Positions 1 to 64,000 of a DNA stretch of 64,000 bases are shown here, piece after piece. The notes beneath the pieces were generated by a model. It worked only from the letters and a program-made list of their open reading frames with translations. It ran no database searches and was not told where the DNA came from. Both the position numbers and the translations under genes were made by a program. The first letter of the stretch is position 1. Every line of letters begins with the position of its first letter. Origin of the DNA: Ardenticatenaceae bacterium (lineage in GTDB: Bacteria; Chloroflexota; Anaerolineae; Promineifilales; Promineifilaceae); contig JACKBR010000026.1 of the NCBI GenBank assembly GCA_020634495.1, positions 9,415-73,414 on the forward strand, in the 5' to 3' direction.

Positions 1-302
1 CGTTATAAGCAGTAGAATATCACAGAAAATCGCGTAGATCAATAACGCTAATGTAGAAATTAACTCTCGCCATTTAGTCAATTTTGCCTAACAGCAGCGC
101 TAAATCATCAACAAAACGGCCGTTTCCCCCAACCCTGCAACCTTTGCCAAACCCATGCGTATAAACCAATGTATCGCACAAAGCGAACGTTCTTGCCCGC
201 GTGGCATCATAAAACAATCAAACAAGGAACTGTGTCATCTGCAAGCGCAAATTGCGCAAATCTGCGAGTAAACCAATCTTTGCAAGGAAGGTATAAGCAA
301 TA
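1..302. other. Upstream region without a recognised gene
   Basis: No convincing gene is seen here. The stretch contains one ACGGCCGT palindrome at 116-123 and ends in a good ribosome binding site (AAGGAAGG near 281-289) that serves the dynamin-like gene at 303. I could not find a -35/-10 pair with normal spacing. Confidence 0.6.
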
Positions 303-2957
303 ATGAGCCCGAAAAAGCAAACCGATAAATATCAGGAACTCAAAACATCATTAGAAACACTCCCCCACATTAGCCCCGCCCAGGTCGAGCACTGGATTCA
401 TATGCAAAAAGTGATTGACCAAACTCGTGACTATCTCATCCGCGCCGTGCCCCAGGCACAGCAAAGCGTGGATGAAGCCCAGAAAATTCTGGCCCAGCGC
501 ACCTACACCCTCGTCTTTTTTGGCGGCACGGGCGTAGGCAAAAGCACCCTCATCAATGGCTTGCTGGGGCGCAATTTGCTACCAACCGGGGCAGTAACGG
601 CCGTTACCGGCACTATCGTCTACATTGAACAAGCCCAGGAAGGTGAAGCAGAATCCCTCGTCCTCACCTACTGGACCCAAGACGAGTTTGCCCAGCGCGT
701 ACGCCGCCTTTGCCAACTCGGTGAGATCGACGGCTTCGACATCATCAACGACGGCGAGCGCGAACAGGCCCGCGAAGCCATCCAGCAAATCATGGCCGAC
801 GGAGCCGAAAACGCCAAAACCGAACGCGATGAATACCTGGAAATCCTCATCGACTGCATCGACTCCTACGAACACAACAAATCAATGTACACCGAAGGCC
901 CACCCGCGCCACGCAGCCTGGCCCTGGACAATGAAGACTCTCTCAAACACCTGCGCGAAGACGGCTTCAAAGGCAGCCAGCAGCGTCAAATTCGGCTCAT
1001 CAAATCGGCCACCTTCAAAATTCAACCACGTGCTGGGCAAGAGAATCTGCTCATGAACGGCTACCTGCGCATTGTCGATGTGCCCGGTTTGGGCGCAGGC
1101 ATGAAGCTGCACGAAGCCATCACCCTGGAAGAAATGAAGCGCGAAGACGCCATGATCGTCCTCGTCACCGATGCGGGACGCCAGCGTGTCGATGAACTGA
1201 AATCGCTTTCGGCCGTCAACTGGATTAAAGAGAATCGCCTCTTCGGCTTGAGCGGTGGCGATTTGGACGAAGCGGCCAGCAAAATCTTCCTGGCCGTGAA
1301 CGGCGGCAACATTCGCCAGGCGTTTGACCGCCTGAACTCTGGTCTACCGGAAGCCGAGCTGGAAGTAAAAGAAGTGACCCGATACATTGCGCCCAACTAC
1401 TGGGAACGGTACCGGGATCGCGGCCACAATCGGCCCTACTTTTTAGTTATGGCCCCGCCCGCGCTGTACGTGCAGGACCCGGACAACGCCCCAGAAGAGT
1501 TCGCCAGCGAAACCGAGCGCATTCTAAAAGTGTTCCGCGACCAACTGGGTCAGGTTAACGCCAGCGATCCGCTCGATCCGGAAACGGCCGCTTCCCTACT
1601 AAAACTCAGTGAAGTGCCCCTGCTGCGCGAAAAATTGATTACCTTCATTAAAACCGAGCGCGTGCGCAGCCAGCTGCGCGAAGCCGCCACTCGCATTCGC
1701 AACAGCCTCCAAGCGCTGCGCTTCTACTATGAAAAACAGCTCGCGGGGCGCGGCGTGCATCCGCCATTTGCCAACAGTTGGGAACAGCTGCAAGAGCGCC
1801 GCTTTGAAAACGTGATCATTCGCCAGCAAAAAGAGCTGCCGCGGGCCTTCCACAGCGCCCTGCTGGAGCTGAACAACCGCACCAACAGCGATTCCCGCTT
1901 CCGCAATATCCTGCGCCCCACGCTGAATGGCATCAAAGGCATGGTGCAAGACGCCGTGCAGCGCGAAGTAGAAACGCTGCTAGAAAACTACGGCACCGAA
2001 TATTGGGACGACCGCGATGTGACCTACGACAACCTGATCTGGGGCAGCAGCGGCATCGAAATTCCGATCAAGCGCATTCTGTTCCAGGTAGAGCTGATCA
2101 TGCAGGATTCCGTCTCCAAATTTATGCCCGAAGCGGCCGAAATCATCGCCGCTGAGCTGGAGCGCACCCTGGAAGCGCATGAAATCCACAGCCGCCTGCG
2201 CCGCGCCGCCTATGAACAGGAATACAGTTACGCCATTCCCGGCGAAACGGCCGATGGCCTGAACCTCGATGAAGCGTTCAACGTTCTGGTAGAGCGGGTA
2301 GGGCACAACTTCCGCCACGTTTGCCAGCAGGCAACCATGTACGAACTAATGAAGCCGGAACGGTCTGTACACCACCGCCTGGACGAAGGCGAGCGCGAAC
2401 TGTCGCTAAACACCAACGAGCGGCTGCTGGACGTGGCTCTAAACGGGGTTGAATCGGTGCGGCGCGAAATGGCCGCCAACATGCCAGCGGTTAACAACAC
2501 CCAGGCCGCTGCGCCTGCCGCTGTTGCCGACGAACCAGAAATCAACATCTCCATCCTGGACGAGCCAGCCCAACCCGCCGACGATTTAGGCATTAGCCTG
2601 ATTGGCGAATCAGGCGCGGTCACACCGCAGGCCGATCTGGAAATGAGCTATGCCGACAAACTGGATAACGTCGCCGTAAAGGTGAACCGCATCTTTGGTG
2701 AAATTCTCAACGACCTGTTCAACGACGATGACCTGCTGCCCCGGCTGCGCCGCCTCTTCTGGCTGGAAGCCACCAAGGCCGAGCGGGACTTCAACACCCA
2801 TATCGTCAAGCCGATGCTGAAGCAGCACGACCGCAATCTGCAAAAGCCAGAACTGCGCGAAGCGATGGAAATGGACCTGGAAAACGTGTCCGATCTCGAA
2901 GAGCTGATGCGCGTCTGGGACGGGCTGCACAAGTTGGAAACGAGTCTGGCAATATAA
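303..2957 (+). CDS. Dynamin-like large GTPase
   Basis: This 884-residue protein has a dynamin-type GTPase domain near its N-terminus. The P-loop is GGTGVGKS (residues 74-81), a Thr-rich switch I follows (TAVTGT, about 100-105), and the G3 motif is DVPG (259-262). A canonical G4 NKxD motif is not obvious. The rest is mostly charged helical sequence, as in bacterial dynamin-like stalks, with an acidic, Ala/Pro-rich linker near 740-790. No transmembrane segment is evident. Members of this superfamily remodel or tether membranes in a nucleotide-dependent way; the role here is inferred. It is the first gene of a same-strand run leading into the ubiquitin-like pathway, and AAGGAAGG sits just before the ATG. 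It could instead be an unrelated neighbour. Confidence 0.8.
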   Translation: MSPKKQTDKYQELKTSLETLPHISPAQVEHWIHMQKVIDQTRDYLIRAVPQAQQSVDEAQKILAQRTYTLVFFGGTGVGKSTLINGLLGRNLLPTGAVTAVTGTIVYIEQAQEGEAESLVLTYWTQDEFAQRVRRLCQLGEIDGFDIINDGEREQAREAIQQIMADGAENAKTERDEYLEILIDCIDSYEHNKSMYTEGPPAPRSLALDNEDSLKHLREDGFKGSQQRQIRLIKSATFKIQPRAGQENLLMNGYLRIVDVPGLGAGMKLHEAITLEEMKREDAMIVLVTDAGRQRVDELKSLSAVNWIKENRLFGLSGGDLDEAASKIFLAVNGGNIRQAFDRLNSGLPEAELEVKEVTRYIAPNYWERYRDRGHNRPYFLVMAPPALYVQDPDNAPEEFASETERILKVFRDQLGQVNASDPLDPETAASLLKLSEVPLLREKLITFIKTERVRSQLREAATRIRNSLQALRFYYEKQLAGRGVHPPFANSWEQLQERRFENVIIRQQKELPRAFHSALLELNNRTNSDSRFRNILRPTLNGIKGMVQDAVQREVETLLENYGTEYWDDRDVTYDNLIWGSSGIEIPIKRILFQVELIMQDSVSKFMPEAAEIIAAELERTLEAHEIHSRLRRAAYEQEYSYAIPGETADGLNLDEAFNVLVERVGHNFRHVCQQATMYELMKPERSVHHRLDEGERELSLNTNERLLDVALNGVESVRREMAANMPAVNNTQAAAPAAVADEPEINISILDEPAQPADDLGISLIGESGAVTPQADLEMSYADKLDNVAVKVNRIFGEILNDLFNDDDLLPRLRRLFWLEATKAERDFNTHIVKPMLKQHDRNLQKPELREAMEMDLENVSDLEELMRVWDGLHKLETSLAI

Positions 2958-2965
2958 ATTTAATC

Positions 2966-3058
2966 GAACACCTACCCCCACCCTAACCCTCCCCCTGGCA
3001 GGGGGAAGGAATTGGCTCCTCTCCCTTTGAGGGAGAGGGCTGGGGTGAGGGTGAAAAG
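2966..3058. repeat. Intergenic hairpin repeat (CCCTCACCCC family)
   Basis: Two adjacent hairpins fill the gap between the first two genes: CCCCC/GGGGG around 2991-3005, and a 9-bp stem at 3018-3026 with 3030-3038. The flanks (CCTACCCCCACCCTAACCC and GGCTGGGGTGAGGG) are themselves complementary. This is the style of widely dispersed bacterial intergenic repeats. It may attenuate read-through into the next gene. Confidence 0.6.
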
Positions 3059-3070
3059 TAGGAACGTCTC

Positions 3071-4267
3071 ATGACAGACCTTGCCACACAACCTTTGCTA
3101 CAAAAACTAGATGACGCGCATCTGCCTGTTTTCGCCTTGCGGCTGACCGAGTGGCTTATTGCTGACCTGAATAAAAGTGATGAGAGCGTGCCCGATTTCA
3201 CAGAATCGCGGGCCAAGGCGCTGCTGCGGGCTGCCGCTGTGGTGGATGACCCCACCCTGCACGATTTTGCGCGGTTGGTTGAAGGGGGCGGTACGGCCGT
3301 TCGCCTGGCCCTCCACAATTTACTGCAAGAAACTGGCCTCATTGAAGATGAAGAAGTTGGAGCTTTAGCAATTACAGTCTCCAGTCTCCAATCTCCAGTC
3401 TCCAATCCAGTCTCCTGGCTCTCACTGAGCATCGCCGCCCACGCCTATAAAAGCGGTTACCCGCTCTACCAGCTTGACCCCGCCTCGCCACCAGGCGAGT
3501 ACAGCCCCGCCGGACAGCTCATCAAACGGGCTGCCACATTTTTGCGGCAGCAAATCCAGCGCAGCGCCACCGAGCGAGACAAGCTGGGCAAAAAGCTGGC
3601 CTACAACCCTGGCGACGGCACGCCGACGCTGGACAGATTGCCCAACAACCAACCAATCGCTCCCGTGCCGCCCCACTTCCGCCCGCCGATTCCGGTGCGC
3701 TATCCAGAAGTGGCCAGGGAAACTCTGCACGTCAACGAAAACGAAAATATGCAAAACCAGCGACCGGCCACCCGCAACGCTCCCATCACCATTACCAACG
3801 ATGACATCATGCCAGCGGGGCGGCAGCCGGTGCGGATGCCAGAAATTCGCATCCAGGCAGACCAGGTGCCGCAGCAACGGCCAACACAACCTGCCCAACC
3901 GCGTTCCCGACCCAGCAGCAGTGGTGAAAATTTGGGAACGGCCGTTCGCCAACGATTCAGCCGCGACAAAGAGCCCCTGCGCAGCACCCGGCTCCGCGTT
4001 ATCGTGCAGGATGTGCAGGATGGCCCTGGACTGTACGGCATACAGGTGCAGGTGCGCTGCCAGGGCATCAAGGCCCACGTGGCTGGCACCACCAACCGCG
4101 ACGGCGTCTTCCTGTGTGAACTGCCCGTGCGCGCCCGTTCTGGCCTCACCTACGATGTAGACATTACCTGGCCCCGCGACCTGGGCGGCGAGGTGGAACG
4201 CAAATCGGTCACGCTGAACGTGGACCGTACTGAATTTAAGCTGCCTTTTTTCCGGCGTTTATCCTAA
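3071..4267 (+). CDS. Unrecognised protein with C-terminal beta-sandwich-like domain
   Basis: I do not recognise this 398-residue protein. The N-terminal 170 residues look helical. A long Pro/Gln/Arg-rich linker follows (about 200-300). The last 90 residues (about 305-398) have the alternating pattern of a carboxypeptidase-regulatory or Ig-like beta-sandwich, including GTTNRDGVF. The linker contains the motif PITITNDDI (238-246), nearly repeated at the N-terminus of the RING-like protein at 9150. Codons at 3374-3416 are formed by a dispersed CCAGTCTCC repeat kept in frame. No signal peptide or membrane segment is seen. Position between the dynamin-like GTPase and the E1 suggests a scaffold, substrate or adaptor; this is inference only. 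Confidence 0.7.
   Translation: MTDLATQPLLQKLDDAHLPVFALRLTEWLIADLNKSDESVPDFTESRAKALLRAAAVVDDPTLHDFARLVEGGGTAVRLALHNLLQETGLIEDEEVGALAITVSSLQSPVSNPVSWLSLSIAAHAYKSGYPLYQLDPASPPGEYSPAGQLIKRAATFLRQQIQRSATERDKLGKKLAYNPGDGTPTLDRLPNNQPIAPVPPHFRPPIPVRYPEVARETLHVNENENMQNQRPATRNAPITITNDDIMPAGRQPVRMPEIRIQADQVPQQRPTQPAQPRSRPSSSGENLGTAVRQRFSRDKEPLRSTRLRVIVQDVQDGPGLYGIQVQVRCQGIKAHVAGTTNRDGVFLCELPVRARSGLTYDVDITWPRDLGGEVERKSVTLNVDRTEFKLPFFRRLS
3374..3416. repeat. CCAGTCTCC dispersed repeat inside a coding sequence
   Basis: A run of CCAGTCTCC/CCAATCTCC units lies in frame in the gene at 3071 and encodes Ser/Val/Pro-rich residues. The same unit, as a full inverted repeat, lies between the two RING-like genes at 9578-9628. 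This suggests the intergenic repeat invaded the gene without breaking it. Confidence 0.65.
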
Positions 4268-4273
4268 AAAAAG

Positions 4274-4357
4274 TATGCCAGTCTGCGAGTTTGCAAGTCT
4301 GCGAGTAGCATTCAAACATCACAACTCGCAAACTTGCCACTCGCATACTCGCAAACC
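4274..4357. repeat. CTGCGAGTTTGCAAG inverted repeat
   Basis: The left part (CTGCGAGTTTGCAAGTCTGC) is matched in reverse complement by ACTCGCAAACTTGCCACTCGC on the right. It fills the gap before the E1 gene and ends only about 15 bases before its ATG, which lacks a clear Shine-Dalgarno sequence. Confidence 0.6.
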
Positions 4358-4373
4358 AAAAAATTAATAACAC

Positions 4374-5564
4374 ATGACCGAAACAACCGAACCCATCATC
4401 ATTACCGACCCAGACAGCGACCGTTACCACACCTTCGGCTACATCAGCTGGTGGCAGCAGGAGGTGGTGCGCAATGCCACCATTTTGGTCGTTGGCGCAG
4501 GAGCGTTGGGCAATGAAGTGCTTAAAAATCTGGCCCTCATGGGCATTGGCAATCTGCTCATTGCCGATTTCGACACCATCGAAGACAGCAATCTGAGCCG
4601 CTCTGTGCTGTTCCGCGCTTCGGATCGGGGCCGCCGCAAAGTGGATGCCGCGGCTGAGCGCGTCAAAGAGCTCAACCCGGACGTCAACGTGAAGACCTGG
4701 CACGGCAACATCAATTATGAGATGGGGCTGGGCGTTTTTCGCCACGTAGACGCCATCGTTGGCTGCCTGGACAACCGGGAAGCGCGCCTCTCTATCAATC
4801 GTTTTAGCTGGCAAATAAATCGGCCGTGGGTTGATGGCGCAATTCAAGAGCTAATGGGTATCGTGCGTGTCTTCTGGCCTGGCCAGGGGGCCTGTTATGA
4901 ATGTACCCTCACTGACCTGGACTACCAGATTATTAATTTGCGCTATTCCTGCCCACTGCTGGCCCGGCAAAACATTTTGCAGGGCAAGGTTCCCACCACG
5001 CCAACCAGCGCCTCCATCGTGGCCGCCTTCCAAACACAAGAAGCGTTGAAGCTAATTCACAACATGGAGGTTCAGCCCGGCAAAGGGTTGATGATCAATG
5101 GTCTGACCAACAACATTTACACCACAGAATATCCAGTTAAGGAAGGCTGCATGAGCCATGCGCGGCTGGAGCCAATTGTAGAGCTGGAGGAGTGTACGGC
5201 CGTATCCACCACCCTCTCTGATTTACTAGCCATCGCCAAAGAAAAGCTGGCCGACGATGCCGTCCTGGAATTTGATGGCGAAATTGTCACCACCATGCAC
5301 TGCCTGGACTGCGGCGAAGCGTTCCCCATCTTCCGCAAAATGGCCCGCCTGTACGAAAACGAATCCACCTGCCCCAACTGCGGTGGACGGCGCGAGATGA
5401 ACATGACCCACCGCATTGACGGCAGCGAAGATTTCCTGGCGCGCACCCTGGCAGAAACAGACGTGCCGCCATTGGGCATCATTCGTGCCCGCAGCGCCAG
5501 CCAGAAAAAGAGCATTTATCTGGAGCTAACTGGCGACAAAGAAACATTTTTTAACTTTGCCTGA
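4374..5564 (+). CDS. E1-like ubiquitin-activating enzyme (ThiF/UBA fold) with C-terminal zinc ribbon
   Basis: This 396-residue protein is predicted to adenylate the C-terminus of the ubiquitin-like protein and carry it as a thioester. The Rossmann loop is GAGALG (41-46), followed by the ADFDTIEDSNLSR segment typical of ThiF/E1 enzymes. CYECTL (C174, C177) followed by C193 in YSCPLL resembles the layout around the catalytic Cys of eukaryotic UBA3, so C193 is the best thioester candidate. A second zinc module, C310/C313 with C333/C336, lies in the C-terminal part. No ubiquitin-fold domain of the UBA1 type is seen. The Ubl and E2 genes follow directly, which separates it from MoeB/ThiF in thiamin or molybdopterin synthesis; no such genes are nearby. 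The start lacks a clear ribosome binding site. Confidence 0.88.
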   Translation: MTETTEPIIITDPDSDRYHTFGYISWWQQEVVRNATILVVGAGALGNEVLKNLALMGIGNLLIADFDTIEDSNLSRSVLFRASDRGRRKVDAAAERVKELNPDVNVKTWHGNINYEMGLGVFRHVDAIVGCLDNREARLSINRFSWQINRPWVDGAIQELMGIVRVFWPGQGACYECTLTDLDYQIINLRYSCPLLARQNILQGKVPTTPTSASIVAAFQTQEALKLIHNMEVQPGKGLMINGLTNNIYTTEYPVKEGCMSHARLEPIVELEECTAVSTTLSDLLAIAKEKLADDAVLEFDGEIVTTMHCLDCGEAFPIFRKMARLYENESTCPNCGGRREMNMTHRIDGSEDFLARTLAETDVPPLGIIRARSASQKKSIYLELTGDKETFFNFA

Positions 5565-5701
5565 GGGTTGCAACCCACACTGGCAAACTACGTAATAATA
5601 AATGATTTACCAAGTTGATTTGACTATAACAAACCACAGTGCACTATCCAGACGTGTGGCTCGATGGCAATTCAACCAATTAGAATGGAGGCTATCATAA
5701 A

Positions 5702-5968
5702 ATGGCAAGCATAAAAACAATTATCTACGATCCCACCGGCTCAAAGAAGACCCCGGTAGAACTTCCCGACGACGTTCCCATGCGGCGTTTGATTCCTGCC
5801 CTGGTTAGCAAAATGGGACTTCCCACCAGCCAGGGTGCAAATCCCATCACCTACCGGTTGGATCATCAATCCTCCGGCAAGCGGCTAAGCGACGATGAAT
5901 CCCTGGCCGATGCTGGTGTGGTTGAAGATGATATTTTGAATCTCTTCCCAGAAGTCACCGCTGGCTAG
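5702..5968 (+). CDS. Ubiquitin-like protein of YukD/EsaB-like type, ending in a single Gly
   Basis: This 88-residue protein has the length and strand pattern of a beta-grasp ubiquitin fold: an N-terminal strand (KTIIYDP), a central helix (MRRLIPALVSKMG), YRLDH, then the KRLSDDESLADAGV segment that matches the ubiquitin-like LxDxxSLxDAGI pattern of YukD/EsaB proteins. It ends in VTAG directly before the stop, so the C-terminal Gly is already exposed and no precursor tail needs removal. It has the best ribosome binding site in the cluster (GGAGG about 9 bases before ATG), in keeping with a need for more tag than enzyme. It is the likely protein tag handled by the adjoining E1 and E2. It has one Gly rather than the usual GG. 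Confidence 0.85.
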   Translation: MASIKTIIYDPTGSKKTPVELPDDVPMRRLIPALVSKMGLPTSQGANPITYRLDHQSSGKRLSDDESLADAGVVEDDILNLFPEVTAG

Positions 5969-5976
5969 GCATTTAC

Positions 5977-6001
5977 CCTCACCCAAAGTTCTTGGGTGAG
6001 G
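5977..6001. terminator. Perfect hairpin between the Ubl and E2 genes
   Basis: A perfect 10-bp stem (CCTCACCCAA at 5977-5986 with TTGGGTGAGG at 5992-6001) and a 5-base loop begin eight bases after the Ubl stop. There is no T-run, so it may stabilise the upstream mRNA end or partly attenuate transcription rather than terminate it. This would favour tag over enzymes. Confidence 0.55.
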
Positions 6002-6085
6002 CAACCCTTAATTCCAACCATAACTTGCGTGATTGCTTCGCCTGGCTGCCAACGGCCAGGCTCAATCCCAACCAACTACAAAGCT

Positions 6086-6619
6086 ATGTCTTTTAATATT
6101 CGGGAAACCAGATTGCGCAACGACCACGAGCGAATTCGTGCCCTGGTCAACCGCAGCGAGTTTATTCACATTCTAACCACAGAAGGCGATCCAGTAGAAA
6201 AATATCTCATCCGCTTTACCTGCAAAGGGGTGGAAAAGATTAATTCTGCTGGTAAGCCACTCTTGCGTGAGGCACATGAAGTGAGTATTTATCTTCACGC
6301 TGAATACCCACTGAAGCAACCTCAACTTAAGTGGCACACCCCTATTTTTCATCCCAACATTCATGTGACGGGGGCGGTGTGCATTGGGGCCTGGTGGCCA
6401 GCCAAAACGCTAGATGAGCTGCTGCTCACGCTGGGTGAAATGGTGCAGTACAAGAATTACGATCCAAAAGACCCGATGAACTCGAAGGCGGCTGCCTGGG
6501 CGCTGCGACACAAGCAGATCTTCCCCATTGACCGGCGCAGTCTGAAAGGACAATCACTGGAAGATTTGATTGTGCTTGGGGAGGAAGAATCGGATGAACT
6601 CGGCATCAACATTCTCTAG
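6086..6619 (+). CDS. E2-like ubiquitin-conjugating enzyme (UBC fold)
   Basis: This 177-residue protein carries the main marks of a ubiquitin-conjugating enzyme. The strand YPLKQPQLKW leads to FHPN (HPN motif, H89-P90-N91), then GAVCIG with the catalytic Cys at C99, then a conserved Trp pair, TLDELLLTLGEMV and DPKDPMN, matching the post-Cys LLSI...PDDPL segment of eukaryotic E2s. It should receive the Ubl from the E1 by transthiolation. I chose ATG 6086 (MSFNIRET); an in-frame GTG at 5996 lies inside the upstream hairpin and would add residues unlike the family. Its 3' end overlaps the next gene by 26 bases, so translation of the E2 and JAB genes is probably coupled. Confidence 0.9.
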   Translation: MSFNIRETRLRNDHERIRALVNRSEFIHILTTEGDPVEKYLIRFTCKGVEKINSAGKPLLREAHEVSIYLHAEYPLKQPQLKWHTPIFHPNIHVTGAVCIGAWWPAKTLDELLLTLGEMVQYKNYDPKDPMNSKAAAWALRHKQIFPIDRRSLKGQSLEDLIVLGEEESDELGINIL

Positions 6620-7817
6620 CGGCCGTTCTGCGCCACAACCGCAACCTGAACCAGAACCTATGATTGGCCAGCCCGAAATGGAGAGCCTACGGGAACGGCC
6701 GTTCACCAATTTTACCGCCAACACCCACCTGCATGGCCAGCTACCCGCTGCCAATCAGGTTGTCGTCAGCCACCGGCAGCAAGCTATTCGCCAGATTCGG
6801 GCGCACAGCATTAGCAACTTGCGCTCAGAGCTGGGCGGGGTGCTGCTTGGCCATGCTTACCGCGACGGGGGAAAACTTCTGGTGGAAGTGATCGCCGCCC
6901 TGCCTGCCCGCAACGACGATCATGGCCCAATTCATTTTACCTTTACCGCCGATGCCTGGAGCCAGATTCACCACGAGCGTGCCCAAAAATTCCCAGATTT
7001 GGAGATTGTGGGCTGGTTCCACACCCATCCCGGCCTGGGGGTTTTTTACTCCAGCGATGACGTGGTGGTGCATACGGCCGCATTCACTTTACCCTGGCAT
7101 GTCGGCCTGGTGGTGGATCCGCTGGGCAATGAAGCCAGCTACTTTGGCTGGCAAGATGGCCAGCTGGCCCCCATCGGCGGCTATTTTGAGCAGCTCGATG
7201 AGCAAGAGACGCCCGTTGCTCCCTGGCGTGTGGCCAAAACAGAAGTGTGGGCCACCCGAACCACAGAGCAATTTTACGCCTCTTATGAATCTGCTGAAGG
7301 CGAAGGTGGGTTCTTCCCGGCAACCTTCAACCAGGAACGGCCGTTTGCCCTTTCCAACACAGCCACATTGGCAATTCTGGGCTTTGTCTTAGGGTTTTTT
7401 TTGCTTTTTGGCTGGGTCGTGGCCCTCAACCGGCAGATTAACAGCCTGGAGAGCGTCATTACCAGCCTGGCAGACGAAACCTCGATCAATGCGGTAAGCT
7501 GCGGTAACCCACAGCTGCGCATTTTGGCCCCGGTTGCCCAAAGCCAGATTGCTGCTGGGCAGGACGTGCCCATTTTTGGTACGGCCGTTCACCCAGAAGC
7601 CGCCCGTTACCAAATTGAGTACCGGCTGGCTGGGGGAGAAAGCTGGGAATTGGCTGGCGTGCAGCGCCGCCAAACCGCCCTTGGCCTCCTGGTCAATTGG
7701 GACACCAGCGAGCTGTTCCCTGGCCTTTACGACCTGCGTCTGAAAGCGGTAGACCGGCAAAACATTTCGCTGCCCGGCACACCTTCTTGCCAAATCGCGG
7801 TTGAATTGACACCTTAA
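6594..7817 (+). CDS. Membrane-anchored JAB/JAMM isopeptidase with outer beta-sandwich
   Basis: This 407-residue protein starts with a Pro/Glu-rich tail, then a JAMM metallopeptidase domain (about 50-215). All zinc and catalytic residues are present: E79 in SELGGVLLG, H143 and H145 in HTHPG, S153 and D156. It should cut isopeptide or peptide bonds after the Ubl. A single transmembrane segment follows (about 257-279), then a 125-residue domain ending in ELFPGLYDLRLKAVDRQ, typical of Ig-like or FlgD-like beta-sandwiches, probably outside the cell. ATG 6594 follows GGGGAGGAAG and overlaps the E2 gene; an upstream TTG at 6570 is less likely. Because the Ubl needs no processing, it probably removes tags, and near the membrane. 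Confidence 0.87.
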   Translation: MNSASTFSSGRSAPQPQPEPEPMIGQPEMESLRERPFTNFTANTHLHGQLPAANQVVVSHRQQAIRQIRAHSISNLRSELGGVLLGHAYRDGGKLLVEVIAALPARNDDHGPIHFTFTADAWSQIHHERAQKFPDLEIVGWFHTHPGLGVFYSSDDVVVHTAAFTLPWHVGLVVDPLGNEASYFGWQDGQLAPIGGYFEQLDEQETPVAPWRVAKTEVWATRTTEQFYASYESAEGEGGFFPATFNQERPFALSNTATLAILGFVLGFFLLFGWVVALNRQINSLESVITSLADETSINAVSCGNPQLRILAPVAQSQIAAGQDVPIFGTAVHPEAARYQIEYRLAGGESWELAGVQRRQTALGLLVNWDTSELFPGLYDLRLKAVDRQNISLPGTPSCQIAVELTP

Positions 7818-7876
7818 CCTGAATGGTTGCCCATCCACACAAACCCTCCGAGAGGCTTTGTGATCTGGAATTATTT

Positions 7877-9025
7877 ATGACTGACACAACAACCCATTAC
7901 GTGGCCATTATTCAAATTCATTTACCTGAACATGAAACGGCCGTTTCCGCCAATATTCGCCTGACGCCTACAGAGCTGGTGCCGCTAGACGGCCACCACA
8001 AAATGCTGCACGACTGCACCCTGGCCGAATTACAAGATTTTGCGGACCAAACCGAAGCAGAAATTTGGCAAACCTACCGGCAAATCAAGCTGGCAGATTT
8101 GGCCAAAGATGGCACTGTGAAAATGGCAATGGATGTGGTGGATGCCGCTGGCGAGCCGGTAGCGCCCTCGCGGGAATGGCTGGCAAAAATGGTGGTAGAA
8201 ACGGCCGTTTCTGCCCAAATTGACGAACTGCCAGACGCTCCACCAGCCGCCGAAGAAGATTCACCGGAAACAGAACCGGCCACCGCAGAAATGGAGGCAA
8301 TCCCCACTGAGGAGATTGAACAGGAACCGGCAGAAGCGGAGCCGGAGACCGAACCCGAACCGCCACCCGTCGAGCCTGCTGCTGAACCGGCAGATGCGCT
8401 GGACAACATTGTTGTTTCAGAGCCAGAACCGGTGCATGAAGAGCGCGAAGCGCCCGAAGAAACGGCGCAAAAGACGGTCATTGCTCCCAGCCAGGCCAGA
8501 GTGCGGCTGGCCGGACGCCATCTGCCGGTGGGTGATCCCACCCCGGCGGCGGTAGACATCACCATAGAAGAACCAGCTTTACGCGCTGCCCAGGCCCACG
8601 CCCTGAGTAGCCTAAACCGGGAGGTGGCCGGGGTGCTCATCGGCCCACGTCCAGAAAAACAGCCAGACGGCCGTTACCGGGTACACATCCTGGACACGAT
8701 CATCGCCAAGTACACGGTAATGCACGGAGCCAGCGTCACCTACACCCCGGAAAGCTGGCGCTACATGCGCGACAAACTTCACGAGCGGTATCCTGATGAA
8801 ACGGCCGTTATCGTCGGCTGGTACCATACCCACCCCGGTTTTGGCATCTTTTTATCCGGGATGGATTTATTTATTCACCAAAACTTCTTTACCCAGATTT
8901 GGCACGTCGCCTTTGTGCTGGATCCCCGTGCCCAAACCAGCGGCTTTTTTAGCTGGGACCGGCAAAAAACTCAGGTCTCCCGGCATAATTTTTACTGGCC
9001 AGAGTGGGCCGATGGGAGTTGGTAA
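7877..9025 (+). CDS. JAB/JAMM isopeptidase with acidic linker
   Basis: This 382-residue protein has an N-terminal domain of about 110 residues that I do not recognise (TTHYVAIIQIHLPEHE), a very acidic Glu/Pro-rich linker (about 118-200) and a C-terminal JAMM domain (about 225-382). The catalytic set is complete: E249 in REVAGVLIG, H317 and H319 in HTHPG, and D330 in the SxxD motif. The domain is closer to its upstream neighbour than to RadC-type JABs, suggesting duplication. No membrane segment is seen, so this is the likely soluble counterpart of the anchored JAB. I chose ATG 7877; ATG 7823 is possible, but the extra residues look non-native and contain an imperfect hairpin (CAAACCCTCC/GAGAGGCTTTG). 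Confidence 0.85.
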   Translation: MTDTTTHYVAIIQIHLPEHETAVSANIRLTPTELVPLDGHHKMLHDCTLAELQDFADQTEAEIWQTYRQIKLADLAKDGTVKMAMDVVDAAGEPVAPSREWLAKMVVETAVSAQIDELPDAPPAAEEDSPETEPATAEMEAIPTEEIEQEPAEAEPETEPEPPPVEPAAEPADALDNIVVSEPEPVHEEREAPEETAQKTVIAPSQARVRLAGRHLPVGDPTPAAVDITIEEPALRAAQAHALSSLNREVAGVLIGPRPEKQPDGRYRVHILDTIIAKYTVMHGASVTYTPESWRYMRDKLHERYPDETAVIVGWYHTHPGFGIFLSGMDLFIHQNFFTQIWHVAFVLDPRAQTSGFFSWDRQKTQVSRHNFYWPEWADGSW

Positions 9026-9026
9026 C

Positions 9027-9149
9027 TTTCAGTAATCGGTATACAGTGTTCAGTAACCAGATAGTCCGAAATGAGTGCTGTTTACTGTTTACTGACAACT
9101 GATTACGGTATGTGTATAATGCCCTTAACGGAAGACTGATTACTGAAAA
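9027..9149. repeat. CAGTAATC/GATTACTG intergenic repeat
   Basis: Repeated and inverted units of CAGTAATCGG, CAGTGTTCAGTAACC, TTTACTGTTTACTGACAACTGATTAC and GACTGATTACTG fill the gap between the second JAB gene and the first RING-like gene. The same family appears at 42243-42314. The right half holds a strong promoter (9092-9120). Confidence 0.65.
9092..9120 (+). promoter_or_regulatory. Promoter for the RING-like genes, inside a dispersed repeat
   Basis: A -35 box CTGACA (9092-9097), a 17-base spacer and a perfect -10 TATAAT (9115-9120) lie within the repeat. Transcription would start near 9127, some 23 bases before the RING-like gene. This would let the two RING-like genes be expressed apart from the E1/E2/JAB genes. 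Confidence 0.6.
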
Positions 9150-9572
9150 ATGGACGAACAGGAAATGCCCCCCCTCACCATTACGAATAATGACATTCAG
9201 GCAGCCAACCAGCTGAGCCTGCACTGTCCCATTTGTGCCAATCCGGTAGAAAAGTTTGTAGAGGATCGGGAATTGCAGCCGGTGATTTGCGGCAAATGCG
9301 GCACGCTCTATCACAAAACATGTTGGGAGCTGGGCGGGGGCAAATGTGCAGTGTTGGGCTGTGGCCATACCAGGTTCAAACTGTACGGCGCACCCACCAG
9401 CCCAGTTTTAAGCATCAAATACTCCGATTTGCCACGGCCGTCGGCAAACGGCCGTTCCAGCCAGACCAAACACTTAAAGGAAGAACAGCGCCGCCAGGTA
9501 GAACAACTGCGACGTCCAAGCCTGCTGCAAAGGCTGTTCAAATGGCTTTTGGACCAAATACGAATTGGTTAA
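9150..9572 (+). CDS. RING-like zinc finger protein, candidate E3 ligase
   Basis: This 140-residue protein has eight zinc ligands in the order C26-C29-C47-C50-H55-C58-C66-C71, a C4HC3 binuclear treble clef as in prokaryotic RING-like, RING-CH and PHD fingers. The HKTCW and GGKCAVLGCG segments are typical of the prokaryotic RING group. Such fingers can bring a charged E2 to a target, so it is a candidate E3, here inferred from the adjoining E1/E2 genes. Before the finger lies PLTITNNDI (8-16), close to PITITNDDI in the protein at 3071. The C-terminus (about 105-140) is a basic amphipathic helix ending in LLQRLFKWLLDQIRIG, which could lie on a membrane. No clear Shine-Dalgarno sequence at normal spacing is present. 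Confidence 0.82.
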   Translation: MDEQEMPPLTITNNDIQAANQLSLHCPICANPVEKFVEDRELQPVICGKCGTLYHKTCWELGGGKCAVLGCGHTRFKLYGAPTSPVLSIKYSDLPRPSANGRSSQTKHLKEEQRRQVEQLRRPSLLQRLFKWLLDQIRIG

Positions 9573-9577
9573 TAAGA

Positions 9578-9628
9578 GATTGGAGACTGGAGATTAGAGA
9601 TTAAATCTCCAGTCTCCAGTCTCCAATC
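9578..9628. repeat. GATTGGAGACTGGAG inverted repeat
   Basis: GATTGGAGACTGGAGATT on the left is matched by AATCTCCAGTCTCC and CTCCAATC on the right, forming a long hairpin between the two RING-like genes. It ends 13 bases before the second ATG and leaves no visible Shine-Dalgarno sequence. It is the intergenic relative of the in-gene repeat at 3374-3416. Confidence 0.7.
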
Positions 9629-9641
9629 CCCAACCTCCCCC

Positions 9642-10130
9642 ATGCTCACCTCCATCACCATCACCAAGCAATCCCCATTTTTGGGTGAAGAGTGTGCCCT
9701 GTGCAAAAATCCGTTTGCGCCGGGGGATACGGTCATTGTTTGCCCCGCAGACAGCAGCCGCCACCACACGCACTGCTGGCGCGCCAACGGCAACAAATGT
9801 GCCGCTTACGGCTGCCGGGGGCACGGCGACATTGAAGAGGAAACTCCTGCGCCACAACCTCAACCGACACCCCCGCCGAACAATCCAACCACAACCCGGC
9901 CCGCAACAACTGCACCGGCAAACGGCCGTTTGCAACAAGCAGCGCGACGGTTTGGCTGTGGGCAAGGCTGTTTGCTCATCGCCGTTGCCATCGCCATTAT
10001 TTTTTTCTCAATTGGCTGTTTTGGCCTGTGGGCCATTGCCGACTACATCATGCTGGAAGTGCTGGGATGGCAGTACCGCGTCCCTGAGGCTGGCGCTTTT
10101 TTACCCCACGTTTTGCATCTAGTAATTTAA
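9642..10130 (+). CDS. Membrane-anchored RING-like protein, candidate E3 ligase
   Basis: This 162-residue protein aligns with the RING-like finger at 9150: C18, C21, C34, D37, H42, C45, C53 and C58. The fourth zinc ligand, Cys in its neighbour, is Asp37 here. HTHCW and NKCAAYGC are the conserved prokaryotic RING segments. A Pro/Thr-rich linker follows (about 68-95), then a basic patch (RRFGCGQGC) and one transmembrane segment (about 110-133). By the positive-inside rule the finger faces the cytosol. Together with the anchored JAB this points to tagging at the membrane. It is the last gene of the + strand run; photolyase follows on the other strand. Confidence 0.8.
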   Translation: MLTSITITKQSPFLGEECALCKNPFAPGDTVIVCPADSSRHHTHCWRANGNKCAAYGCRGHGDIEEETPAPQPQPTPPPNNPTTTRPATTAPANGRLQQAARRFGCGQGCLLIAVAIAIIFFSIGCFGLWAIADYIMLEVLGWQYRVPEAGAFLPHVLHLVI

Positions 10131-10134
10131 AAGC

Positions 10135-10211
10135 GGAACACAGAGTTGCGCAGAGAAACCACAGAGGAGCACAGAGAAAAATCTGCGCCAATCTGCGTAA
10201 TCTGTGGATAA
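10135..10211. repeat. CACAGAG/CTGCG dispersed repeat
   Basis: Units such as CACAGAGTTGCGCAGAG, CCACAGAGGAGCACAGAG and ATCTGCGTAATCTGTGG fill the convergent gap between the RING-like gene and photolyase. The same family appears as a perfect hairpin at 26327-26386 and near 25519-25575. Confidence 0.6.
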
Positions 10212-10223
10212 ATTCAAAGCTTT

Positions 10224-11666
10224 CTACCGGGGGGCTGCTTCGCGGGCGTTTTTGTAGGCGGCCAGGGCACGCTCGCGCGCTTCGTGGTGGGCTACAATGG
10301 GCGCGGGATACTTCTGCCCAATGCGGCTGCCGCATGAACTTTGGACGGATTCTGGCATCTGCCACGGCTCGTGGATGAATTTTTGGGGGACGTCAGCCAA
10401 TTCTGGCAGCCATTTGCGGATGTAACGGCCGTCTGGATCAAACTTTTTAGCCTGCGCTGTAGGATTAAAGATGCGAAAGTATGGCGCGGCATCCGTGCCG
10501 GTTCCCGCCGCCCACTGCCAGCCACCGTTGTTGGCGGCCGGATCGCCATCCAGCAAATGCTGCATGAAGAATTTCTCGCCCCAGCGCCAGTCGATGAGCA
10601 AATCTTTAACCAAAAATGAAGCAACAACCATGCGGGCGCGGTTGTGCATCCAGCCCGTTGTGGTGAGCTGGCGCATGGCTGCATCAACGAGAGGGTATCC
10701 GGTACGGCCGTTGCCCCAGGCCCTAAACTCAGCTTCATCATTGCGCCAGGCAATGGCGTCGTATTCTGGCCGAAAATTGCCCCGCAAAACATGGGGAAAA
10801 TGGGCCAAAATGTGGCTGTAAAACTCGCGCCAGATCAATTCGCTAAGCCACGTTTCGGCCCCTTGGCGGGCTGCTTTGCTGCTGGCATTTTCCAGACAGG
10901 AAACGGCCGTCGCCACCGCCTGCCTCGCTGAGATCATGCCAAAGCGCAAATAAGGCGAAAGCTGGGAGGTGCCCGGCACAGCCACAAAGTCTCGCGCCTG
11001 CGCGTACCGGCCAATCGCTTCCTGGGCAAATTCGCGCAAACGTCGCTGTGCTTCGGCTTCGCCAGGCACAAATGGGACGCTGTCTGGCAGGGCTAGGCTG
11101 GCAGGCAAAGGTTCAGATTGAATGGCTTCGGGGATGAGCAGCTTTTCTGGCGCAGGCAAAATGTCGGTGAGTTTGGGCAACGGCCGTTTCAGCCAGGCAT
11201 TTTTCTTGAACGGGGTAAATACAGTGTACGGCTCGCCATCCGGTTTGAGCACCGTGCCGGGCGGGTGAACCACCAGGCCCGCTTCCAGATGCAGCGGCAA
11301 TTCTTGGGCAATTTGGCCGTCACGGCGGCGGGCATAGCGGCTAAAATCTTCCTCGGCAAAAATGGCGGATGCGCCTGTTTCTGCTAGCAGCGCAGACAAC
11401 ACTTTTTGGGGACGGCCGTAGCGTACAATGAGCCGGCTGCCCCGCTGGCGCAAATCGGCATCGAGTTGGCGCAGCCCAGCCCACAAAAAAGCGGTGCGCT
11501 TTTGGCCCACATAGGCCGACTTTTCAAAAAAAGGATCAACAATAAAAAGGGGGATGACCTGCCTGGCGGTGGCCAGCGCAGCAGCCAGAGCCTGGTTATC
11601 TGTCAGACGCAAATCACGACGAATCCACCAAACGGCCGTTTCCTGCAACGATTCTGTAGTAGCCAT
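10224..11666 (-). CDS. phrB: Deoxyribodipyrimidine photolyase
   Basis: This 480-residue protein matches class I CPD photolyases in length and layout. The N-terminal antenna domain begins with [16 protein letters not shown] (about 12-27). The C-terminal FAD domain contains [53 protein letters not shown] and the final [14 protein letters not shown]. It uses blue or near-UV light to split cyclobutane pyrimidine dimers through a reduced flavin. I chose the ATG at 11666 (MATTESLQ); the longer open frame upstream does not match the family. It is transcribed alone and divergently from the M32 peptidase gene. Confidence 0.93.
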
Positions 11667-11805
11667 AGACAAGGAGTATACACAACTATCCATGTTTTGC
11701 ACAGTATTTATCCAATATTCGCCCACCCCACCCGGCGGCTCTTTCTTTGGATAAACGGCCGTTTTTCGTTAAACTTCCAGCACATTCCCAAAAAGGACGG
11801 TTCGC

Positions 11806-13311
11806 ATGAGCACAAATTTTCAAAAGCTACTCGAAAAAGTTTACGAAATCCACGATATTGAAAAAGCAACAGGTGTCTTAAGCTGGGACAAAGAAACCAA
11901 TATGCCCAAGGCTGGCACAGAGATGCGCATCAAGCAAATGACCACGTTGCGCAGGCTTAGCCACGCCATGTTTACCTCGGATGAAATGGGGGAGTTGATT
12001 GAAACGGCCGCTGCTGAAATAAATGGCGCTCCTTACGCAGGCAACGAAGCCAGCCTCATTCGCTACTTGCGCCGCAGCTATGCCGAATCCCGCCAGCTGC
12101 CCCCAGAATTTGTCCGACGGGTCAGCGAGGTAAGCGGCAAAGCCAATCCCGCCTGGGTAGAAGCGCGGGCCAACAATGATTTTGCCCACTTCCGGCCCCA
12201 TCTGGAAGAAGTGATCAAGCTGGTGCAAGAAATGGCCGAACTGTACGGCTATGAGGACGAAAAATACGATCCGCTGCTGGACAAATTTGAACACGGCATG
12301 AAAACGGCCGAAGTCCGGGCCATCTTCAACGCGGCCAAAGAGGAACTTATCCCCCTGCGCCAGGCAATTGCAGAACGGGGCACGGCCGTTGATGACCGCA
12401 TTGTCCACCAACCATTCCCCATCGATAAGCAAAAAGAATTCGCCCATTACATCGCCGACGCGGTGGGCTATGACTTTAGTCGCGGGCATTTGGGCACGGT
12501 GGTGCATCCCTTTGCCACCAGCTTCAGCCGCAACGATGCCCGCATCACCACCCGCTGGTATCCTGACTTTTTAAACCCCTCCCTGTTCGGCACACTGCAC
12601 GAATCTGGCCATGCCATGTACGAGCAAGGCACGCATCCAGACCTGGTTCGCACGCCGCTGGCCCGCGGCACCTCCAGCGGCATCCACGAATCCCAATCCC
12701 GCATGATTGAAAATATCGTCGGGCGCAGCCTGGGCTTTTGGCAGGCGCATTATGCCAAATTGCAGGAATTGTTCCCAGAGCAGCTGGGCGGGCATGACGT
12801 GATGGCCTTTTACCGGGCCGTCAACAAGGTACAGCCTTCTTACATCCGGGTAGAAGCGGATGAACTCACCTACAATTTCCACATTATTTTGCGGTTTGAG
12901 CTGGAGCAGGCGATGCTCAACGGCGAGTTGGCTGTGGCCGATTTGCCTACGGCCTGGAATGACAAAATGCAGGAGCTGTTGGGCGTTGTGCCCCCCACCG
13001 ATTCGGAAGGCTGTTTGCAGGACATACACTGGACGCGGCCTGGATTTGGCTACTTTCCCACGTATGCGCTGGGCAATCTGTACGCGGCGCAATTTTATGA
13101 AACGGCCGTTGCCCAAAATCCCACCATCGCCGAAGAAATGGCCCAGGGCAAGACCCAGGCCCTGGTAGCCTGGCTACGCGAAAATATTCACCAACACGGC
13201 CGTAAATTCACCCCGTCTGAATTGGTGCAGCAAATCACAGGTGGCCCGCTCACGCATAAACCATTTATGCGCTACGTCACCCAAAAGTTTAGCCAGATTT
13301 ACGAACTTTAG
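11806..13311 (+). CDS. M32-family metallocarboxypeptidase (Taq type)
   Basis: This 501-residue protein has the usual length and sequence of thermostable carboxypeptidase 1 (M32). The zinc motif is HESGH (265-269), with a downstream Glu expected in HESQSRMIEN (about 295-304). Family hallmarks include SWDKETNMPKAG near the N-terminus, TTRWYPDFLNPSLFGTLHESGHAMYEQG, and GYFPTYALGNLYAAQFY. It removes C-terminal amino acids from peptides, usually in the cytosol; no signal peptide is present. It is a single gene followed by a strong bidirectional hairpin. Confidence 0.92.
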   Translation: MSTNFQKLLEKVYEIHDIEKATGVLSWDKETNMPKAGTEMRIKQMTTLRRLSHAMFTSDEMGELIETAAAEINGAPYAGNEASLIRYLRRSYAESRQLPPEFVRRVSEVSGKANPAWVEARANNDFAHFRPHLEEVIKLVQEMAELYGYEDEKYDPLLDKFEHGMKTAEVRAIFNAAKEELIPLRQAIAERGTAVDDRIVHQPFPIDKQKEFAHYIADAVGYDFSRGHLGTVVHPFATSFSRNDARITTRWYPDFLNPSLFGTLHESGHAMYEQGTHPDLVRTPLARGTSSGIHESQSRMIENIVGRSLGFWQAHYAKLQELFPEQLGGHDVMAFYRAVNKVQPSYIRVEADELTYNFHIILRFELEQAMLNGELAVADLPTAWNDKMQELLGVVPPTDSEGCLQDIHWTRPGFGYFPTYALGNLYAAQFYETAVAQNPTIAEEMAQGKTQALVAWLRENIHQHGRKFTPSELVQQITGGPLTHKPFMRYVTQKFSQIYEL

Positions 13312-13320
13312 AAGGGAAAG

Positions 13321-13381
13321 AGGAGTGGCAGTCCTGGCCATCAAAAAAGCGAAATCTTTTTTAACCAGGACTACCACTCCT
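13321..13381. terminator. Bidirectional terminator between convergent genes
   Basis: A long stem (17 bases at 13321-13337 with 13365-13381, one mismatch) encloses an inner AAAAAAG/CTTTTTT stem. It lies between the stop codons of the M32 peptidase gene (+) and the four-TM gene (-), so it probably ends both transcripts. Confidence 0.75.
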
Positions 13382-13387
13382 TAAGTT

Positions 13388-13777
13388 TTAGACGAAGCTA
13401 GGTATCAGTAAAGTAACACCCACAAAAACCAAAGCTAAGATCACAATAATCAGAATTAGATTGTTGCGGAACAGCTTGGCGCTGTCCTCAGATTTACGCC
13501 AGGCGGCGTTGCTATGTGCCAGCAGCACGACGATAAACATTGTTCCCACATGCTCCAGCCGCACACGGCTGTCAAAACCCAATGAGATGAGCAAGATTAA
13601 GCCCAGCAAAAAGTTCAGGTCAATCAAACCAACCAGCCCAGACATCAGGCCACGATCCATACGGCCGTATTCTTTCTTTTGAATCAACCCAAGGGCAAAT
13701 TTAACGATTACTACAATGGCCAAAATGGCTACTAGCCAGCGCATTTCACCATGAATTGTACGAATTATCTCCACCAA
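13388..13777 (-). CDS. Small four-helix membrane protein of unknown function
   Basis: This 129-residue protein has four hydrophobic segments (about 12-30, 45-65, 75-92, 105-126) and little else. Conserved-looking His residues (RTIHGEMRW, EHVGTM, LLAHSNAAW) sit near the membrane ends, a pattern seen in heme-binding or quinone-linked membrane proteins, but I cannot assign a family. It lies 11 bases downstream of the CNNM/CorC-type gene on the same strand, so it is probably cotranscribed with the two transporters. Confidence 0.7.
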   Translation of the reverse strand: MVEIIRTIHGEMRWLVAILAIVVIVKFALGLIQKKEYGRMDRGLMSGLVGLIDLNFLLGLILLISLGFDSRVRLEHVGTMFIVVLLAHSNAAWRKSEDSAKLFRNNLILIIVILALVFVGVTLLIPSFV

Positions 13778-13788
13778 TTTCTCCTTTA

Positions 13789-15255
13789 TTATTGGTTTTC
13801 ATCGTCGGGGGGAACGGCCGTTTCCTCTTCAACCGGCTTATTCGGGTCAGGGAACTCAATTAAAACCCGTGACACAGCCCGCCCCTCAACCGCTAAAACC
13901 CGAATTTGAATTTTTTCATTATAAACAACCTCATCCCCCACGGCTGGCGGCCTGCCCAGTTTAGAAATAACCAAACCACCCACCGTTTCCACATCTGGCA
14001 AATCCTCCTCTTCACCCCAAAAACCATCATCAAAATCATCAACCAGATATTCACCCTCAGCTTCAATGACGCCGGGGCCAAGCTCTACATACGGCTCCTT
14101 TTCCAGGTCGAACTCATCACGCACCTCGCCCACAACCTCTTCCACCAAATCTTCAAGCGTCACAATGCCATCCATGCCGCCAAACTCATCCAGCACAATG
14201 GCCATGTGCAGCTTCTGGCGCTTAAATGCCGCCAGCAAAGTCTGCACAGGCAAATCTTCCGGCACGGCTGGGGCAGAGCGCAAAATCAGCCGCAGGTCAA
14301 ACCGGCTTTCAGAACGCAAGGTTTGTTTCACCAAATCCTTCAGGTGCAAAATGCCCACGATATGGTCGCGGTCACCGTCATACACCGGGAAGCGGCTATG
14401 GCGGCTCTCGGTAACCGTTTTTAGAATTTCTTGCCGCGAAACATCAAGCGGAATCGCTTCCACCTTGGTACGCGGGGTCATCACCTGGGAAACCGTCCGG
14501 TCGCTGAAATCAAAGATGTTTAGAATCATTTCTTGCTCTTCAGCGTTCAGCAGGCCGCCCTCCGTACTTTCCGTCACGATCAGCTCTAGCTCTTCTGGGG
14601 AAAGCACGCGCTCGTGCCCCTCGGCTGGCGGCACCCGAAACAGCCGCAGCATCGACACCCCAATGCGGTTTAAAACCTTTACCGGTAAGCTCAAAATCCA
14701 ACGCGCAACGGTCATTGGCCGGCTGAGGAGCAGCACCATGCGCGGCGCGTCTGACAAGGCCAACGACTTGGGCACCATCTCACCCACCACAACGTGCAAA
14801 TAAGTTAGCAACCCAAGCGCAACCACATAGCCAATGCTCTCAACCAGTTCATGCGATGGCTCAAACCACAATCCTTCCAGATACGGTTCAATAAAATGGG
14901 CAATTTGGGGTTCGCCGTACATGGCCAAGCCCAGTGAGGCAATGGTAATCCCCAACTGCGCAGTGGCGATGTATTGATCTTGCTTTTGTCGGGATTCAAC
15001 CGTGTTCAGAACACCTCGCGCCCGGTTTATGCCCTCATCTACCATTTGCTCAAGCTGGGTCGGCCGTACGCCAATAATTGAAAATTCGGCCATCACAAAC
15101 AGGCCATTCAGCAACACCAGCAGAATAATGACCAGCAGCGCCACAAGCAGGGCACCAACGGAGGAACCGGTTGCTTCTTGCACAGCGGCCGTTGCCAACA
15201 CGCCAAAACCTGGTAAAGCGAGGGAGAGCAGGAGGTACTTAGTCATGATCGGCAA
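13789..15255 (-). CDS. CNNM/CorC (HlyC/CorC) family transporter, copy 2
   Basis: This 488-residue protein has the standard layout of the family: an N-terminal CNNM (DUF21) membrane domain (about 30-220, VALLVIILLVLLNGLFVMAEF), a pair of CBS domains (about 240-370, beginning VMTPRTKVEAIPLD and ending MDGIVTLEDLVEEVVGE) and a C-terminal CorC_HlyC domain (about 385-475). Members act in Mg2+ or Co2+ export or regulation; haemolysin activity is a historical label. Its start overlaps the end of copy 1 by 17 bases, so the two are translationally coupled paralogues. ATG 15246 (MTKYLLL) is an alternative start. Confidence 0.9.
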   Translation of the reverse strand: MPIMTKYLLLSLALPGFGVLATAAVQEATGSSVGALLVALLVIILLVLLNGLFVMAEFSIIGVRPTQLEQMVDEGINRARGVLNTVESRQKQDQYIATAQLGITIASLGLAMYGEPQIAHFIEPYLEGLWFEPSHELVESIGYVVALGLLTYLHVVVGEMVPKSLALSDAPRMVLLLSRPMTVARWILSLPVKVLNRIGVSMLRLFRVPPAEGHERVLSPEELELIVTESTEGGLLNAEEQEMILNIFDFSDRTVSQVMTPRTKVEAIPLDVSRQEILKTVTESRHSRFPVYDGDRDHIVGILHLKDLVKQTLRSESRFDLRLILRSAPAVPEDLPVQTLLAAFKRQKLHMAIVLDEFGGMDGIVTLEDLVEEVVGEVRDEFDLEKEPYVELGPGVIEAEGEYLVDDFDDGFWGEEEDLPDVETVGGLVISKLGRPPAVGDEVVYNEKIQIRVLAVEGRAVSRVLIEFPDPNKPVEEETAVPPDDENQ

Positions 15256-16645
15256 CCTCCCATTCTATAAATGGCTCTTCAGCGCTTTGGGTTGGCGGCA
15301 GTTTTAAGGAGACCTCAGAAACGCCGGGGTCAGACATCGCTTCCACCCGAACAACTATCTCGCCAAAAGTCACTTTATCACCCACCGCAGGCAAACGGCC
15401 GAGTTCACTAAAGACCAGGCCACCCAGGGTATCGGCATTCTCTTCTGGCAAATTTAGCTCCAGGTATTCATTCACGTCCGTCACCAGCAAATCAGCTCTA
15501 AGGTAGATACGGCCGTCCTTGTCCTTGGCAATTAAAGCCGTTTCATTGTCAAATTCATCTTGCAGCTCGCCAAAAATCTCCTCAATGAGGTCTTCAAACG
15601 TAATCAACCCCACTGTGCCCCCATATTCATCAAACACCACCGCCAAATATTTGCGGCGGCTGTTTAACCGCTTCCATAAATCCGAAACGGGCATCGTTTC
15701 TGGCACAAACACCACTTCACGCAAAATTGAAGAGACATCTTCACTATTTTGATTGTGGAGCCGGAATAAATCTTTAACGTGAACAAATCCCACAATATCG
15801 TCAATCGATTCACGGAAAAGCGGAATGCGCGAAAAGCCAGCATCTAAAGAAATCTGCATCAGCTCAGTTACCTTGCTGTTTAGGGGCGCGGTAATGAGCT
15901 TTGTACGATGCAGCATAACCTGCTTGGCGGTCAGGTCGCGCAAGCGAAACGTGTTGCGCAGCAAACGACGTTCCTCGTCACTTAGCAAATCCTGCTCATG
16001 ACTCTCGGTAACCAGCAGCTCGATCTCTTCAGGCGAATGGGCGTGACCGTTTTTCTCCTTCATGGAACGGCCCAGAAGCCGCAATATCAAGTTGCCGCTG
16101 CCGTTAAACAAAGCAATCAGGCCCGTGTAGGTAATCACAAACTGTGTAATCCGCATTGGAATCGTCACGGCCAAGGCCACTGACTCCGGGTATTGAATGG
16201 CGACCGATTTGGGGAACAGCTCACCAATAATGACCTGCAAAATTGTAATTGCTATGAGCACTAAAGTGACCGCAATTGAGGTCGCGGCAGGCTCTGCCCA
16301 ACCCACGGCCGATTCCACACCAATTGAATTCAGCGCCGGTTCCAAAAGCGTGAGCAGCCGCACCAGAGGCGCTTCCAAATGTTGGGCGATAACACTTTGG
16401 CCGTACGCGCCCACCACCAGGGAAGAAATTGTGATACCAATCTGGCAAGTCGCCACATATCGATCTAACTTCTTACTGTCTTGCAGAATAGGCAGCAAAA
16501 GCTGCGCCATCCGGTTACCCTGGCCTGCCAGTTGGCTAACCCGCGTACGGCGAGACGAAACTGTAGCAAACTCGGCCGCTACATAAAGGGCATTAAAAAA
16601 AATCATGATGGCTACAACAGCCACAATCGTTAATACAGTTAACAT
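15239..16645 (-). CDS. CNNM/CorC (HlyC/CorC) family transporter, copy 1
   Basis: This 468-residue paralogue has an N-terminal CNNM domain (MLTVLTIVAVVAIMIFFNALYVAAEFATV), CBS pair (about 205-340; VMLHRTKLITAPL and TVGLITFEDLIEEIFGE) and a CorC_HlyC domain (about 355-455). It lacks the pre-domain extension of copy 2. It may form a heteromeric divalent-cation exporter with its neighbour, as overlapping CNNM/CorC pairs often occur together. It is the first gene after a promoter at 16957-16985 and a leader of about 300 bases with several stem-loops, so its expression may respond to a ligand or metal. Confidence 0.9.
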   Translation of the reverse strand: MLTVLTIVAVVAIMIFFNALYVAAEFATVSSRRTRVSQLAGQGNRMAQLLLPILQDSKKLDRYVATCQIGITISSLVVGAYGQSVIAQHLEAPLVRLLTLLEPALNSIGVESAVGWAEPAATSIAVTLVLIAITILQVIIGELFPKSVAIQYPESVALAVTIPMRITQFVITYTGLIALFNGSGNLILRLLGRSMKEKNGHAHSPEEIELLVTESHEQDLLSDEERRLLRNTFRLRDLTAKQVMLHRTKLITAPLNSKVTELMQISLDAGFSRIPLFRESIDDIVGFVHVKDLFRLHNQNSEDVSSILREVVFVPETMPVSDLWKRLNSRRKYLAVVFDEYGGTVGLITFEDLIEEIFGELQDEFDNETALIAKDKDGRIYLRADLLVTDVNEYLELNLPEENADTLGGLVFSELGRLPAVGDKVTFGEIVVRVEAMSDPGVSEVSLKLPPTQSAEEPFIEWEVADHD

Positions 16646-16950
16646 TTTTTATTTCTTACGCAAAAGGCCTACCCAAAGAGGTAGGCGAACAGATGACCAA
16701 TCGGGCGGATTAGCTTTCATTAATAATTTGCTCAGGCACACCAGGGAAATAGGGTGAGGAGGATCAGGCGGCTCAGTATTAGAGTCGGTCAACACATCCC
16801 CCTATTAGCAAACGAAGGCTGAAGCTTTGCAGGCAAAACACCGCAAAAGAAATCCCGTAGGATTGTCGTGTTATTTTACTAAAACTTGATGGTTTGGAGT
16901 TGCCTGTTCTCGTTTTTGGTTGCATCAAAAAATTATCTCAAAATTTACTG
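16646..16950 (-). promoter_or_regulatory. Long structured 5' leader of the CNNM/CorC operon, candidate riboswitch
   Basis: This gene-free stretch is the mRNA leader predicted from the promoter at 16957-16985. Read on the - strand it holds several stems: CAGGCAA/TTGCCTG (16900-16906 with 16830-16836) enclosing an ATCC-TACG-GGAT hairpin (16851-16864), AATAGGG/CCCTATT (16800-16806 with 16748-16754), and a final GCCTACC/GGTAGGC hairpin (16680-16686 with 16667-16673) followed by TTTT, just before the ATG. The last hairpin could serve as terminator or occlude initiation. I could not match it to a known class; magnesium M-box, yybP-ykoY and c-di-GMP consensus elements were not convincing. Confidence 0.5.
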
Positions 16951-16956
16951 GCAAAA

Positions 16957-16985
16957 ATTATAGAACAGGGGGGAGCAACGGTCAA
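16957..16985 (-). promoter_or_regulatory. Promoter of the CNNM/CorC operon
   Basis: On the - strand, a -35 TTGACC (16980-16985), a 17-base spacer and a perfect -10 TATAAT (16957-16962) lie just after the DUF2905 stop codon. The predicted start near 16950 gives a leader of about 305 bases. Confidence 0.65.
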
Positions 16986-17000
16986 ACCAGAGATGGTTTT

Positions 17001-17228
17001 TCAACGATGAAAGATGCGGATCATAATGTTTAGCAAAATTGTTCCCAGCAAACTGACTAAAATCATGGTTGTTAGGGGAAAAGTGATGCGGTAATTGTCT
17101 CCTTCAATTTCAAAGTTGCCGGGCAGGTTACTGAGCCCTGGGAAATATTTGGCAGCAATCAACACCAGAATGCCAGCCAGGGCAATGGTTCCCCCAATAA
17201 TGAGCAATAAACGGCCGAATTCCACCAT
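17001..17228 (-). CDS. DUF2905 family small membrane protein
   Basis: This 75-residue protein has two membrane helices (about 5-25 and 52-70) separated by a short loop containing KYFPGLSNLPGNFEIEGDN, the signature of DUF2905. The function is unknown. Genes of this family are often found beside ruvB, as here: it starts 19 bases after the ruvB stop on the same strand, which supports cotranscription. Confidence 0.85.
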   Translation of the reverse strand: MVEFGRLLLIIGGTIALAGILVLIAAKYFPGLSNLPGNFEIEGDNYRITFPLTTMILVSLLGTILLNIMIRIFHR

Positions 17229-17247
17229 CTCCCTTTCCTACCTTCCG

Positions 17248-18330
17248 CTACGCCTCATCCACACCGTCTGCCGGTGGAGAAAATAAACTGCGCTGGTTTG
17301 GCTTGTCTGGCACAGCCTGCTGCGGCAACGGCAGCCCAAGATGGGCATAAGCATGTGGCGTGGCCACGCGCCCGCGTGAAGTGCGCTCTAAAAAGCCTAA
17401 TTGCAACAAATACGGCTCTACCACATCCATAATGGTGTCTGGCTCTTCACTAATGGAAGCGCCAATGGTATCCAGGCCAACCGGCCCACCGCCAAATTTT
17501 TCAATAATGGCCCGCAGCACCCGGCGATCTAAATCGTCCAGGCCAAGGCCATCAATTTCTAGCAGATTAAGGGCAGCAACGGCCGTTTCCCCCGTAATTG
17601 CCCCATCAGCCCGCACCTCGGCAAAATCTCGCACCCGGCGCAGCAGCCGCAGTGCCACACGCGGTGTCCCCCGCGAACGACGCGCAATCTCTGTAGCCCC
17701 CGCAGGCTCGGTTGGCACCTGCAAAATGCTGGCCCCACGCATTACAATTGATTCAATCGCCGCCTGCTCGTAAAAATCCATGCGGTAGAGCGCCCCAAAG
17801 CGAGCTCGCAGCGGTGCGGTAAGCAAAGCCAGCCGCGTCGTTGCGCCAATGACCGTAAATTTGGGCAGCTTCAAACGCACATTTTTGGCCCCAGGCCCTT
17901 TGCCCACCACAATATCCAGCACAAAATCTTCCATTGCCGGATACAAAATCTCTTCCACCGCCCGCCCCAGGCGATGCACCTCGTCAATAAACAGAATGTC
18001 GCCAGCGCGCATGTTGGTGAGAATGGCAGCCAAATCTCCGGCGCGCTCGATGGCTGGCCCAGCAGTAATGCGAATATTGACGTTCATTTCGTTGGCCACC
18101 ACATGGGCCAGCGTGGTTTTACCCAGGCCAGGCGGCCCATGAAACAGCACATGGTCTAACGATTCCTGACGCCCTTTGGCCGCTTCAATGAGGATCGTTA
18201 AATTTGCTTTCAGCCGTTCCTGTCCGGTAAAGTCGGCTAGCTGCTGGGGGCGCAAGAGGCCATCCAAACGGCCGTCTTCCCGCTTTTTCCCTGGTGCGAT
18301 GTGTCTTTTACTGGTCGTTTCGTCTTTCAT
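17248..18330 (-). CDS. ruvB: Holliday junction branch migration helicase RuvB
   Basis: This 360-residue AAA+ protein has the full RuvB layout. [12 protein letters not shown] opens the domain, Walker A is GPPGLGKT (65-72), Walker B is DILFIDEVH (111-119), sensor 1 lies in [23 protein letters not shown], and the C-terminal winged helix contains [42 protein letters not shown]. It pumps DNA through the RuvA-bound Holliday junction during recombination. ruvA and ruvC are not in this window. DUF2905 follows in the same transcript. A TATAAT lies upstream on the - strand at 18365-18370, without a good -35. Confidence 0.96.
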
Positions 18331-18444
18331 AAATTATCTATTGCCAACAATCTGTATGCGTGGGATTATACGATAACTAAGCCTGAATGCGTAACGGCCG
18401 TCACTAAAAAGCCGCCAAAATGCGTCAGGATTAATCATTGAATG

Positions 18445-18492
18445 ATGCGTGAAACGGGACGCGGAAATGAAACGAGATCGCGTTTCACGCAT
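18445..18492. repeat. ATGCGTGAAACG inverted repeat
   Basis: ATGCGTGAAACG (18445-18456) is matched by CGTTTCACGCAT (18481-18492), a perfect 12-bp stem with a 24-base loop. It lies in the 5' region of upp, just before its ribosome binding site. Confidence 0.65.
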
Positions 18493-18519
18493 TACGCATC
18501 ATCATTGAGGAGGAGAGGA

Positions 18520-19140
18520 ATGGTTTTTGAGTCAAAACATCCGCTGGTCAAACACAAGCTGTCCCTTATGCGCCATGTAGAGACGAAACCGAAAAAATTT
18601 CGGGAACTGATTCGAGAAGTCGCTATGCTGCTTTGCTATGAAGCCACTGCCGACCTAGCCACTAGCGATATTGAAGTACCCACGCCCATGGGCAAGGCTT
18701 CCGGCCAGGATTTAAGCGAAAAAATTGGTCTGATTCCCATCTTGCGCGCCGGTTTAGGCATGGTCGATGGCATTTGGGAAATGATGCCCGGTGCCGAAGT
18801 GTGGCACATTGGCCTGTACCGAGATGAAGAAACGCTCCAGCCTGTTTCCTACTACAATAAGTTACCAACTTTCCCCACAGTCCAGGTTTGCCTGGTGCTC
18901 GATCCCATGCTGGCCACTGGCGGTTCTGCCATTGCCACGGTGGATATTTTGAAGAAGTGGGGCGCACAGCGCATCAAGTTCATGGGACTGCTGGCCGCGC
19001 CAGAAGGGATTGCTGCTTTGCAAAAAGCGCATCCAGACGTGCCCATCCACATCGCCCAAATTGATTCGCATCTCAACGATATTGGCTTTATTGTGCCTGG
19101 CTTGGGCGATGCAGGCGACCGCCAGTTTGGCACGGCCTAA
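18520..19140 (+). CDS. upp: Uracil phosphoribosyltransferase
   Basis: This 206-residue enzyme makes UMP from uracil and PRPP. It shows the family marks [12 protein letters not shown], the ETPMGKxxG region, [13 protein letters not shown], the PRPP loop [11 protein letters not shown] and the uracil-binding C-terminus [14 protein letters not shown] 18520 is preceded by GAGGAGGAGAGG; an in-frame ATG upstream at 18442 lies within the inverted repeat and would add non-family residues. The WecA/TagO-like gene begins 27 bases downstream, so the two probably share a transcript. Confidence 0.95.
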
Positions 19141-19167
19141 GGGAACGGCAATCCGGTTTCTCCGCGT

Positions 19168-20283
19168 ATGATTTTTTTGCTCATCTTTTTAGTTGTGCTG
19201 GGAACGGCCGTTATTCTTACACCAGTTACCCGCATGGCGGCCTTGCGTTGGGGCATTGTGGCCCGGCCAGGTGGCCGTCGGCAGCACGAAGGGTTGGTTC
19301 CCAAATTGGGCGGCATTCCCATTATGCTGGCCTATTTGCTGGGTATTGGCCTCATTTATTGGCTGCTGCCCCCAGAGGCTGGCTCTAATGACGCCCTCCG
19401 CCTGCGCGGGGTCATTTTGGGCAGTATTGTCCTTTTCCTGGGCGCACTGCTCGATGACCGGCTTGATTTGCCACCGCGCTGGCAGTTTGTTTTTCAAATT
19501 ATTGCCGCCGTTATCGCCATGAGCCACATCATTTTTATTGAGCGGTTCACCAATCCTTTGCCAACCACAGCGTTCTGGCAAAATGGGTTTGTCTCCCTCT
19601 TTTTTAGCCTGGATGCGAACAATATTGTGGTGATACGGCCGTTTCTCGTCTACATCATCTCCCTCTTTTGGGTCTTAGGCATGATCAACGCGGTGAACTG
19701 GCTGGATGGCCTGGATGGGCTGGCCAGCGGCGTGGGGGCCATTGCCGCCCTGATGTTTGCCCTGCACAGTTACCGCCTGCTGCTGCCTACGGGACAAACG
19801 GCCGTTACCCTTTTTCCCCTGGCCCTGGCTGCCGCTTTGCTTGGTTTTTTGCGCTTCAATTTTGCCCCGGCCACCATCTTTTTAGGCACAACCGGGGCGT
19901 GGCTGTTGGGCTACAATTTGGCCACGCTCTCCATTTTGGCCCCGGCCAAGTTGTCTACCGCACTGCTGGTCATGGCGGTGCCCATTTTGGATGTGGCCTG
20001 GCAAATTTTTGACCGCTTACGGCGCGGCCAGCATCCTTACCAGGGAGACCGAGGGCATTTGCATTTTCGGCTGCTCGACAGGGGCATTCCGGTGCGCAGC
20101 ATTGTGTTGGGGTATTACAGCACGGCGATTGCTTTTGGGTTGGTGGCCATTTTTGTACAAAATCGGTTGCTAAAAATTGGGCTGTGGCTGCTGCTGGCAA
20201 CGGCCGTACTCATCCTGTTAACCTGGCTCACCACCCGTACCAATCGCACCTTGTCCACCCCTGGACATAGGAATAAACTGTAA
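19168..20283 (+). CDS. WecA/TagO-like polyprenyl-phosphate sugar-phosphate transferase
   Basis: This 371-residue integral membrane protein has about ten or eleven transmembrane helices. The Mg2+- and substrate-binding motifs of the MraY/WecA superfamily are present: LDDRLDLPPRWQF after helix 3, and NAVNWLDGLDGLASG in the cytosolic loop, with HLHFRL near the C-terminus. It should transfer a sugar-1-phosphate (often GlcNAc-1-P) from UDP-sugar to undecaprenyl phosphate, starting a cell-surface glycan. MraY is less likely because no peptidoglycan gene cluster surrounds it. It follows upp closely on the same strand. Confidence 0.88.
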   Translation: MIFLLIFLVVLGTAVILTPVTRMAALRWGIVARPGGRRQHEGLVPKLGGIPIMLAYLLGIGLIYWLLPPEAGSNDALRLRGVILGSIVLFLGALLDDRLDLPPRWQFVFQIIAAVIAMSHIIFIERFTNPLPTTAFWQNGFVSLFFSLDANNIVVIRPFLVYIISLFWVLGMINAVNWLDGLDGLASGVGAIAALMFALHSYRLLLPTGQTAVTLFPLALAAALLGFLRFNFAPATIFLGTTGAWLLGYNLATLSILAPAKLSTALLVMAVPILDVAWQIFDRLRRGQHPYQGDRGHLHFRLLDRGIPVRSIVLGYYSTAIAFGLVAIFVQNRLLKIGLWLLLATAVLILLTWLTTRTNRTLSTPGHRNKL

Positions 20284-20379
20284 CCAAATTTACACAACTG
20301 GCGCAGAAACCGTTACAGTGTAACAATAATTGACAGATAAACTTGTTATAGTCCCAGAGTACTATTCAGGTGGTTTTAA

Positions 20380-20415
20380 ATACAGTAATGTAAATGGATA
20401 CAGTAGTGTAGATGT
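20380..20415. repeat. Two tandem 18-base repeats upstream of a small gene
   Basis: ATACAGTAATGTAAATGG (20380-20397) is followed at once by ATACAGTAGTGTAGATGT (20398-20415), 15 of 18 bases identical. The pair lies immediately before the ribosome binding site of the small gene at 20433 and could be an operator with two half-sites on adjoining helical turns. Confidence 0.5.
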
Positions 20416-20432
20416 ATAAGGAAGATTTTCCA

Positions 20433-20615
20433 ATGAAACCGATTCACATTGTTAGTCATCAAAACGGGAACATGCAATCCACAAAAAAAGCTGCAACCAA
20501 TTCTGAATCATTGTCTCAACAAATTGAAAGTTTGCGTCTGGTTTTGCGCCGCATGAAAACCAACGAGACCGCCAAGCGAGATTCGTTTATAAGCCAAAAG
20601 CTCCGGGGGCTGTAA
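20433..20615 (+). CDS. Small hypothetical protein (60 aa)
   Basis: I do not recognise this 60-residue protein. It begins MKPIHIVSHQNG, has a Ser/Asn-rich middle and a basic C-terminal helix (SLRLVLRRMKTNETAKRDSFISQKLRGL). No membrane segment is present. It is probably real: AAGGAAG lies 9-15 bases before the ATG and a textbook terminator begins about 30 bases after its stop. The tandem repeats upstream suggest it has its own control. Confidence 0.6.
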   Translation: MKPIHIVSHQNGNMQSTKKAATNSESLSQQIESLRLVLRRMKTNETAKRDSFISQKLRGL

Positions 20616-20644
20616 ACTTTATCGCCCTTTATAATTTATTTGTA

Positions 20645-20672
20645 AAAAGCCAGGTGATTCCTGGCTTTTTTT
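20645..20672. terminator. Intrinsic terminator
   Basis: AAAAGCCAGG and CCTGGCTTTT form a strong stem with loop TGATT, followed by a T-run (about 20663-20671). The A-run on the other side lets it also serve the convergent esterase gene. Confidence 0.85.
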
Positions 20673-20675
20673 GAT

Positions 20676-21620
20676 CTACGGTGGGCACATTGGGTAATCA
20701 GTCCGAGCAAATGACCAGGATTCGGCATACCACGCCAGGTATTCTGGCAAGTGGGCCTGCCAGTAGCTATCTTCATGGCGGCCTTCGTTGAGTACCCAGG
20801 TGTGGGGAATGGGCGGAACGGCCGTTTCCATGTCTAGATGCAGTTCACGAATATTGTTAATCACGTAATCATTGGCCCCAATGTCCAAATAAATCCGCAA
20901 ATCGCCCAAATCCTGGCTTAGCCCCGTTTGTTGTGGATTAACCGCTGGCCAGGCCACCTGATCCAGCAACGCCGCACTGTGTCCCCCCACGCTGGCAAAC
21001 TGTTCTGGAAACCGAAACGCAATTTCCAAAGCCCAATAGCCGCCGCGAGACATTCCGCCAATGGCCCGTCCCGCCGGATCGCCCCAGGCACAGTACGTTT
21101 GCTCCACATAGGGAATTAAATCATTCATGATAACGCTCTCGTAAGAGCCAGGCCCGCCAGAGCTGTTGGTTGCGATCCAACCGCCATCTGGCATGACAAT
21201 GAGCAGCGGGGGCAAAGTTTCGGCCACAATGCCTGCTTCGGCCGCTTCATCAATGCCCAACGTGTCCCAAATGGCGTCTGTGTGAATGTTGCCGGGCAGG
21301 AGGTAGAGCGTGGGGTAGGTACGGCCGTCTACACCGTAACAGGGCGGTAGATACACGCGATAAGACATGGGGCCAGCGGTGGCGCTGGGGAACGTGCCCG
21401 TTTCGATGCGACCAGGTTGGGCACAGGGTGTGGCGGTGGGTGGCAGTGTTGCGGTTGGGATGGGGGTGGGAACGGCCGTAGCGGTCGCTGGGGCTGTAGG
21501 AATTACTGTAGGTTGGTTGGTAGGCTGGGGAACGGCCGTTGGCTGCGGCCCTGTTTCGGTGCAGCCAGGCAAGCCAACGACAAGCAAAATCAGGCCAATT
21601 GCCAGCCGCCAGGGAACCAT
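20676..21620 (-). CDS. Lipoprotein esterase of the esterase D (PF00756-like) family
   Basis: This 314-residue protein has a lipoprotein signal peptide with lipobox LPGC (C20), then a Thr/Pro-rich linker (about 24-66) and an alpha/beta hydrolase domain. YLLPGNIHTDAIWDTLGIDE and the nucleophile motif GGMSRGG (S191) match the putative esterase family of FrsA/esterase D type; D251 and H282 (NEGRHEDSYW) are the likely remaining triad members. It would act on esters outside the cell, tethered to the membrane; the substrate is unknown. The gene at 21626 ends six bases upstream, so they are likely cotranscribed. Confidence 0.83.
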   Translation of the reverse strand: MVPWRLAIGLILLVVGLPGCTETGPQPTAVPQPTNQPTVIPTAPATATAVPTPIPTATLPPTATPCAQPGRIETGTFPSATAGPMSYRVYLPPCYGVDGRTYPTLYLLPGNIHTDAIWDTLGIDEAAEAGIVAETLPPLLIVMPDGGWIATNSSGGPGSYESVIMNDLIPYVEQTYCAWGDPAGRAIGGMSRGGYWALEIAFRFPEQFASVGGHSAALLDQVAWPAVNPQQTGLSQDLGDLRIYLDIGANDYVINNIRELHLDMETAVPPIPHTWVLNEGRHEDSYWQAHLPEYLAWYAESWSFARTDYPMCPP

Positions 21621-21625
21621 CTAAC

Positions 21626-22060
21626 TTACCAGGGATATTTGCGTGGCGGATCGGCCAGCAGCTTTTTATAAGCACCCTGCCACAGGGAGGCCTCGCGAGT
21701 CATGGTTTTAATTTGGATACCCGTAAAGTTAGGATACAAATCAGCCATAAGCTCCGGCACCAAATCCCATGCTTCATGGCGGATCACATCTTCTAGATTA
21801 GCGGCGATTTCGGCCGTCCATTTCCAATCGCGCATAAAACGCTCCGCCTTCATCCAATAATCCCGCTTTTCCCACGCTTTGGCCGACTGCTCAACGCCAT
21901 CGGTAATTTCCCACAGCAGCAGGGTGATCATCGCTGCCATGTCTCGCGCTTCGGCATCCATTTGCAGTTTTTGCATCAGCTGTCGCAACATTTCGGCAAT
22001 GCTGCGCATGTGGCGGTTACGAATTTTGGTTGGGCTATCTACATGAACAATTCGACTCAT
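21626..22060 (-). CDS. Hypothetical soluble helical protein
   Basis: I cannot assign a family to this 144-residue protein. It is largely alpha-helical and rich in Met, Trp and charged residues (MRSIAEMLRQLMQKLQMDAEARDMAAMITLLLWEI). No signal or membrane segment is seen. The length, codon usage and close spacing with the esterase gene downstream (6 bases) support it as a real gene. Confidence 0.65.
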   Translation of the reverse strand: MSRIVHVDSPTKIRNRHMRSIAEMLRQLMQKLQMDAEARDMAAMITLLLWEITDGVEQSAKAWEKRDYWMKAERFMRDWKWTAEIAANLEDVIRHEAWDLVPELMADLYPNFTGIQIKTMTREASLWQGAYKKLLADPPRKYPW

Positions 22061-22147
22061 AATTTTCCCTGTCTCAAAAAACCTCGCACAGGCTTCTCAT
22101 GCGGCATTGGTTTTGCCTAAACCTGCGGAAGGCTGATTTTCTGAACA

Positions 22148-23830
22148 TCAACTATTTTCTTCGGCTGGGCAGCTAATGGTAACATCTCGATAAAGCAGGA
22201 ACCAGCTGGCAAATGTCTGGTAGCGGTCACGCGGTTCATAAATGGGGCCAATTTCGGCCTGGTTCACCTCGCTGCTGAGGGCGTAGGTGTAAACATGCTG
22301 GTAAAGGGTGATGGCTGGCACCTGTGACGCATAAATGCTAAGGAACGTGTTGTAATACGGCCGTCTCTCCCCCAAACCCCACACCTGCCGCCCGGCTTCC
22401 AGCGCTTCACTGGCCCGGCGATTGTTCCAGCCGCCATAATTTTGCCCGCGCACAATCGCCTCCTGGCTCCAAAAATCATACAGGTCAGGATCGACGGACG
22501 GCTTAATGTCTACCAGCGCCACATCAAAATCGCGGGCTGCCAACTTCTCGCGCAAATCGGTGATGGAAACGGCCGTTTCCACCACAACCGCCACGCCCAA
22601 GTTCTGCCATTGAGCCAGCACCGCCTGAGCCAGCCGCTGCTGGACATCATTGTTCAAAACCAGCAGCCGCAGTTCAAACAATTCGCCTTCCTGCTGGCGC
22701 ACCGTGCCGCCTTCTGGCAATGTCCAACCCGCGCTGTTCAACAATTCATCAGCATTGGCGCTGTTTACACCCGCTGCGGCAAAAACCGCCTGATCGTAAG
22801 CCCAAGAATCTGGCAAATAGGGGCCGGTTAGCGGCACTCCCTGGCCGTTTAACGCCTGGTCGATAATCTGATCCCGATTAATGCCAGCGGCTAAAGCCTT
22901 GCGCACATCTGCTTGCCTGAGCGGAGCAAAGCCCGTATCGCTTTGGTTAAAGATAAGCTGGGTATATTGTGGGGCGACGGTGGTAAAAAGGCGGGCCTGA
23001 GAAACGGCCGAAATTTCTGGAAGCATCAGATCAGACACCGAACTGATTGCCTGAATATCGCCATTGGCAAAGGCCGTGAGCAAGCTCTCCTCATCGGGAT
23101 AAAAGCGGAAATCCAAGGCAGAAAGCTGCGTGCCTTCACGCCAGTAAAGCGGATTCGGCGAGAGGCGCAGGCTGCGGGTGCTGGCCCAATCTTGCCCCGG
23201 AGCCACCTGCCAGGGGCCGCTGCCCACGGGCTGCGTGTTAAATGGCTGGCTGGCCAGTTCTGCCACCGGGACGTCTTGGAGCAAATGGGCCGGTAAAATG
23301 CCCCGCAGAGTAGCTTCTAAGAAGGGTGCATATGGTTCTGTCAGGACAAATTCAATGGTGCGCTCGTCGATGGGGTTGATGGTTACGCTTTGCCACAGGG
23401 CTTTGGTCGCCTCAGCGGCGGGCAGCGCGTCTTGCTGCAACAGGCCGTAGGTGAAGGCCACGTCTGCCGTCGTAATCGGTTGACCATCGTGCCAAAACAG
23501 GCCGGTGCGTAGGGTGAATTGGAGGGAACGGCCGTCTTCACTCACGGTCCAGTTTTCAGCCAACGCCGGAATAAATCGACCGGCATGGTCGTACTGCACC
23601 AGGCCGTCAAACAGCAAATTTACCAGCGCCTCGTCAACCGGGAAACCATCGCTTAGCACCGGGTTCAACCGCTGTGGCGTTCCCACCATGCCCTCAGCAA
23701 AAACGCCGCCGGAGGCCGGAACGCGGGTCACGCACAATCCGGCAGACTGCACCTGAAAGGAAAGGATGGCCAAAATTAGACCAAATCCCACCACAGCCAA
23801 TAAAAGTTGCCAACGTAAATGCAGCTTCAT
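22148..23830 (-). CDS. ABC transporter substrate-binding protein, family 5 (peptide/nickel type)
   Basis: This 560-residue protein has an uncleaved or signal-anchor N-terminus (WQLLLAVVGFGLILAILSFQV) and a family 5 solute-binding fold. Hallmarks are GTPQRLNPVLSD, LLFDGLVQYD, PALAENWTVSEDGRSLQFTLR, WHDGQPITTADVAFTY and the later FAPLRQADVRKALAAGINRDQI. It should bind peptides or similar solutes outside the cell. No cognate permease or ATPase genes are adjacent, so its partner must lie elsewhere. I chose the ATG at 23830 (MKLHLRW) over 23875 because the hydrophobic segment then starts at the usual distance. secG follows upstream on the same strand after a repeat-rich gap. Confidence 0.87.
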   Translation of the reverse strand: MKLHLRWQLLLAVVGFGLILAILSFQVQSAGLCVTRVPASGGVFAEGMVGTPQRLNPVLSDGFPVDEALVNLLFDGLVQYDHAGRFIPALAENWTVSEDGRSLQFTLRTGLFWHDGQPITTADVAFTYGLLQQDALPAAEATKALWQSVTINPIDERTIEFVLTEPYAPFLEATLRGILPAHLLQDVPVAELASQPFNTQPVGSGPWQVAPGQDWASTRSLRLSPNPLYWREGTQLSALDFRFYPDEESLLTAFANGDIQAISSVSDLMLPEISAVSQARLFTTVAPQYTQLIFNQSDTGFAPLRQADVRKALAAGINRDQIIDQALNGQGVPLTGPYLPDSWAYDQAVFAAAGVNSANADELLNSAGWTLPEGGTVRQQEGELFELRLLVLNNDVQQRLAQAVLAQWQNLGVAVVVETAVSITDLREKLAARDFDVALVDIKPSVDPDLYDFWSQEAIVRGQNYGGWNNRRASEALEAGRQVWGLGERRPYYNTFLSIYASQVPAITLYQHVYTYALSSEVNQAEIGPIYEPRDRYQTFASWFLLYRDVTISCPAEENS

Positions 23831-23838
23831 AAATAATA

Positions 23839-23929
23839 AAACGTGAAGCGAAGGCCAAGAAAGCCAACGGTTCACGTTTCTAGCAAATAGAAGTTGGGTA
23901 ATTGCGCAATTGGGTAATTGCTCAATTAC
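23839..23929. repeat. Inverted repeats between secG and the solute-binding protein gene
   Basis: AAACGTGAA (23839-23847) pairs with TTCACGTTT (23871-23879). Right after it come GGGTAATT/AATTACCC-type units (about 23890-23929: TTGGGTAATTGCGCAATTGGGTAATTGCTCAATTAC), a family also seen at 38183-38255. Confidence 0.6.
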
Positions 23930-23932
23930 ATC

Positions 23933-24187
23933 TTAAGCTGCCTGGCCCCAAGCCAAAAAGGACAAAACGGTGCAAACAAAAAAGGCGACGGAACAAGCAA
24001 TGGTCACTTTGTGCATGGTCGCCTCTACACCACGACGGGTGCGGAAGCTGCTGTCGCCCCCCCCGCCACCGCCCAAGAAGCCACCTAAATCGGAGCCTTT
24101 GGTTTGCAGTAAAACCAAAATTGTTAAGGCAATCGCCAATATAATTTCAGCAATCCCAAAATAGGGAGCCAATGGTTGCAAATTCAT
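23933..24187 (-). CDS. secG: Preprotein translocase subunit SecG
   Basis: This 84-residue protein has the SecG pattern: a first helix (IAEIILAIALTILVLLQ), the conserved LLQTKGSDLGGFLGGGG loop rich in Gly, and a second helix (VTIACSVAFFVCTVLSFLAW). It is the small subunit of the SecYEG channel and helps SecA-driven protein export. It lies alone, with the solute-binding protein gene downstream on the same strand. Confidence 0.92.
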   Translation of the reverse strand: MNLQPLAPYFGIAEIILAIALTILVLLQTKGSDLGGFLGGGGGGDSSFRTRRGVEATMHKVTIACSVAFFVCTVLSFLAWGQAA

Positions 24188-24546
24188 CTATTTCTTCCTC
24201 TATGTTCAATTTTTAGGCAGTGCGGACTGCCATTCTTGTCTTGCAAAAAACCAAGTGAGAATTATAACAGCCAGATGGGGGTGCGTCGAATTAGAGAACG
24301 GCAGTGTTGCTTTCAAACCCTTAATCTAATCAGACACTTATTCATAAAACGGCGGCGGTTCTGGGCCAGTCCGTTTGCGACCAAGCAGGTAACCAGAATG
24401 AACACCGATGGCCTCGCCGCTTTTAGCACATCCAACTAAAATGATAATTCAATGAAATTTCCTGGCCAAAATTGGCTGACTCTTTTTTCCCTGGAAAAGT
24501 TTGAGTATTATTCTGCCGCTGAACTTCATAAAGGTGAGTCGTGCAG
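24188..24546. other. Gap with no recognised feature
   Basis: No convincing gene, RNA or repeat is seen here. It separates secG (- strand) from the broken ABC ATPase gene (+ strand), so it probably holds divergent promoters, but I could not find a pair of boxes with normal spacing. Confidence 0.5.
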
Positions 24547-25518
24547 ATGAATAATGCTGAAAACCCAATAATGATTGAAGCGGATAATTTAACGAAACAG
24601 TCATGGGGCAATAAACGGCCGTTTCCAACCCCACCTTCTCCCTGCGAACCGGGGGGAAGTGTTGGGCTTAATGGGCCAAACGGTGCAGGCAAACCACCAC
24701 CATGCGCATCCTCACTGGCTACATGCCGCCCACGTCTGGGGATGCCTACATCGCTGGCTACCACACCGTGAACGAAAGTTTGCAGGCCAGGCAGCGGCTG
24801 GAGCTATCTGCCAGAAACCGTGCCGCTTTACCCGGAGATGACCGTGGAAGGCTACCTGCACTTCATGGGAAGGTGCGCGGCTGGATGATGTGTGGAGCGT
24901 GTCGATGACGTTTTGGAAGCGGTTGATCTGCTGGATCGGGCTGAAAGCTTCATCGGCAGCCTGTCCGAGGATGCGCCAGCGGTGGGCATTGCCCAGGCGC
25001 TGCTGCACGATCCCGATGTGCTCATCCTGGACGAGCCAACCATTGGCCTGGACCCCGCCAAATTGTGGAAATTCGCCAGATTATTGCCGATGTGGGCCGC
25101 CAGCGCACCGTGCTGCTCAGCACCCATATCCTGGCCGAGGTGGGTTTGCAGCCGGGTGATCATGATTATGAACGGCCGTATCTACGCCGATCTCCCCATG
25201 AGCCAGATCAAACAAGGTAGCAACCAACTCACCCTGCAACTGGCCCACGCCGATGAACAAACCAGCACCATTTTGCAGGGATGCGGGGTAACGGCTGTTT
25301 CAGCAGCAGCTCCACCAATTTTTACTCTCGGTAGATGGGCAAGATGAAACAAAAATAGCTGGCAGAAACGGCCGTTAAGCAAATTGGGGCTTGCTGGAAC
25401 TCGCCACGCATCATCTTAGCCTGGAAACCTCTTCCTCGACAAGCTCAAAGAAGCCCAGGCCACTGCCCCTCCCCTGGAAGCGCCTGAAGCAGAAGAAATC
25501 GAGGAGGTCAAACTATAG
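24547..25518 (+). pseudogene. ABC transporter ATP-binding protein (GldA-like), broken by many frameshifts
   Basis: Fragments in several frames together spell a complete ABC ATPase: MIEADNLTK, GPNGAGK (Walker A), MRILTGYMPPTSGDAYIAGYH, VDDVLEAVDLLDRAESFIGSLS, VGIAQALLHDPDVLILDEPTIGLDP (Walker B) and RVIMIMNGRIYADLP. The intact order needs at least six small indels, several in short A or G runs; for example, GGCAAACC near 24690 would restore GKTTT with one more A, and AATAAACGG near 24611 would restore NKTAV. The signature LSGGQ region is also shifted. The GldF- and GldG-like genes just downstream look intact, so they have lost their ATPase or the sequence has local errors. Confidence 0.82.
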
Positions 25519-25575
25519 AGAATCCACAGGTTTTTCTTTGCGCTCTCTGCGCCTTTGCGGTGAATCTTCTTCAAA
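25519..25575. repeat. Dispersed CTCTCTGCGCC/CACAGG repeat
   Basis: GAATCCACAGG, TTTGCGCTCTCTGCGCC and TTTGCGGTGAATC form a unit typical of the CACAGAG/CTGCG intergenic family. It lies between the broken ATPase gene and the GldF-like gene. Confidence 0.45.
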
Positions 25576-25586
25576 CGAGGTGCCCC

Positions 25587-26321
25587 ATGACTAACATCTG
25601 GACCATCGCCCGCCGCGAGCTAGGCGCAATTTTTGTGCAGCCCCTGGCCTACATCTTCGGCGTCATCATCATTGCCCTCACTGGCTACATTTTTGCCTCT
25701 GAACTATTCTTTTTAGCAACCCAACCCGGCTCATTGCCCATCAATGTGCAAAACGTGCTGGGCCTGTACACCTTCCTTTATCTGTTTGCCATGCCCGCCC
25801 TCACCATGCGCTTGCTATCCGAAGAACAGCGCAGCGGCACGATGGAACTGCTCATGACCCTGCCCCTGCGCGACGGCGAAGTGGTGCTGGGCAAATTCCT
25901 GGCGGGCTTCATCTTTTATCTGATGACCACGGCGCTGACTCTCGTCTTCCCGTTTATTTTGTTTGCTTTTGGCAATCCCGATCCTGGCCCCATTTGGACC
26001 GCTTATTTAGGTGTGATTTTATACGGCGCGGCGCTGTTGGGAATTGGCATTTTGGCATCTGCCTTGTCAGAAAATCAAATGGTGGCTTTTATTTTGGCTT
26101 TGGGGCTGACGCTGATTCTTTATTTGTTGGTGATTCCGGCGCAGTCGTTTTCCTTGGGGGAAACGGCCGTAACCATCCTCAACGAACTTTCCCTGGCCAA
26201 CCATCAAGATAATTTCTTCCAGGGTCTGATTGTGGTCAAAGACATTGTGTACTACGTGGCGGTAACGGCCGTTTCCCTTTTTGCCGCCACCCGCATTTTA
26301 GAAAGCCGCCGCTGGCGTTGA
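25587..26321 (+). CDS. ABC-2 type permease, GldF-like
   Basis: This 244-residue membrane protein has six transmembrane helices and begins MTNIWTIARRELGAIFVQPLAYIFG, the usual opening of GldF-type ABC-2 permeases. FAMPALTMRLLSEEQRSGTMELLMTLPLRDGEVVLGKFLAG is the conserved cytosolic coupling region. Together with an ATPase and the GldG-like protein it should form an ABC complex; in Bacteroidota this is linked to gliding, but in other phyla the substrate is unknown. The ATG at 25587 follows GAGGTG. The ATPase gene upstream is broken. Confidence 0.88.
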   Translation: MTNIWTIARRELGAIFVQPLAYIFGVIIIALTGYIFASELFFLATQPGSLPINVQNVLGLYTFLYLFAMPALTMRLLSEEQRSGTMELLMTLPLRDGEVVLGKFLAGFIFYLMTTALTLVFPFILFAFGNPDPGPIWTAYLGVILYGAALLGIGILASALSENQMVAFILALGLTLILYLLVIPAQSFSLGETAVTILNELSLANHQDNFFQGLIVVKDIVYYVAVTAVSLFAATRILESRRWR

Positions 26322-26326
26322 GATTC

Positions 26327-26386
26327 GCCACAGAGATCACAGAGGTTTTAGAGGATTTTCTCTTTTTCCTCTGTGATCTCTGTGGC
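26327..26386. repeat. Perfect 19-bp hairpin of the CACAGAG family
   Basis: GCCACAGAGATCACAGAGG (26327-26345) is matched exactly by CCTCTGTGATCTCTGTGGC (26368-26386), with a 22-base loop, between the GldF- and GldG-like genes. It ends 11 bases before the ATG and hides any ribosome binding site. Confidence 0.75.
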
Positions 26387-26397
26387 AAAAAATATCT

Positions 26398-27963
26398 ATG
26401 AAGCAGAAACTAGATCGAATTGCCCCATTTTTCCCAATTTTGGCCCTGCTCCTGATCGTTGGCGGAGGGGTGGCTTATTTTGTAACCCGGCGCTGGGATT
26501 GGCTGCCCAACTTGCTGCTGGCCAGCAGCGGGCTGCTGCTAGTTCTGTTTGCCATTTTGTGGCCCGATGCCGCCCGCGAACGGCTGGGCGGGCGCGGTGG
26601 GCGGTACGGTGGCTCGCTGCTGCTGATTTTGCTGTTTACGGCCGTATTCGCCCTGCTCTATTACGTTGCCTACCAAAACAACGATTGGCGCTATGACACC
26701 ACCGCCGACAACGCCTTCACTCCCTTGCCAGAAACCATAAATTTGCTGGAATCGCTAGACGAACCGATTCACGTGTTGGGTTTTTACACCCCCGAAACCG
26801 CCTTCCAGCGCAGCGAGGCCGAGTCTAATCTGCAAGCAATGCAAGCCTACACCAACCAGCTCAGCTACGAATTTGTCGATCCCAACGAAAACCCCTTGCT
26901 GGCCGAGCAGTACGACCTCTCCTTTGCGGGCACGCTGGTTTTTACCCGCGACGATGGCAGCTTTGCCAAGGCATCGACGCTAACCGACCGCGATTTGCAC
27001 ACGGCCTTGGTGCGCGTTATTAACCCCACCGTTAAAACTGCTTATTTTGTCACCGGGCACGGCGAACGGGATTGGGAAGATTTTGGAACAGATGGCATTG
27101 CAACGGCCGTAACCCTCATTGAAGAATCTGGCTTTACCGTGCAGCCGCTCAACCTGTTTGTCAGCGGCAGCGTGCCAGACAATGCCAGCGCGGTGTTCCT
27201 TATCGACCAGCAAGCCCCGCTGGCCGCAGAAGAGCTGGCCGCGCTCACCAGCTACGTAGACAACGGCGGCTCCCTTTTTATTGCCCGCGACGCGGTAGAC
27301 ACGGAAGGCCGGGCCGCCGCCGAAGCCGATGGCTTGCTGCCCTGGCTGCAAGAAAGCTGGGGAATCACCCTGCGCAACGACCTGATCATTGACGCCTCGC
27401 TGGCCCAGGCGGGGCAAACCATTGGCCTGACGTTTGTGGGGGCAGCGTACGGCAACAGCCCCATCACCCAGGATTTAGACCAGTTTGGCACGATTTTTGA
27501 TGTGGCCCGCTCCATCACCACCGAACTGCCAGCGGCGGTAACGGCCGTAAATCTCATCACCACCAGCGACCTGGCCTGGGGCGAAACCAACTTTGAGCGC
27601 ATGGCCACCGCTGGCGAAGTAGCCCCCGACGAGGGCGAAGACGCCATAGGCAGCCTGACCGTTGCCCTAAGCGCCCAAAACAGCGCCAGCGGCGCACGCC
27701 TGGTCATCTTCGGCGACACCGACTTTTTGAACAATTCGTTTATTCAGCAGGGGGGCAACAGCTTCCTATTTGAAAATGCGGCCAACTGGCTGGTAAATGA
27801 TGTGGTGTCCATCGACCTGGCTCCGCGTGCCTCCATTACCCGCGAAGTAACCATGACCCAAAGTCAGCTAAGTTTGTTGCAGCTGGTGAGCGTATGTTTT
27901 GCGCCGGGGCTGTTGGCGCTGGTGGGCATTGGGGTATGGTATTCGCGCCGAAAACGGCCGTAA
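26398..27963 (+). CDS. GldG-like ABC transporter auxiliary protein
   Basis: This 521-residue protein has N-terminal helices (about 10-30, 35-60 and 78-98), a large extracytoplasmic domain and one C-terminal helix (about 490-513). The segment RYDTTADNAFTPLPETINLLESLDEPIHVLGFYTP and YFVTGHGERDW match the GldG/uncharacterised ABC transport auxiliary family. It would work with the GldF-like permease. The family often has the order ATPase, GldF, GldG, as found here. Confidence 0.85.
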   Translation: MKQKLDRIAPFFPILALLLIVGGGVAYFVTRRWDWLPNLLLASSGLLLVLFAILWPDAARERLGGRGGRYGGSLLLILLFTAVFALLYYVAYQNNDWRYDTTADNAFTPLPETINLLESLDEPIHVLGFYTPETAFQRSEAESNLQAMQAYTNQLSYEFVDPNENPLLAEQYDLSFAGTLVFTRDDGSFAKASTLTDRDLHTALVRVINPTVKTAYFVTGHGERDWEDFGTDGIATAVTLIEESGFTVQPLNLFVSGSVPDNASAVFLIDQQAPLAAEELAALTSYVDNGGSLFIARDAVDTEGRAAAEADGLLPWLQESWGITLRNDLIIDASLAQAGQTIGLTFVGAAYGNSPITQDLDQFGTIFDVARSITTELPAAVTAVNLITTSDLAWGETNFERMATAGEVAPDEGEDAIGSLTVALSAQNSASGARLVIFGDTDFLNNSFIQQGGNSFLFENAANWLVNDVVSIDLAPRASITREVTMTQSQLSLLQLVSVCFAPGLLALVGIGVWYSRRKRP

Positions 27964-27970
27964 CGCCCTG

Positions 27971-29935
27971 CTATTCTGGCTGTTTGACGGGTAGCACAAT
28001 GTGGAAACGACTGCCGGGGAGCAAATCTTCGTCGTAGCCATCGCTTTCTACCCAGATACGGCCGTTGTGCGCCATCACAATTCCCCTGGCAATGGCCAGA
28101 CCCAGGCCAGCCCCGCCCCCCTTAAAACTCGTCTTGCCAGAGGAGTGCAGCATCACTTCACCCGTCTGGTAAAACTTCTCAAAAATAAGCTCGTGAAGTT
28201 CTGGAGCAATGCCCACGCCGCTGTCGGCAATAATAATTTCCACTTCGCTGCCGTTGGCTGTGGTTTGGCTACGGCCGTTTACCATCACCCGGCCCCCATC
28301 TGGCGTGTACTTAATGGCATTCACCAACACCTGGTAAAACACCTTTTGCAACGCCTCAACATCCCCCTCAATCTCTGGCAATCTTTCCAGGCCATCCAAA
28401 TCAAGCACAATGCTGCGATCCGCCAGCGACTGCTTAAACCGCTTGGCAATTTGCCGCAGCAAAAACAGCAAATCAACCGGGGCCAGATACAAATCTAGCG
28501 AGCTGCTGTCTATTTTGGCCACGTCCAGCATACTTTGCACCACTTCCTCCATCCGCGCCACGCCGCGCTCAATGCCCTGCGTCCATTTTTTGAAAAAGGC
28601 ATTGGCCTGAATCGCCTCATCCTCCAGCAGCATTTGGGCGTTAAAGTTCACAATGGTCAGCGGCGTGCGCAGCTCATGAGACGCGATGGTGATAAAGTCG
28701 GTTTTGGTCTTATCTAGGCGCTCCAGCTGGCCGTAAGCACCTTGCAGCGCCTGGGTGCGTTCGGCCACTTTTTGCTCAAGCTGCTGGTTAAATCGCTTAA
28801 TTTCGGCATAAAGCTGGGCATTTTCCAGGGCAATGGCCACCTGATCGGCCAATAGCTGGAAGTTGGGAATCTCGTTGGGCAAGAAAGCGGCCGTTTTGTC
28901 ACCTTGCAAATCGAGCACGCCAAGCACTTTGTCGCCCATTTTTAGGGGCAGCAACATTTCTGATTGGGCGTTGGGCGCTTTTTCGTTGGGGTCATAGCGA
29001 AAATCACGGGTAATGTCATCAATGCACAACGGCCGTCCATTGGCCAACACCCAGCCAACCAGCCCTTTCAACCCGGCTTTTAGCTTTAAGCCACCTTCCG
29101 GCACAGCCCCGCCGGCCTCCGCCACCGCCTCAATTGCCAGTTGGTTTTTATTGGGCAAAAAGACACCCACGTAATACGCCTCGTACCGCTGCCAGATGAG
29201 CGTGGCAATCTGGTCTAGCAGGCTGTCTAGCTCCAAAATGGAGGTAATGCGCTGCCCGACGGCAAAGCTGGTTTGCTGCTGCACGGTGCGCTGCACCAGT
29301 TCGCGCCGCTGCCGCCGCTCCACAAAGCGGTAAATTTCGGCCTGCTGCAAAGCGTGCAGGCGCACCCAATGGGCCACCAGCCCGGTGAAGGTGGCCACAA
29401 AAATCATCACGCCAAAATAGAGCCATTCTTCGTGATTAGGATGCTGCCGGAAAATGGCGGCCCAGGCCAACCAGCAAAAAATCTGCATAAACAGGTACCA
29501 GCGCAGGGAGGTAAACATGACGCCCGCCCCAAACAAAAACAGAGCCAAATTGGCTGATTGGTTGGGCACAGGATTGTAAACAAAGCGCAGCAAAATGGTG
29601 AGCAAAATAACGCTGGCGACTACGGCCGTTCCCCCCTCGGCATATTTGGCTGGCACAAACCCCCGCAGCAGCAGCACAAAGGCCACCAGCAGAAAAATAC
29701 CGCTGGCCACAGCCACCAACACCATTACCTCCTGCCCGGTTTCGTCGAGCAAATAGTATTGAATGGCCGCATACACAAAAAACATAATGGCGAAACTGCC
29801 GTAGATAAAAGGCAACCCATCCATCTGCGTTTTGTGCAATGCCTCAACAATCTGTTCTTCTGGAACGCCCAGGCGCTCCAGCCGCACTAAATTATTGAAC
29901 CGCTGCCGAAAAAGCTGGAAAAACGATGGCTTCAT
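27971..29935 (-). CDS. Membrane histidine kinase with GAF domain
   Basis: This 654-residue protein has about six N-terminal transmembrane helices (about 45-185), a GAF domain (about 225-385; SILELDSLLDQIATLIWQRYEAYYVGVFLP), a coiled coil and a kinase core. The H-box is SHELRTPL, and the ATPase part has the N-box QVLVNAIKYTPDGG, DSGVGI and GAGLGLAI. It should sense a signal at the membrane and phosphorylate a response regulator not found next to it. An ATG 12 bases further upstream (29947) is possible. A - strand TATAAT (29971-29976) lies just upstream. Confidence 0.9.
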   Translation of the reverse strand: MKPSFFQLFRQRFNNLVRLERLGVPEEQIVEALHKTQMDGLPFIYGSFAIMFFVYAAIQYYLLDETGQEVMVLVAVASGIFLLVAFVLLLRGFVPAKYAEGGTAVVASVILLTILLRFVYNPVPNQSANLALFLFGAGVMFTSLRWYLFMQIFCWLAWAAIFRQHPNHEEWLYFGVMIFVATFTGLVAHWVRLHALQQAEIYRFVERRQRRELVQRTVQQQTSFAVGQRITSILELDSLLDQIATLIWQRYEAYYVGVFLPNKNQLAIEAVAEAGGAVPEGGLKLKAGLKGLVGWVLANGRPLCIDDITRDFRYDPNEKAPNAQSEMLLPLKMGDKVLGVLDLQGDKTAAFLPNEIPNFQLLADQVAIALENAQLYAEIKRFNQQLEQKVAERTQALQGAYGQLERLDKTKTDFITIASHELRTPLTIVNFNAQMLLEDEAIQANAFFKKWTQGIERGVARMEEVVQSMLDVAKIDSSSLDLYLAPVDLLFLLRQIAKRFKQSLADRSIVLDLDGLERLPEIEGDVEALQKVFYQVLVNAIKYTPDGGRVMVNGRSQTTANGSEVEIIIADSGVGIAPELHELIFEKFYQTGEVMLHSSGKTSFKGGGAGLGLAIARGIVMAHNGRIWVESDGYDEDLLPGSRFHIVLPVKQPE

Positions 29936-30125
29936 GACCTGAAACAACTCTCCAAGGAATACGTGGTCTGATTATACCTGAGGACCGTTATAATTTGCAG
30001 TCGCCATTTTTGACAATTCGTGTTTCAATTAGGCAAAGTGCTCAGAGATTCAGAGATTGGAGGCTGTAGACCACACATCGTTTATCTCCACTCTCCCTAA
30101 AACATGACCGCAAGGAGAAAGCAGA

Positions 30126-31943
<1,818 letters not shown>

Positions 31944-31989
31944 TTGGAAGAATAGTGGCCAACCAGCCGAAGACATAGTCCATACTTTT

Positions 31990-32017
31990 TTGTCAACGGC
32001 CGTTTCCCGTGTACAAT
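31990..32017 (+). promoter_or_regulatory. Promoter of the UMF1 transporter gene with ACGGCCGT in its spacer
   Basis: TTGTCA (31990-31995), a 16-base spacer and TACAAT (32012-32017) each match the sigma-70 consensus in five of six positions. The spacer begins with the palindrome ACGGCCGT (31996-32003). Confidence 0.5.
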
Positions 32018-32054
32018 CATCTGCCAACAACACCCAACACAAAGAGGAAACTTC

Positions 32055-33371
32055 ATGACCACTGTTCCCATACCGACCCAGGCAACTCCTGCCACGCGGC
32101 GCGAGCGATGGGCCTGGTATCTTTACGACTTTGGCAACTCCGCTTATGCGGCCGTGGTGCTGCTGGCCGTCTACTCTGCTTATTTTCAGGGCGTCGTTGT
32201 CGGTGGAGCCGAAGGGTCCCGGCTGTGGGGGCTGGCTGTGGGCATCGCCATGCTGGTTGTGGCCATTACCTCCCCAGTCCTTGGCACCATTGCCGATTTT
32301 TCTGGCTCTAAAAAAAGGTTCTTGCTTTTCTACACCATCATGGCCTGCGTATTTACCGCAGGTCTTTTCTTTGCCGAAGCGGGCAACGTGGCCATTGGCA
32401 TGGGCTTTTTTATTTTGGCCGAAATTGGCTACCGCAGCGCCCAGGTGTTTTACAACGCGCTGCTGCCAGAAATTGCCGAACCGCATGAAATTGGTCGCGT
32501 TTCTGGCAACGGCTGGGCCATTGGCACATTGGGGGGCATCCTTTGCCTGGTCATCATTTTGCCACTCATCGTTATTATTGAAGGGAATTTCATCATTCGC
32601 GTCTCTTTGGTGATTACGGCCGTATTCTTCGCCATTTCCGCCGTGCCCATCTTCCTGTGGCTGCCAGAACGTGCCAAAGGCAACAGCCTGCCACCGGGCG
32701 AAAACTATTTTAGCGTTGCCCTAAAACAACTTAGGCAAACCATTAAAACCGCCCGACAATTTAAAGAATTTCTCAAATTTATGGCCGCCTTCCTCATCTT
32801 TAATGATGGCGTAATCATGGCTCTAAATTTTGCCGCCATCATTGGCGCTGTGCTTTATGGCATGGATCAGCAGCAGCTCATTATTTTTGTTATCATCGTG
32901 CAGGTTAGCAATGTAGGCGGGGCCTACGCTTTTGGCTCCTGGGTAGACAAATTAGGCGGCAAACGCTCCCTGGCCCTTTCCATTGCAACCATGATCGCCG
33001 CAATCATCTGGCTCTATCTAAACACCAGCGCCACTGGCTTCTACCTTTTGGGGATTTTGGCCGGGTTTGCCATGGCTGGCATTCAATCCGTCAGCCGCAC
33101 AATGGTGAGCTTTTTTGCCCCACCCGGCCGCAGCGCCGAATTTTATGGCTTTTTTGCGGTGGCTGGGCGCACGTCCTCTTTCATTGGCCCGACGGTGTAC
33201 GGCATTATCGCCGCTGAAGCTGCCTTCTGGTATCAGGCCCAAGGCCACTCAATTAATTCGGCCGAACAACTGGGCCAAAAACTGGCAATCTTATCTATTG
33301 GTGTCTTTTTACTTGTTGGCCTTGTTATCCTCAGCTTTGTCAACGAGAAAAAAGCGCGAGCTTATCAATAA
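32055..33371 (+). CDS. UMF1-family MFS transporter (Atg22-like)
   Basis: This 438-residue protein has twelve predicted transmembrane helices. The opening ERWAWYLYDFGNSAYAAVVLLAVYSAYF is the signature of the UMF1/Atg22-like branch of the major facilitator superfamily, and SPVLGTIADFSGSKKRFL holds the cytosolic loop 2-3 motif. In fungi Atg22 exports amino acids from the vacuole; bacterial substrates are not known. AGAGGAAAC lies before the ATG, and a promoter is found at 31990-32017. Confidence 0.88.
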   Translation: MTTVPIPTQATPATRRERWAWYLYDFGNSAYAAVVLLAVYSAYFQGVVVGGAEGSRLWGLAVGIAMLVVAITSPVLGTIADFSGSKKRFLLFYTIMACVFTAGLFFAEAGNVAIGMGFFILAEIGYRSAQVFYNALLPEIAEPHEIGRVSGNGWAIGTLGGILCLVIILPLIVIIEGNFIIRVSLVITAVFFAISAVPIFLWLPERAKGNSLPPGENYFSVALKQLRQTIKTARQFKEFLKFMAAFLIFNDGVIMALNFAAIIGAVLYGMDQQQLIIFVIIVQVSNVGGAYAFGSWVDKLGGKRSLALSIATMIAAIIWLYLNTSATGFYLLGILAGFAMAGIQSVSRTMVSFFAPPGRSAEFYGFFAVAGRTSSFIGPTVYGIIAAEAAFWYQAQGHSINSAEQLGQKLAILSIGVFLLVGLVILSFVNEKKARAYQ

Positions 33372-33408
33372 TGTTTTATCTTAACCATTTCCCATGAAAG
33401 GAGAAGCC

Positions 33409-34989
33409 ATGATCTTTAAGAGTCCTTATCCCGATGTTGAGATTCCAGATATTTCTCTAACCGAATTTGTTCTGGAAGAAACCAAAAAGTTTGGCGACAA
33501 ACCGGCGCTCATCGATGGGCCAAGCGGCCGTACGATTACCTATGCCCAATTAGGTGGCGCAATTCGGCTGGTGGCTTCTAGTCTTGCCAAACGTGGTTTT
33601 GGTAAGGGCGATGTGTTTGCCATTTATAGCCCCAATCTTCCCGAATATGCCATCGCCTTTCATGCAGTGGCTCTGCTAGGCGGCGTTGTCACAACGGTTA
33701 ACCCGCTTTATACGGCCGAAGAGTTAGCCCACCAGCTAAACGACGCCGGGGCAAAATATTTGCTGACGATTTCAATGTTTTTAGAGAATGCAAAAACGGC
33801 CGCTTCCCACGCCAGCATTGAAGAAATTTTCACCTTTGATGTTGCTGAAGGAGCCACCCCCTTCGCCAGCCTGCTGCAAAGCGACGGCAGCTTGCCAGAA
33901 GTAACCATCGATCCCGCTGAAGACCTGGTTGTGCTGCCCTACTCCAGCGGAACCACTGGCTATCCCAAAGGCGTCATGCTTACCCACCGCAACCTGGTGG
34001 CAAACCTTTTGCAAATTGGAGGCATTACCGGGGTTGACATCACCAATGAAAGCGACATCATCATGGGAATTCTGCCCTTTTTCCATATTTATGGCATGGT
34101 TGTCATCATGAACTTCAGCCTGTCACGAGGGGCCACCATCGTAACCATGCCCCGATTTGAGCTGGTACAATTTTTAGAGCTGGTGCAAAAGCATAAAGTC
34201 ACCCGCGTAAACCTGGTGCCCCCCATTTTGGTGGGCCTGGCAAAACATCCCATCGTTGATCAATACGATACATCTTCTCTTATTGAATTATTTTCTGGAG
34301 CAGCGCCCCTGGGTCAGGCATTGGCCAAAGAAGTAAGCGGCCGTTTGAACTGCCGTGTTGTGCAAGGCTATGGCCTGACGGAAACCAGCCCCGTCACCCA
34401 TGTTTACAATGAAAGCCTGACCGAAACGGACAAACTTTCATCCGTTGGGCCAGCTGTGCCCAACACAGAAGTGATGGTTGTTGATGTAGATTCTGGCGAA
34501 CCCGTTGGTCGCAATCACAATGGTGAAATTTGGATTCGTGGGCCGCAGGTTATGAAAGGCTACCTGAATAACCCAGATGCCACGGCCGGTACCCTGGATG
34601 AAGATGGCTGGCTGCACACGGGCGATATTGGCTACATTGATGATGACGAATTTGTCTTTATTGTTGATCGGCTCAAAGAGCTGATTAAGTTCAAAGGATT
34701 CCAGGTTGCTCCCGCCGAGCTAGAGGCGCTGCTGTTGTCGCATCCGGCCGTGGCCGACGTGGCCGTCATTCCCAGCCCTGATGAAGAGGCTGGCGAAGTT
34801 CCCAAGGCATTCATTGTGCTAAAGGCTGAAGCAACGGCCGAAGGCATTATGGAATGGGTTGCGGAGCGCGTTTCGCCCCAAAAGAAGGTGCGTCGTGTTG
34901 AATTTGTAGACGAGGTACCGAAATCACTTTCTGGCAAGATTTTGCGCCGCGTGCTGGTTGAGCAAGAACGAGCAAAATTAGGACATTAA
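33409..34989 (+). CDS. Acyl-CoA ligase, 4-coumarate-CoA ligase-like
   Basis: This 526-residue member of the ANL superfamily activates a carboxylic acid with ATP and CoA. The P-loop is YSSGTTGYPKGVMLTH (about 180-195), then QGYGLTETSPVTH, GWLHTGDIGYIDDDEFVFIVDR and the catalytic Lys in PKSLSGKILRR. The residues around the acyl pocket suggest an aryl or medium/long acyl acid, not acetate, but the substrate cannot be read. I chose ATG 33409 because AAAGGAGAAG precedes it; an ATG at 33394 would overlap that site. A strong terminator follows. Confidence 0.9.
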   Translation: MIFKSPYPDVEIPDISLTEFVLEETKKFGDKPALIDGPSGRTITYAQLGGAIRLVASSLAKRGFGKGDVFAIYSPNLPEYAIAFHAVALLGGVVTTVNPLYTAEELAHQLNDAGAKYLLTISMFLENAKTAASHASIEEIFTFDVAEGATPFASLLQSDGSLPEVTIDPAEDLVVLPYSSGTTGYPKGVMLTHRNLVANLLQIGGITGVDITNESDIIMGILPFFHIYGMVVIMNFSLSRGATIVTMPRFELVQFLELVQKHKVTRVNLVPPILVGLAKHPIVDQYDTSSLIELFSGAAPLGQALAKEVSGRLNCRVVQGYGLTETSPVTHVYNESLTETDKLSSVGPAVPNTEVMVVDVDSGEPVGRNHNGEIWIRGPQVMKGYLNNPDATAGTLDEDGWLHTGDIGYIDDDEFVFIVDRLKELIKFKGFQVAPAELEALLLSHPAVADVAVIPSPDEEAGEVPKAFIVLKAEATAEGIMEWVAERVSPQKKVRRVEFVDEVPKSLSGKILRRVLVEQERAKLGH

Positions 34990-35007
34990 CGCTTTTTTTG
35001 AATGACT

Positions 35008-35049
35008 ACCGGACAGATTTCTTTGCCTCTTTTCCGAAATCTGTCCGGT
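35008..35049. terminator. Hairpin terminator after the acyl-CoA ligase gene
   Basis: ACCGGACAGATTTC (35008-35021) pairs perfectly with GAAATCTGTCCGGT (35036-35049), with a 14-base loop and a short TTT after it. Confidence 0.7.
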
Positions 35050-35077
35050 TTGCCAATGTCATTTTATAGAATCCCTT

Positions 35078-35557
35078 ATGAATGAATTATCGCAAGTTGG
35101 ACCTGCTTTTTTAGAGATGGCGCACCAAATTGTGTGGGCCACTGTTTCGACTGTTGACAGCAACGGCCGTCCCCGTTCTCGCATTTTGCACCCCATTTGG
35201 CAGTGGGATGGCCAGGCATTGGTGGGCTGGATTGCTACCAGCCCCACGCCCGTTAAACGCGCCCACCTGGAGCACAGCCCCTACGTCTCGGTCAATTACT
35301 GGACACCTAATCACGACACCTGCGTGGCCGAGTGCCGCGCCAGCTGGATTTTGGACGACGAAGGCCGCAAGATGGTATGGGACACGTTTTTGAACGGCCC
35401 AAAGCCCGTTGGCTATGATCCCACCCTCATTCCTGCCTGGACCAGCCCCACCGTTGATGCCTTTGCCGGGCTGAAGCTGGAGCCGTGGCGGCTGCGCGTT
35501 TTCCCCGGCACGGTGCTGCTGGGCCAGGGTGGCCAGGTTCTTGCCTGGCAAGGGTAA
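35078..35557 (+). CDS. Pyridoxamine 5'-phosphate oxidase-like flavin split-barrel protein
   Basis: This 159-residue protein has the split-barrel pattern of PNPOx-like FMN or F420 proteins: WATVSTVDSNGRPRSRILHPIWQWDGQALVGWIAT at the N-terminus, then KRAHLEHSPYVSVNYW. The C-terminal segment LEPWRLRVFPGTVLLGQGGQVLAWQG closes the barrel. Such proteins reduce or oxidise small molecules or bind flavin; the substrate is unknown. It precedes the OsmC-like selenoprotein gene by 33 bases, so both may serve oxidative defence. Confidence 0.82.
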   Translation: MNELSQVGPAFLEMAHQIVWATVSTVDSNGRPRSRILHPIWQWDGQALVGWIATSPTPVKRAHLEHSPYVSVNYWTPNHDTCVAECRASWILDDEGRKMVWDTFLNGPKPVGYDPTLIPAWTSPTVDAFAGLKLEPWRLRVFPGTVLLGQGGQVLAWQG

Positions 35558-35590
35558 TCGGTTCATTTTTGCAATTCAAAGAGAGGCAGC

Positions 35591-36076
35591 ATGGCTACTG
35601 ACGTTGTTTACACATCGCAAGTTCGCATTGAGCGGGTGAAAGGGCCGCTGCGGCGAGCCTATCTACCCCAAGAGCCAGACCCTGTTTTCTTCGGGGTTCA
35701 CTCTGAGGTGGCGGAACATTATGGCGTTGACCAAAATGTGCATGAGCCTCATGCCACCACGCTCGATTATGTGATTGCTGCGGCGGCTGGTTGACTGACC
35801 GGAACCTTTGGTGGCGCGCTGGAGGCGCGACAAATTCCGGCCGGAGACGGCTTTCTCAGTTCAGAAACACAGGGCGAAGTTGAAAAAGAAGGGAATGTGC
35901 TGGTCATCAAGCGCATCCATGTGGTTTACACGCTGAAAACAGGTGAAGAAAATCGGGAAACGGCCGTGCGCGTCCATGAATTCCACGCCGACTTTTGCCC
36001 CGTCGCCCGCAGCATTCGCGGCTGCATCGACATCACCACGGAACTTCGCTTTGCTGAGGAACCAATCCAATCTTAA
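35591..36076 (+). CDS. OsmC-like selenoprotein (in-frame UGA read as Sec68)
   Basis: This reads as a 161-residue OsmC-like protein across an in-frame TGA at 35792-35794 (residue 68). Before it lies TTLDYVIAAAAG; after it LTGTFGGALEARQI continues the fold. The UGA stands exactly where OsmC/Ohr peroxidases have their first catalytic Cys (AAxGCLTGT), and the second Cys is present in HADFCPVARS. A hairpin at 35799-35840 fits the bacterial SECIS rules. The family reduces organic or fatty acid hydroperoxides; selenocysteine would raise peroxidase activity. AGAGAGG precedes the ATG. The alternative is a simple nonsense pseudogene, but the exact site, the intact downstream frame and the SECIS-like hairpin argue against it. 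selABCD are not in the window. Confidence 0.82.
35799..35840 (+). promoter_or_regulatory. Candidate bacterial SECIS hairpin
   Basis: Starting four bases after the UGA: stem CCGGAA/TTCCGG (35799-35804 with 35835-35840), TTTG/CAAA (35807-35810 with 35831-35834) and CGCGC/GCGCG (35815-35819 with 35825-35829), with apical loop TGGAG (35820-35824). The loop begins 25 bases after the UGA and has G at its second position. These fit the known spacing and loop rules for SelB-binding elements. Confidence 0.72.
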
Positions 36077-36089
36077 ATTTGATTAATCT

Positions 36090-36860
36090 ATGGCTGTTGT
36101 TGAAATCTGCCTGAGCGGAATTGAGTCTGCCCTGGCGGCCCAGGCGGGCGGCGCTGACCGCATTGAGCTTTGTGAAAATTTGGCGCAAGGTGGCACGACC
36201 CCAAGCCTGGGCCTGATTAAGGCCGTACGAAATCGGCTACAGATTGGCGTTCAGGTCATGATTCGGCCCCGTGGCGGAGATTTTTGCTACACAGAGGCAG
36301 AATTTGAGGTCATGCGACAAGATGTCCAGCTGGCCAAAGAGGTGGGGGTAGACGGTATTGTTTTTGGCATTTTGCACCCGGACGGCACCATTGATAAAAC
36401 CCGCTGCCGGGAGTTGATAGCCCTGGGACGGCCGTTGTCCATCACCTTCCACCGCGCCTTTGATCTCACACCGGCCCCATTTGCGGCATTGTCCGATTTG
36501 TTGGCGCTGGGGGTGGATCGTCTTTTAACCTCAGGGCAGGCAGAAACGGCCGTTGCTGGCAAAACCTTGATTCGTCAGCTGCAAGCCAGGGCCGGGGAGC
36601 AAATAACCATCATGGCAGGCAGTGGCATTTCAGCAGAAAATGTGGCTGCGCTGCTGGCCGAAACGGCCGTTCCTGAAATTCATGCTGGCTCCAGCTGCAC
36701 AGAAACAATCCCAGGCAACATGCACGTCCACTCACCTGGTTTTTCTCTGGGAACGGCTAAAAACGAACCCGAATTTGCCCGCCAGCAAGTGACCGCCAGG
36801 CGCGTTCGAGAACTGGTGTTAAAAGCCAGGCAGCCTTATGCGCCAGGCAGCACCTCATGA
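36090..36860 (+). CDS. cutC: CutC family protein
   Basis: This 256-residue TIM-barrel protein matches CutC: EICLSGIESALAAQAGGADRIELCENLAQGGTTPS at the start, VMIRPRGGDFCYTEAEFEVM, GIVFGILHPDGTID, ITFHRAFDLT, DRLLTSGQ and IMAGSGISAENV. It has been linked to copper handling in bacteria, though its biochemical role is disputed. It follows the OsmC-like gene by 13 bases and probably shares its transcript. Its last 25 bases overlap the convergent aminotransferase gene. Confidence 0.92.
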   Translation: MAVVEICLSGIESALAAQAGGADRIELCENLAQGGTTPSLGLIKAVRNRLQIGVQVMIRPRGGDFCYTEAEFEVMRQDVQLAKEVGVDGIVFGILHPDGTIDKTRCRELIALGRPLSITFHRAFDLTPAPFAALSDLLALGVDRLLTSGQAETAVAGKTLIRQLQARAGEQITIMAGSGISAENVAALLAETAVPEIHAGSSCTETIPGNMHVHSPGFSLGTAKNEPEFARQQVTARRVRELVLKARQPYAPGSTS

Positions 36861-38161
36861 ACGGCTTCCACCAAAATTTGTACCATCTCTTCCAGCTGTG
36901 GCTCTGTGACAATTAGCGGTGGGCCAAGCATAATCACATCCCCATTTTGACCATCGGCACAGCCCTGAGAATAGTAAACGATTAGCCCCTTATCAAACGC
37001 CCGCTGCCAGATATCCCAGGCCAAATGGCGCGCTGCGGGAAACGGGTCTTTACTCGTTTTGTCCTGCACAAACTCAATCCCCCAAAACAGCCCGCGACCA
37101 CGAATCTCGCCGACGTGTGGATGGCCGTCCAGCGCCGCCTGCAACATCTGGCCCAGCTTTGGACCCAAGCTGGCAGAGTTCTCCACAAGCTTTTCTTGTT
37201 GCATGATGTGCAGCGTGGCTAAAGCGGCCGCACAGCCCACCGGATGATGGCTAAACGTGCCGCCGTGGTTCCAATCGCCCAATTTCTGGCGAATTAGCTC
37301 CACATCTTCCGTTTTAGCCGCCACAAACCCTAACGGGAAATAGCCTCCGGCCAACCCTTTGGAAGTTACCAGGATGTCTGGCTGCACCTGCCAATGGTCC
37401 AGTCCCCACCATTTGCCCGTCCGCCCCATGCCCACCAATACTTCATCGGCAATCAGGAGCACACCGTATTTGTCGCAAATGCGGCGCACGGCGGGCCAAT
37501 AATCATCTGGCGGGATTACCGCCCCCAGGCTGGCCCCGCTAATTGGCTCAGCAATGAAGGCGGCGACTGTTTCTGGCCCATAAGCCAGAATGGACTCTTC
37601 CAAACGACCGGCCAGCTCCTCGCCTGAGGCTTCAAAGCGGTAAGGGTATGGCGGTCGCACGTGCGGCATGTTGACCATCATGCCCATGTAGGGGGTGCGC
37701 AAACCGGGACGGCCGCTTACGCCCAGCGCCCCCAATGTCATGCCGTGATAGCTGAGGGAACGGCAGGTCATGATGTCGCGTGTGGTCTGACCGCGTGCCT
37801 GCTGAATTTGCCGGGCCAGCTTGATGGCCCCCTCTACCACTTCTGAGCCGCTGCTGAGGTAAAAAAAGCGCGGATTGGGAATTGGCACAATCTGGGCCAG
37901 CTCCGTGGAAAGCTGCTCGGTGGCCTCGTTGGTAAACATGATGGCATGGACGTAGGCGGCTTTTTGGGCTTGCTCGGTCATCGCGGCGACGATTTCGGAA
38001 CGGCCGTGTCCCACATTCACCACCAGCGGCCCGCCAGAACCATCCAGGTAGCGTTTGCCACTTTCATCAAATAAATAAATGCCCTCCCCGTAAGCAATCT
38101 TGGGGCGGGCATGGCTCATCTTGCGATAAAACACGTGTCCGTACGGATGTGCATATTTCAT
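36836..38161 (-). CDS. Class III PLP-dependent aminotransferase
   Basis: This 441-residue protein is a class III (omega-) aminotransferase. It contains YLDGSGGPLVVNVGHGRSEI, FYLSSGSEVVEGAIKLARQ, the PLP-contacting LLIADEVLVGMGRTG and the Schiff-base Lys in ILVTSKGLAGGYFPLG. Such enzymes act on ornithine, GABA, beta-alanine or similar amines. It lies 125 bases downstream of pruA on the same strand. That pairing would suit an ornithine-type transaminase producing glutamate semialdehyde for PruA, but a specific substrate cannot be read. The gap between the genes is filled by a dispersed repeat. Confidence 0.9.
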   Translation of the reverse strand: MKYAHPYGHVFYRKMSHARPKIAYGEGIYLFDESGKRYLDGSGGPLVVNVGHGRSEIVAAMTEQAQKAAYVHAIMFTNEATEQLSTELAQIVPIPNPRFFYLSSGSEVVEGAIKLARQIQQARGQTTRDIMTCRSLSYHGMTLGALGVSGRPGLRTPYMGMMVNMPHVRPPYPYRFEASGEELAGRLEESILAYGPETVAAFIAEPISGASLGAVIPPDDYWPAVRRICDKYGVLLIADEVLVGMGRTGKWWGLDHWQVQPDILVTSKGLAGGYFPLGFVAAKTEDVELIRQKLGDWNHGGTFSHHPVGCAAALATLHIMQQEKLVENSASLGPKLGQMLQAALDGHPHVGEIRGRGLFWGIEFVQDKTSKDPFPAARHLAWDIWQRAFDKGLIVYYSQGCADGQNGDVIMLGPPLIVTEPQLEEMVQILVEAVHEVLPGA

Positions 38162-38182
38162 TTTTTTGTTTAAGGAATTGGA

Positions 38183-38255
38183 GGCACTGTAATTGAGTAA
38201 TCAAGTAATTGATCGTTTATTCGCCAATTACCCAATTACCCAATTACTTTATTAC
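38183..38255. repeat. CAATTACC inverted repeat
   Basis: GTAATTGAGTAATCAAGTAATTG on the left is opposed by CAATTACCCAATTACC on the right. It belongs to the same family as 23890-23929 and fills the gap between pruA and the aminotransferase gene. Confidence 0.6.
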
Positions 38256-38286
38256 TCCACTCCTGCTCCTTGCATCAGCTGAATCA

Positions 38287-39855
38287 CTAATCAACAACCG
38301 TCTGGCTTTGTTCGTGCATGTACTGCTGAATGTAGTAGAAGCTGCCGGCTGCTTTGCCGGTGGAGCCGCTGCCTTTCCAACCGCCGAAGGATTGGTAGCC
38401 AGGCCAGGCACCAGTCGTAGCCCCGCTGGAGCGGTTCACGTAAAGCACGCCTGCCTCGATATTATTCAGCCACCATTGCACTTCGTTGTCGTCTTCACTA
38501 AAAAAGCCAGCGGTCAGACCATATTCCACGTCGTTGGCCTTGGCCATGGCCTCATTCAGGTCGGCAAATGGGGCAATCGTGACGATTGGCAGGAACATTT
38601 CTTGTTTCCACAAGCGATGATCTTCTGGCAAATTGTCTACGATGGTGGGGGCCACAAAGTAGCCGTTGCCCACATCTTCCAACACCTCGCCACCAAACAC
38701 AATGTCGCCATGTTCCCGCAAATCGGCCACAAACTCTTTATAGTCGTTGAAGGCTCCCTTGTTGGCCACTGGCCCCATCCAATTTTCCAGCTTGGAGGGA
38801 TCGCCAACTTTAATTTGCGAGGTGAGATCGACCAGTTTGGTCATGAACGCATCTTTTACGTCTTTGTGTACGTAAACGCGGGAGCAAGCGGAACATTTTT
38901 GGCCTTGCAAGCCGAAGGCGGAGCGCATGACGCCCATGGCCGCTTTGTCAACATCGGCCTTATTGCTGATGATGGTGGGGTTCTTGCCGCCCATCTCGGC
39001 AATGACCGGGCGGGGGTAGCTGCTGTGGGCAAAGGTGCGCAAGATGTTCATGCCCACGTCGTAGCTGCCGGTGAAGGTGATGCCATCCACATCGGGGTGG
39101 TCTACCAATGTTTGCCCAACAATACGGCCGCTTCCGGTAAGAAAGTTAAACACGCCATCGGGCACACCGGCATCGCGGAAGCATTCGGTGAGCAGCCAGG
39201 CGGTGTACGGCGTGTCGGTGGCGGGCTTGAGCACGACGCAGTTGCCCGCAACCAGGGCAGCTCCGGCAGGCCCTCCGGCCAAAGCGCCAGGGAAGTTAAA
39301 CGGCGATATGACGGCCCAGACGCCGTACGGTTTGAGCACGCTGCGGTTGTGGTGCTTGTCGCTTTCAGACAGCAGCGGCCGGTTGAAATTATTGTTTTGT
39401 TCTACGGCATCGCAGTTGTAGCGAATGAGATCGGCCGTTTCTTCCACGTCACCCAGCGCTTCCAGCCGATTTTTGCCAATTTCCAGGCTCATTACCGCGC
39501 CCATGTGGAAGAGGCGCTCGCTGATAAGATCGGCTGCTTTGCGCATGATGGCCACGCGCTCCTGCCAGGGACGACCGCCCCAGGCGGGAAAAGCGGCTTT
39601 GGCAGCGGCAACGGCATCCTTGACGTCTTGTTCAGAACCGTATTGAAAATGGCCCATGACCATATCCAGATCAACCGGGCTGCGCTTCTCGAAGGTTTTT
39701 TCGGCCAACCGTTCCTGACCATTGATGAACATGGGGAAAGTTTTGCCAAAGCCAGCTTTGGCTTCCTCAACTGATTCGTCAAAATATTGGTGCAGCAGAG
39801 GATCGGGGCTGGCCAGTGTGGAATAGGTTACTTTTATGTGTTTGCGTTCAGACAT
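38287..39855 (-). CDS. pruA: L-glutamate gamma-semialdehyde (1-pyrroline-5-carboxylate) dehydrogenase
   Basis: This 522-residue aldehyde dehydrogenase matches the stand-alone PruA/RocA form. SPFNFPGALAGGP is the NAD-site region, ITFTGSYDVGMNI and VIAEMGGKNP (catalytic Glu) follow, and the catalytic Cys is in GLQGQKCSACSRVYV, the RocA signature. It oxidises glutamate semialdehyde to glutamate with NAD+, the last step of proline and ornithine breakdown. A long open frame on the opposite strand is a shadow of its codon bias. The aminotransferase gene lies downstream. Confidence 0.93.
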   Translation of the reverse strand: MSERKHIKVTYSTLASPDPLLHQYFDESVEEAKAGFGKTFPMFINGQERLAEKTFEKRSPVDLDMVMGHFQYGSEQDVKDAVAAAKAAFPAWGGRPWQERVAIMRKAADLISERLFHMGAVMSLEIGKNRLEALGDVEETADLIRYNCDAVEQNNNFNRPLLSESDKHHNRSVLKPYGVWAVISPFNFPGALAGGPAGAALVAGNCVVLKPATDTPYTAWLLTECFRDAGVPDGVFNFLTGSGRIVGQTLVDHPDVDGITFTGSYDVGMNILRTFAHSSYPRPVIAEMGGKNPTIISNKADVDKAAMGVMRSAFGLQGQKCSACSRVYVHKDVKDAFMTKLVDLTSQIKVGDPSKLENWMGPVANKGAFNDYKEFVADLREHGDIVFGGEVLEDVGNGYFVAPTIVDNLPEDHRLWKQEMFLPIVTIAPFADLNEAMAKANDVEYGLTAGFFSEDDNEVQWWLNNIEAGVLYVNRSSGATTGAWPGYQSFGGWKGSGSTGKAAGSFYYIQQYMHEQSQTVVD

Positions 39856-40154
39856 AATCGCCTCCTTGGGAAATGTGAGTGAGTAAAAATCTTTTTATAA
39901 CAAGCAGTTGGTCTTGCGGTAAACATCGTCTGGTTGATATGGAAAAGATCAGTGGGATTCAGTAATTCCGCCAAATGCAAAATTACAAATGAGGGTTCTG
40001 TGTAATTCACAAATTGTGAATTACGTGAGTGAAAGCGTAGAAGTGGTTGTTTGCTATTTCAAAGTTCTTTTGCGCTTTCACATGGCCGTATTATACCTGC
40101 GATTTCCTGATCGGACAGCCAGAATTTCATCACACAATTTTCATGACTTCTCGC
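39856..40154. other. Gap with no recognised feature
   Basis: This gap between pruA and the histidine phosphatase gene is AT-rich. It should contain the pruA promoter, but I could not name boxes with confidence. No repeat or RNA is obvious. Confidence 0.4.
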
Positions 40155-40736
40155 TTATTTTTTGCCGTTTGCCAGGAAACTTTTTATGAGTTTCAGCTCA
40201 GGCAGAGAAAGGATAAAGGCGCAAGGCAAGGTGAGGGATTGCCAAAACTGCCGGGGCAACAAGTGGGGGTTGTGCTGGCAAATGAACAGGGTGAGCACGG
40301 TTCCGTGGGCAACGATAGCCAGGGTATGGTCAGGGTTTGCTGCAACCTGACGCATGACTGCCTGGCTAAAGCGGGCGGCGGCGGCAACGGCCGTTTCCCG
40401 ACCAAACACCAATTCATCAGGACGGGCAAAAAAGTTGGTTACGGCCGTTTCAAAGTCTGCCCGGTTCTCAAAATAAGGCACACCCCGGCGGTCATGCTCC
40501 TGCAATCCAGGCGCTGGCTGCACCGGCAGCGCCCACACATCGGCCAACGCCTGGCCTGTTGCCTGGGCTTTGGCTTCCTCGCTGGTGATGATGCGGCTGG
40601 GCTGGTACGGTTTTAGCTGATGGGCAAGTTGGTGGGTGGCAGAACGGCCGTCGGCTGTCAACGGCCATTTATGGCTGGGAATAGTGGGATCGATGGAAAC
40701 GGCCGCGTGACGCACCAGAATCAGTGAGGAGAGCAT
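40155..40736 (-). CDS. Histidine phosphatase (phosphoglycerate mutase-like)
   Basis: This 194-residue protein opens with SLILVRHAAVS, a variant of the LVRHGxT motif with Ala for Gly, and has the second His in LAIVAHGTVLTLFI. The Arg/Glu pair expected between them may be in SRIITSEEAKAQATGQAL. It probably removes phosphate from a small molecule through a phosphohistidine; the substrate is unknown. I chose ATG 40736; a longer frame exists upstream but adds a non-family tail. Confidence 0.82.
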   Translation of the reverse strand: MLSSLILVRHAAVSIDPTIPSHKWPLTADGRSATHQLAHQLKPYQPSRIITSEEAKAQATGQALADVWALPVQPAPGLQEHDRRGVPYFENRADFETAVTNFFARPDELVFGRETAVAAAARFSQAVMRQVAANPDHTLAIVAHGTVLTLFICQHNPHLLPRQFWQSLTLPCAFILSLPELKLIKSFLANGKK

Positions 40737-40841
40737 GAAAATTATTGAGGCTCTGTTTTCATTTTCATTACAAAGGAACAAAGAAACAAAGGATTCTTGG
40801 TTCCTCCTTCCCTTTGTCCCTTATGTATAAGTCTTGTTCTA

Positions 40842-42227
40842 CTAGCCGCCACCGGTGAGCGCATCCAGCGACCACTGGGCATAATACGCATTGTGGTTCA
40901 CTTCTAAAGCCGCCCGGTAATTGGTAATGGCCTCATCAATATTCCCCTGTGATTCCATAGCCAATCCTTTGTACCAATAAGTTTCTTCCACATTGCGGCC
41001 ACCCTGCGTTTCCAAGGTGGCATCTGCCAGGGCAATCACATCCTCATTCCGCCCGATTTTCCAATACGCCAGGTACGGCCGGAACTGGTACCACAACATG
41101 CGCGGCGGCAAGCCAAGCTCACGCGCTTCATCATAAGCCTGTGCGCCACCCTGGTAAAATTGGGCTTCCCCTGTGCTGGCACCCATTTCTGTGAGCGCCG
41201 TGCCCAGGTTGAACCAGGCAAACTCATTCCCAGGATCGGCATCAATTTCTGCCTGAGCCCGTTCGGCCACCATGCGCCACATTTCCATCGGATCAGACAA
41301 AGTTGGCCCTAATATAGATTGCACTTCAGCTTCCTGCGAGGGGTAATAAACCACGTAAAAGGTGTAGTTAAACTGCTGCCAGAAAAACTCAAATTCCTCG
41401 TAATCATCGGTACGGCCGCTGCCGTCCCACGGGCCTAAAAAGCTGTCCTGGCTGTAAAAAATCTGCTCCTCGTCATCATAGCCAAAAACTGTGAGGTAAT
41501 GCCCCCACCAGCCCTGGCCAGGCAGTTCATACCCTTTTTCAATCACCACAGGATAACCCGCAGCAATAAACTGCTTGATTAATTCTAACGTGCCGCCGCT
41601 GTGCGCGCTGGCCATAAAGCTGCCACCCGTTCGCTCATTGACGTAATCGGCAATTTGCCAGGGGCTTACGTTGCGATCTTCGCTGCTTGGTTTTAGATAG
41701 TCGGCCACTTCTTCCTGGGTAATGTCATACCCTAAATAGTTTAATGTTTGGGTCAAGTTAGCCGGGCCACAATTATTGAAAGTCTGCCGAACAACGCCCA
41801 TTCCTTCCAGGATGTGTGACGTTGGCAGCGGTTCCGGGGTTGGGGTGTTGGTGGGTGTGGGGATAGGGGTGTTGGTTGGTTTTGGTTCGGTTTCCTCGCT
41901 GGCTGTGTCGGGCAAGGTGGTTGGGGTTTCGGTTGGTTTTGGGGTGGCTGTCGGTTCAACCGTCGGCGGTGCAGCAATGAGTGCGTTTATATCTACCTGG
42001 GATTCAGAAGCAGAAACGGCCGCAACCGGCAGCGCTGTGGCCACTGGGGCAACTTGCTCAATGACCCCCTCCACAAGCCCACTTAGCGCCGGGCTGCGCT
42101 CTTGCAACGCCACCCGATAACGCCCAGGAATTGCACCCACGGCACCGGGCAAAACCAGCAACCCAACGATGAGCAAAATCTGCACACCGACAACAATTAA
42201 AATCAAATTTTTTGTTCGCTTTTTCAT
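40842..42227 (-). CDS. Membrane-anchored C39-like peptidase with TPR repeats, copy 2
   Basis: This 461-residue protein has an N-terminal membrane anchor (about 8-28), a Pro/Thr-rich linker (about 85-140), a C39-like papain-fold domain (about 145-300) and C-terminal TPR units (about 320-455). The catalytic Cys is in FNNCGPANLTQTL and His in WWGHYLTVFGYDD; YSQDSFLG may supply the Asp. This is the peptidase_C39_2 pattern without an ABC exporter. It probably faces outward. It is a paralogue of the gene upstream at 42315, and the two are separated by a CAGTAATC repeat. The substrate is unknown. Confidence 0.82.
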   Translation of the reverse strand: MKKRTKNLILIVVGVQILLIVGLLVLPGAVGAIPGRYRVALQERSPALSGLVEGVIEQVAPVATALPVAAVSASESQVDINALIAAPPTVEPTATPKPTETPTTLPDTASEETEPKPTNTPIPTPTNTPTPEPLPTSHILEGMGVVRQTFNNCGPANLTQTLNYLGYDITQEEVADYLKPSSEDRNVSPWQIADYVNERTGGSFMASAHSGGTLELIKQFIAAGYPVVIEKGYELPGQGWWGHYLTVFGYDDEEQIFYSQDSFLGPWDGSGRTDDYEEFEFFWQQFNYTFYVVYYPSQEAEVQSILGPTLSDPMEMWRMVAERAQAEIDADPGNEFAWFNLGTALTEMGASTGEAQFYQGGAQAYDEARELGLPPRMLWYQFRPYLAYWKIGRNEDVIALADATLETQGGRNVEETYWYKGLAMESQGNIDEAITNYRAALEVNHNAYYAQWSLDALTGGG

Positions 42228-42242
42228 AGTCTCTTCCGCCTG

Positions 42243-42314
42243 TGAGTCAGTATCCAGTATCCAGTGATCAGTTATCAGTAAGAGCATCTGACTACTGACC
42301 TACTGATCACTGAC
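42243..42314. repeat. CAGTATCC/GATCAGTTATC repeat
   Basis: Units such as CAGTATCCAGTATCCAGTGATCAGTTATCAG on the left face CTACTGATCACTGACCTACTGATTACTG on the right. The repeat runs into the 3' end of the gene at 42315, whose last codons (Ser-Asn-Gln) derive from it. It is of the same family as 9027-9149. Confidence 0.6.
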
Positions 42315-43652
42315 CTACTGATTACTGTCCAATTCGGCCAGCGCCACAACGGCTGGGGCAAAATTGGGGTTAAACGCAGCGGCCTTCTCCAAATTTTCGG
42401 CAGCAACGGCCGTTTCTCCGGTCGCAGCTAAGGCCAATCCTTTGTAATAAAATGATTCTTCAAAATACGGCCGATCTTTCAGCGTCACATCAGCCAGCAA
42501 AATTACATCTTCATACCGTCCTACCTGGTAATACGCCTCGTAAGGACCAAATTGGTACCAGAGCATCCGCCAGGGCAAGCCAATCGCCCGCGCCTGATCA
42601 AAGGCGGCGCTGGCTCGTTCAAAATTGCCGTTGGCGTTGTAGCTGGTGCCCAGGTTAAACCAGAAAAAGGCATTCTCAGGCGAGGCAGCAGCATCGGTTT
42701 GAGCTTGCAGCAAGGAATGGGTCCACATGACGGTATCATCCATATCCTCGCCTACGATACGGGCTACCGTTTGGGCCTCTTCTGGTGGATAAACGGCAAT
42801 GTAACTGCGGTTAAATTGGGGCCAATAGGTCTCCACGTCGGCATAGCTTAGTTTACGGCCGTTTCTATCCGCGTTTTCATTGGGCACATCACTTGTGCCA
42901 AACCAGGAATCATAAACAAAAAACTGCTCGTTGGCGTCATCATAGGCCACCACCAATAAATAATGACCGTACCAACCTAACCAACGATATTCACCAGGGG
43001 GATCGATGCCAATTTCTACAATGACAGGAATGCCATTGGCCACAAATTGCTTAAGCATCTCAATACGGCCGTTCACCCGTTCAATGGCCTGGAGCGGCGT
43101 CTGCTCATTCACATAGGCGGCCATTTCATCGGGGCTAACGTTGCGGTCTTCTGGGTTTGGCTTAAGCACAGCGGCCGTATCGGTTTGGGTTAAAAACAAG
43201 TCAAAGTAGCTCAAGGTCATCGCCATCGTTGCCGGGCCACAATTATTCCATTCCTGAAACTGATGCTGAATGCCTTCCAGTCGAGCGGCGGCGGGAATGG
43301 GTACGGCCGTTGCCGTTGGTATTTGCGTGGGAGTGGCGGTGGGAGGAACGGCCGTTTCTGCGGCAACGGCCGTTGGCTCAGGCGAAGAAAGCGCTGCCGT
43401 TGGCTCAATCACCTCAATGACAGGAGCAGCCAACGCTGTTGGCTCCGCCAGCAAACTATCAACGTTTAGCGGCTGGGCAACGGTGGGCAAAATGGCCACT
43501 TCCTGCTGAGGTGAGGCAATTGCCAGCAGCGGCGCTGGCAGCCAACGGGCCGCATACCGGGGTGGAATAGCTCGCAAGGCCGCCGGGAAAGCAAAAATGC
43601 CAGCCAGCAACAACACAACAACACCTAAGATATATTTCTTCCGTTTATCCAT
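42315..43652 (-). CDS. Membrane-anchored C39-like peptidase with TPR repeats, copy 1
   Basis: This 445-residue protein has the same layout as the gene at 40842: N-terminal helix (KYILGVVVLLLAGIFAF), Pro/Thr/Ala-rich linker, C39-like domain with Cys in WNNCGPATMAMTLSYF and His in WLGWYGHYLLVVAYDD, then TPR units. The family marker LKPNPEDRNVSPDEMAAYVNEQ is shared. The pair arose by tandem duplication. I chose ATG 43652 (MDKRKK); the open frame extends upstream without family-like sequence. A role in trimming or binding secreted peptides is inferred only. Confidence 0.82.
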   Translation of the reverse strand: MDKRKKYILGVVVLLLAGIFAFPAALRAIPPRYAARWLPAPLLAIASPQQEVAILPTVAQPLNVDSLLAEPTALAAPVIEVIEPTAALSSPEPTAVAAETAVPPTATPTQIPTATAVPIPAAARLEGIQHQFQEWNNCGPATMAMTLSYFDLFLTQTDTAAVLKPNPEDRNVSPDEMAAYVNEQTPLQAIERVNGRIEMLKQFVANGIPVIVEIGIDPPGEYRWLGWYGHYLLVVAYDDANEQFFVYDSWFGTSDVPNENADRNGRKLSYADVETYWPQFNRSYIAVYPPEEAQTVARIVGEDMDDTVMWTHSLLQAQTDAAASPENAFFWFNLGTSYNANGNFERASAAFDQARAIGLPWRMLWYQFGPYEAYYQVGRYEDVILLADVTLKDRPYFEESFYYKGLALAATGETAVAAENLEKAAAFNPNFAPAVVALAELDSNQ

Positions 43653-43952
43653 CATCAATTTAGAAAAACTTTCTCCTACAGCGCAGCTAAGTATAGCCAA
43701 TGGCCCCAGCCAGCCAAGCACGCTGTCCCTTCGTTTACCCAACTCTTAAGTAATAAAACACCCATTGGAGGAAACGGCCGTTTGTGCCAAATGACTTTTA
43801 TTACAGCAAATTTATGGGGATTGTCACTGGCAGTTGATTGGCATTTTCTGGCATAATTGTTATTAGTTTTTAAGCAAATCACAAAAGAAACTTAGATTTA
43901 AATGAAGTTTTCTTGTGATTTGCCCAATTAAGAAACGAGTTGGAGGCGAATC
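43653..43952. other. Divergent intergenic region
   Basis: This gap separates the C39-like gene (-) from the universal stress protein gene (+). It has one ACGGCCGT palindrome at 43774-43781. A possible but weak promoter for the stress protein lies around TTGGCA and TATTAG with a 17-base spacer (about 43836-43865). No gene is seen. Confidence 0.4.
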
Positions 43953-44447
43953 ATGTTTAACCATTTACTTGTTCCCTTAGATGGATCGCACCTGGCCGAA
44001 GCGGCACTCCCCCCTTCTTTAGAGTTAGCCAGCAAATTCAACAGCGAAATTACTCTGGTGTGGGTCATTCAGCCACCCCACCTCATCATGACAGCCGCCA
44101 ACGGCAGCGTCTATGCCCAACTGCTCACCGAAATGCGCAATCAATCTGAAAAAGATGCCGAATCCTACCTGCGCGGGCATCAAGGCTCACTGCGGCAGCA
44201 AGGGTTGGTGGTACACACGAGAATTGTAGAAGGGGAAAACATAGCCGATGCTCTGCTCCAGGTCGCTGCAAATATAAACGCTGATGCCATTGTGATGAGT
44301 ACGCATGGCCGAGGGGGAATCAGCCGCTGGGTCTTTGGCAGCGTCGCCGACAAAGTGCTTCGCTATGCGAATGTGCCAGTGCTGCTCATTCGCGCCAAGG
44401 AAGAAACGCTAGACTGGCAAGCAAAAGATCAACAGACGATTGTATAG
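43953..44447 (+). CDS. Universal stress protein (UspA family, ATP-binding type)
   Basis: This 164-residue protein opens with MFNHLLVPLDGSHLAEAALPPSLELA and has the nucleotide-binding C-terminal motif STHGRGGISRWVFGSVADKVLRYANVPVLLIR, typical of ATP-binding UspA domains. Such proteins help survival during starvation or other stress; the trigger is not visible. GTTGGAGG precedes the ATG. It is a single gene ending 11 bases from convergent tilS. Confidence 0.92.
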   Translation: MFNHLLVPLDGSHLAEAALPPSLELASKFNSEITLVWVIQPPHLIMTAANGSVYAQLLTEMRNQSEKDAESYLRGHQGSLRQQGLVVHTRIVEGENIADALLQVAANINADAIVMSTHGRGGISRWVFGSVADKVLRYANVPVLLIRAKEETLDWQAKDQQTIV

Positions 44448-44458
44448 GAAAACCTGAC

Positions 44459-45904
44459 CTATTTTGACCGGCATGTGAGGCGCACCACGCGCAGGGAATT
44501 TTCTGTCACCCGCACGCGCTCGTCCAGGTGCAGCCCCACAATCCATACTGGATGCTCATTTGTAGCCAGCACGGGCCACAACATTCTGTGCCCCCGCGCC
44601 ACTTTGCGATCACTTAATAAATCTTGAATTGGCTGGCTGCGCCCCGCCATTCCCAACGGCCGAAAACGCTCACCTGGTGTAAACGGCCGTAGCCACAACG
44701 GTTCCCCTTCCCCCAAAGCGACAAACGCCTGCCAGACATCCGCATTTTGGCGCACCGCCGCCAACGACACCTCATGCTGAGGTTCAGCAACCATTTGCCA
44801 ACCATCCACCAAATCTACCTGCCCCGGCACGGTCAGCAAAACAGGCTTTTCCCCCATCAGCTGCGGCACCTGAACGGGTCGCTCTGCAAAATCGCCAAAG
44901 CTAACCTCCTGAGCCGCAACCACCATCTTCAAACCGCCCGGCAGCATGGCTTCACTGCCAGACTGGGGCTGCAAGATCAGGCTGCGGGCCTGCTCAACCG
45001 TGGCAAAGCTGATTTCAGTGTGCAACGGCCGTAATTGTTGCACCACCTGCCGCAAAACCAGACGCTGCCAGGCAACCGGCAAATCAATGAATAACGGCCG
45101 TTGCCAAATCAACCAGCCGTCGCCACGCGCTATCTCCAAATCGGGCCAAATCTTATCAAGCTGTGCCTGTTGGGCCGCCATCTCATCAGACGTAATGATG
45201 GCTAATTCCTGCAACCGCTTAGAAATTTGGGGATTGTATGTTTTTAGCAGGGGCAGCAGCTCATGTCGGATGCGGTTGCGGGCAAACTGCACATTCTCAT
45301 TGCTGGGGTCGTGGCGTGGCTGCAAGTTGTGCCGGACGCAATAGGCGTCAATCTCTGCGCGGGTGATGTGGAGAAACGGCCGTAACAACACCAAATCATC
45401 CCTGCCCGGCACCCGCCCTACCGGCAACATCCCGCGCAGCCCGGCACTGCCGCTGCCCCGCAGCAAATGCAGCAAGATCGTTTCTGCCTGATCATCCGCG
45501 TGATGGGCGACCGCAACGGCCGTTGCCCCTACCTTCTCTGCTTGCTGGGCCAAAAAATGATACCGCGCCTGCCGCCCAGCCGCTTCCAACGATAACCGAT
45601 GCTGTTTGGCCAACTCAGAAACTTGAGCTTTCTCAGTTACAAAGGGAAGCTGCCAGGATACGGCCGTGTCTGCCACAAACCGCGCCTCGTCGTCCGCTTC
45701 TGGGCGCAAACCATGATTCAGGTGAGCCACCACCAGCTGGCCAGCGCCTAACTGCTGCCACAGCAAATGCAGCAGCGCCAGGGAATCTGCGCCACCAGAC
45801 ACGCCTACAAGCAATTTAGTTTTAGAGGATGTGAGGGGGAACGGCCGTATCGACCGCAACACAGACTGCCATAATCGCCGATCTTCTTTATTTGGTTTCA
45901 TCAT
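44459..45904 (-). CDS. tilS: tRNA(Ile)-lysidine synthetase
   Basis: This 481-residue PP-loop enzyme contains LLVGVSGGADSLALLHLL (the SGGxDS ATP pyrophosphatase loop, about 35-42), VAHLNHGLRPEADDEARFV and VAHHADDQAETILLHLLRGSG, followed by GLRGMLPVGRV. The C-terminal domain ends in GERFRPLGMAGRSQPIQDLLSDRKVAR, typical of full-length TilS. It adds lysine to C34 of tRNA-Ile(CAU) so that AUA is read. The ATG at 45904 or 45901 is close to a tRNA-Leu gene transcribed in the same direction with its own terminator between them. Confidence 0.93.
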   Translation of the reverse strand: MMKPNKEDRRLWQSVLRSIRPFPLTSSKTKLLVGVSGGADSLALLHLLWQQLGAGQLVVAHLNHGLRPEADDEARFVADTAVSWQLPFVTEKAQVSELAKQHRLSLEAAGRQARYHFLAQQAEKVGATAVAVAHHADDQAETILLHLLRGSGSAGLRGMLPVGRVPGRDDLVLLRPFLHITRAEIDAYCVRHNLQPRHDPSNENVQFARNRIRHELLPLLKTYNPQISKRLQELAIITSDEMAAQQAQLDKIWPDLEIARGDGWLIWQRPLFIDLPVAWQRLVLRQVVQQLRPLHTEISFATVEQARSLILQPQSGSEAMLPGGLKMVVAAQEVSFGDFAERPVQVPQLMGEKPVLLTVPGQVDLVDGWQMVAEPQHEVSLAAVRQNADVWQAFVALGEGEPLWLRPFTPGERFRPLGMAGRSQPIQDLLSDRKVARGHRMLWPVLATNEHPVWIVGLHLDERVRVTENSLRVVRLTCRSK

Positions 45905-45925
45905 TCAGTTCTTACGGCTCAAAAC

Positions 45926-45947
45926 AAAAAGGCCCAAAAAATGGGCC
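45926..45947 (-). terminator. Intrinsic terminator after tRNA-Leu
   Basis: On the - strand GGCCCA (45942-45947) pairs with TGGGCC (45931-45936), followed by TTTTT (45926-45930). It lies 14 bases after the tRNA 3' end and just before tilS. Confidence 0.8.
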
Positions 45948-45960
45948 AATTGGTGTTGAG

Positions 45961-46043
45961 TAGGGCGGGTGGGATTCGAACCCACACGGACTGACGTCCG
46001 GCAGATTTTAAGTCTGCTGCGTCTACCATTTCGCCACCGCCCC
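45961..46043 (-). tRNA. trnL: tRNA-Leu (anticodon UAA)
   Basis: On the - strand the acceptor arm is GGGGCGG (46037-46043) paired with CCGCCCT (45962-45968). The anticodon loop ACTTAAAAT holds UAA for leucine codon UUA. A long variable arm (about GCCGGACGTCAGTCCG) marks a class II tRNA, and the T-arm is GGGTTCGAACCC. CCA is not encoded. A clear terminator follows. Confidence 0.93.
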
Positions 46044-46147
46044 ACACAGCTGCCCAATTGTACACGCAAGGGCCCCTAAGAAGCAAAGAAAAATCTACCA
46101 CCTGAAAAAGTAGGCGGTCATCTACAATTGATGTGACATAAGTAGGT

Positions 46148-46176
46148 TTGACTCGATAATTTGCACCATGTATAAT
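46148..46176 (+). promoter_or_regulatory. Strong promoter of the signalling cluster
   Basis: TTGACT (46148-46153), a 17-base spacer and TATAAT (46171-46176) form a near-consensus sigma-70 promoter. The predicted start near 46183 leaves a leader of about 110 bases before the DUF4388 gene. Confidence 0.75.
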
Positions 46177-46294
46177 GCTCAGGTCAATGGCTTACATAAA
46201 GACACGGTACCTGAAAGAAAGGCAAATTGAAACCCAGAAACTCAACAAAATTTGGTAATAGATCTGCCATCAAATACAGGCAGGAAGAACAACT

Positions 46295-47131
46295 ATGGCC
46301 CTAAAAGGCAACCTGCGCGATTTCTCAACAACTCAGTTATTAAACCTCATCAACCTGGCTAGAAAAACAGGCACACTTTCCATCCAGACAGATTCCGAGT
46401 CGGCTCGAATGTCTTTTCGTGAAGGCAAGCTTATCTATGCCCACATGGGCCATGACAATGGCAACCATCTTGCGCAAATATTGCAAAGCAGCGGCAAGCT
46501 CTCGCCTGAACAGGCCCAAGTTATCCAATCTCACGCCGAAGGCAAAAGTGATAAAGAGATCGGCCATTTGCTGGTTACGGCCCGCCGGGTTACCCAAAAC
46601 GACATTATCCAAAGCGTGCGCCAAAATGTATTGGACACCGTGTACAAGCTGTTTACCTGGGGAGAGGGTGTCTTTCGTTTTGACGCCAACAAGCTGCCAA
46701 ACAGCGGCTATATCACCATTCCTATTGATTTAGAAAGCGTGATTATGGAAGGCAGTCGCCGCCTGAAGGAATGGGAAATTTTACAGGATGAACTGCCGGA
46801 TTTGGATGTATCGCTTCGTTTTACAGATCGGCCCGATGCGCGTCTAAGAAATATTAACCTTACGGTAGAGGAGTGGCGTGTGGTCTCTTTTGTCAATCCA
46901 CGCAACTCTATTCGTCAAATTGCTAAGGCAAATAATCTTAGTGATTTTGAAATTCGCCGTATTGTGTATGGCATGTTGCAAGCCGGGCTGGTTGAGTTTG
47001 TTAATCAGCCGAAACCCGCTCCAGAAAAAAGAGACGCTGCTTCTCAGCAACAGAAAAGCCGTTCTGAACCATCACCAGCGGTTAAACGCTCGGTTGTCGT
47101 TCGTTTGATTGACCGCATCCGGGGTCTGTAG
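46295..47131 (+). CDS. DUF4388 (PatA-like N-terminal) domain protein
   Basis: This 278-residue protein begins ALKGNLRDFSTTQLLNLINLARKTGTLSIQ, the signature of DUF4388, a domain found in PatA-like response regulators and gliding or polarity proteins. The middle (GKSDKEIGHLLVTARRVTQNDIIQSVRQNVLDTVYKLFTWGEGVFRF) is the second half of the module, and the C-terminal part looks like a small winged-helix. No receiver domain is present. Such proteins often sit next to MglA/Arf-like GTPases, as here, and may act as regulators of them. It has a strong promoter at 46148. Confidence 0.86.
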   Translation: MALKGNLRDFSTTQLLNLINLARKTGTLSIQTDSESARMSFREGKLIYAHMGHDNGNHLAQILQSSGKLSPEQAQVIQSHAEGKSDKEIGHLLVTARRVTQNDIIQSVRQNVLDTVYKLFTWGEGVFRFDANKLPNSGYITIPIDLESVIMEGSRRLKEWEILQDELPDLDVSLRFTDRPDARLRNINLTVEEWRVVSFVNPRNSIRQIAKANNLSDFEIRRIVYGMLQAGLVEFVNQPKPAPEKRDAASQQQKSRSEPSPAVKRSVVVRLIDRIRGL

Positions 47132-47250
47132 GTTGCTTAGTTTGGCGGTACGGCCGTAACCCAACAAACCACGCTGTCCCATTTATCATGATTGGGAGCC
47201 AAAACAAATAATACTCAAAGTCATCGCACAAAGAAGAAGGTAGTAACTTT

Positions 47251-47793
47251 ATGCAAGCTGTCAAAATGGTAATCACTGGCCCGTTTTCAGCCGGGAAAAC
47301 CCAGTTCATTGGGTCTGTAAGTGAAATTGATGTCGTCTCGACTGAGCGAAAAATTTCGAGCACTGCCGAACAAGTAAAAGAGAGCACAACGGTGGCTATG
47401 GATTTCGGCCGTATTACCGTTGGCGACGATCTTGTACTCTATCTATTTGGCACACCAGGCCAACGCCGCTTTGATTTCATGTGGGACATTTTGTCTCAAG
47501 GTATGTTGGGCTTTGTGGTCATGGTAGACAGCACCAAGCCAGAAACGTTCCGGGAAGCCAAACGAATTTTGGAAACTTTTGAGAGTTACGCATCTACCCC
47601 TTTTGTTGTCGCTGCTAATAAACAGGACATGGAAGATGCCTGGGAACCTGAAGATCTGCGAATCATCCTCCGCCTTAGACAAGATGTAAAAATCTTGCCC
47701 TGCACCGCCACCGATAAGGAAAGCGTTAAGAATGTTTTGCTAGAATTGCTTTATTCTATTTTAGACCAGCTAGATCAAGAAAACGGCGAATAA
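47251..47793 (+). CDS. Small Ras/Arf-like GTPase (MglA/COG2229 type)
   Basis: This 180-residue GTPase has the P-loop GPFSAGKT (10-17), G3 in LYLFGTPGQRRFDFMW, G4 ANKQD and G5-like CTATD. The FGTPGQ form of G3 is typical of the COG2229 Gtr/MglA-related group in bacteria. It is a molecular switch; bacterial relatives control cell polarity, motility or sensing. The DUF4388 gene 119 bases upstream on the same strand is its usual companion. No GTPase-activating (MglB/roadblock) protein gene is seen nearby. Confidence 0.9.
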   Translation: MQAVKMVITGPFSAGKTQFIGSVSEIDVVSTERKISSTAEQVKESTTVAMDFGRITVGDDLVLYLFGTPGQRRFDFMWDILSQGMLGFVVMVDSTKPETFREAKRILETFESYASTPFVVAANKQDMEDAWEPEDLRIILRLRQDVKILPCTATDKESVKNVLLELLYSILDQLDQENGE

Positions 47794-48133
47794 CTGTTTA
47801 ACGTGACCTTTACACCTCCTTTACCTGCTTTTCACAGTGTTGCTATCGGCTAAATGCTACTATTTTTGGTGTGCATATGTTCACGAAACAATGCCGTTCC
47901 AGCGCACCAATTTCTCACTGAAATGAGTCGCTAGGCAGCAGCTTCTTTTTCAAGATGTCGCATACACATTGTTAATAATATAAATCATGCGTATGGCTTT
48001 TGTATTAAGGGCCATGAGCAAGCCGAATAGCCATTGTCATGCTTTTTTTGCTTAAGTAGGTAAATGGGGAAACGGCCGTTTACGAATCACCAACATTGCC
48101 ACCAGGCAAAATAACGGGGTATCTGAGGTTAGT
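47794..48133. other. Gap between the GTPase and hydrolase genes
   Basis: No gene is seen. The stretch is AT-rich, contains one ACGGCCGT palindrome near 48072, and may hold a promoter for the hydrolase gene. A - strand or + strand RNA gene is not evident. Confidence 0.45.
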
Positions 48134-48952
48134 GTGAGTTCTATTGTCACCGAGCAAGGGATTCTGCATTACGAATCAATAGGACGGGGCCAACCCATCA
48201 TTCTATTACACGGTTGGATCAATTCCTGGGACGTTTGGCGCGAGATGATGATACATCTGGCAAACACCAAACGCTTCCGCGTTTATGCCCTGGATTTTTG
48301 GGGGTTTGGCGACTCTGCCAAAGCGTCACAAATACAATCCACCACCTTCCAAATTGATAGCTATGTTGAAATGGTAAATCAATTTATGGACTCCCTGGGC
48401 ATTCAAAAAGCACCTATCTTTGGCCATTCAATGGGGGGCACCGTTGCCCTACAAATCTCCTTAACCCACCCAGAGCGCGTAGACAAAGTAGCTCTGGTTG
48501 GCTCCCCAATAATTGGCCGGTCACTGCACCCATTTTTGCAACTAGCTGGTTACGGATCCATTGCCAAACTCGTCTGGCGCTATCCAATTATGCTGCATTC
48601 CATTATGCGGATTTTGCTGGCAAAAGATTCCAAAAAAGTGCGCAATATGATCTTTCGAGATGTCCAGCGAACGACTATTGAGTCTTTTTTCCGCAGCATT
48701 GGTGACCTGCGCGATACCGATCTGCGCAACCAATTACCAACCTTAGACCTCCCAACTTTGGGGATATATGGAGCCAAAGATAAAATTGTATCCCCGATGA
48801 ATGCAGACCTGTTAAAAAGTGGCGTAAAATCTGTTGAGGTTCAGGTCATGAACCATTCCCGTCATTTTCCTATGACGGATGAACCAGAACGCTTTTTACA
48901 GACGATCAACACCTTCTTAAATAATAATCATTCAAACGGCCAGGTAGTTTAA
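48134..48952 (+). CDS. Alpha/beta hydrolase
   Basis: This 272-residue hydrolase starts at GTG 48134 (GAGGTTA upstream). It has the oxyanion HGW region, LDFWGFGDS, the nucleophile elbow GHSMGG (S99), an acid in IYGAKDKIVSP and His in NHSRHFPMTDEPERF, so the triad is complete. The family includes esterases, haloperoxidase-like and C-C hydrolases; the substrate is unknown. The V4R-protein gene follows by four bases. A paralogue at 57212 lies at the far end of the same cluster. Confidence 0.88.
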   Translation: MSSIVTEQGILHYESIGRGQPIILLHGWINSWDVWREMMIHLANTKRFRVYALDFWGFGDSAKASQIQSTTFQIDSYVEMVNQFMDSLGIQKAPIFGHSMGGTVALQISLTHPERVDKVALVGSPIIGRSLHPFLQLAGYGSIAKLVWRYPIMLHSIMRILLAKDSKKVRNMIFRDVQRTTIESFFRSIGDLRDTDLRNQLPTLDLPTLGIYGAKDKIVSPMNADLLKSGVKSVEVQVMNHSRHFPMTDEPERFLQTINTFLNNNHSNGQVV

Positions 48953-48956
48953 CGGC

Positions 48957-49595
48957 ATGACTCAGGAAATAATCCAACAAATTGAGTATTATTACCCAAA
49001 TAAGATGGGCCGCATTGTCCTGGTAGCTATGGAAGAGATCATGGGACATCATGGCGTCAACGCCGTGCTAAATTTGGCCAAGCTCTCCCATTTGGTGAAT
49101 AACTACCCACCCAACAATCTACAATTAGGCTTTACCTTCTCAGACTTTAGCGCCATCCAACAAACGCTTGACGATATGTATGGGGAAAGAGGCGGACGCG
49201 GTTTGGCATTACGTGCCGGCCGCGAAACGTGGAAATATGCCCTCAAAGAGTTTATGCCCGTGCTGGGCATTACAGATCTGGCTATGCGAATGCTGCCGTT
49301 GGGCATTAAGATCAAGATTGGTCTGGATGTTTTTGCCGAAACCTTCAACAAGTTTAGCGACCAGCAGGTACGCTTGGGCGAAGACGAAGATCATTATTTA
49401 TGGATTATTGAACGGTGCCCTATTTGCTGGCAGCGCGTCTCTGAAACGCCCTGTTGCCATTTGGCAATTGGCCTGTTGGAGCAAGCGCTAGATTGGGTTA
49501 GCCGGGGTAGACGTTTTAAGGTCGAACAGATTAGCTGCATTGCTTCTGGGGATGGAACTTGCACGATGGCCATTGCTAAACAACCCGTTGTTTAA
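48957..49595 (+). CDS. V4R (4-vinyl reductase) domain protein
   Basis: This 212-residue protein has the V4R pattern: MGRIVLVAMEEIMGHHGVNAVLNLAKLS at the N-terminus and, at the C-terminus, Cys-rich ERCPICWQRVSETPCCHLAIGLLEQALDWVSRGRRFKVEQISCIASGDGTCTMAIAKQ, where the Cys residues may bind a metal. V4R domains are small-molecule sensors related to H-NOX/heme-NO and bacteriochlorophyll-synthesis reductase fragments. It follows the hydrolase gene by four bases and is likely translated with it. The ligand is unknown. Confidence 0.85.
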   Translation: MTQEIIQQIEYYYPNKMGRIVLVAMEEIMGHHGVNAVLNLAKLSHLVNNYPPNNLQLGFTFSDFSAIQQTLDDMYGERGGRGLALRAGRETWKYALKEFMPVLGITDLAMRMLPLGIKIKIGLDVFAETFNKFSDQQVRLGEDEDHYLWIIERCPICWQRVSETPCCHLAIGLLEQALDWVSRGRRFKVEQISCIASGDGTCTMAIAKQPVV

Positions 49596-49662
49596 GTTTA
49601 GCCGCCTGTTATAATGTTTCATCATTTAGCCAACCAAGCAGTGCCTATAAAGAAATATTTTT

Positions 49663-50949
49663 ATGCGACGTATTATCATTAATGAGCCCAGCTTTATAGC
49701 GCCGTTTAATGAAACCGCCCGTGATTTGCGGGTGCAAAACAAACCGCTTTGGCTTTGGCAACGCGATCTGCTGGTGAAACATGCCAGTGAAGAGCGGGAA
49801 TATCCAGACTGGGAAGTTGCCCGTCAGCTGGAGACGGAAGCGGTTGAGAGTCTGGTTCATCGTGACAATCTTTTCTTTAATCAGCTGCTGATTGATGAAT
49901 TTATTGAAAAGGCTCAGGCTGGCGGACGGCCGGTTCGTTTGGCTTTTCGCAAGGATGATCCGGCGATTGTAAAGCATGTACGGCCGTTAACCCATTCACT
50001 CTTCATGCAAGGCAATCTGCTTTTGGCCGATATTTGGTATCTGCCAAAAGGTCTTGCCCAAAGTTTAGAAGCCAAGCCATTGGTTATCGATACAGAGGCC
50101 AGAGAACGCGGCTATTACCACATTCCCCCTTACATGGCCACTGAGTTTGGCGACCTGGTCTATCAGCTGCCTAAGAAGGTATTTGTTTTAGTTGAAAACT
50201 GGGTGCACTTATTCATCGCCGATATTTTGTTGGGCGTGTTCACCCAAGGAGCCAATGTCGAAGATCGAATCGCCAAAAGCTGGCAGATTAAGTTAAAAAT
50301 ATTGGCGCGTTCTGTTCTTGAACAAAAACGTGTGCTTTCCAGCTCCAAGCTGGTGAAAGTTGGCAAAAACGTGCATATTGACCCTACGGCCGTTATTCAC
50401 GGTTACACAGTCATTGGCGATAATGTCACCATTGGCGCTGGAGCCGTCATCGACAACTGCATTATTGGCAGTAACGTAACCATCTCGCAAGGATGCCAGC
50501 TGCTGCTTAGCGTGGTGAGCGATGGCTGCTTTTTGCCATTTCGGGCCGCGCTTTTTATGACCACCTTAATGGAAAACACCTCTGTGGCACAAAACACCTG
50601 CCTGCAACTTTGCGTGGTTGGCCGAGACTCTTTTATTGGGGCGGGCAATACTTTTACAGACTTTAACATATTAGGTGGCCCCTTAAAGACAATGAACCAT
50701 GAGGGCAAATTAGAAGCCACAAACTTGCTCATTTTGGGAGGCTGCGTGGGGCACCATTGTCGCATCAGCTCCGGGGCAATTATTTATGCAGCCCGCACCA
50801 TTGAATCTGACGTGGTGCTGCTGGCCTCGGATGACCGGCAATTCATCACCAAAAATCTGACCTATGAGCATAGCGACCACCACCCGCATAAAGACCGCTA
50901 TCATTACCCTCGGCTTTATCCCAGAAAAGGTGAGCCAGGTTCTTTTTAG
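49663..50949 (+). CDS. Left-handed beta-helix (hexapeptide repeat) protein
   Basis: This 428-residue protein has an unrecognised N-terminal half and a C-terminal left-handed beta-helix (about 235-385): VGKNVHIDPTAVIHGYTVIGDNVTIGAGAVIDNCIIGSNVTISQGC and further turns such as DSFIGAGNTFTDFNI. This is the acyltransferase or sugar-nucleotidyltransferase style of hexapeptide repeat found in GlmU and related proteins, but no classical nucleotidyltransferase motif is seen at the N-terminus. It may transfer an acyl group. The neighbouring acyl-ACP-reductase-like gene would be in keeping with lipid chemistry. Confidence 0.75.
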   Translation: MRRIIINEPSFIAPFNETARDLRVQNKPLWLWQRDLLVKHASEEREYPDWEVARQLETEAVESLVHRDNLFFNQLLIDEFIEKAQAGGRPVRLAFRKDDPAIVKHVRPLTHSLFMQGNLLLADIWYLPKGLAQSLEAKPLVIDTEARERGYYHIPPYMATEFGDLVYQLPKKVFVLVENWVHLFIADILLGVFTQGANVEDRIAKSWQIKLKILARSVLEQKRVLSSSKLVKVGKNVHIDPTAVIHGYTVIGDNVTIGAGAVIDNCIIGSNVTISQGCQLLLSVVSDGCFLPFRAALFMTTLMENTSVAQNTCLQLCVVGRDSFIGAGNTFTDFNILGGPLKTMNHEGKLEATNLLILGGCVGHHCRISSGAIIYAARTIESDVVLLASDDRQFITKNLTYEHSDHHPHKDRYHYPRLYPRKGEPGSF

Positions 50950-51026
50950 GCCTGACAGAAAGTCACTATGTAAGGGACAGAATTACCATTGAACACGAAT
51001 TCTTTCTCGGTACACTCAAATTTATT

Positions 51027-52172
51027 ATGCAGGATAGTTTTGCCTTTATCATTCACCCACTAAACCCCAAGCGCGACGTCAGTCGTAAATATCCTATGTT
51101 GGGCAAATTACCCGCCTGGCTCATTGAATTTCTCTCCATTTTTTACCCACCTGTTCTAGTTTCTAAAATTGAAGGCATTCAATCGTTGGAAAACGGCCGT
51201 TCCCTAAATGGTTGGTTCGTTGCCTGTCCACTCACACCCACGATGATGCTGCGTCTGCCGACTTCGCTGGTTTACCGCAAGATCATCCAAACGGGCAAAC
51301 TGGCTGAAAAACTTGGCGCTCGCATTTTGGGGCTGGGCGCTTTTACCTCAGTAGTGGGAGATGGTGGGATAACCATTGCCAGCCATTTAAATATTCCCGT
51401 GACAACAGGAGATAGCTACACGGTGGCTCAGGCTGTACATGCTGTACAAGAAGCGGCCGTTTTATTAGACAAGCCATTGGCATCCTCTACCGTAGCGGTT
51501 GTCGGCGCGTCTGGGGCCATTGGCTCCATCTGTGCCCAGCTGCTGGCAGCGGAATGTGATGAGCTGATCTTGATTGGTCGCCGTACAGAAAAACTGCAAG
51601 AAGTGGCTACGGCCGTTCGCCAACAAGGGTGCCAGCACGTTACTGTCACCGCCGACATGAATCAATTAGCCAAAGCCCATTTCATCATCACAGTCACCAG
51701 CGCAGTAGACACAATCATTGAGCCACAGCATTTGCGGCGGGGGGCCGTAGTTTGTGACGTTTCTCGCCCGCGTGATGTCTCTAAACAAGTAGCGGAACAA
51801 CGCCCTGATGTGTTGGTGATTGAGGGTGGCATGGTTGAAGTGCCCGGTCAGGTAAATTTTAATTTTGACTTTGGTTTTCCTCCTAAAATGGCCTACGCCT
51901 GTATGGCAGAAACAATGGCGCTGGCTTTAGACGGAAATTACGCATCTTTCACGCTGGGTAAAGACATAAAATTGTCGCAAGTTCAGACAATTGATACAAT
52001 CGCCAAACGGCATGGTTTTAAGCTTGGCGGCTTTAGAAGTTTTGAACGCGCCGTCACAAGCTCCCAAATAGCGTTGGTAAAAGCCGCAAGTAAAACACCG
52101 GGCAACGCTAACAATGCCGGTCCGTATCTGAATCCAAATACCCACGTTATTGTGGACTCTGTAAATATTTAA
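51027..52172 (+). CDS. NAD(P)-binding enzyme resembling cyanobacterial acyl-ACP reductase
   Basis: This 381-residue protein has a Rossmann loop GASGAIG (160-166) in ASSTVAVVGASGAIGSICAQLLAAE. The segment LGLGAFTSVVGDGG, TTGDSYTVAQAVHAV, VLVIEGGMVEVPGQVNFNFDFGFPPKMAYACMAETMALALDGNYASFTLG tracks the layout of long-chain acyl-[ACP] reductase (AAR), and C292 of YACMAET falls where AAR has its acyl-enzyme Cys. It may reduce an acyl thioester to an aldehyde. No aldehyde-deformylating oxygenase gene is in the window. A shikimate-dehydrogenase-like fold with another substrate is the main alternative. Confidence 0.6.
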   Translation: MQDSFAFIIHPLNPKRDVSRKYPMLGKLPAWLIEFLSIFYPPVLVSKIEGIQSLENGRSLNGWFVACPLTPTMMLRLPTSLVYRKIIQTGKLAEKLGARILGLGAFTSVVGDGGITIASHLNIPVTTGDSYTVAQAVHAVQEAAVLLDKPLASSTVAVVGASGAIGSICAQLLAAECDELILIGRRTEKLQEVATAVRQQGCQHVTVTADMNQLAKAHFIITVTSAVDTIIEPQHLRRGAVVCDVSRPRDVSKQVAEQRPDVLVIEGGMVEVPGQVNFNFDFGFPPKMAYACMAETMALALDGNYASFTLGKDIKLSQVQTIDTIAKRHGFKLGGFRSFERAVTSSQIALVKAASKTPGNANNAGPYLNPNTHVIVDSVNI

Positions 52173-52191
52173 TCTGCCAAGGAACAAGCTC

Positions 52192-53085
52192 ATGAGCAAC
52201 GGCCGTATTTTAATAGTTGAAGACGACTTTGATATTTCCAATATGCTGCGCATTTTCTTTACCGGGCAAGGCTATCATGTCGATGTTGCCGCCAGGGGAA
52301 ACGATGCCCTGGAACTATGTCGCAAAAAGCTGCCCGACCTCATCGTGCTGGACATTATGCTGCCAGACATGAACGGGTACGAAGTGTGCAAAGTCATGCG
52401 GACCACAACCCGCACCAGCCATATCCCCATCATCTTCCTCACCCAAAAAGATGAGCGAAGCGACCGGATTGCCGGGCTAGAGCTGGGCGCAGATGATTAC
52501 ATCACCAAGCCCTTCGACATTGAAGAGCTCAAGCTCCGCGTTCGCACCGCCATAAACACCTACAAGCGGCACAACATGACCGATCCCATCACCGGGCTTC
52601 CCAGCAGCCGTCTCATTGAAGACCAGCTGCGGAACCTGATGCGCAGCAACGATTGGACCTATTTGCAAATTGGCATTGATCACATCGAACCGTTTAGCGA
52701 CGAATATGGTTTTCTGGCGCGAGATGAAGTCCTTCGCTTTACGACCCTGCTGCTAAATGAGGTTGATGACGAGCTAGGTACGCTCGATGATTTTATTGGG
52801 CACGCAACCAGCAATACTTTCGTGTTGGTTACCATGGCAGATAAATTACCAACGATTATTGATGAACTGCGCCAGCGGTTTGATGAAGGAATTCTTTCCC
52901 ATTACAGCTTCATCGATCGGGAGCAAGGCGGCATTATGCAGCCAGACGGCCAACTGGTGCCTTTGATGAAGCTTTCAATTGGCGTTGTGTCAGACAAAAC
53001 GCAGCGTTTTTCTGATATTCGTGAAATTACTGAAACGGCCGCAGAGCTGCGACGAATGGACAGAGATAAACAAGCCCAACAATAA
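52192..53085 (+). CDS. Response regulator with receiver and degenerate GGDEF-like domain
   Basis: This 297-residue protein has an N-terminal receiver (about 5-120; acidic E10-D11-D12 pocket, phospho-acceptor D54 in VLDIMLPDMNG, Lys in YITKPF) and a C-terminal part (about 130-290) with DPITGLPSSRLIEDQLRNLM, the entry to GGDEF-like folds, but without the GGDEF active-site signature. It likely relays a signal by protein contact rather than making c-di-GMP. The large kinase gene follows 90 bases downstream. Confidence 0.87.
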   Translation: MSNGRILIVEDDFDISNMLRIFFTGQGYHVDVAARGNDALELCRKKLPDLIVLDIMLPDMNGYEVCKVMRTTTRTSHIPIIFLTQKDERSDRIAGLELGADDYITKPFDIEELKLRVRTAINTYKRHNMTDPITGLPSSRLIEDQLRNLMRSNDWTYLQIGIDHIEPFSDEYGFLARDEVLRFTTLLLNEVDDELGTLDDFIGHATSNTFVLVTMADKLPTIIDELRQRFDEGILSHYSFIDREQGGIMQPDGQLVPLMKLSIGVVSDKTQRFSDIREITETAAELRRMDRDKQAQQ

Positions 53086-53175
53086 TCAATCATGCCGCAT
53101 TTAGGTAACTGCCATTAGCAGTGCCAAATATTTGTGTAACGTAATAGAAGTAACGGCTGGGGTTTGACACTTATC

Positions 53176-56100
53176 ATGGAAAAAGAATTGGCCTCGGCTA
53201 TGATTTGGAGTTTGTTTGACAGCCTCCATGAAGGCATTCTCATAGCCGAGCCGGATGGCACGATAATCTATGTAAATGAAGCAGCGGGCGCTTTGCTCAA
53301 TCTAGCACCTGATATTTCTTCATTGCAACTGCTTGACCATCTGATAGCCCCACCCCACAGCTGGCAAGATTGCCTGGTTCCCCCTTTTGATGACACCCTG
53401 ACAACAGAAAACGGCCGTTTGCTCACGTTGCATTGTCATCCGCTGGAACTCAACCAGAATGCCCTCATTCAAATTGTTATTTCACCCCAGCCGCATGTGT
53501 CTGACCTGACCAATTCTGCCGAGGCATTGCAGCAGCTCACGGCGCTTACCCACGTCAGCAGTGAAACAGATATAAAAGAACAGCTCACCTTGTTGGTGAA
53601 TGGCCTACAAAAAACGGGCTGGAACCGGGTGGTGCTAAGCCTGCGCGATGAATCTTTCAGACCAACGGCCATGATTACGGCAGGGATTTCTGAAGAAGAA
53701 CAAGCTTTTTTGCAGAACAATCCTGTGCCACCCCAGGCATGGCTCGCCTTGTTTGAGGACGAAGCTTTGCAAAAGTATCGTCAGGGGAGCTGCTATTTTG
53801 TGCCAGGCAACAGTGCCTGGGCCAAGCAGCATTTAGGCGATATGGTGCTGCCAGATTACACGGCCGTTCAAAGAAACGGCAACACCTGGCATCCCAAAGA
53901 CCTTCTCTGCGTGCCGCTTTATAACCAACAGCAGCAGCGCATTGGCCTTATTGGGCTAGACCAACCGGCAAATGGGTACCGGCCTACCCCCATGGCCCGG
54001 CAAACGATTGAACTTTATGCGCAATTTGCTGCCGCCATTATTGAAAATGCGCAGCTTTTTCAGCAAGTCATCAATCGCAACCGCGAGTTTGAACTGCTGC
54101 TAAATAACAGCAATGCGCTCTCTAGCACGCTAGACAAGAAAACGATCTTAACAACGCTGGCAAAACAAGCCATCGAGGCAATTGGGGCAACTGGCTGCAC
54201 CATTTACCAGTGGCTGCCAGCGCAAGATAAATTACTGATTATCGCCGATATGGCTCGCGATACGGGAACGGCCGTTTCCTCAACAGGTACGCAATTCCCC
54301 CTGCCCAACTCACCCAATCTGAAAAATCTTCTGCATAGCCAGCAGGTTTATACAATTCACCTGGACGACTCTGCTGAAATGGCTTTGCCAAAACCAGTTT
54401 GGGCCACGGCCGAAGACAACCTGTGTACACTCATTCCCCTGGTTCTTACCGGTGAAACCTATGGCTTTATGCGGCTGATGAGTGAAAACGGCCGTTTACA
54501 AAACATACACCAGCACGAAAACAAACTCCTGAGCGCCCTGGCCAACCAGGCGGCCACCGCGTTAGAAATTGCCCTCATTTTTGAAGACACCTACGAACGA
54601 GAACGTTTCTATGGCGCAATGGGCAATGTCAGCCTGGCGCTGAACTCCAGCCTGGACCGAGAAACCGTACTGAACCTCATTTGTAGTGAGGGACAGCGCA
54701 TTTTTAGCGTAGACGGTGCCTACATCTGGCAGCCTGATGGCGACCGTTTTGTCGGCAACGCTGCGGCTGGCCATGGTGCAGCTAATTTTGTTGGATCAAC
54801 AATTTCGGCAACCGATCAGGCCAGCTTTGTCACCCAAATTGCCCAATCTGGCGAGCCAACCTTCTTGAACCAAATCACCCAGGAAGCACAGGTAGAAGTT
54901 CGATTGCCCAATCCAGAAGCAATACAAGCAGCCCTAGGCGTGCCCCTGCTGCGTGAAAACGATCTTACCGGCATTTTGGTTTTGGTAGATACGCAAAACC
55001 CCAATCGATTTAATGATAAAGATGTTAGCTGGGCTACGACATTTGGCGTTCAGGTAGCCATTGCCCTACAAAATGCCAAGCTGTTTGACGAGCTGCGCGA
55101 GTTTAATGAAACATTGGATCATCGCGTTGAGGAACGCACCCAGGCCCTGAACGATGAAAGTAATCGGGTCAAAATATTGCTGCGCATCACAACCGATCTT
55201 TCAGCCAGCCTGGACCAGGACAGGGTGCTCAGCCAGGCATTGCATCTGGTAAACGGGGTGGTCAACGCCACAGAAGGAGCCATCCTGCTCATCGATCAGG
55301 AATCCGGCGAGTTTATTTTCCGGGCATCCATTGGCAGCGACAGGCACATACCGCCAGGGGGCATTCCCAGCGGCATGATGCGCAATGAGGGGCTGGCTGG
55401 CTGGGTTGTTGAAAATCATTCGGCCGTAATTGTGCATGATACGCACGAAGACCCGCGCTGGCTAGAACGTGAAACAAGCCTCAAGCATCGTTCCGTTTTA
55501 GGCGTTCCCCTGATTCTAAACGAAGAAGTCATTGGCGCTTTGATGATGTTCCATGAAGAAGCCAGCGCTTTTACTCTGCAACAACAAGATTTGGTGGAAG
55601 CGGCTGCCAGCCAGGTCGCCCACGCCATCAATAATGCCAGCCTTTACAAGCTTATTTTTGACCAGGCAGAGCAGCTTGGTTCCATGCTGCGTACTGAGAT
55701 TATTCAAAAAGCAAACCTGGAAGCGATTTTGGAAAGTATTGCCGACGGGGTGATTGTGGCTGACAGTCAAAATGAAGTGGATATTGCGAACTTGCCAGCC
55801 TGTAATATTTTAGATATTCCGCGCAGCCAGCTTCTGGGCAAATCGATTAATGAGCTTCTGGGCCTGTACGGCCATTTTGGTGAATCATGGATTCACACAA
55901 TTAATGATTGGGCAAATAATGCCGACCGCATTGAACAGTGGACGTATCTCGCTGACCAGTTAGTGATCGAAGATAAGTTTGTTAGTGTTCATTTGTCCCC
56001 GGTTTTATCTGACAATCAGTTTTATGGCACCGTGTCTATTTTCCGCGACATTACCAAGGAAGTAGAGGTAGACAAGCTTAAGAGTGAGTTTGTCTCTACG

Positions 56101-56787
56101 GTTTCTCACGAGCTGCGTACGCCGATGACTTCAATCAAAGGGTATGCAGATTTGATGTTGATGGGGGCTGCTGGCCCCATGACTGACCCCCAAATCCGTT
56201 ATTTGCAGGTGATCAAGAACAATGCAGACCGGCTGCATATGCTGGTAAACGATTTATTGGATATTTCGCGCATTGAAACGGGCAAAACGGGTTTGGATTT
56301 ACGGCCGTTAGACATTCCCCAGATCATCTCTCAGGTTGTAGAAGGGCATCTGAACGGCCGTATCCAACATGAAGTACGCACCGTAAAAGTAGCAACCGAC
56401 ATTGCCCCATCGCTGCCCCTGGTGAATGCCGACCACGCTCGAATTACCCAGGTCTTAACCAACTTGCTGGATAACGCTCTGAACTATACACCAGACAATG
56501 GGCAGATTACGGTTGCCGCGAAAGCCACACACAGTTACGTTCATATCAGTGTAAAAGATACCGGCATCGGTATTGCCAAAGAAAATCAAGGCAAAATATT
56601 TGATCGCTTCTACCGCGCCGAGGACTCAGAAGTACAGCGCATTCCCGGAACCGGACTCGGTTTAGCCATCGTGCGCAGCCTTATTGAAATGCACGGCGGC
56701 CGTTTGAAAGTAGAAAGCGAGTTGGGCAAAGGCAGTACCTTTACCTTTAATTTACCTGTTGTTATCGAAGATAGCGACCCAACCTGA
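53176..56787 (+). CDS. Large soluble histidine kinase with PAS and four GAF domains
   Basis: This 1203-residue protein has an N-terminal PAS (about 8-105), four GAF-like domains (about 120-295, 300-455, 470-635 and 655-825, the last after a coiled coil beginning EERTQALNDES), a second PAS (about 840-965) and a kinase core. The H-box is VSHELRTPM, the N-box LLDNALNYTPDNG, then DTGIGI and GTGLGLAI. No transmembrane helix is present. ATG 53176 was chosen; an in-frame TTG lies 12 bases before it. It probably phosphorylates the receiver proteins encoded on either side. Confidence 0.9.
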   Translation: MEKELASAMIWSLFDSLHEGILIAEPDGTIIYVNEAAGALLNLAPDISSLQLLDHLIAPPHSWQDCLVPPFDDTLTTENGRLLTLHCHPLELNQNALIQIVISPQPHVSDLTNSAEALQQLTALTHVSSETDIKEQLTLLVNGLQKTGWNRVVLSLRDESFRPTAMITAGISEEEQAFLQNNPVPPQAWLALFEDEALQKYRQGSCYFVPGNSAWAKQHLGDMVLPDYTAVQRNGNTWHPKDLLCVPLYNQQQQRIGLIGLDQPANGYRPTPMARQTIELYAQFAAAIIENAQLFQQVINRNREFELLLNNSNALSSTLDKKTILTTLAKQAIEAIGATGCTIYQWLPAQDKLLIIADMARDTGTAVSSTGTQFPLPNSPNLKNLLHSQQVYTIHLDDSAEMALPKPVWATAEDNLCTLIPLVLTGETYGFMRLMSENGRLQNIHQHENKLLSALANQAATALEIALIFEDTYERERFYGAMGNVSLALNSSLDRETVLNLICSEGQRIFSVDGAYIWQPDGDRFVGNAAAGHGAANFVGSTISATDQASFVTQIAQSGEPTFLNQITQEAQVEVRLPNPEAIQAALGVPLLRENDLTGILVLVDTQNPNRFNDKDVSWATTFGVQVAIALQNAKLFDELREFNETLDHRVEERTQALNDESNRVKILLRITTDLSASLDQDRVLSQALHLVNGVVNATEGAILLIDQESGEFIFRASIGSDRHIPPGGIPSGMMRNEGLAGWVVENHSAVIVHDTHEDPRWLERETSLKHRSVLGVPLILNEEVIGALMMFHEEASAFTLQQQDLVEAAASQVAHAINNASLYKLIFDQAEQLGSMLRTEIIQKANLEAILESIADGVIVADSQNEVDIANLPACNILDIPRSQLLGKSINELLGLYGHFGESWIHTINDWANNADRIEQWTYLADQLVIEDKFVSVHLSPVLSDNQFYGTVSIFRDITKEVEVDKLKSEFVSTVSHELRTPMTSIKGYADLMLMGAAGPMTDPQIRYLQVIKNNADRLHMLVNDLLDISRIETGKTGLDLRPLDIPQIISQVVEGHLNGRIQHEVRTVKVATDIAPSLPLVNADHARITQVLTNLLDNALNYTPDNGQITVAAKATHSYVHISVKDTGIGIAKENQGKIFDRFYRAEDSEVQRIPGTGLGLAIVRSLIEMHGGRLKVESELGKGSTFTFNLPVVIEDSDPT

Positions 56788-56837
56788 CCTATTTTCAATC
56801 ACGGAATGCTCCTGGCAGCCAATTGGAAAAAGAGCTT

Positions 56838-57215
56838 ATGACAAAAATTCTGATAGCCGAAGATGATCAAGATATTCGCGAATTAGTGGTTTTAACCCTC
56901 CAATTTAGCGGATTTGAAGTTGTCGCCGTAGAAGATGGTTCTTTGGCAGTTGAAAATGCGCAGGCCCAAGCATTTGACCTCATTTTAATGGATGTGCGCA
57001 TGCCCCGTATGACTGGCTATGAAGCCTGTCGTCGCCTAAAAGAAGATGAGGCAACCAAAGACATTCCAATTGTCTTTTTATCGGCTAAAGGACAAGAACA
57101 AGAAATACAGACTGGATTGGACGTTGGCGCAGCAGACTACATTCTAAAACCTTTTGCGCCAGACACCCTAGTAAATACTATCAATAACGTTTTGCAAAAA
57201 CTGGCAAATAAATGA
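56838..57215 (+). CDS. Single-domain response regulator
   Basis: This 125-residue CheY-like receiver has the acidic pocket in ILIAEDDQDI, phospho-acceptor Asp in LILMDVRMPRMTG, Thr/Ser in VFLSAKG and Lys in YILKPF. ATG 56838 is preferred over an in-frame TTG at 56823. Its stop overlaps the start of the next gene (ATGA), so the two are translationally coupled. It is probably a phosphorelay partner of the kinase just upstream. Confidence 0.9.
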   Translation: MTKILIAEDDQDIRELVVLTLQFSGFEVVAVEDGSLAVENAQAQAFDLILMDVRMPRMTGYEACRRLKEDEATKDIPIVFLSAKGQEQEIQTGLDVGAADYILKPFAPDTLVNTINNVLQKLANK

Positions 57216-58003
57216 GCATCACCACCATCGAAAGCCAACTGATTCATTATGAAGTGCTAGGACGTGGCCAGCCACTGATCTTTATTCACGGCTGGGTAGG
57301 TTCCTGGCGCTATTGGTGGCCGTCGATGCAGGCGCTCTCTGCCCATTACCGCACGTTTGCCTTCGATCTGTGGGGATTTGGCGATTCCAGTAAATCGCCA
57401 GAATGCTACTCGCTGGATGCGTATGTGCAAATGGTGAATCAATTTATCGACAAGATGGGCGTGGCCCAGCCAATTATATTGGTAGGGCATGGCCTGGGAG
57501 CCATTGTTGCGCTAAGTTACACAGCGCAAAACCCCAAAAATGTTGCCAAAGTTGCCACGATTTCTCTCCCAGTCACCAGCGCTTACCTGACAAACCGGCT
57601 GCAAGGGGCCGATAAGGATGCGATGGTGGGCCGGGTTTTAGGGCGTGCCGAAAGTTTTAGCGAAATCGATAGTGAAATTCACAAAGTCGATCCGATGGCT
57701 GTGTCTAAGTCGATTGAAACATTTAATAATATGGACCTGGTATCTGATATTACCAATTTGAATCGGCCGCTGCTGCTGGTATACGGCCGTCAAGACAACC
57801 TCGTCCTGCCTCCCAATGGGGAGCACAGCTATTTGCAACAGTCGGTAAACGAGCGCTTTTACGTTGAGCTGGAGCTGTGTCATCATTTCCCCATGCTGCA
57901 AGAAAAAGCCAAATTCAACCGCCTCCTCCTTGATTTCATCATGGCCAGCGCCGAACTAACCGAACTAACCCCCAAAGAATATTGGCAACGGCGCATTCGC
58001 TAA
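57212..58003 (+). CDS. Alpha/beta hydrolase paralogue lacking the nucleophile Ser
   Basis: This 263-residue protein aligns closely with the hydrolase at 48134 (shared HYE.LGRGQP, HGW, LWGFGDS, Y.QMVNQFID.MG). At the nucleophile elbow it reads GHGLG, with Gly94 (GGC at 57491-57493) where the paralogue has Ser99. The His in LELCHHFPMLQEK and acid in YGRQDNLVLPP remain. It is therefore probably inactive as an esterase, and may be a pseudoenzyme or signalling protein. It overlaps the receiver gene by four bases, in support of a regulatory role. Confidence 0.85.
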   Translation: MSITTIESQLIHYEVLGRGQPLIFIHGWVGSWRYWWPSMQALSAHYRTFAFDLWGFGDSSKSPECYSLDAYVQMVNQFIDKMGVAQPIILVGHGLGAIVALSYTAQNPKNVAKVATISLPVTSAYLTNRLQGADKDAMVGRVLGRAESFSEIDSEIHKVDPMAVSKSIETFNNMDLVSDITNLNRPLLLVYGRQDNLVLPPNGEHSYLQQSVNERFYVELELCHHFPMLQEKAKFNRLLLDFIMASAELTELTPKEYWQRRIR

Positions 58004-58151
58004 GCAACAGTGAGAACGGCCGTAAAACAGCAAAACCCTCCAGCCGAATTGCACAACAAATAATCAGCTAGCTGCTCAAAACAGCCCCCAGAAAGGTGTC
58101 CCAACCCAGCCCCATTGATTTTTGCCCATTTTGCCCACCGCTAGGCAATGC

Positions 58152-58181
58152 TTTACAAACAGGTACAATCTGCACTATATT
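58152..58181 (+). promoter_or_regulatory. Candidate promoter of the M23/SH3/glycosidase gene
   Basis: TTTACA (58152-58157), an 18-base spacer and TATATT (58176-58181) each match the consensus in five of six positions. The start would lie near 58188, about 50 bases before the ATG. Confidence 0.45.
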
Positions 58182-58238
58182 TGCAACAAACATACGCAGA
58201 AAATCCTGGTAAACCTCGCCCACAACAAGGAGGGTCGT

Positions 58239-60686
58239 ATGAGCGATTTCAAATTTGAAGTTTGGCCAACCCAGTTCCGCCAGATTAACCAATATTTCGG
58301 TCAAAATCCCCACAACTACGCCCAGTTTGGCCTGCCGGGACATGAAGGGCTAGACATTATGGCCCCCACGGGCAGCAAAATTTTTGCCGTGGCTCCCGGC
58401 ACGGTGCGGGTGGTCAACACGCAAGCAAATAATCACAACTACGGCATCCATGTCCGCATTGACCACAAGGATGGCTGGCAAACCATCTATGGCCACATGC
58501 AGCAGGCAACGGTGCGGGTAGGCCAGCCGGTAAAAGCTGGCGACCAGCTCGGCCTGGCGGATAACACCGGCAACAGCTTCGGCTCCCACTTACACCTCAC
58601 CTTAAAGCGGCAAAACAACAGCTTCACCGATTCCAGCGGCACCAAATGGCCCTACAACATTTATGACCCCACGCCATTTTTGCTGCCTTTGCTGGGCTGG
58701 CAGCGCCCTGCTGGCCCCTACACCGACGGCTGGGCTTATACCGATGGCATTATTGTCGCCGGCGAATTGGCCCAGGTAAACAGCGGCGGCATCAATTTGC
58801 GTGAATCCCCCAGCGTTGTCGGCAAACTAATCGATCTGGTTCCGGGGGGAACGATTGTGATTGTTTCAGGGGCGGCAAAAGGACAATACACGCCCGTGAA
58901 GGTGGCCAACGCCACCCTGAGCAACGTGCCAGATGAACCAGCACCTCCCCCCGCGCCGCCTCCCGCACCTACAGAGAATGTGGTAAACGGCTGGGCTTTT
59001 ACTGCTTACATCACCCGCAGCGGTAACCAGGCGGTAGTGGGACAATATGGTATTAATTTACGGTCCGCGCCCAACCGCACAGCCACCAACATGGGGCTGG
59101 TCAAAGGGGGCAGCACACTCTCCATTACCGGCTCACCAAAAGGCGAGTACACGCCTGTCAGCGCCCGCCGCGCTGATTTTTCCGGGCCAATCAACATCCC
59201 CGATGATGTTGCCCCGGCCCCGCCCATAACTCCAGACCCAGAACCCGCCGCTCCGCCTCCAACGGATGCCGTTTTGGGTTGGGCCTATACGCAAAATTTA
59301 ACGATTAACGGCCGTCAGGCTATTTCCGGCCGTTTTGGCACAAACTTACGCGCTGCCCCAGTGCGGGGCGGTGATAAATTGGGCCTCTTTGTGGAAGGGG
59401 GAACGGGCACCGTTGCGGGACAGTCCAGTGGAGAATACACACCCGTTTATGTGTCGCGCAGCAGCTTGCGCAATATGCCAGCCACGCTGCCAGCGGTAAC
59501 CCAGCCAACGCCATTCCCCGGCAGCACAGCAGACCCAGCCCCAGCGCCAACACCAACGCCGCAACCCACAGCCGATACGACGCCAGGGTGGGCCTTTACC
59601 GCCGCCATTTCAATTTCTGGCGGCATGGCCACGGCAGGACAATACGGCATTAACTTACGCAAAGCGCCACGACGAGATGCGGCAAAGGTGGGGTTTGTAC
59701 CTGGCAATGCCAGCATGATTGTCACCGGCACGGCGCAGGGCGAATATACGCCAGTGCGCGTGGATGATGATGTTTTGCAAGAAACGGTTACCGGCCCGGT
59801 GGCGGTGATTGACACGATTACGCCACCCGGTGAGGAGTTAGACCCTGAACCGCCAATTCTGGGCAGCGCCAGCATTGGCCTGCACGCCTCGGCGGATCCC
59901 GGCATTTCGCAGGCGGAGATTGATGAGTTTGCGGCAATGCGTCCAGGGATGATTAAGGTGTTATCGTTTCATGAGCCAACGGCCGTACAAAAATTAGCCA
60001 AAGCCCATCCCGACGCCCGTTGGGTGGTGCGTGCTTTCCTCGATTTCCGTACGCAGGGCGGCGTGCGCACCATCAGCCCCGGCCAGTTCCTAAACGATAC
60101 CGTCAACGACGTGCGGCGTACCCTGGACATGATTGGCTCTGGCAAAGATGTGGTAATTGAGCTGCACAATGAGCCAAATCTGGTGCCAGAAGGATTAACC
60201 GGTGCCTGGAGCGATGGCGCTAGCTTTGCCCAATGGTGGCTGGAGGTCTTGCGGCTTTACCGGCAGGCGTTGCCGGGTCGCAAATTTATCTATCCGGGAC
60301 TTTCGCCGGGTGCGGCCGTTTCTGGCATTAAGCAAGATCATATCCAATTTGTAGAAGCCAGCCGCGCCGCGGTTGAAGCCGCCGACGGGCTGGGAATCCA
60401 CACCTACTGGTCCAATATTTATCCAATGGAAAAAGCGCTGGACGTGCTGGATGATTACATCAGCCGCTTCCGCTTTAAGCCCATTTGGGTCACTGAGGCC
60501 AGCAACAACAAAGGGGGCACGCCCGTTTACCGCAAAGCCCAGCAATATTTAGACTTTTGGCGCGAGATTCAAAAACGGCCGACTGTTCAAGGCGTAACCT
60601 ATTTTGTGGCTTCCGCCAGCGACCCTGCCTTCAAAGAAGAAGTTTGGGTGGGCCGGGACATCGGTAAGCGCGTCGGTCGCCGCTAG
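58239..60686 (+). CDS. M23 peptidase with four SH3-like repeats and a clan-A glycosidase-like domain
   Basis: This 815-residue protein has three parts. The first (about 15-145) is a LytM/M23 zinc peptidase with H35, D39 (GHEGLD), H86 (YGHM) and H117/H119 (SHLHL). Next come four SH3-like modules (about 165-550), each with GWA.T and INLR..P followed by an EYTPV segment and Pro-rich spacers. The C-terminal part (about 565-815) resembles a clan-A TIM-barrel glycosidase with E645 in HNEPN and E753 in WVTEASNN. It could cut peptidoglycan peptides and glycans. No signal peptide is seen at ATG 58239 (AAGGAGGG upstream) or in the frame before it, so export would need another route. Confidence 0.85.
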   Translation: MSDFKFEVWPTQFRQINQYFGQNPHNYAQFGLPGHEGLDIMAPTGSKIFAVAPGTVRVVNTQANNHNYGIHVRIDHKDGWQTIYGHMQQATVRVGQPVKAGDQLGLADNTGNSFGSHLHLTLKRQNNSFTDSSGTKWPYNIYDPTPFLLPLLGWQRPAGPYTDGWAYTDGIIVAGELAQVNSGGINLRESPSVVGKLIDLVPGGTIVIVSGAAKGQYTPVKVANATLSNVPDEPAPPPAPPPAPTENVVNGWAFTAYITRSGNQAVVGQYGINLRSAPNRTATNMGLVKGGSTLSITGSPKGEYTPVSARRADFSGPINIPDDVAPAPPITPDPEPAAPPPTDAVLGWAYTQNLTINGRQAISGRFGTNLRAAPVRGGDKLGLFVEGGTGTVAGQSSGEYTPVYVSRSSLRNMPATLPAVTQPTPFPGSTADPAPAPTPTPQPTADTTPGWAFTAAISISGGMATAGQYGINLRKAPRRDAAKVGFVPGNASMIVTGTAQGEYTPVRVDDDVLQETVTGPVAVIDTITPPGEELDPEPPILGSASIGLHASADPGISQAEIDEFAAMRPGMIKVLSFHEPTAVQKLAKAHPDARWVVRAFLDFRTQGGVRTISPGQFLNDTVNDVRRTLDMIGSGKDVVIELHNEPNLVPEGLTGAWSDGASFAQWWLEVLRLYRQALPGRKFIYPGLSPGAAVSGIKQDHIQFVEASRAAVEAADGLGIHTYWSNIYPMEKALDVLDDYISRFRFKPIWVTEASNNKGGTPVYRKAQQYLDFWREIQKRPTVQGVTYFVASASDPAFKEEVWVGRDIGKRVGRR

Positions 60687-60690
60687 GAAT

Positions 60691-60721
60691 GCTATGTCCA
60701 ATTTTGAAAATTGGACATAGC
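60691..60721. terminator. Perfect hairpin after the M23/SH3 gene
   Basis: GCTATGTCCAATTTT (60691-60705) and its reverse complement (60707-60721) form a near-uninterrupted hairpin. It has no T-run after it on the + strand, so it may act as a stop in either direction or as an mRNA end stabiliser. Confidence 0.55.
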
Positions 60722-60739
60722 TAATGCCAAAACCATCAA

Positions 60740-60997
60740 ATGGAAATCCTCGTTCCTATTGCAGTTGTTGTGATCATTGCCCTTTTTGTGGGCTATTTGC
60801 AGCGAGGCAGGCAAAAGATTAGCTGCCCCGCCTGCAACAGTCCACAAGTGCGCCTTGTCGAGAAGCAGCTAGAAAAGCTGACGCAAAATCGGAAGATGGG
60901 CTATGCCACAAAGCTGGATGTGCAGCTCATTATGAAAACGGCATATCGCTGCCAGAGCTGTGAACACAGCTGGACTGTGGTTGCCCCAGAAAGCTAA
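60740..60997 (+). CDS. Small membrane protein with zinc ribbon
   Basis: This 85-residue protein has one N-terminal helix (about 3-20) and a cytosolic zinc ribbon formed by CPAC (29-32) and CQSC (about 72-75), with a basic helical linker between. I do not recognise a family. Such short ribbon proteins often bind partner proteins or RNA. There is no strong ribosome binding site. The FAH-family gene follows after 27 bases. Confidence 0.7.
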   Translation: MEILVPIAVVVIIALFVGYLQRGRQKISCPACNSPQVRLVEKQLEKLTQNRKMGYATKLDVQLIMKTAYRCQSCEHSWTVVAPES

Positions 60998-61024
60998 TTT
61001 ACCCAATGTTTTTAGGAGATTGAC

Positions 61025-61888
61025 TTGAAATTTGTGCGCTATGCTGTAAACGGCCGTTCCCCCCAAATTGGCCTAGTAAAAGAAAACTTTGTTTACGACC
61101 TTTCCGCTGTTGTGCCTTCCATGCAAACGGTCATTGGCTTAAGCGCAGATGGACTGGCCATTATTGAGCAGCGTGCGGCCTCGGCAAACCAGACGCCGTT
61201 GGCAGAGGTGAAGCTGCACGCACCACTTTTGCCCCGGCGCAATGTGATGTGCCTGGGGCTGAATTATGCCGAACACGCCCATGAATCCTTGTCTGCACTT
61301 GGCCAAAACGTTGCCCTGCCCGAACTGCCCATCGTGTTTACCAAGGCCACAACGGCCGTTTCTGGCCCCACTGATCCCATTCCCTTTGACCCCCAGGTTT
61401 CCGACAAAATTGATTGGGAAGTTGAATTAGCCGTCATTATTGGCAAGCGAGGCAAAAACATTCCCGCAGAGCAGGCAATGGAGTATGTTTTTGGCTACAC
61501 CGTCCTCAACGACATCAGCGCCCGCGATTTGCAGCGACAGGGCAAGCAATATTTCAAGGGCAAAAGTTTGGACGGCAGCTGCCCAATTGGTCCCTGGATT
61601 GTGACTCGTGATGAGCTGCCCAATCCGCAAGATTTAAATATTCGCTGTCTGGTTAACGGCGTTGAAAAACAGTCCAGCAACACGCGCCACATGATTTTTG
61701 ACATTCCGGCCACCATTGCTTACCTGTCTCGCGGCATGACGCTGCTGCCCGGCGACATCATCGCCACCGGCACGCCAGACGGCGTGGGCTTTGCCCGCAC
61801 CCCGCCCGAATTTTTACGCCCTGGCGATGTGGTAACTTCGATTGTGGAAGGAATTGGGGAGCTAAGGAATGTGGTAACGGCCGTTTAA
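61025..61888 (+). CDS. Fumarylacetoacetate hydrolase family protein
   Basis: This 287-residue enzyme starts with TTG 61025, supported by AGGAG eight to twelve bases upstream. The FAH fold is marked by NVMCLGLNYAEHAHES, IVFTKATTAVSGPTDPI, the metal-binding DWEVELAVIIGKRG (two Glu), YTVLNDISARDLQ, KSLDGSCPIGPWIVTRDEL and LLPGDIIATGTPDGVGFARTP. Members cleave C-C bonds or hydrate acylpyruvates and 2-hydroxyhepta-2,4-dienedioate-type compounds with Mg2+; the exact substrate is unclear. No aromatic-degradation genes are adjacent. Confidence 0.9.
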   Translation: MKFVRYAVNGRSPQIGLVKENFVYDLSAVVPSMQTVIGLSADGLAIIEQRAASANQTPLAEVKLHAPLLPRRNVMCLGLNYAEHAHESLSALGQNVALPELPIVFTKATTAVSGPTDPIPFDPQVSDKIDWEVELAVIIGKRGKNIPAEQAMEYVFGYTVLNDISARDLQRQGKQYFKGKSLDGSCPIGPWIVTRDELPNPQDLNIRCLVNGVEKQSSNTRHMIFDIPATIAYLSRGMTLLPGDIIATGTPDGVGFARTPPEFLRPGDVVTSIVEGIGELRNVVTAV

Positions 61889-61896
61889 GCGCTGGC

Positions 61897-62003
61897 TTGT
61901 CATGCTGAGGGCAACGAAGCATCCCTACGAAATTCATCTTTCGCGGGCATGGTATTTACAGAGCTGGCTCCAGAGGGATTCTTCCCTACGGTCAGAATGG
62001 CAA
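61897..62003. repeat. TCATGCTGAGGGCAACGAAG inverted repeat
   Basis: TGTCATGCTGAGGGCAACG on the left is opposed by TTCTTCCCTACGGTCAGAATGGCA on the right, a dispersed palindromic element of a type found in many bacterial intergenic regions. It fills the convergent gap between the FAH-family gene and the FtsX-type permease gene. Confidence 0.6.
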
Positions 62004-62009
62004 GCGTTG

Positions 62010-64000
62010 TTATTCGTTCTTGATTGCCGCAATAATGTTTACCTGGCTGGCGCGCACCGCCGGATACCAGGCCGCCAGCAGCGCCACCAGGTAAGCCAGG
62101 AAAAAGCTGTAAATCATCGGCACCAGAGGCACTTGTGAGGTCAGCACAAAGCCGCCAATCGAGCGCAAGCCGATGATGAACACATCTGAGAGCACCGCGC
62201 CAAAACCCACGCCAAAAATTGCGCCGATAAAGCCCATTGTGGTCGCTTCAGCCAAAATCATGCGGCGCACCTGCTTGCGACTCATTCCCAGGCTGCGCAA
62301 GCCGCCCAGCTCGCGGGTGCGCTCCAACACGTTCATGAGCATGGTGTTGATGACGCCCAAGGCGGCCACCACCAGGCCAATCAGCCCCAGCACATCAAAC
62401 AGGCTAAATGCTTCTGCGCTCAGCGTGCGGATTTTTTCTTCAAATGCTTCTTTGCCTTCTACCGATAAATTTTGCCCGCGCCCAAGCTGATTTTCGATGG
62501 TGTCGGATACGGCCGTTAACGCCACCCCCTCCGCCAAACTAACCGAAAAGCTGCTGATGTCGTTCACCCCAAAATAACGCTGCAAATCCGCCATCGACCC
62601 CGTCACCGAAGGTGTCTCTCCCGCGCCAAAATCCATCACAATAGACACAATCTCAAACTCACGCCGCCCCCGCCGCGTCTCCATGATAACCGTTTCACCG
62701 ATGGCCAGTCCAAATTTATTGGCCACATCCGCCCCGACGTAAACGGCTCCTCCTTGGGCCAGGCGGGTCATCAACTCCGGCACGGCCAGACCCTCTTGAA
62801 TGCGCAAATCACGCACGGTCTGGTAAGTTTCTGGATCGATGGCCACAAACAGGGCAAACTCATCCTCCCCAGAATTGGTTAACATGCGGGAAGCGACGAT
62901 GCGGGTGGAAGTTACGGCCGTTACCTCCGGCAGGGCCAACAAACGCGCTTCCAAATCAGGCTGCATGGGCAGCGGCGAGCGCACAAAGAGGTCGCCCCCC
63001 AGGGCGCTGTCCATCCAATCCTCAATATCCTGCTCAAAGCTGTTGGTAAGCCCATTAATGCCCACCACCATGCTAATGCCCACCATCAGCGCCGCTACGG
63101 TGAGGGCCGTGCGCCCCCGTGAACGGCTGATGTTGCTGCTGCCCAATCGCCCCTCATTGCCAAAGATGAAGAGGGTGAACGGCCGTATCACCCATTCCAA
63201 ACTGTTGGCAAACACCGGAATACACAAGGTGGCCCCCAACAGCAAAATAAAGATGGTGACACTGCCAATGTAAAAGGCCACCGACTGGCGAAACGGCACA
63301 TAATAAAGGACCAAAATCGCCGCTACCACGGTTAATGGCCCAAATTTGAGACCCATCGTCAGCCAGCGACGTTCATCCGTGTTGCCCTGAACCCGCAGCG
63401 CTTGCAGGGGCGAGATGCGAGCCGCCTGCAAGGCGGGCACAGCCGCAGCCACCATGGTCACAATCACACCAACCACCACCGACGTCAACATGCTTTGCGG
63501 CGTTGAAGAGACCTCGCTAATGGTTTGCCCGGCAAAGTTGCCCATGGAAATAACCAGGCCCCGGGCCAGCAGCAGGCCAAAACCCACGCCAGCTACCGAA
63601 CCAACCACGCCCAGCAGCAGCGCTTCTGTAAGCACAATTTTGATCACCTGGCGCTGGGTGGTGCCCACGGCCCGCAGCATACCAATCTCACGAGTTCGTT
63701 CCACCACCGTCATGGCAAACGCATTGTAAATGAGAAAGGAGCCGACAAAGAGGCTGACAACGCTGAAAAAATTGAGTCCCTGCTGGTAGCTGGAGAGGCT
63801 GTCGGTCACCAACTCCCCTCTGGAAGCGGGGCGCTTGACGCTAAACTCTGGCCCCAGCCGGGCGGCCAGTTCATCCCGAAACCTGTCTAATTCGGCCGTG
63901 CTGCTGCTAATCGTATCATCAACTATCAGCTCAATCTGGCCGATTTTGCCCGATTGCCCAAAAAGGTCTTGCACGACGGGAACGGCCGTAATCCCCAGCA
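62010..64000 (-). CDS. MacB/FtsX-type ABC permease (partial, N-terminus outside window)
   Basis: At least 662 residues are present; the frame stays open to the window edge, so the N-terminus is missing. The visible part has a periplasmic core end, a first FtsX domain (FFSVVSLFVGSFLIYNAFAMTVVERTREIGMLRAVGTTQRQVIKIVL), a linker with two more helices, a second MacB-like core (DLFVRSPLPMQPDLEARLLALPEVTAVTS) and a second FtsX domain (LGVINTMLMNVLERTRELGGLRSLGMSRKQVRRMILAEA). This is the two-FtsX layout of LolCDE/MacB-related exporters of lipoproteins or peptides. The ATPase gene is expected further along the - strand, outside the window. Confidence 0.9.
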   Translation of the reverse strand, partial: LGITAVPVVQDLFGQSGKIGQIELIVDDTISSSTAELDRFRDELAARLGPEFSVKRPASRGELVTDSLSSYQQGLNFFSVVSLFVGSFLIYNAFAMTVVERTREIGMLRAVGTTQRQVIKIVLTEALLLGVVGSVAGVGFGLLLARGLVISMGNFAGQTISEVSSTPQSMLTSVVVGVIVTMVAAAVPALQAARISPLQALRVQGNTDERRWLTMGLKFGPLTVVAAILVLYYVPFRQSVAFYIGSVTIFILLLGATLCIPVFANSLEWVIRPFTLFIFGNEGRLGSSNISRSRGRTALTVAALMVGISMVVGINGLTNSFEQDIEDWMDSALGGDLFVRSPLPMQPDLEARLLALPEVTAVTSTRIVASRMLTNSGEDEFALFVAIDPETYQTVRDLRIQEGLAVPELMTRLAQGGAVYVGADVANKFGLAIGETVIMETRRGRREFEIVSIVMDFGAGETPSVTGSMADLQRYFGVNDISSFSVSLAEGVALTAVSDTIENQLGRGQNLSVEGKEAFEEKIRTLSAEAFSLFDVLGLIGLVVAALGVINTMLMNVLERTRELGGLRSLGMSRKQVRRMILAEATTMGFIGAIFGVGFGAVLSDVFIIGLRSIGGFVLTSQVPLVPMIYSFFLAYLVALLAAWYPAVRASQVNIIAAIKNE

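Follow-up and report, generated by a model that had tools for sequence, protein, structure and literature searches.

A conserved ubiquitin-like conjugation gene set and a neighboring dynamin-like GTPase in the Promineifilales

Genes and conserved residues at the locus

The window (the whole 64,000-nucleotide stretch analyzed, from an Ardenticatenaceae bacterium of the order Promineifilales) holds nine open reading frames on the plus strand between positions 303 and 10,130. An ORF check of the window recovered all of them in the order given by an earlier sequence-only reading: a dynamin-like GTPase (DLP), an unknown protein (UNK), an E1-like activating enzyme, a ubiquitin-like protein (Ubl), an E2 conjugating enzyme, two JAMM peptidases (JAB1 and JAB2) and two RING proteins (RING1 and RING2). 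These genes fall into two modules, namely a core of the form E1-Ubl-E2-JAB-JAB-RING(-RING) and an adjoining DLP and UNK pair.

The E1-like protein (positions 4374–5564, 396 aa) matches Pfam ThiF at 2.2e-53 and a zinc ribbon below threshold, the latter in keeping with a zinc-ribbon-like C-terminal part. Cys193 is present in all 42 relatives with a letter at that site in the alignment. NCBIfam ranks ThiF (134 bits) and MoeB (121 bits) above Ube1 (74 bits), so the E1 taken alone leaves room for a cofactor-type relative. The label "eukaryote-like" was dropped on the same ranking, although its closest matches among solved structures are to eukaryotic E1s.

The Ubl (5702–5968, 88 aa) belongs to the YukD family (Pfam, 5.3e-12) and terminates in FPEVTAG, with a C-terminal glycine preceded by alanine (AG, not GG). 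The TAG tail is found in 48/48 relatives, forming the exact C terminus in 44 and followed by 1–5 further residues in four, a conservation that is newly described here. The Bacillus subtilis YukD is reported as not conjugated (PMC1779556). The E2 (6086–6619, 177 aa) matches UQ_con at 1.3e-13 when the longer ORF (5996–6619) is used as query; its start is most likely the ATG at 6086, which coincides with a conserved start position in relatives. Residues H89, P90 and Cys99 are retained in 49/49 relatives, N91 is invariant in the 21 rows of a smaller alignment, and the best solved relative is yeast E2-24 kDa (1.6e-11). Against three relatives, dN/dS was 0.016–0.033 for Ubl, 0.022–0.025 for E2 and 0.036–0.061 for DLP; Ubl and E2 are under strong purifying selection.

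Both JAB proteins match Pfam JAB and Prok-JAB. JAB1 (6660–7817; Prok-JAB 2e-9) combines an N-terminal JAMM peptidase with a TM-like helix, whereas JAB2 (7874–9025; JAB 4.5e-10) carries an acidic linker and a C-terminal JAMM peptidase. The starts probably lie at the ATGs at 6660 (longest ORF from 6570) and 7874 (longest ORF from 7823), each ATG having been picked by the analyst. In JAB1, E87, H151, H153, S161 and D164 (numbered from the 6570 start) are present in 46/46 relatives, as is a TM-like stretch in 35/35; in JAB2, H318 is conserved in 48/48 and E250, H320, S328 and D331 in 47/48. The C-terminal part of JAB1 matches Big_7 below the Pfam cut-off (E 0.041) and may be an Ig-like domain lying across the membrane from the peptidase. 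The best solved relatives of JAB2 are Rpn11 proteins, and its N-terminal part has no Pfam match above cut-off.

RING1 (9150–9572; Prok-RING_1 6.2e-7), of C4HC3 type and lacking a TM stretch, retains its eight Cys/His ligands in 34/34 relatives. RING2 (9642–10130; Prok-RING_1 6.9e-8) has an N-terminal C3H2C3 domain, the zinc ligands of which are kept in 27/27 relatives save H41 (26/27), and a C-terminal TM-like stretch found in 22/23. Both proteins score barely above the Prok-RING_1 gathering threshold (29.7 and 32.8 bits versus 29.1). The C4HC3 arrangement of RING1 has been described for prokaryotic RINGs (PMC11354881). For Prok-RING_1 proteins, E3 activity is predicted. None of 43 Promineifilales genomes contained more than two Prok-RING_1 matches, which gives no sign of an expansion of E3s elsewhere in the genome. 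The profile matches thus place the E2-like and RING-like proteins in the families named by the sequence-only reading, and its statements that E1, E2 and both JABs keep their key residues and that two members bear membrane stretches hold across relatives.

The dynamin-like pair and a shared motif

DLP (303–2957, 884 aa) matches Dynamin_N above the Pfam cut-off (1e-11), and profile matches to SynDLP (Slr0869, 2.8e-9), mitofusin-2 (5e-4) and BDLP (2e-3) agree with its initial identification as a dynamin-like GTPase. It has the GTPase domain in common with SynDLP, BDLP and the mitofusins; to our knowledge, none of these has been reported beside Ubl genes. Bacterial dynamin-like proteins possess a helical stalk and a membrane-binding paddle. 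No TM-like stretch was detected in any of 18 DLPs tested. The variable linker of DLP contains two short conserved islands at about residues 747–755 and 761–769, within which I749, I751, D753, D761 and I764 are present in 19/19 aligned sequences. The adjoining UNK (3071–4267, 398 aa) has neither a Pfam match above cut-off nor a PDB match. A search gave 458 homologues at E 1e-3, of which the best 120 were listed. Its N- and C-terminal regions are conserved and separated by a variable linker bearing an ITITxDD(I/L) motif. UNK adjoins DLP in 17/18 fetched DLP loci.

A form of this motif, [ILV]x[IV][TS]x[DEN]D[ILV], is common to UNK (17/28), RING1 (29/35, in the N-terminal form LTITNNDI) and a CAP-domain protein (12/15) encoded by a tenth gene that precedes E1 in 15 loci and is missing from the window. 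The motif, defined after it had been seen, occurred in 0/324 control proteins of genome G111 and 0/43 other window proteins (367 controls together). It was likewise absent from DLP, E1, E2, Ubl, JAB1 and RING2, and from cluster proteins of the sister clusters described below. Its sharing among these proteins is new here. A client search across all of G111 used a narrower DNA pattern and returned 7 sites, of which 4 encode the motif in frame, a partial count because the pattern omits several codons. The in-frame sites were the CAP gene, two exported-looking proteins and a SHOCT-like protein whose linker carries ITITEDDV. The SHOCT-like protein was dropped as a candidate client because, among 30 fetched relatives, a slightly looser form of the motif was present in just two rows, that of G111 included.

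Linkage, distribution and comparison with known systems

Conserved linkage in related genomes had been set as a check on the sequence-only reading, and gene order and strand proved conserved in 46/46 Chloroflexota loci. Where enough sequence was available, JAB1, JAB2 and RING1 followed E2 in 30/30 loci and RING2 in 21/30 (uncalled by tblastn in the other nine), and E2 was preceded by Ubl in 37/37 and E1 in 34/37. The proposal of a single nine-gene unit needs qualifying in that DLP and UNK form a unit of their own: DLP lies beside the core in only 14/25 testable loci and UNK in 15/25, and all nine genes are found in 11/20 loci with two long flanks. E2 of the window's kind was detected in 39/43 searched Promineifilales genomes, 36 of which also have DLP when partial matches at contig ends are counted. 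In a sample of 296 genomes from the class, DLP and this E2 occur in an identical set of 20 genomes; all fall within one order, so the match reflects one clade rather than independent events.

These patterns bear on a possible, though on balance doubtful, alternative in which the locus comprises two neighboring but functionally separate housekeeping units, the seven-gene core having its own substrates and DLP with its partner serving envelope maintenance, neither tagged nor read by the core. Consistent with separate units, DLP does not adjoin the core in 11/25 testable loci, and it keeps UNK when apart, as in G009 and G012, where DLP and E2 are on different contigs. In G006 and G041, DLP is on another contig although E2 is flanked by more than 50 kb of contig in both directions. 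Four Chloroflexota genomes (G042, G043, G044 and G046) and the outgroups G047 and G048 have E2 without DLP; conversely, the draft genome G327 has DLP, and E1, E2 and RING were not found in it. Fifteen sister loci of the class also lack DLP, as do their genomes. Against separation stand the identical genome sets for DLP and E2 in the class sample, the rare motif common to UNK and RING1, and the finding that in four genomes where the two units are apart (G005, G008, G010 and G034) DLP is still on the E2 contig, at a distance of 12–20 kb. In addition, DLP-core linkage is found in both of the lineages that separate at the deepest split of a tree of chosen taxa (from which four rows were lost, each belonging to a genome in which DLP is missing or lies apart), so the linked state is probably ancestral.

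Prokaryotic systems combining a RING finger with E1, E2, JAB and a YukD-like Ubl were reportedly predicted by Burroughs, Iyer and Aravind in 2011, and the window represents a variant of this kind with membrane parts. Like those systems, it encodes a ThiF-type E1 with a catalytic Cys, an E2 with HPN and catalytic Cys, an eight-ligand Prok-RING_1 protein, a YukD-like Ubl ending in Gly, and JAB. The E1 of prokaryotic RING-type systems carries a C-terminal ubiquitin-fold domain. Relative to the predicted systems, the window adds the linked DLP and UNK, a second RING with TM, a JAB with TM and a shared docking-type motif. The sister clusters (L067–L081) resemble the window in that E1, E2, Ubl and one or two JABs are clustered in 15 loci. 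The two tested for a RING protein (L072 and L075) have one with a Prok-RING_1 match just below the Pfam cut-off, and RING proteins of four tested clusters (L068, L072, L074 and L075) have N-terminal TM-like stretches. Unlike the window, the sister clusters lack DLP, their E2 ORF also matches a Ubl profile in 14/15, and L072 has an E1 with a GntR domain and FHA and VWA neighbors.

E1, E2, JAB and Ubl also occur in the Bil and CBASS defense systems. Bil (BilABCD) unites Ubl, E2, JAB and E1 in one operon (PMC11354881), BilA having two Ubl domains, BilB a CEHH motif in its E2, and BilD an inactive and an active adenylation domain. The window differs from Bil in its single-domain 88-aa Ubl, 396-aa E1 with one ThiF domain (matching BilD over 63 residues only), HPN-type E2, two RINGs and DLP, and cannot be assigned to that type. 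Type II CBASS combines an E1-E2 fusion (Cap2) with a CD-NTase, whereas E1 and E2 are separate genes in the window and 0/9 cluster proteins match a Pfam nucleotidyltransferase family. An anti-phage role resembling that of Bil or CBASS, in which DLP would be a membrane-acting effector, nevertheless finds an echo in weak PADLOC matches of DLP to LeoBC and LeoA (2e-9) and in matches of E1 and the JABs to E1-E2, BilD and JAB models, the latter confined to shared domains. No PADLOC model matched Ubl, E2, UNK or CAP up to E 10. Neither 50,697 phage records nor viral contigs yielded the E2, and its one plasmid match is distant (33% identity). Together with the near-universal presence of E2 in the order and its slow evolution, these results make defense less likely. 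A defense island was rejected as the main reading, and the role in defense suggested by the sequence-only reading, which sits poorly with a set that is not patchy, is very unlikely.

JAB2 also matches the Rpn11-like chain 6fjv, presumably a Caldiarchaeum protein. The Caldiarchaeum subterraneum operon (PMC11354881) comprises E1, E2, a RING of the C3H2C3 type shared with RING2, a deubiquitinase and Ubl. In contrast, the window is bacterial, with a YukD-type Ubl and linked DLP, and no proteasome (PF00227) was found in 43 genomes of the order, the window's own genome not being among them (control: rings in 10/14). No HslV-type match was found in the 43 genomes either. Proteasomal degradation was accordingly rejected as the role, and the tagging is likely non-degradative. 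A quality-control or degradation tag could instead be read by a non-proteasomal protease (e.g., of Lon, Clp or FtsH type) or be aided by a neighboring M32 carboxypeptidase (carboxypeptidase Taq). M32 lies near the cluster in 10/27 loci whose sequence continues for at least 8.5 kb past E2 on the downstream side; in 6 of the 10 it comes directly after the final RING gene, in the same orientation and 66–236 bp away. However, it was not seen in the other 17, and 0/9 cluster proteins match an unfoldase family above cut-off; with the proteasome and HslV results, this renders a degradation tag very unlikely. The window also contains an M32 gene, which follows a photolyase gene.

RNF112 of vertebrates is, going by its name and abstract, a RING-named protein of the dynamin superfamily with a dynamin-type GTPase (PMC12012479); it is a single eukaryotic protein, and no homology to the window operon is claimed. 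A literature search returned no paper that links a dynamin with a bacterial Ubl operon, which is weak evidence of absence given thin coverage of subscription journals. What this analysis adds is the association with a dynamin, the motif common to several of the proteins and the distribution across the order.

A possible membrane-linked tagging pathway

The conserved residues and families of the core suggest that the set probably carries out Ubl conjugation, and the TM-like stretches of JAB1 and RING2 make it more likely than not that the pathway would sit at the membrane. That DLP is a client or effector of tagging is more tentative, its odds falling somewhat short of even. The preferred reading, to which we assign a probability of roughly 45%, is one membrane-linked, reversible, non-degradative protein-tagging pathway acting on or through DLP.

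In such a pathway, a JAB would expose the Ubl glycine where extra residues follow the observed TAG tail. The glycine would then be adenylated by E1 and passed via Cys193 to Cys99 of E2. RING1 and the TM-bearing RING2 may act as E3s, RING2 limiting tagging to what is predicted to be the inner membrane face. JAB1 and JAB2 would strip the tags. JAB1, whose peptidase and predicted Ig-like domain would face opposite sides of the membrane, might do so in response to a signal from outside; the topology of JAB1 and RING2 is read from sequence only. The ITxDD motif and the two DLP linker islands could serve to dock a single shared partner, for which Ubl would be the simplest candidate. The output would be DLP-driven membrane remodeling under control, rather than proteasomal proteolysis.

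A wider extension of the preferred reading appears somewhat unlikely: an order-wide core non-degradative ubiquitin-type pathway would control dynamin membrane remodeling, with a membrane-spanning de-tagging enzyme sensing the outside and a tag-reading motif common to its parts. Such a pathway would parallel, in bacteria, the way in which ubiquitin governs dynamins and membrane traffic in eukaryotic cells. Experimental knowledge of bacterial ubiquitin-like conjugation comes mainly from defense systems. The E1-E2-RING-JAB set is a near-universal, slowly evolving part of an order in which no proteasome was detected. If working, it would make ubiquitin-type tagging a form of bacterial housekeeping tied to membrane remodeling, and would bear on the roles that such systems had before eukaryotes.

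A conserved ubiquitin-like conjugation gene set

Nine open reading frames lie at 303-10130 on the + strand of the window, with Pfam assignments, in order, to Dynamin_N (the dynamin-like GTPase, DLP), none above cut-off (UNK), ThiF (E1), YukD (the Ubl modifier), UQ_con (E2), JAB (JAB1), JAB (JAB2), Prok-RING_1 (RING1) and Prok-RING_1 (RING2). The sequence-only reading had described an apparently complete Ubl-conjugation system here, and the key residues it named were correct: E1 Cys193, the HPN motif and Cys99 of E2, and the JAMM ligands of both JABs, all near-invariant across relatives. The zinc ligands of RING1 form a C4HC3 pattern with four residues separating the last two, in agreement with the prokaryotic RINGs described in PMC11354881; those of RING2 form a C3H2C3 pattern. 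The nearest solved structures to E1 were UBA7, UBA1 and SAE2 (3.7e-26 to 6e-23), followed by ThiF (1e-18) and then Cap2 (8.5e-10), a ranking that contrasts with the NCBIfam profiles, where E1 scored 134 bits for ThiF, 121 for MoeB and 74 for Ube1. Yeast E2-24 kDa was nearest to E2, Rpn11 to JAB2 and SynDLP to the GTPase, and UNK had no match among solved structures. The window GTPase shares 94% identity with a protein from Candidatus Leptofilum sp., a genus within the order Promineifilales, to which the window therefore probably belongs.

A single scan of genome contigs with an E2 alignment returned 48 loci: 46 from Chloroflexota, one from Armatimonadetes and one from Zipacnadia. The genes detected were in unbroken order and on one strand in 46/46 Chloroflexota loci. 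When gene presence was called by tblastn with the window proteins as queries, JAB1, JAB2 and RING1 were each found in 30/30 loci whose sequence extends 4.2 kb or more downstream of E2, and RING2 in 21/30; UBL was found in 37/37 and E1 in 34/37 loci with at least 2.5 kb upstream. The three clusters without E1 (L034, L041 and L046) come from genomes that carry E1 elsewhere. The Ubl tail holds TAG in 48/48 relatives, as EVTAG, QVTAG or EITAG, and ends exactly there in 44/48, which points to the glycine as the working end; the remaining four (L027, L028, L034 and L046) extend 1-5 residues further with no common sequence, implying a processing step for those Ubls. Nei-Gojobori dN/dS against three close relatives, giving rough ratios since dS was 0.66-1.61, was 0.016-0.033 for Ubl, 0.022-0.025 for E2, 0.036-0.063 for DLP and E1, and 0.044-0.091 for RING1. 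UNK and the JABs gave 0.076-0.161 and RING2 gave 0.17-0.19, compared with 0.13-0.17 for the flanking photolyase and 0.05-0.07 for carboxypeptidase Taq. The cluster thus holds up as a genuine and conserved set of Ubl-conjugation genes; systems of this kind had been predicted, and this one is a new variant.

Two modules and the probable history of the dynamin link

The cluster is built of two modules, of which DLP and UNK form one pair. Where a locus extended 8 kb or more upstream, the same tblastn search found DLP in 14/25 cases and UNK in 15/25, and the complete nine-gene set was found in 11 of the 20 loci with both flanks long. UNK accompanied DLP in 17/18 fetched DLP loci; L057, the only one without it, spans little sequence, and L015, a longer locus from that genome, has UNK 1.6 kb further on. 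In four genomes DLP lies on the E2 contig at a distance (G005, ~12 kb; G008, ~14 kb; G010, ~16 kb; G034, ~19 kb); G006 and G041 carry it on a different contig despite more than 50 kb of contig on each side of E2. A tree built from E1, UBL, E2 and JAB2 shows the DLP-linked state on either side of its deepest split; of the 41 taxa chosen, 37 were retained, and each of the four that dropped out is a genome with DLP apart or missing. Linkage of DLP to the core is therefore probably ancestral and was subsequently loosened.

E2 matches were obtained in 40 of 43 order genomes (completeness filter, 80%), 39 belonging to the window E2 subfamily and one (G248) to a distant subfamily. Of the 39 genomes with window-type E2, 36 gave a DLP match, counting partial ones at contig ends; no DLP was found in G042, G044 or G046. 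Three order genomes gave no E2 match. The first, G326, has E1, two RINGs and DLP as two contig-end pieces, so that its missing E2 may be an assembly gap; genome searches of G327 found DLP and no E1, E2 or RING, and those of G291 found none of E1, E2, DLP or RING. Across the class Anaerolineae, 37/296 genomes had E2 matches (20 strong, a further 15 between about 1e-38 and 1e-44, and two that were weaker), and the 20 with DLP are precisely the 20 with a strong match. All 20 are also among the order genomes, and thus represent one clade, not twenty events.

Fifteen distant class loci (L067-L081) carry sister clusters of E1, E2, Ubl and one or two JABs, in 14 of which the E2 reading frame is also matched by the Ubl profile. 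L072 encodes an E1 fused to GntR and a YukD-E2 protein, with genes for FHA and VWA proteins downstream. RING proteins of L072 and L075 scored slightly below the Prok-RING_1 cut-off, and four tested sister RING proteins have N-terminal TM-like stretches. DLP was absent from all fifteen loci and from their genomes, and the RING-type Ubl system thus seems to predate the DLP link. The L075 cluster also encodes an FHA-JAB protein.

A shared motif and neighbouring genes

The motif [ILV]x[IV][TS]x[DEN]D[ILV] is common to the N-terminus of RING1 (29/35), the linker of UNK (17/28) and the N-terminal half of a CAP-domain protein, often in two copies (12/15), counts that are descriptive only because the motif was derived from the window RING1 and UNK and from CAP examples. 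Its rarity is evident from controls, with no occurrence in 324 control proteins (118,905 aa; 400 kb of G111) or in 43 proteins (15,698 aa) from the remainder of the window; it was found in 1/41 JAB2 proteins, in no other cluster family and in no sister-cluster protein. DLP is without the motif, and its variable linker holds two islands (I749, I751, D753 and D761, I764) kept in 19/19. The succession of a hydrophobic strand and acidic residues is reminiscent of SUMO-interacting motifs. Alternatively, the motif could, when phosphorylated on threonine (pT-x-x-D), be read by an FHA-type protein; the sister cluster of L072 encodes an FHA protein. A SHOCT-like protein outside the cluster (L106; G111:C1:350308-350826, - strand) has ITITEDDV in its linker, and this stretch recurs, more loosely, in just one other of 30 relatives.

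The CAP-domain protein (PF00188; about 215 aa; e.g., L016:7550-8200), assigned on a Pfam CAP match in L019 (1.3e-13), is encoded by a tenth cluster gene in 15 loci, namely L082 and 14 of L001-L046, located 5' of E1 and between UNK and E1 wherever UNK was seen. It is missing from the window cluster. A conserved gene of ~200 aa, on the opposite strand upstream of the GTPase (L032:2679-3365, - strand, and 10 other loci), reads by eye like a putative acetyltransferase. Ten lower-GC genes at 46295-58003 of the window, all on the + strand, encode DUF4388, a Ras/Arf-like small GTPase, two alpha/beta hydrolases, V4R, a hexapeptide transferase, a dehydrogenase-like protein, two response regulators and a 1207-aa GAF/PAS histidine kinase; this looks like a signalling cluster.

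Possible fate of tagged proteins and probable site of action

The proteasome family PF00227 was matched in 0/43 order genomes and in 10/14 control genomes in the same search. Tagging, if it occurs, is therefore likely regulatory or routed to a non-proteasome protease. The specific reading of a degradation or quality-control tag read by such a protease gains slightly from the M32 carboxypeptidase placed near the cluster in some loci, and we consider it unlikely overall. Of the 27 loci with sufficient sequence, six (L014, L015, L016, L019, L029 and L045) have the M32 gene immediately after the last RING gene and in the same orientation, and four more have it further off; in the window, carboxypeptidase Taq (M32) is 3' of the cluster with a photolyase gene in between (10224-13311). 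In some lineages, the M32 gene may be part of the cluster.

Among complete relatives, a TM-like stretch is present in JAB1 (35/35) and RING2 (22/23) and in 5/38 JAB2 proteins; none was detected in the DLP, UNK, E1, UBL, E2 or RING1 relatives examined. The part of JAB1 C-terminal to the TM shows a weak likeness, below the Pfam cut-off, to bacterial Ig domains. As an inference, the best reading of where the system would act is at the membrane and in connection with the dynamin-like GTPase.
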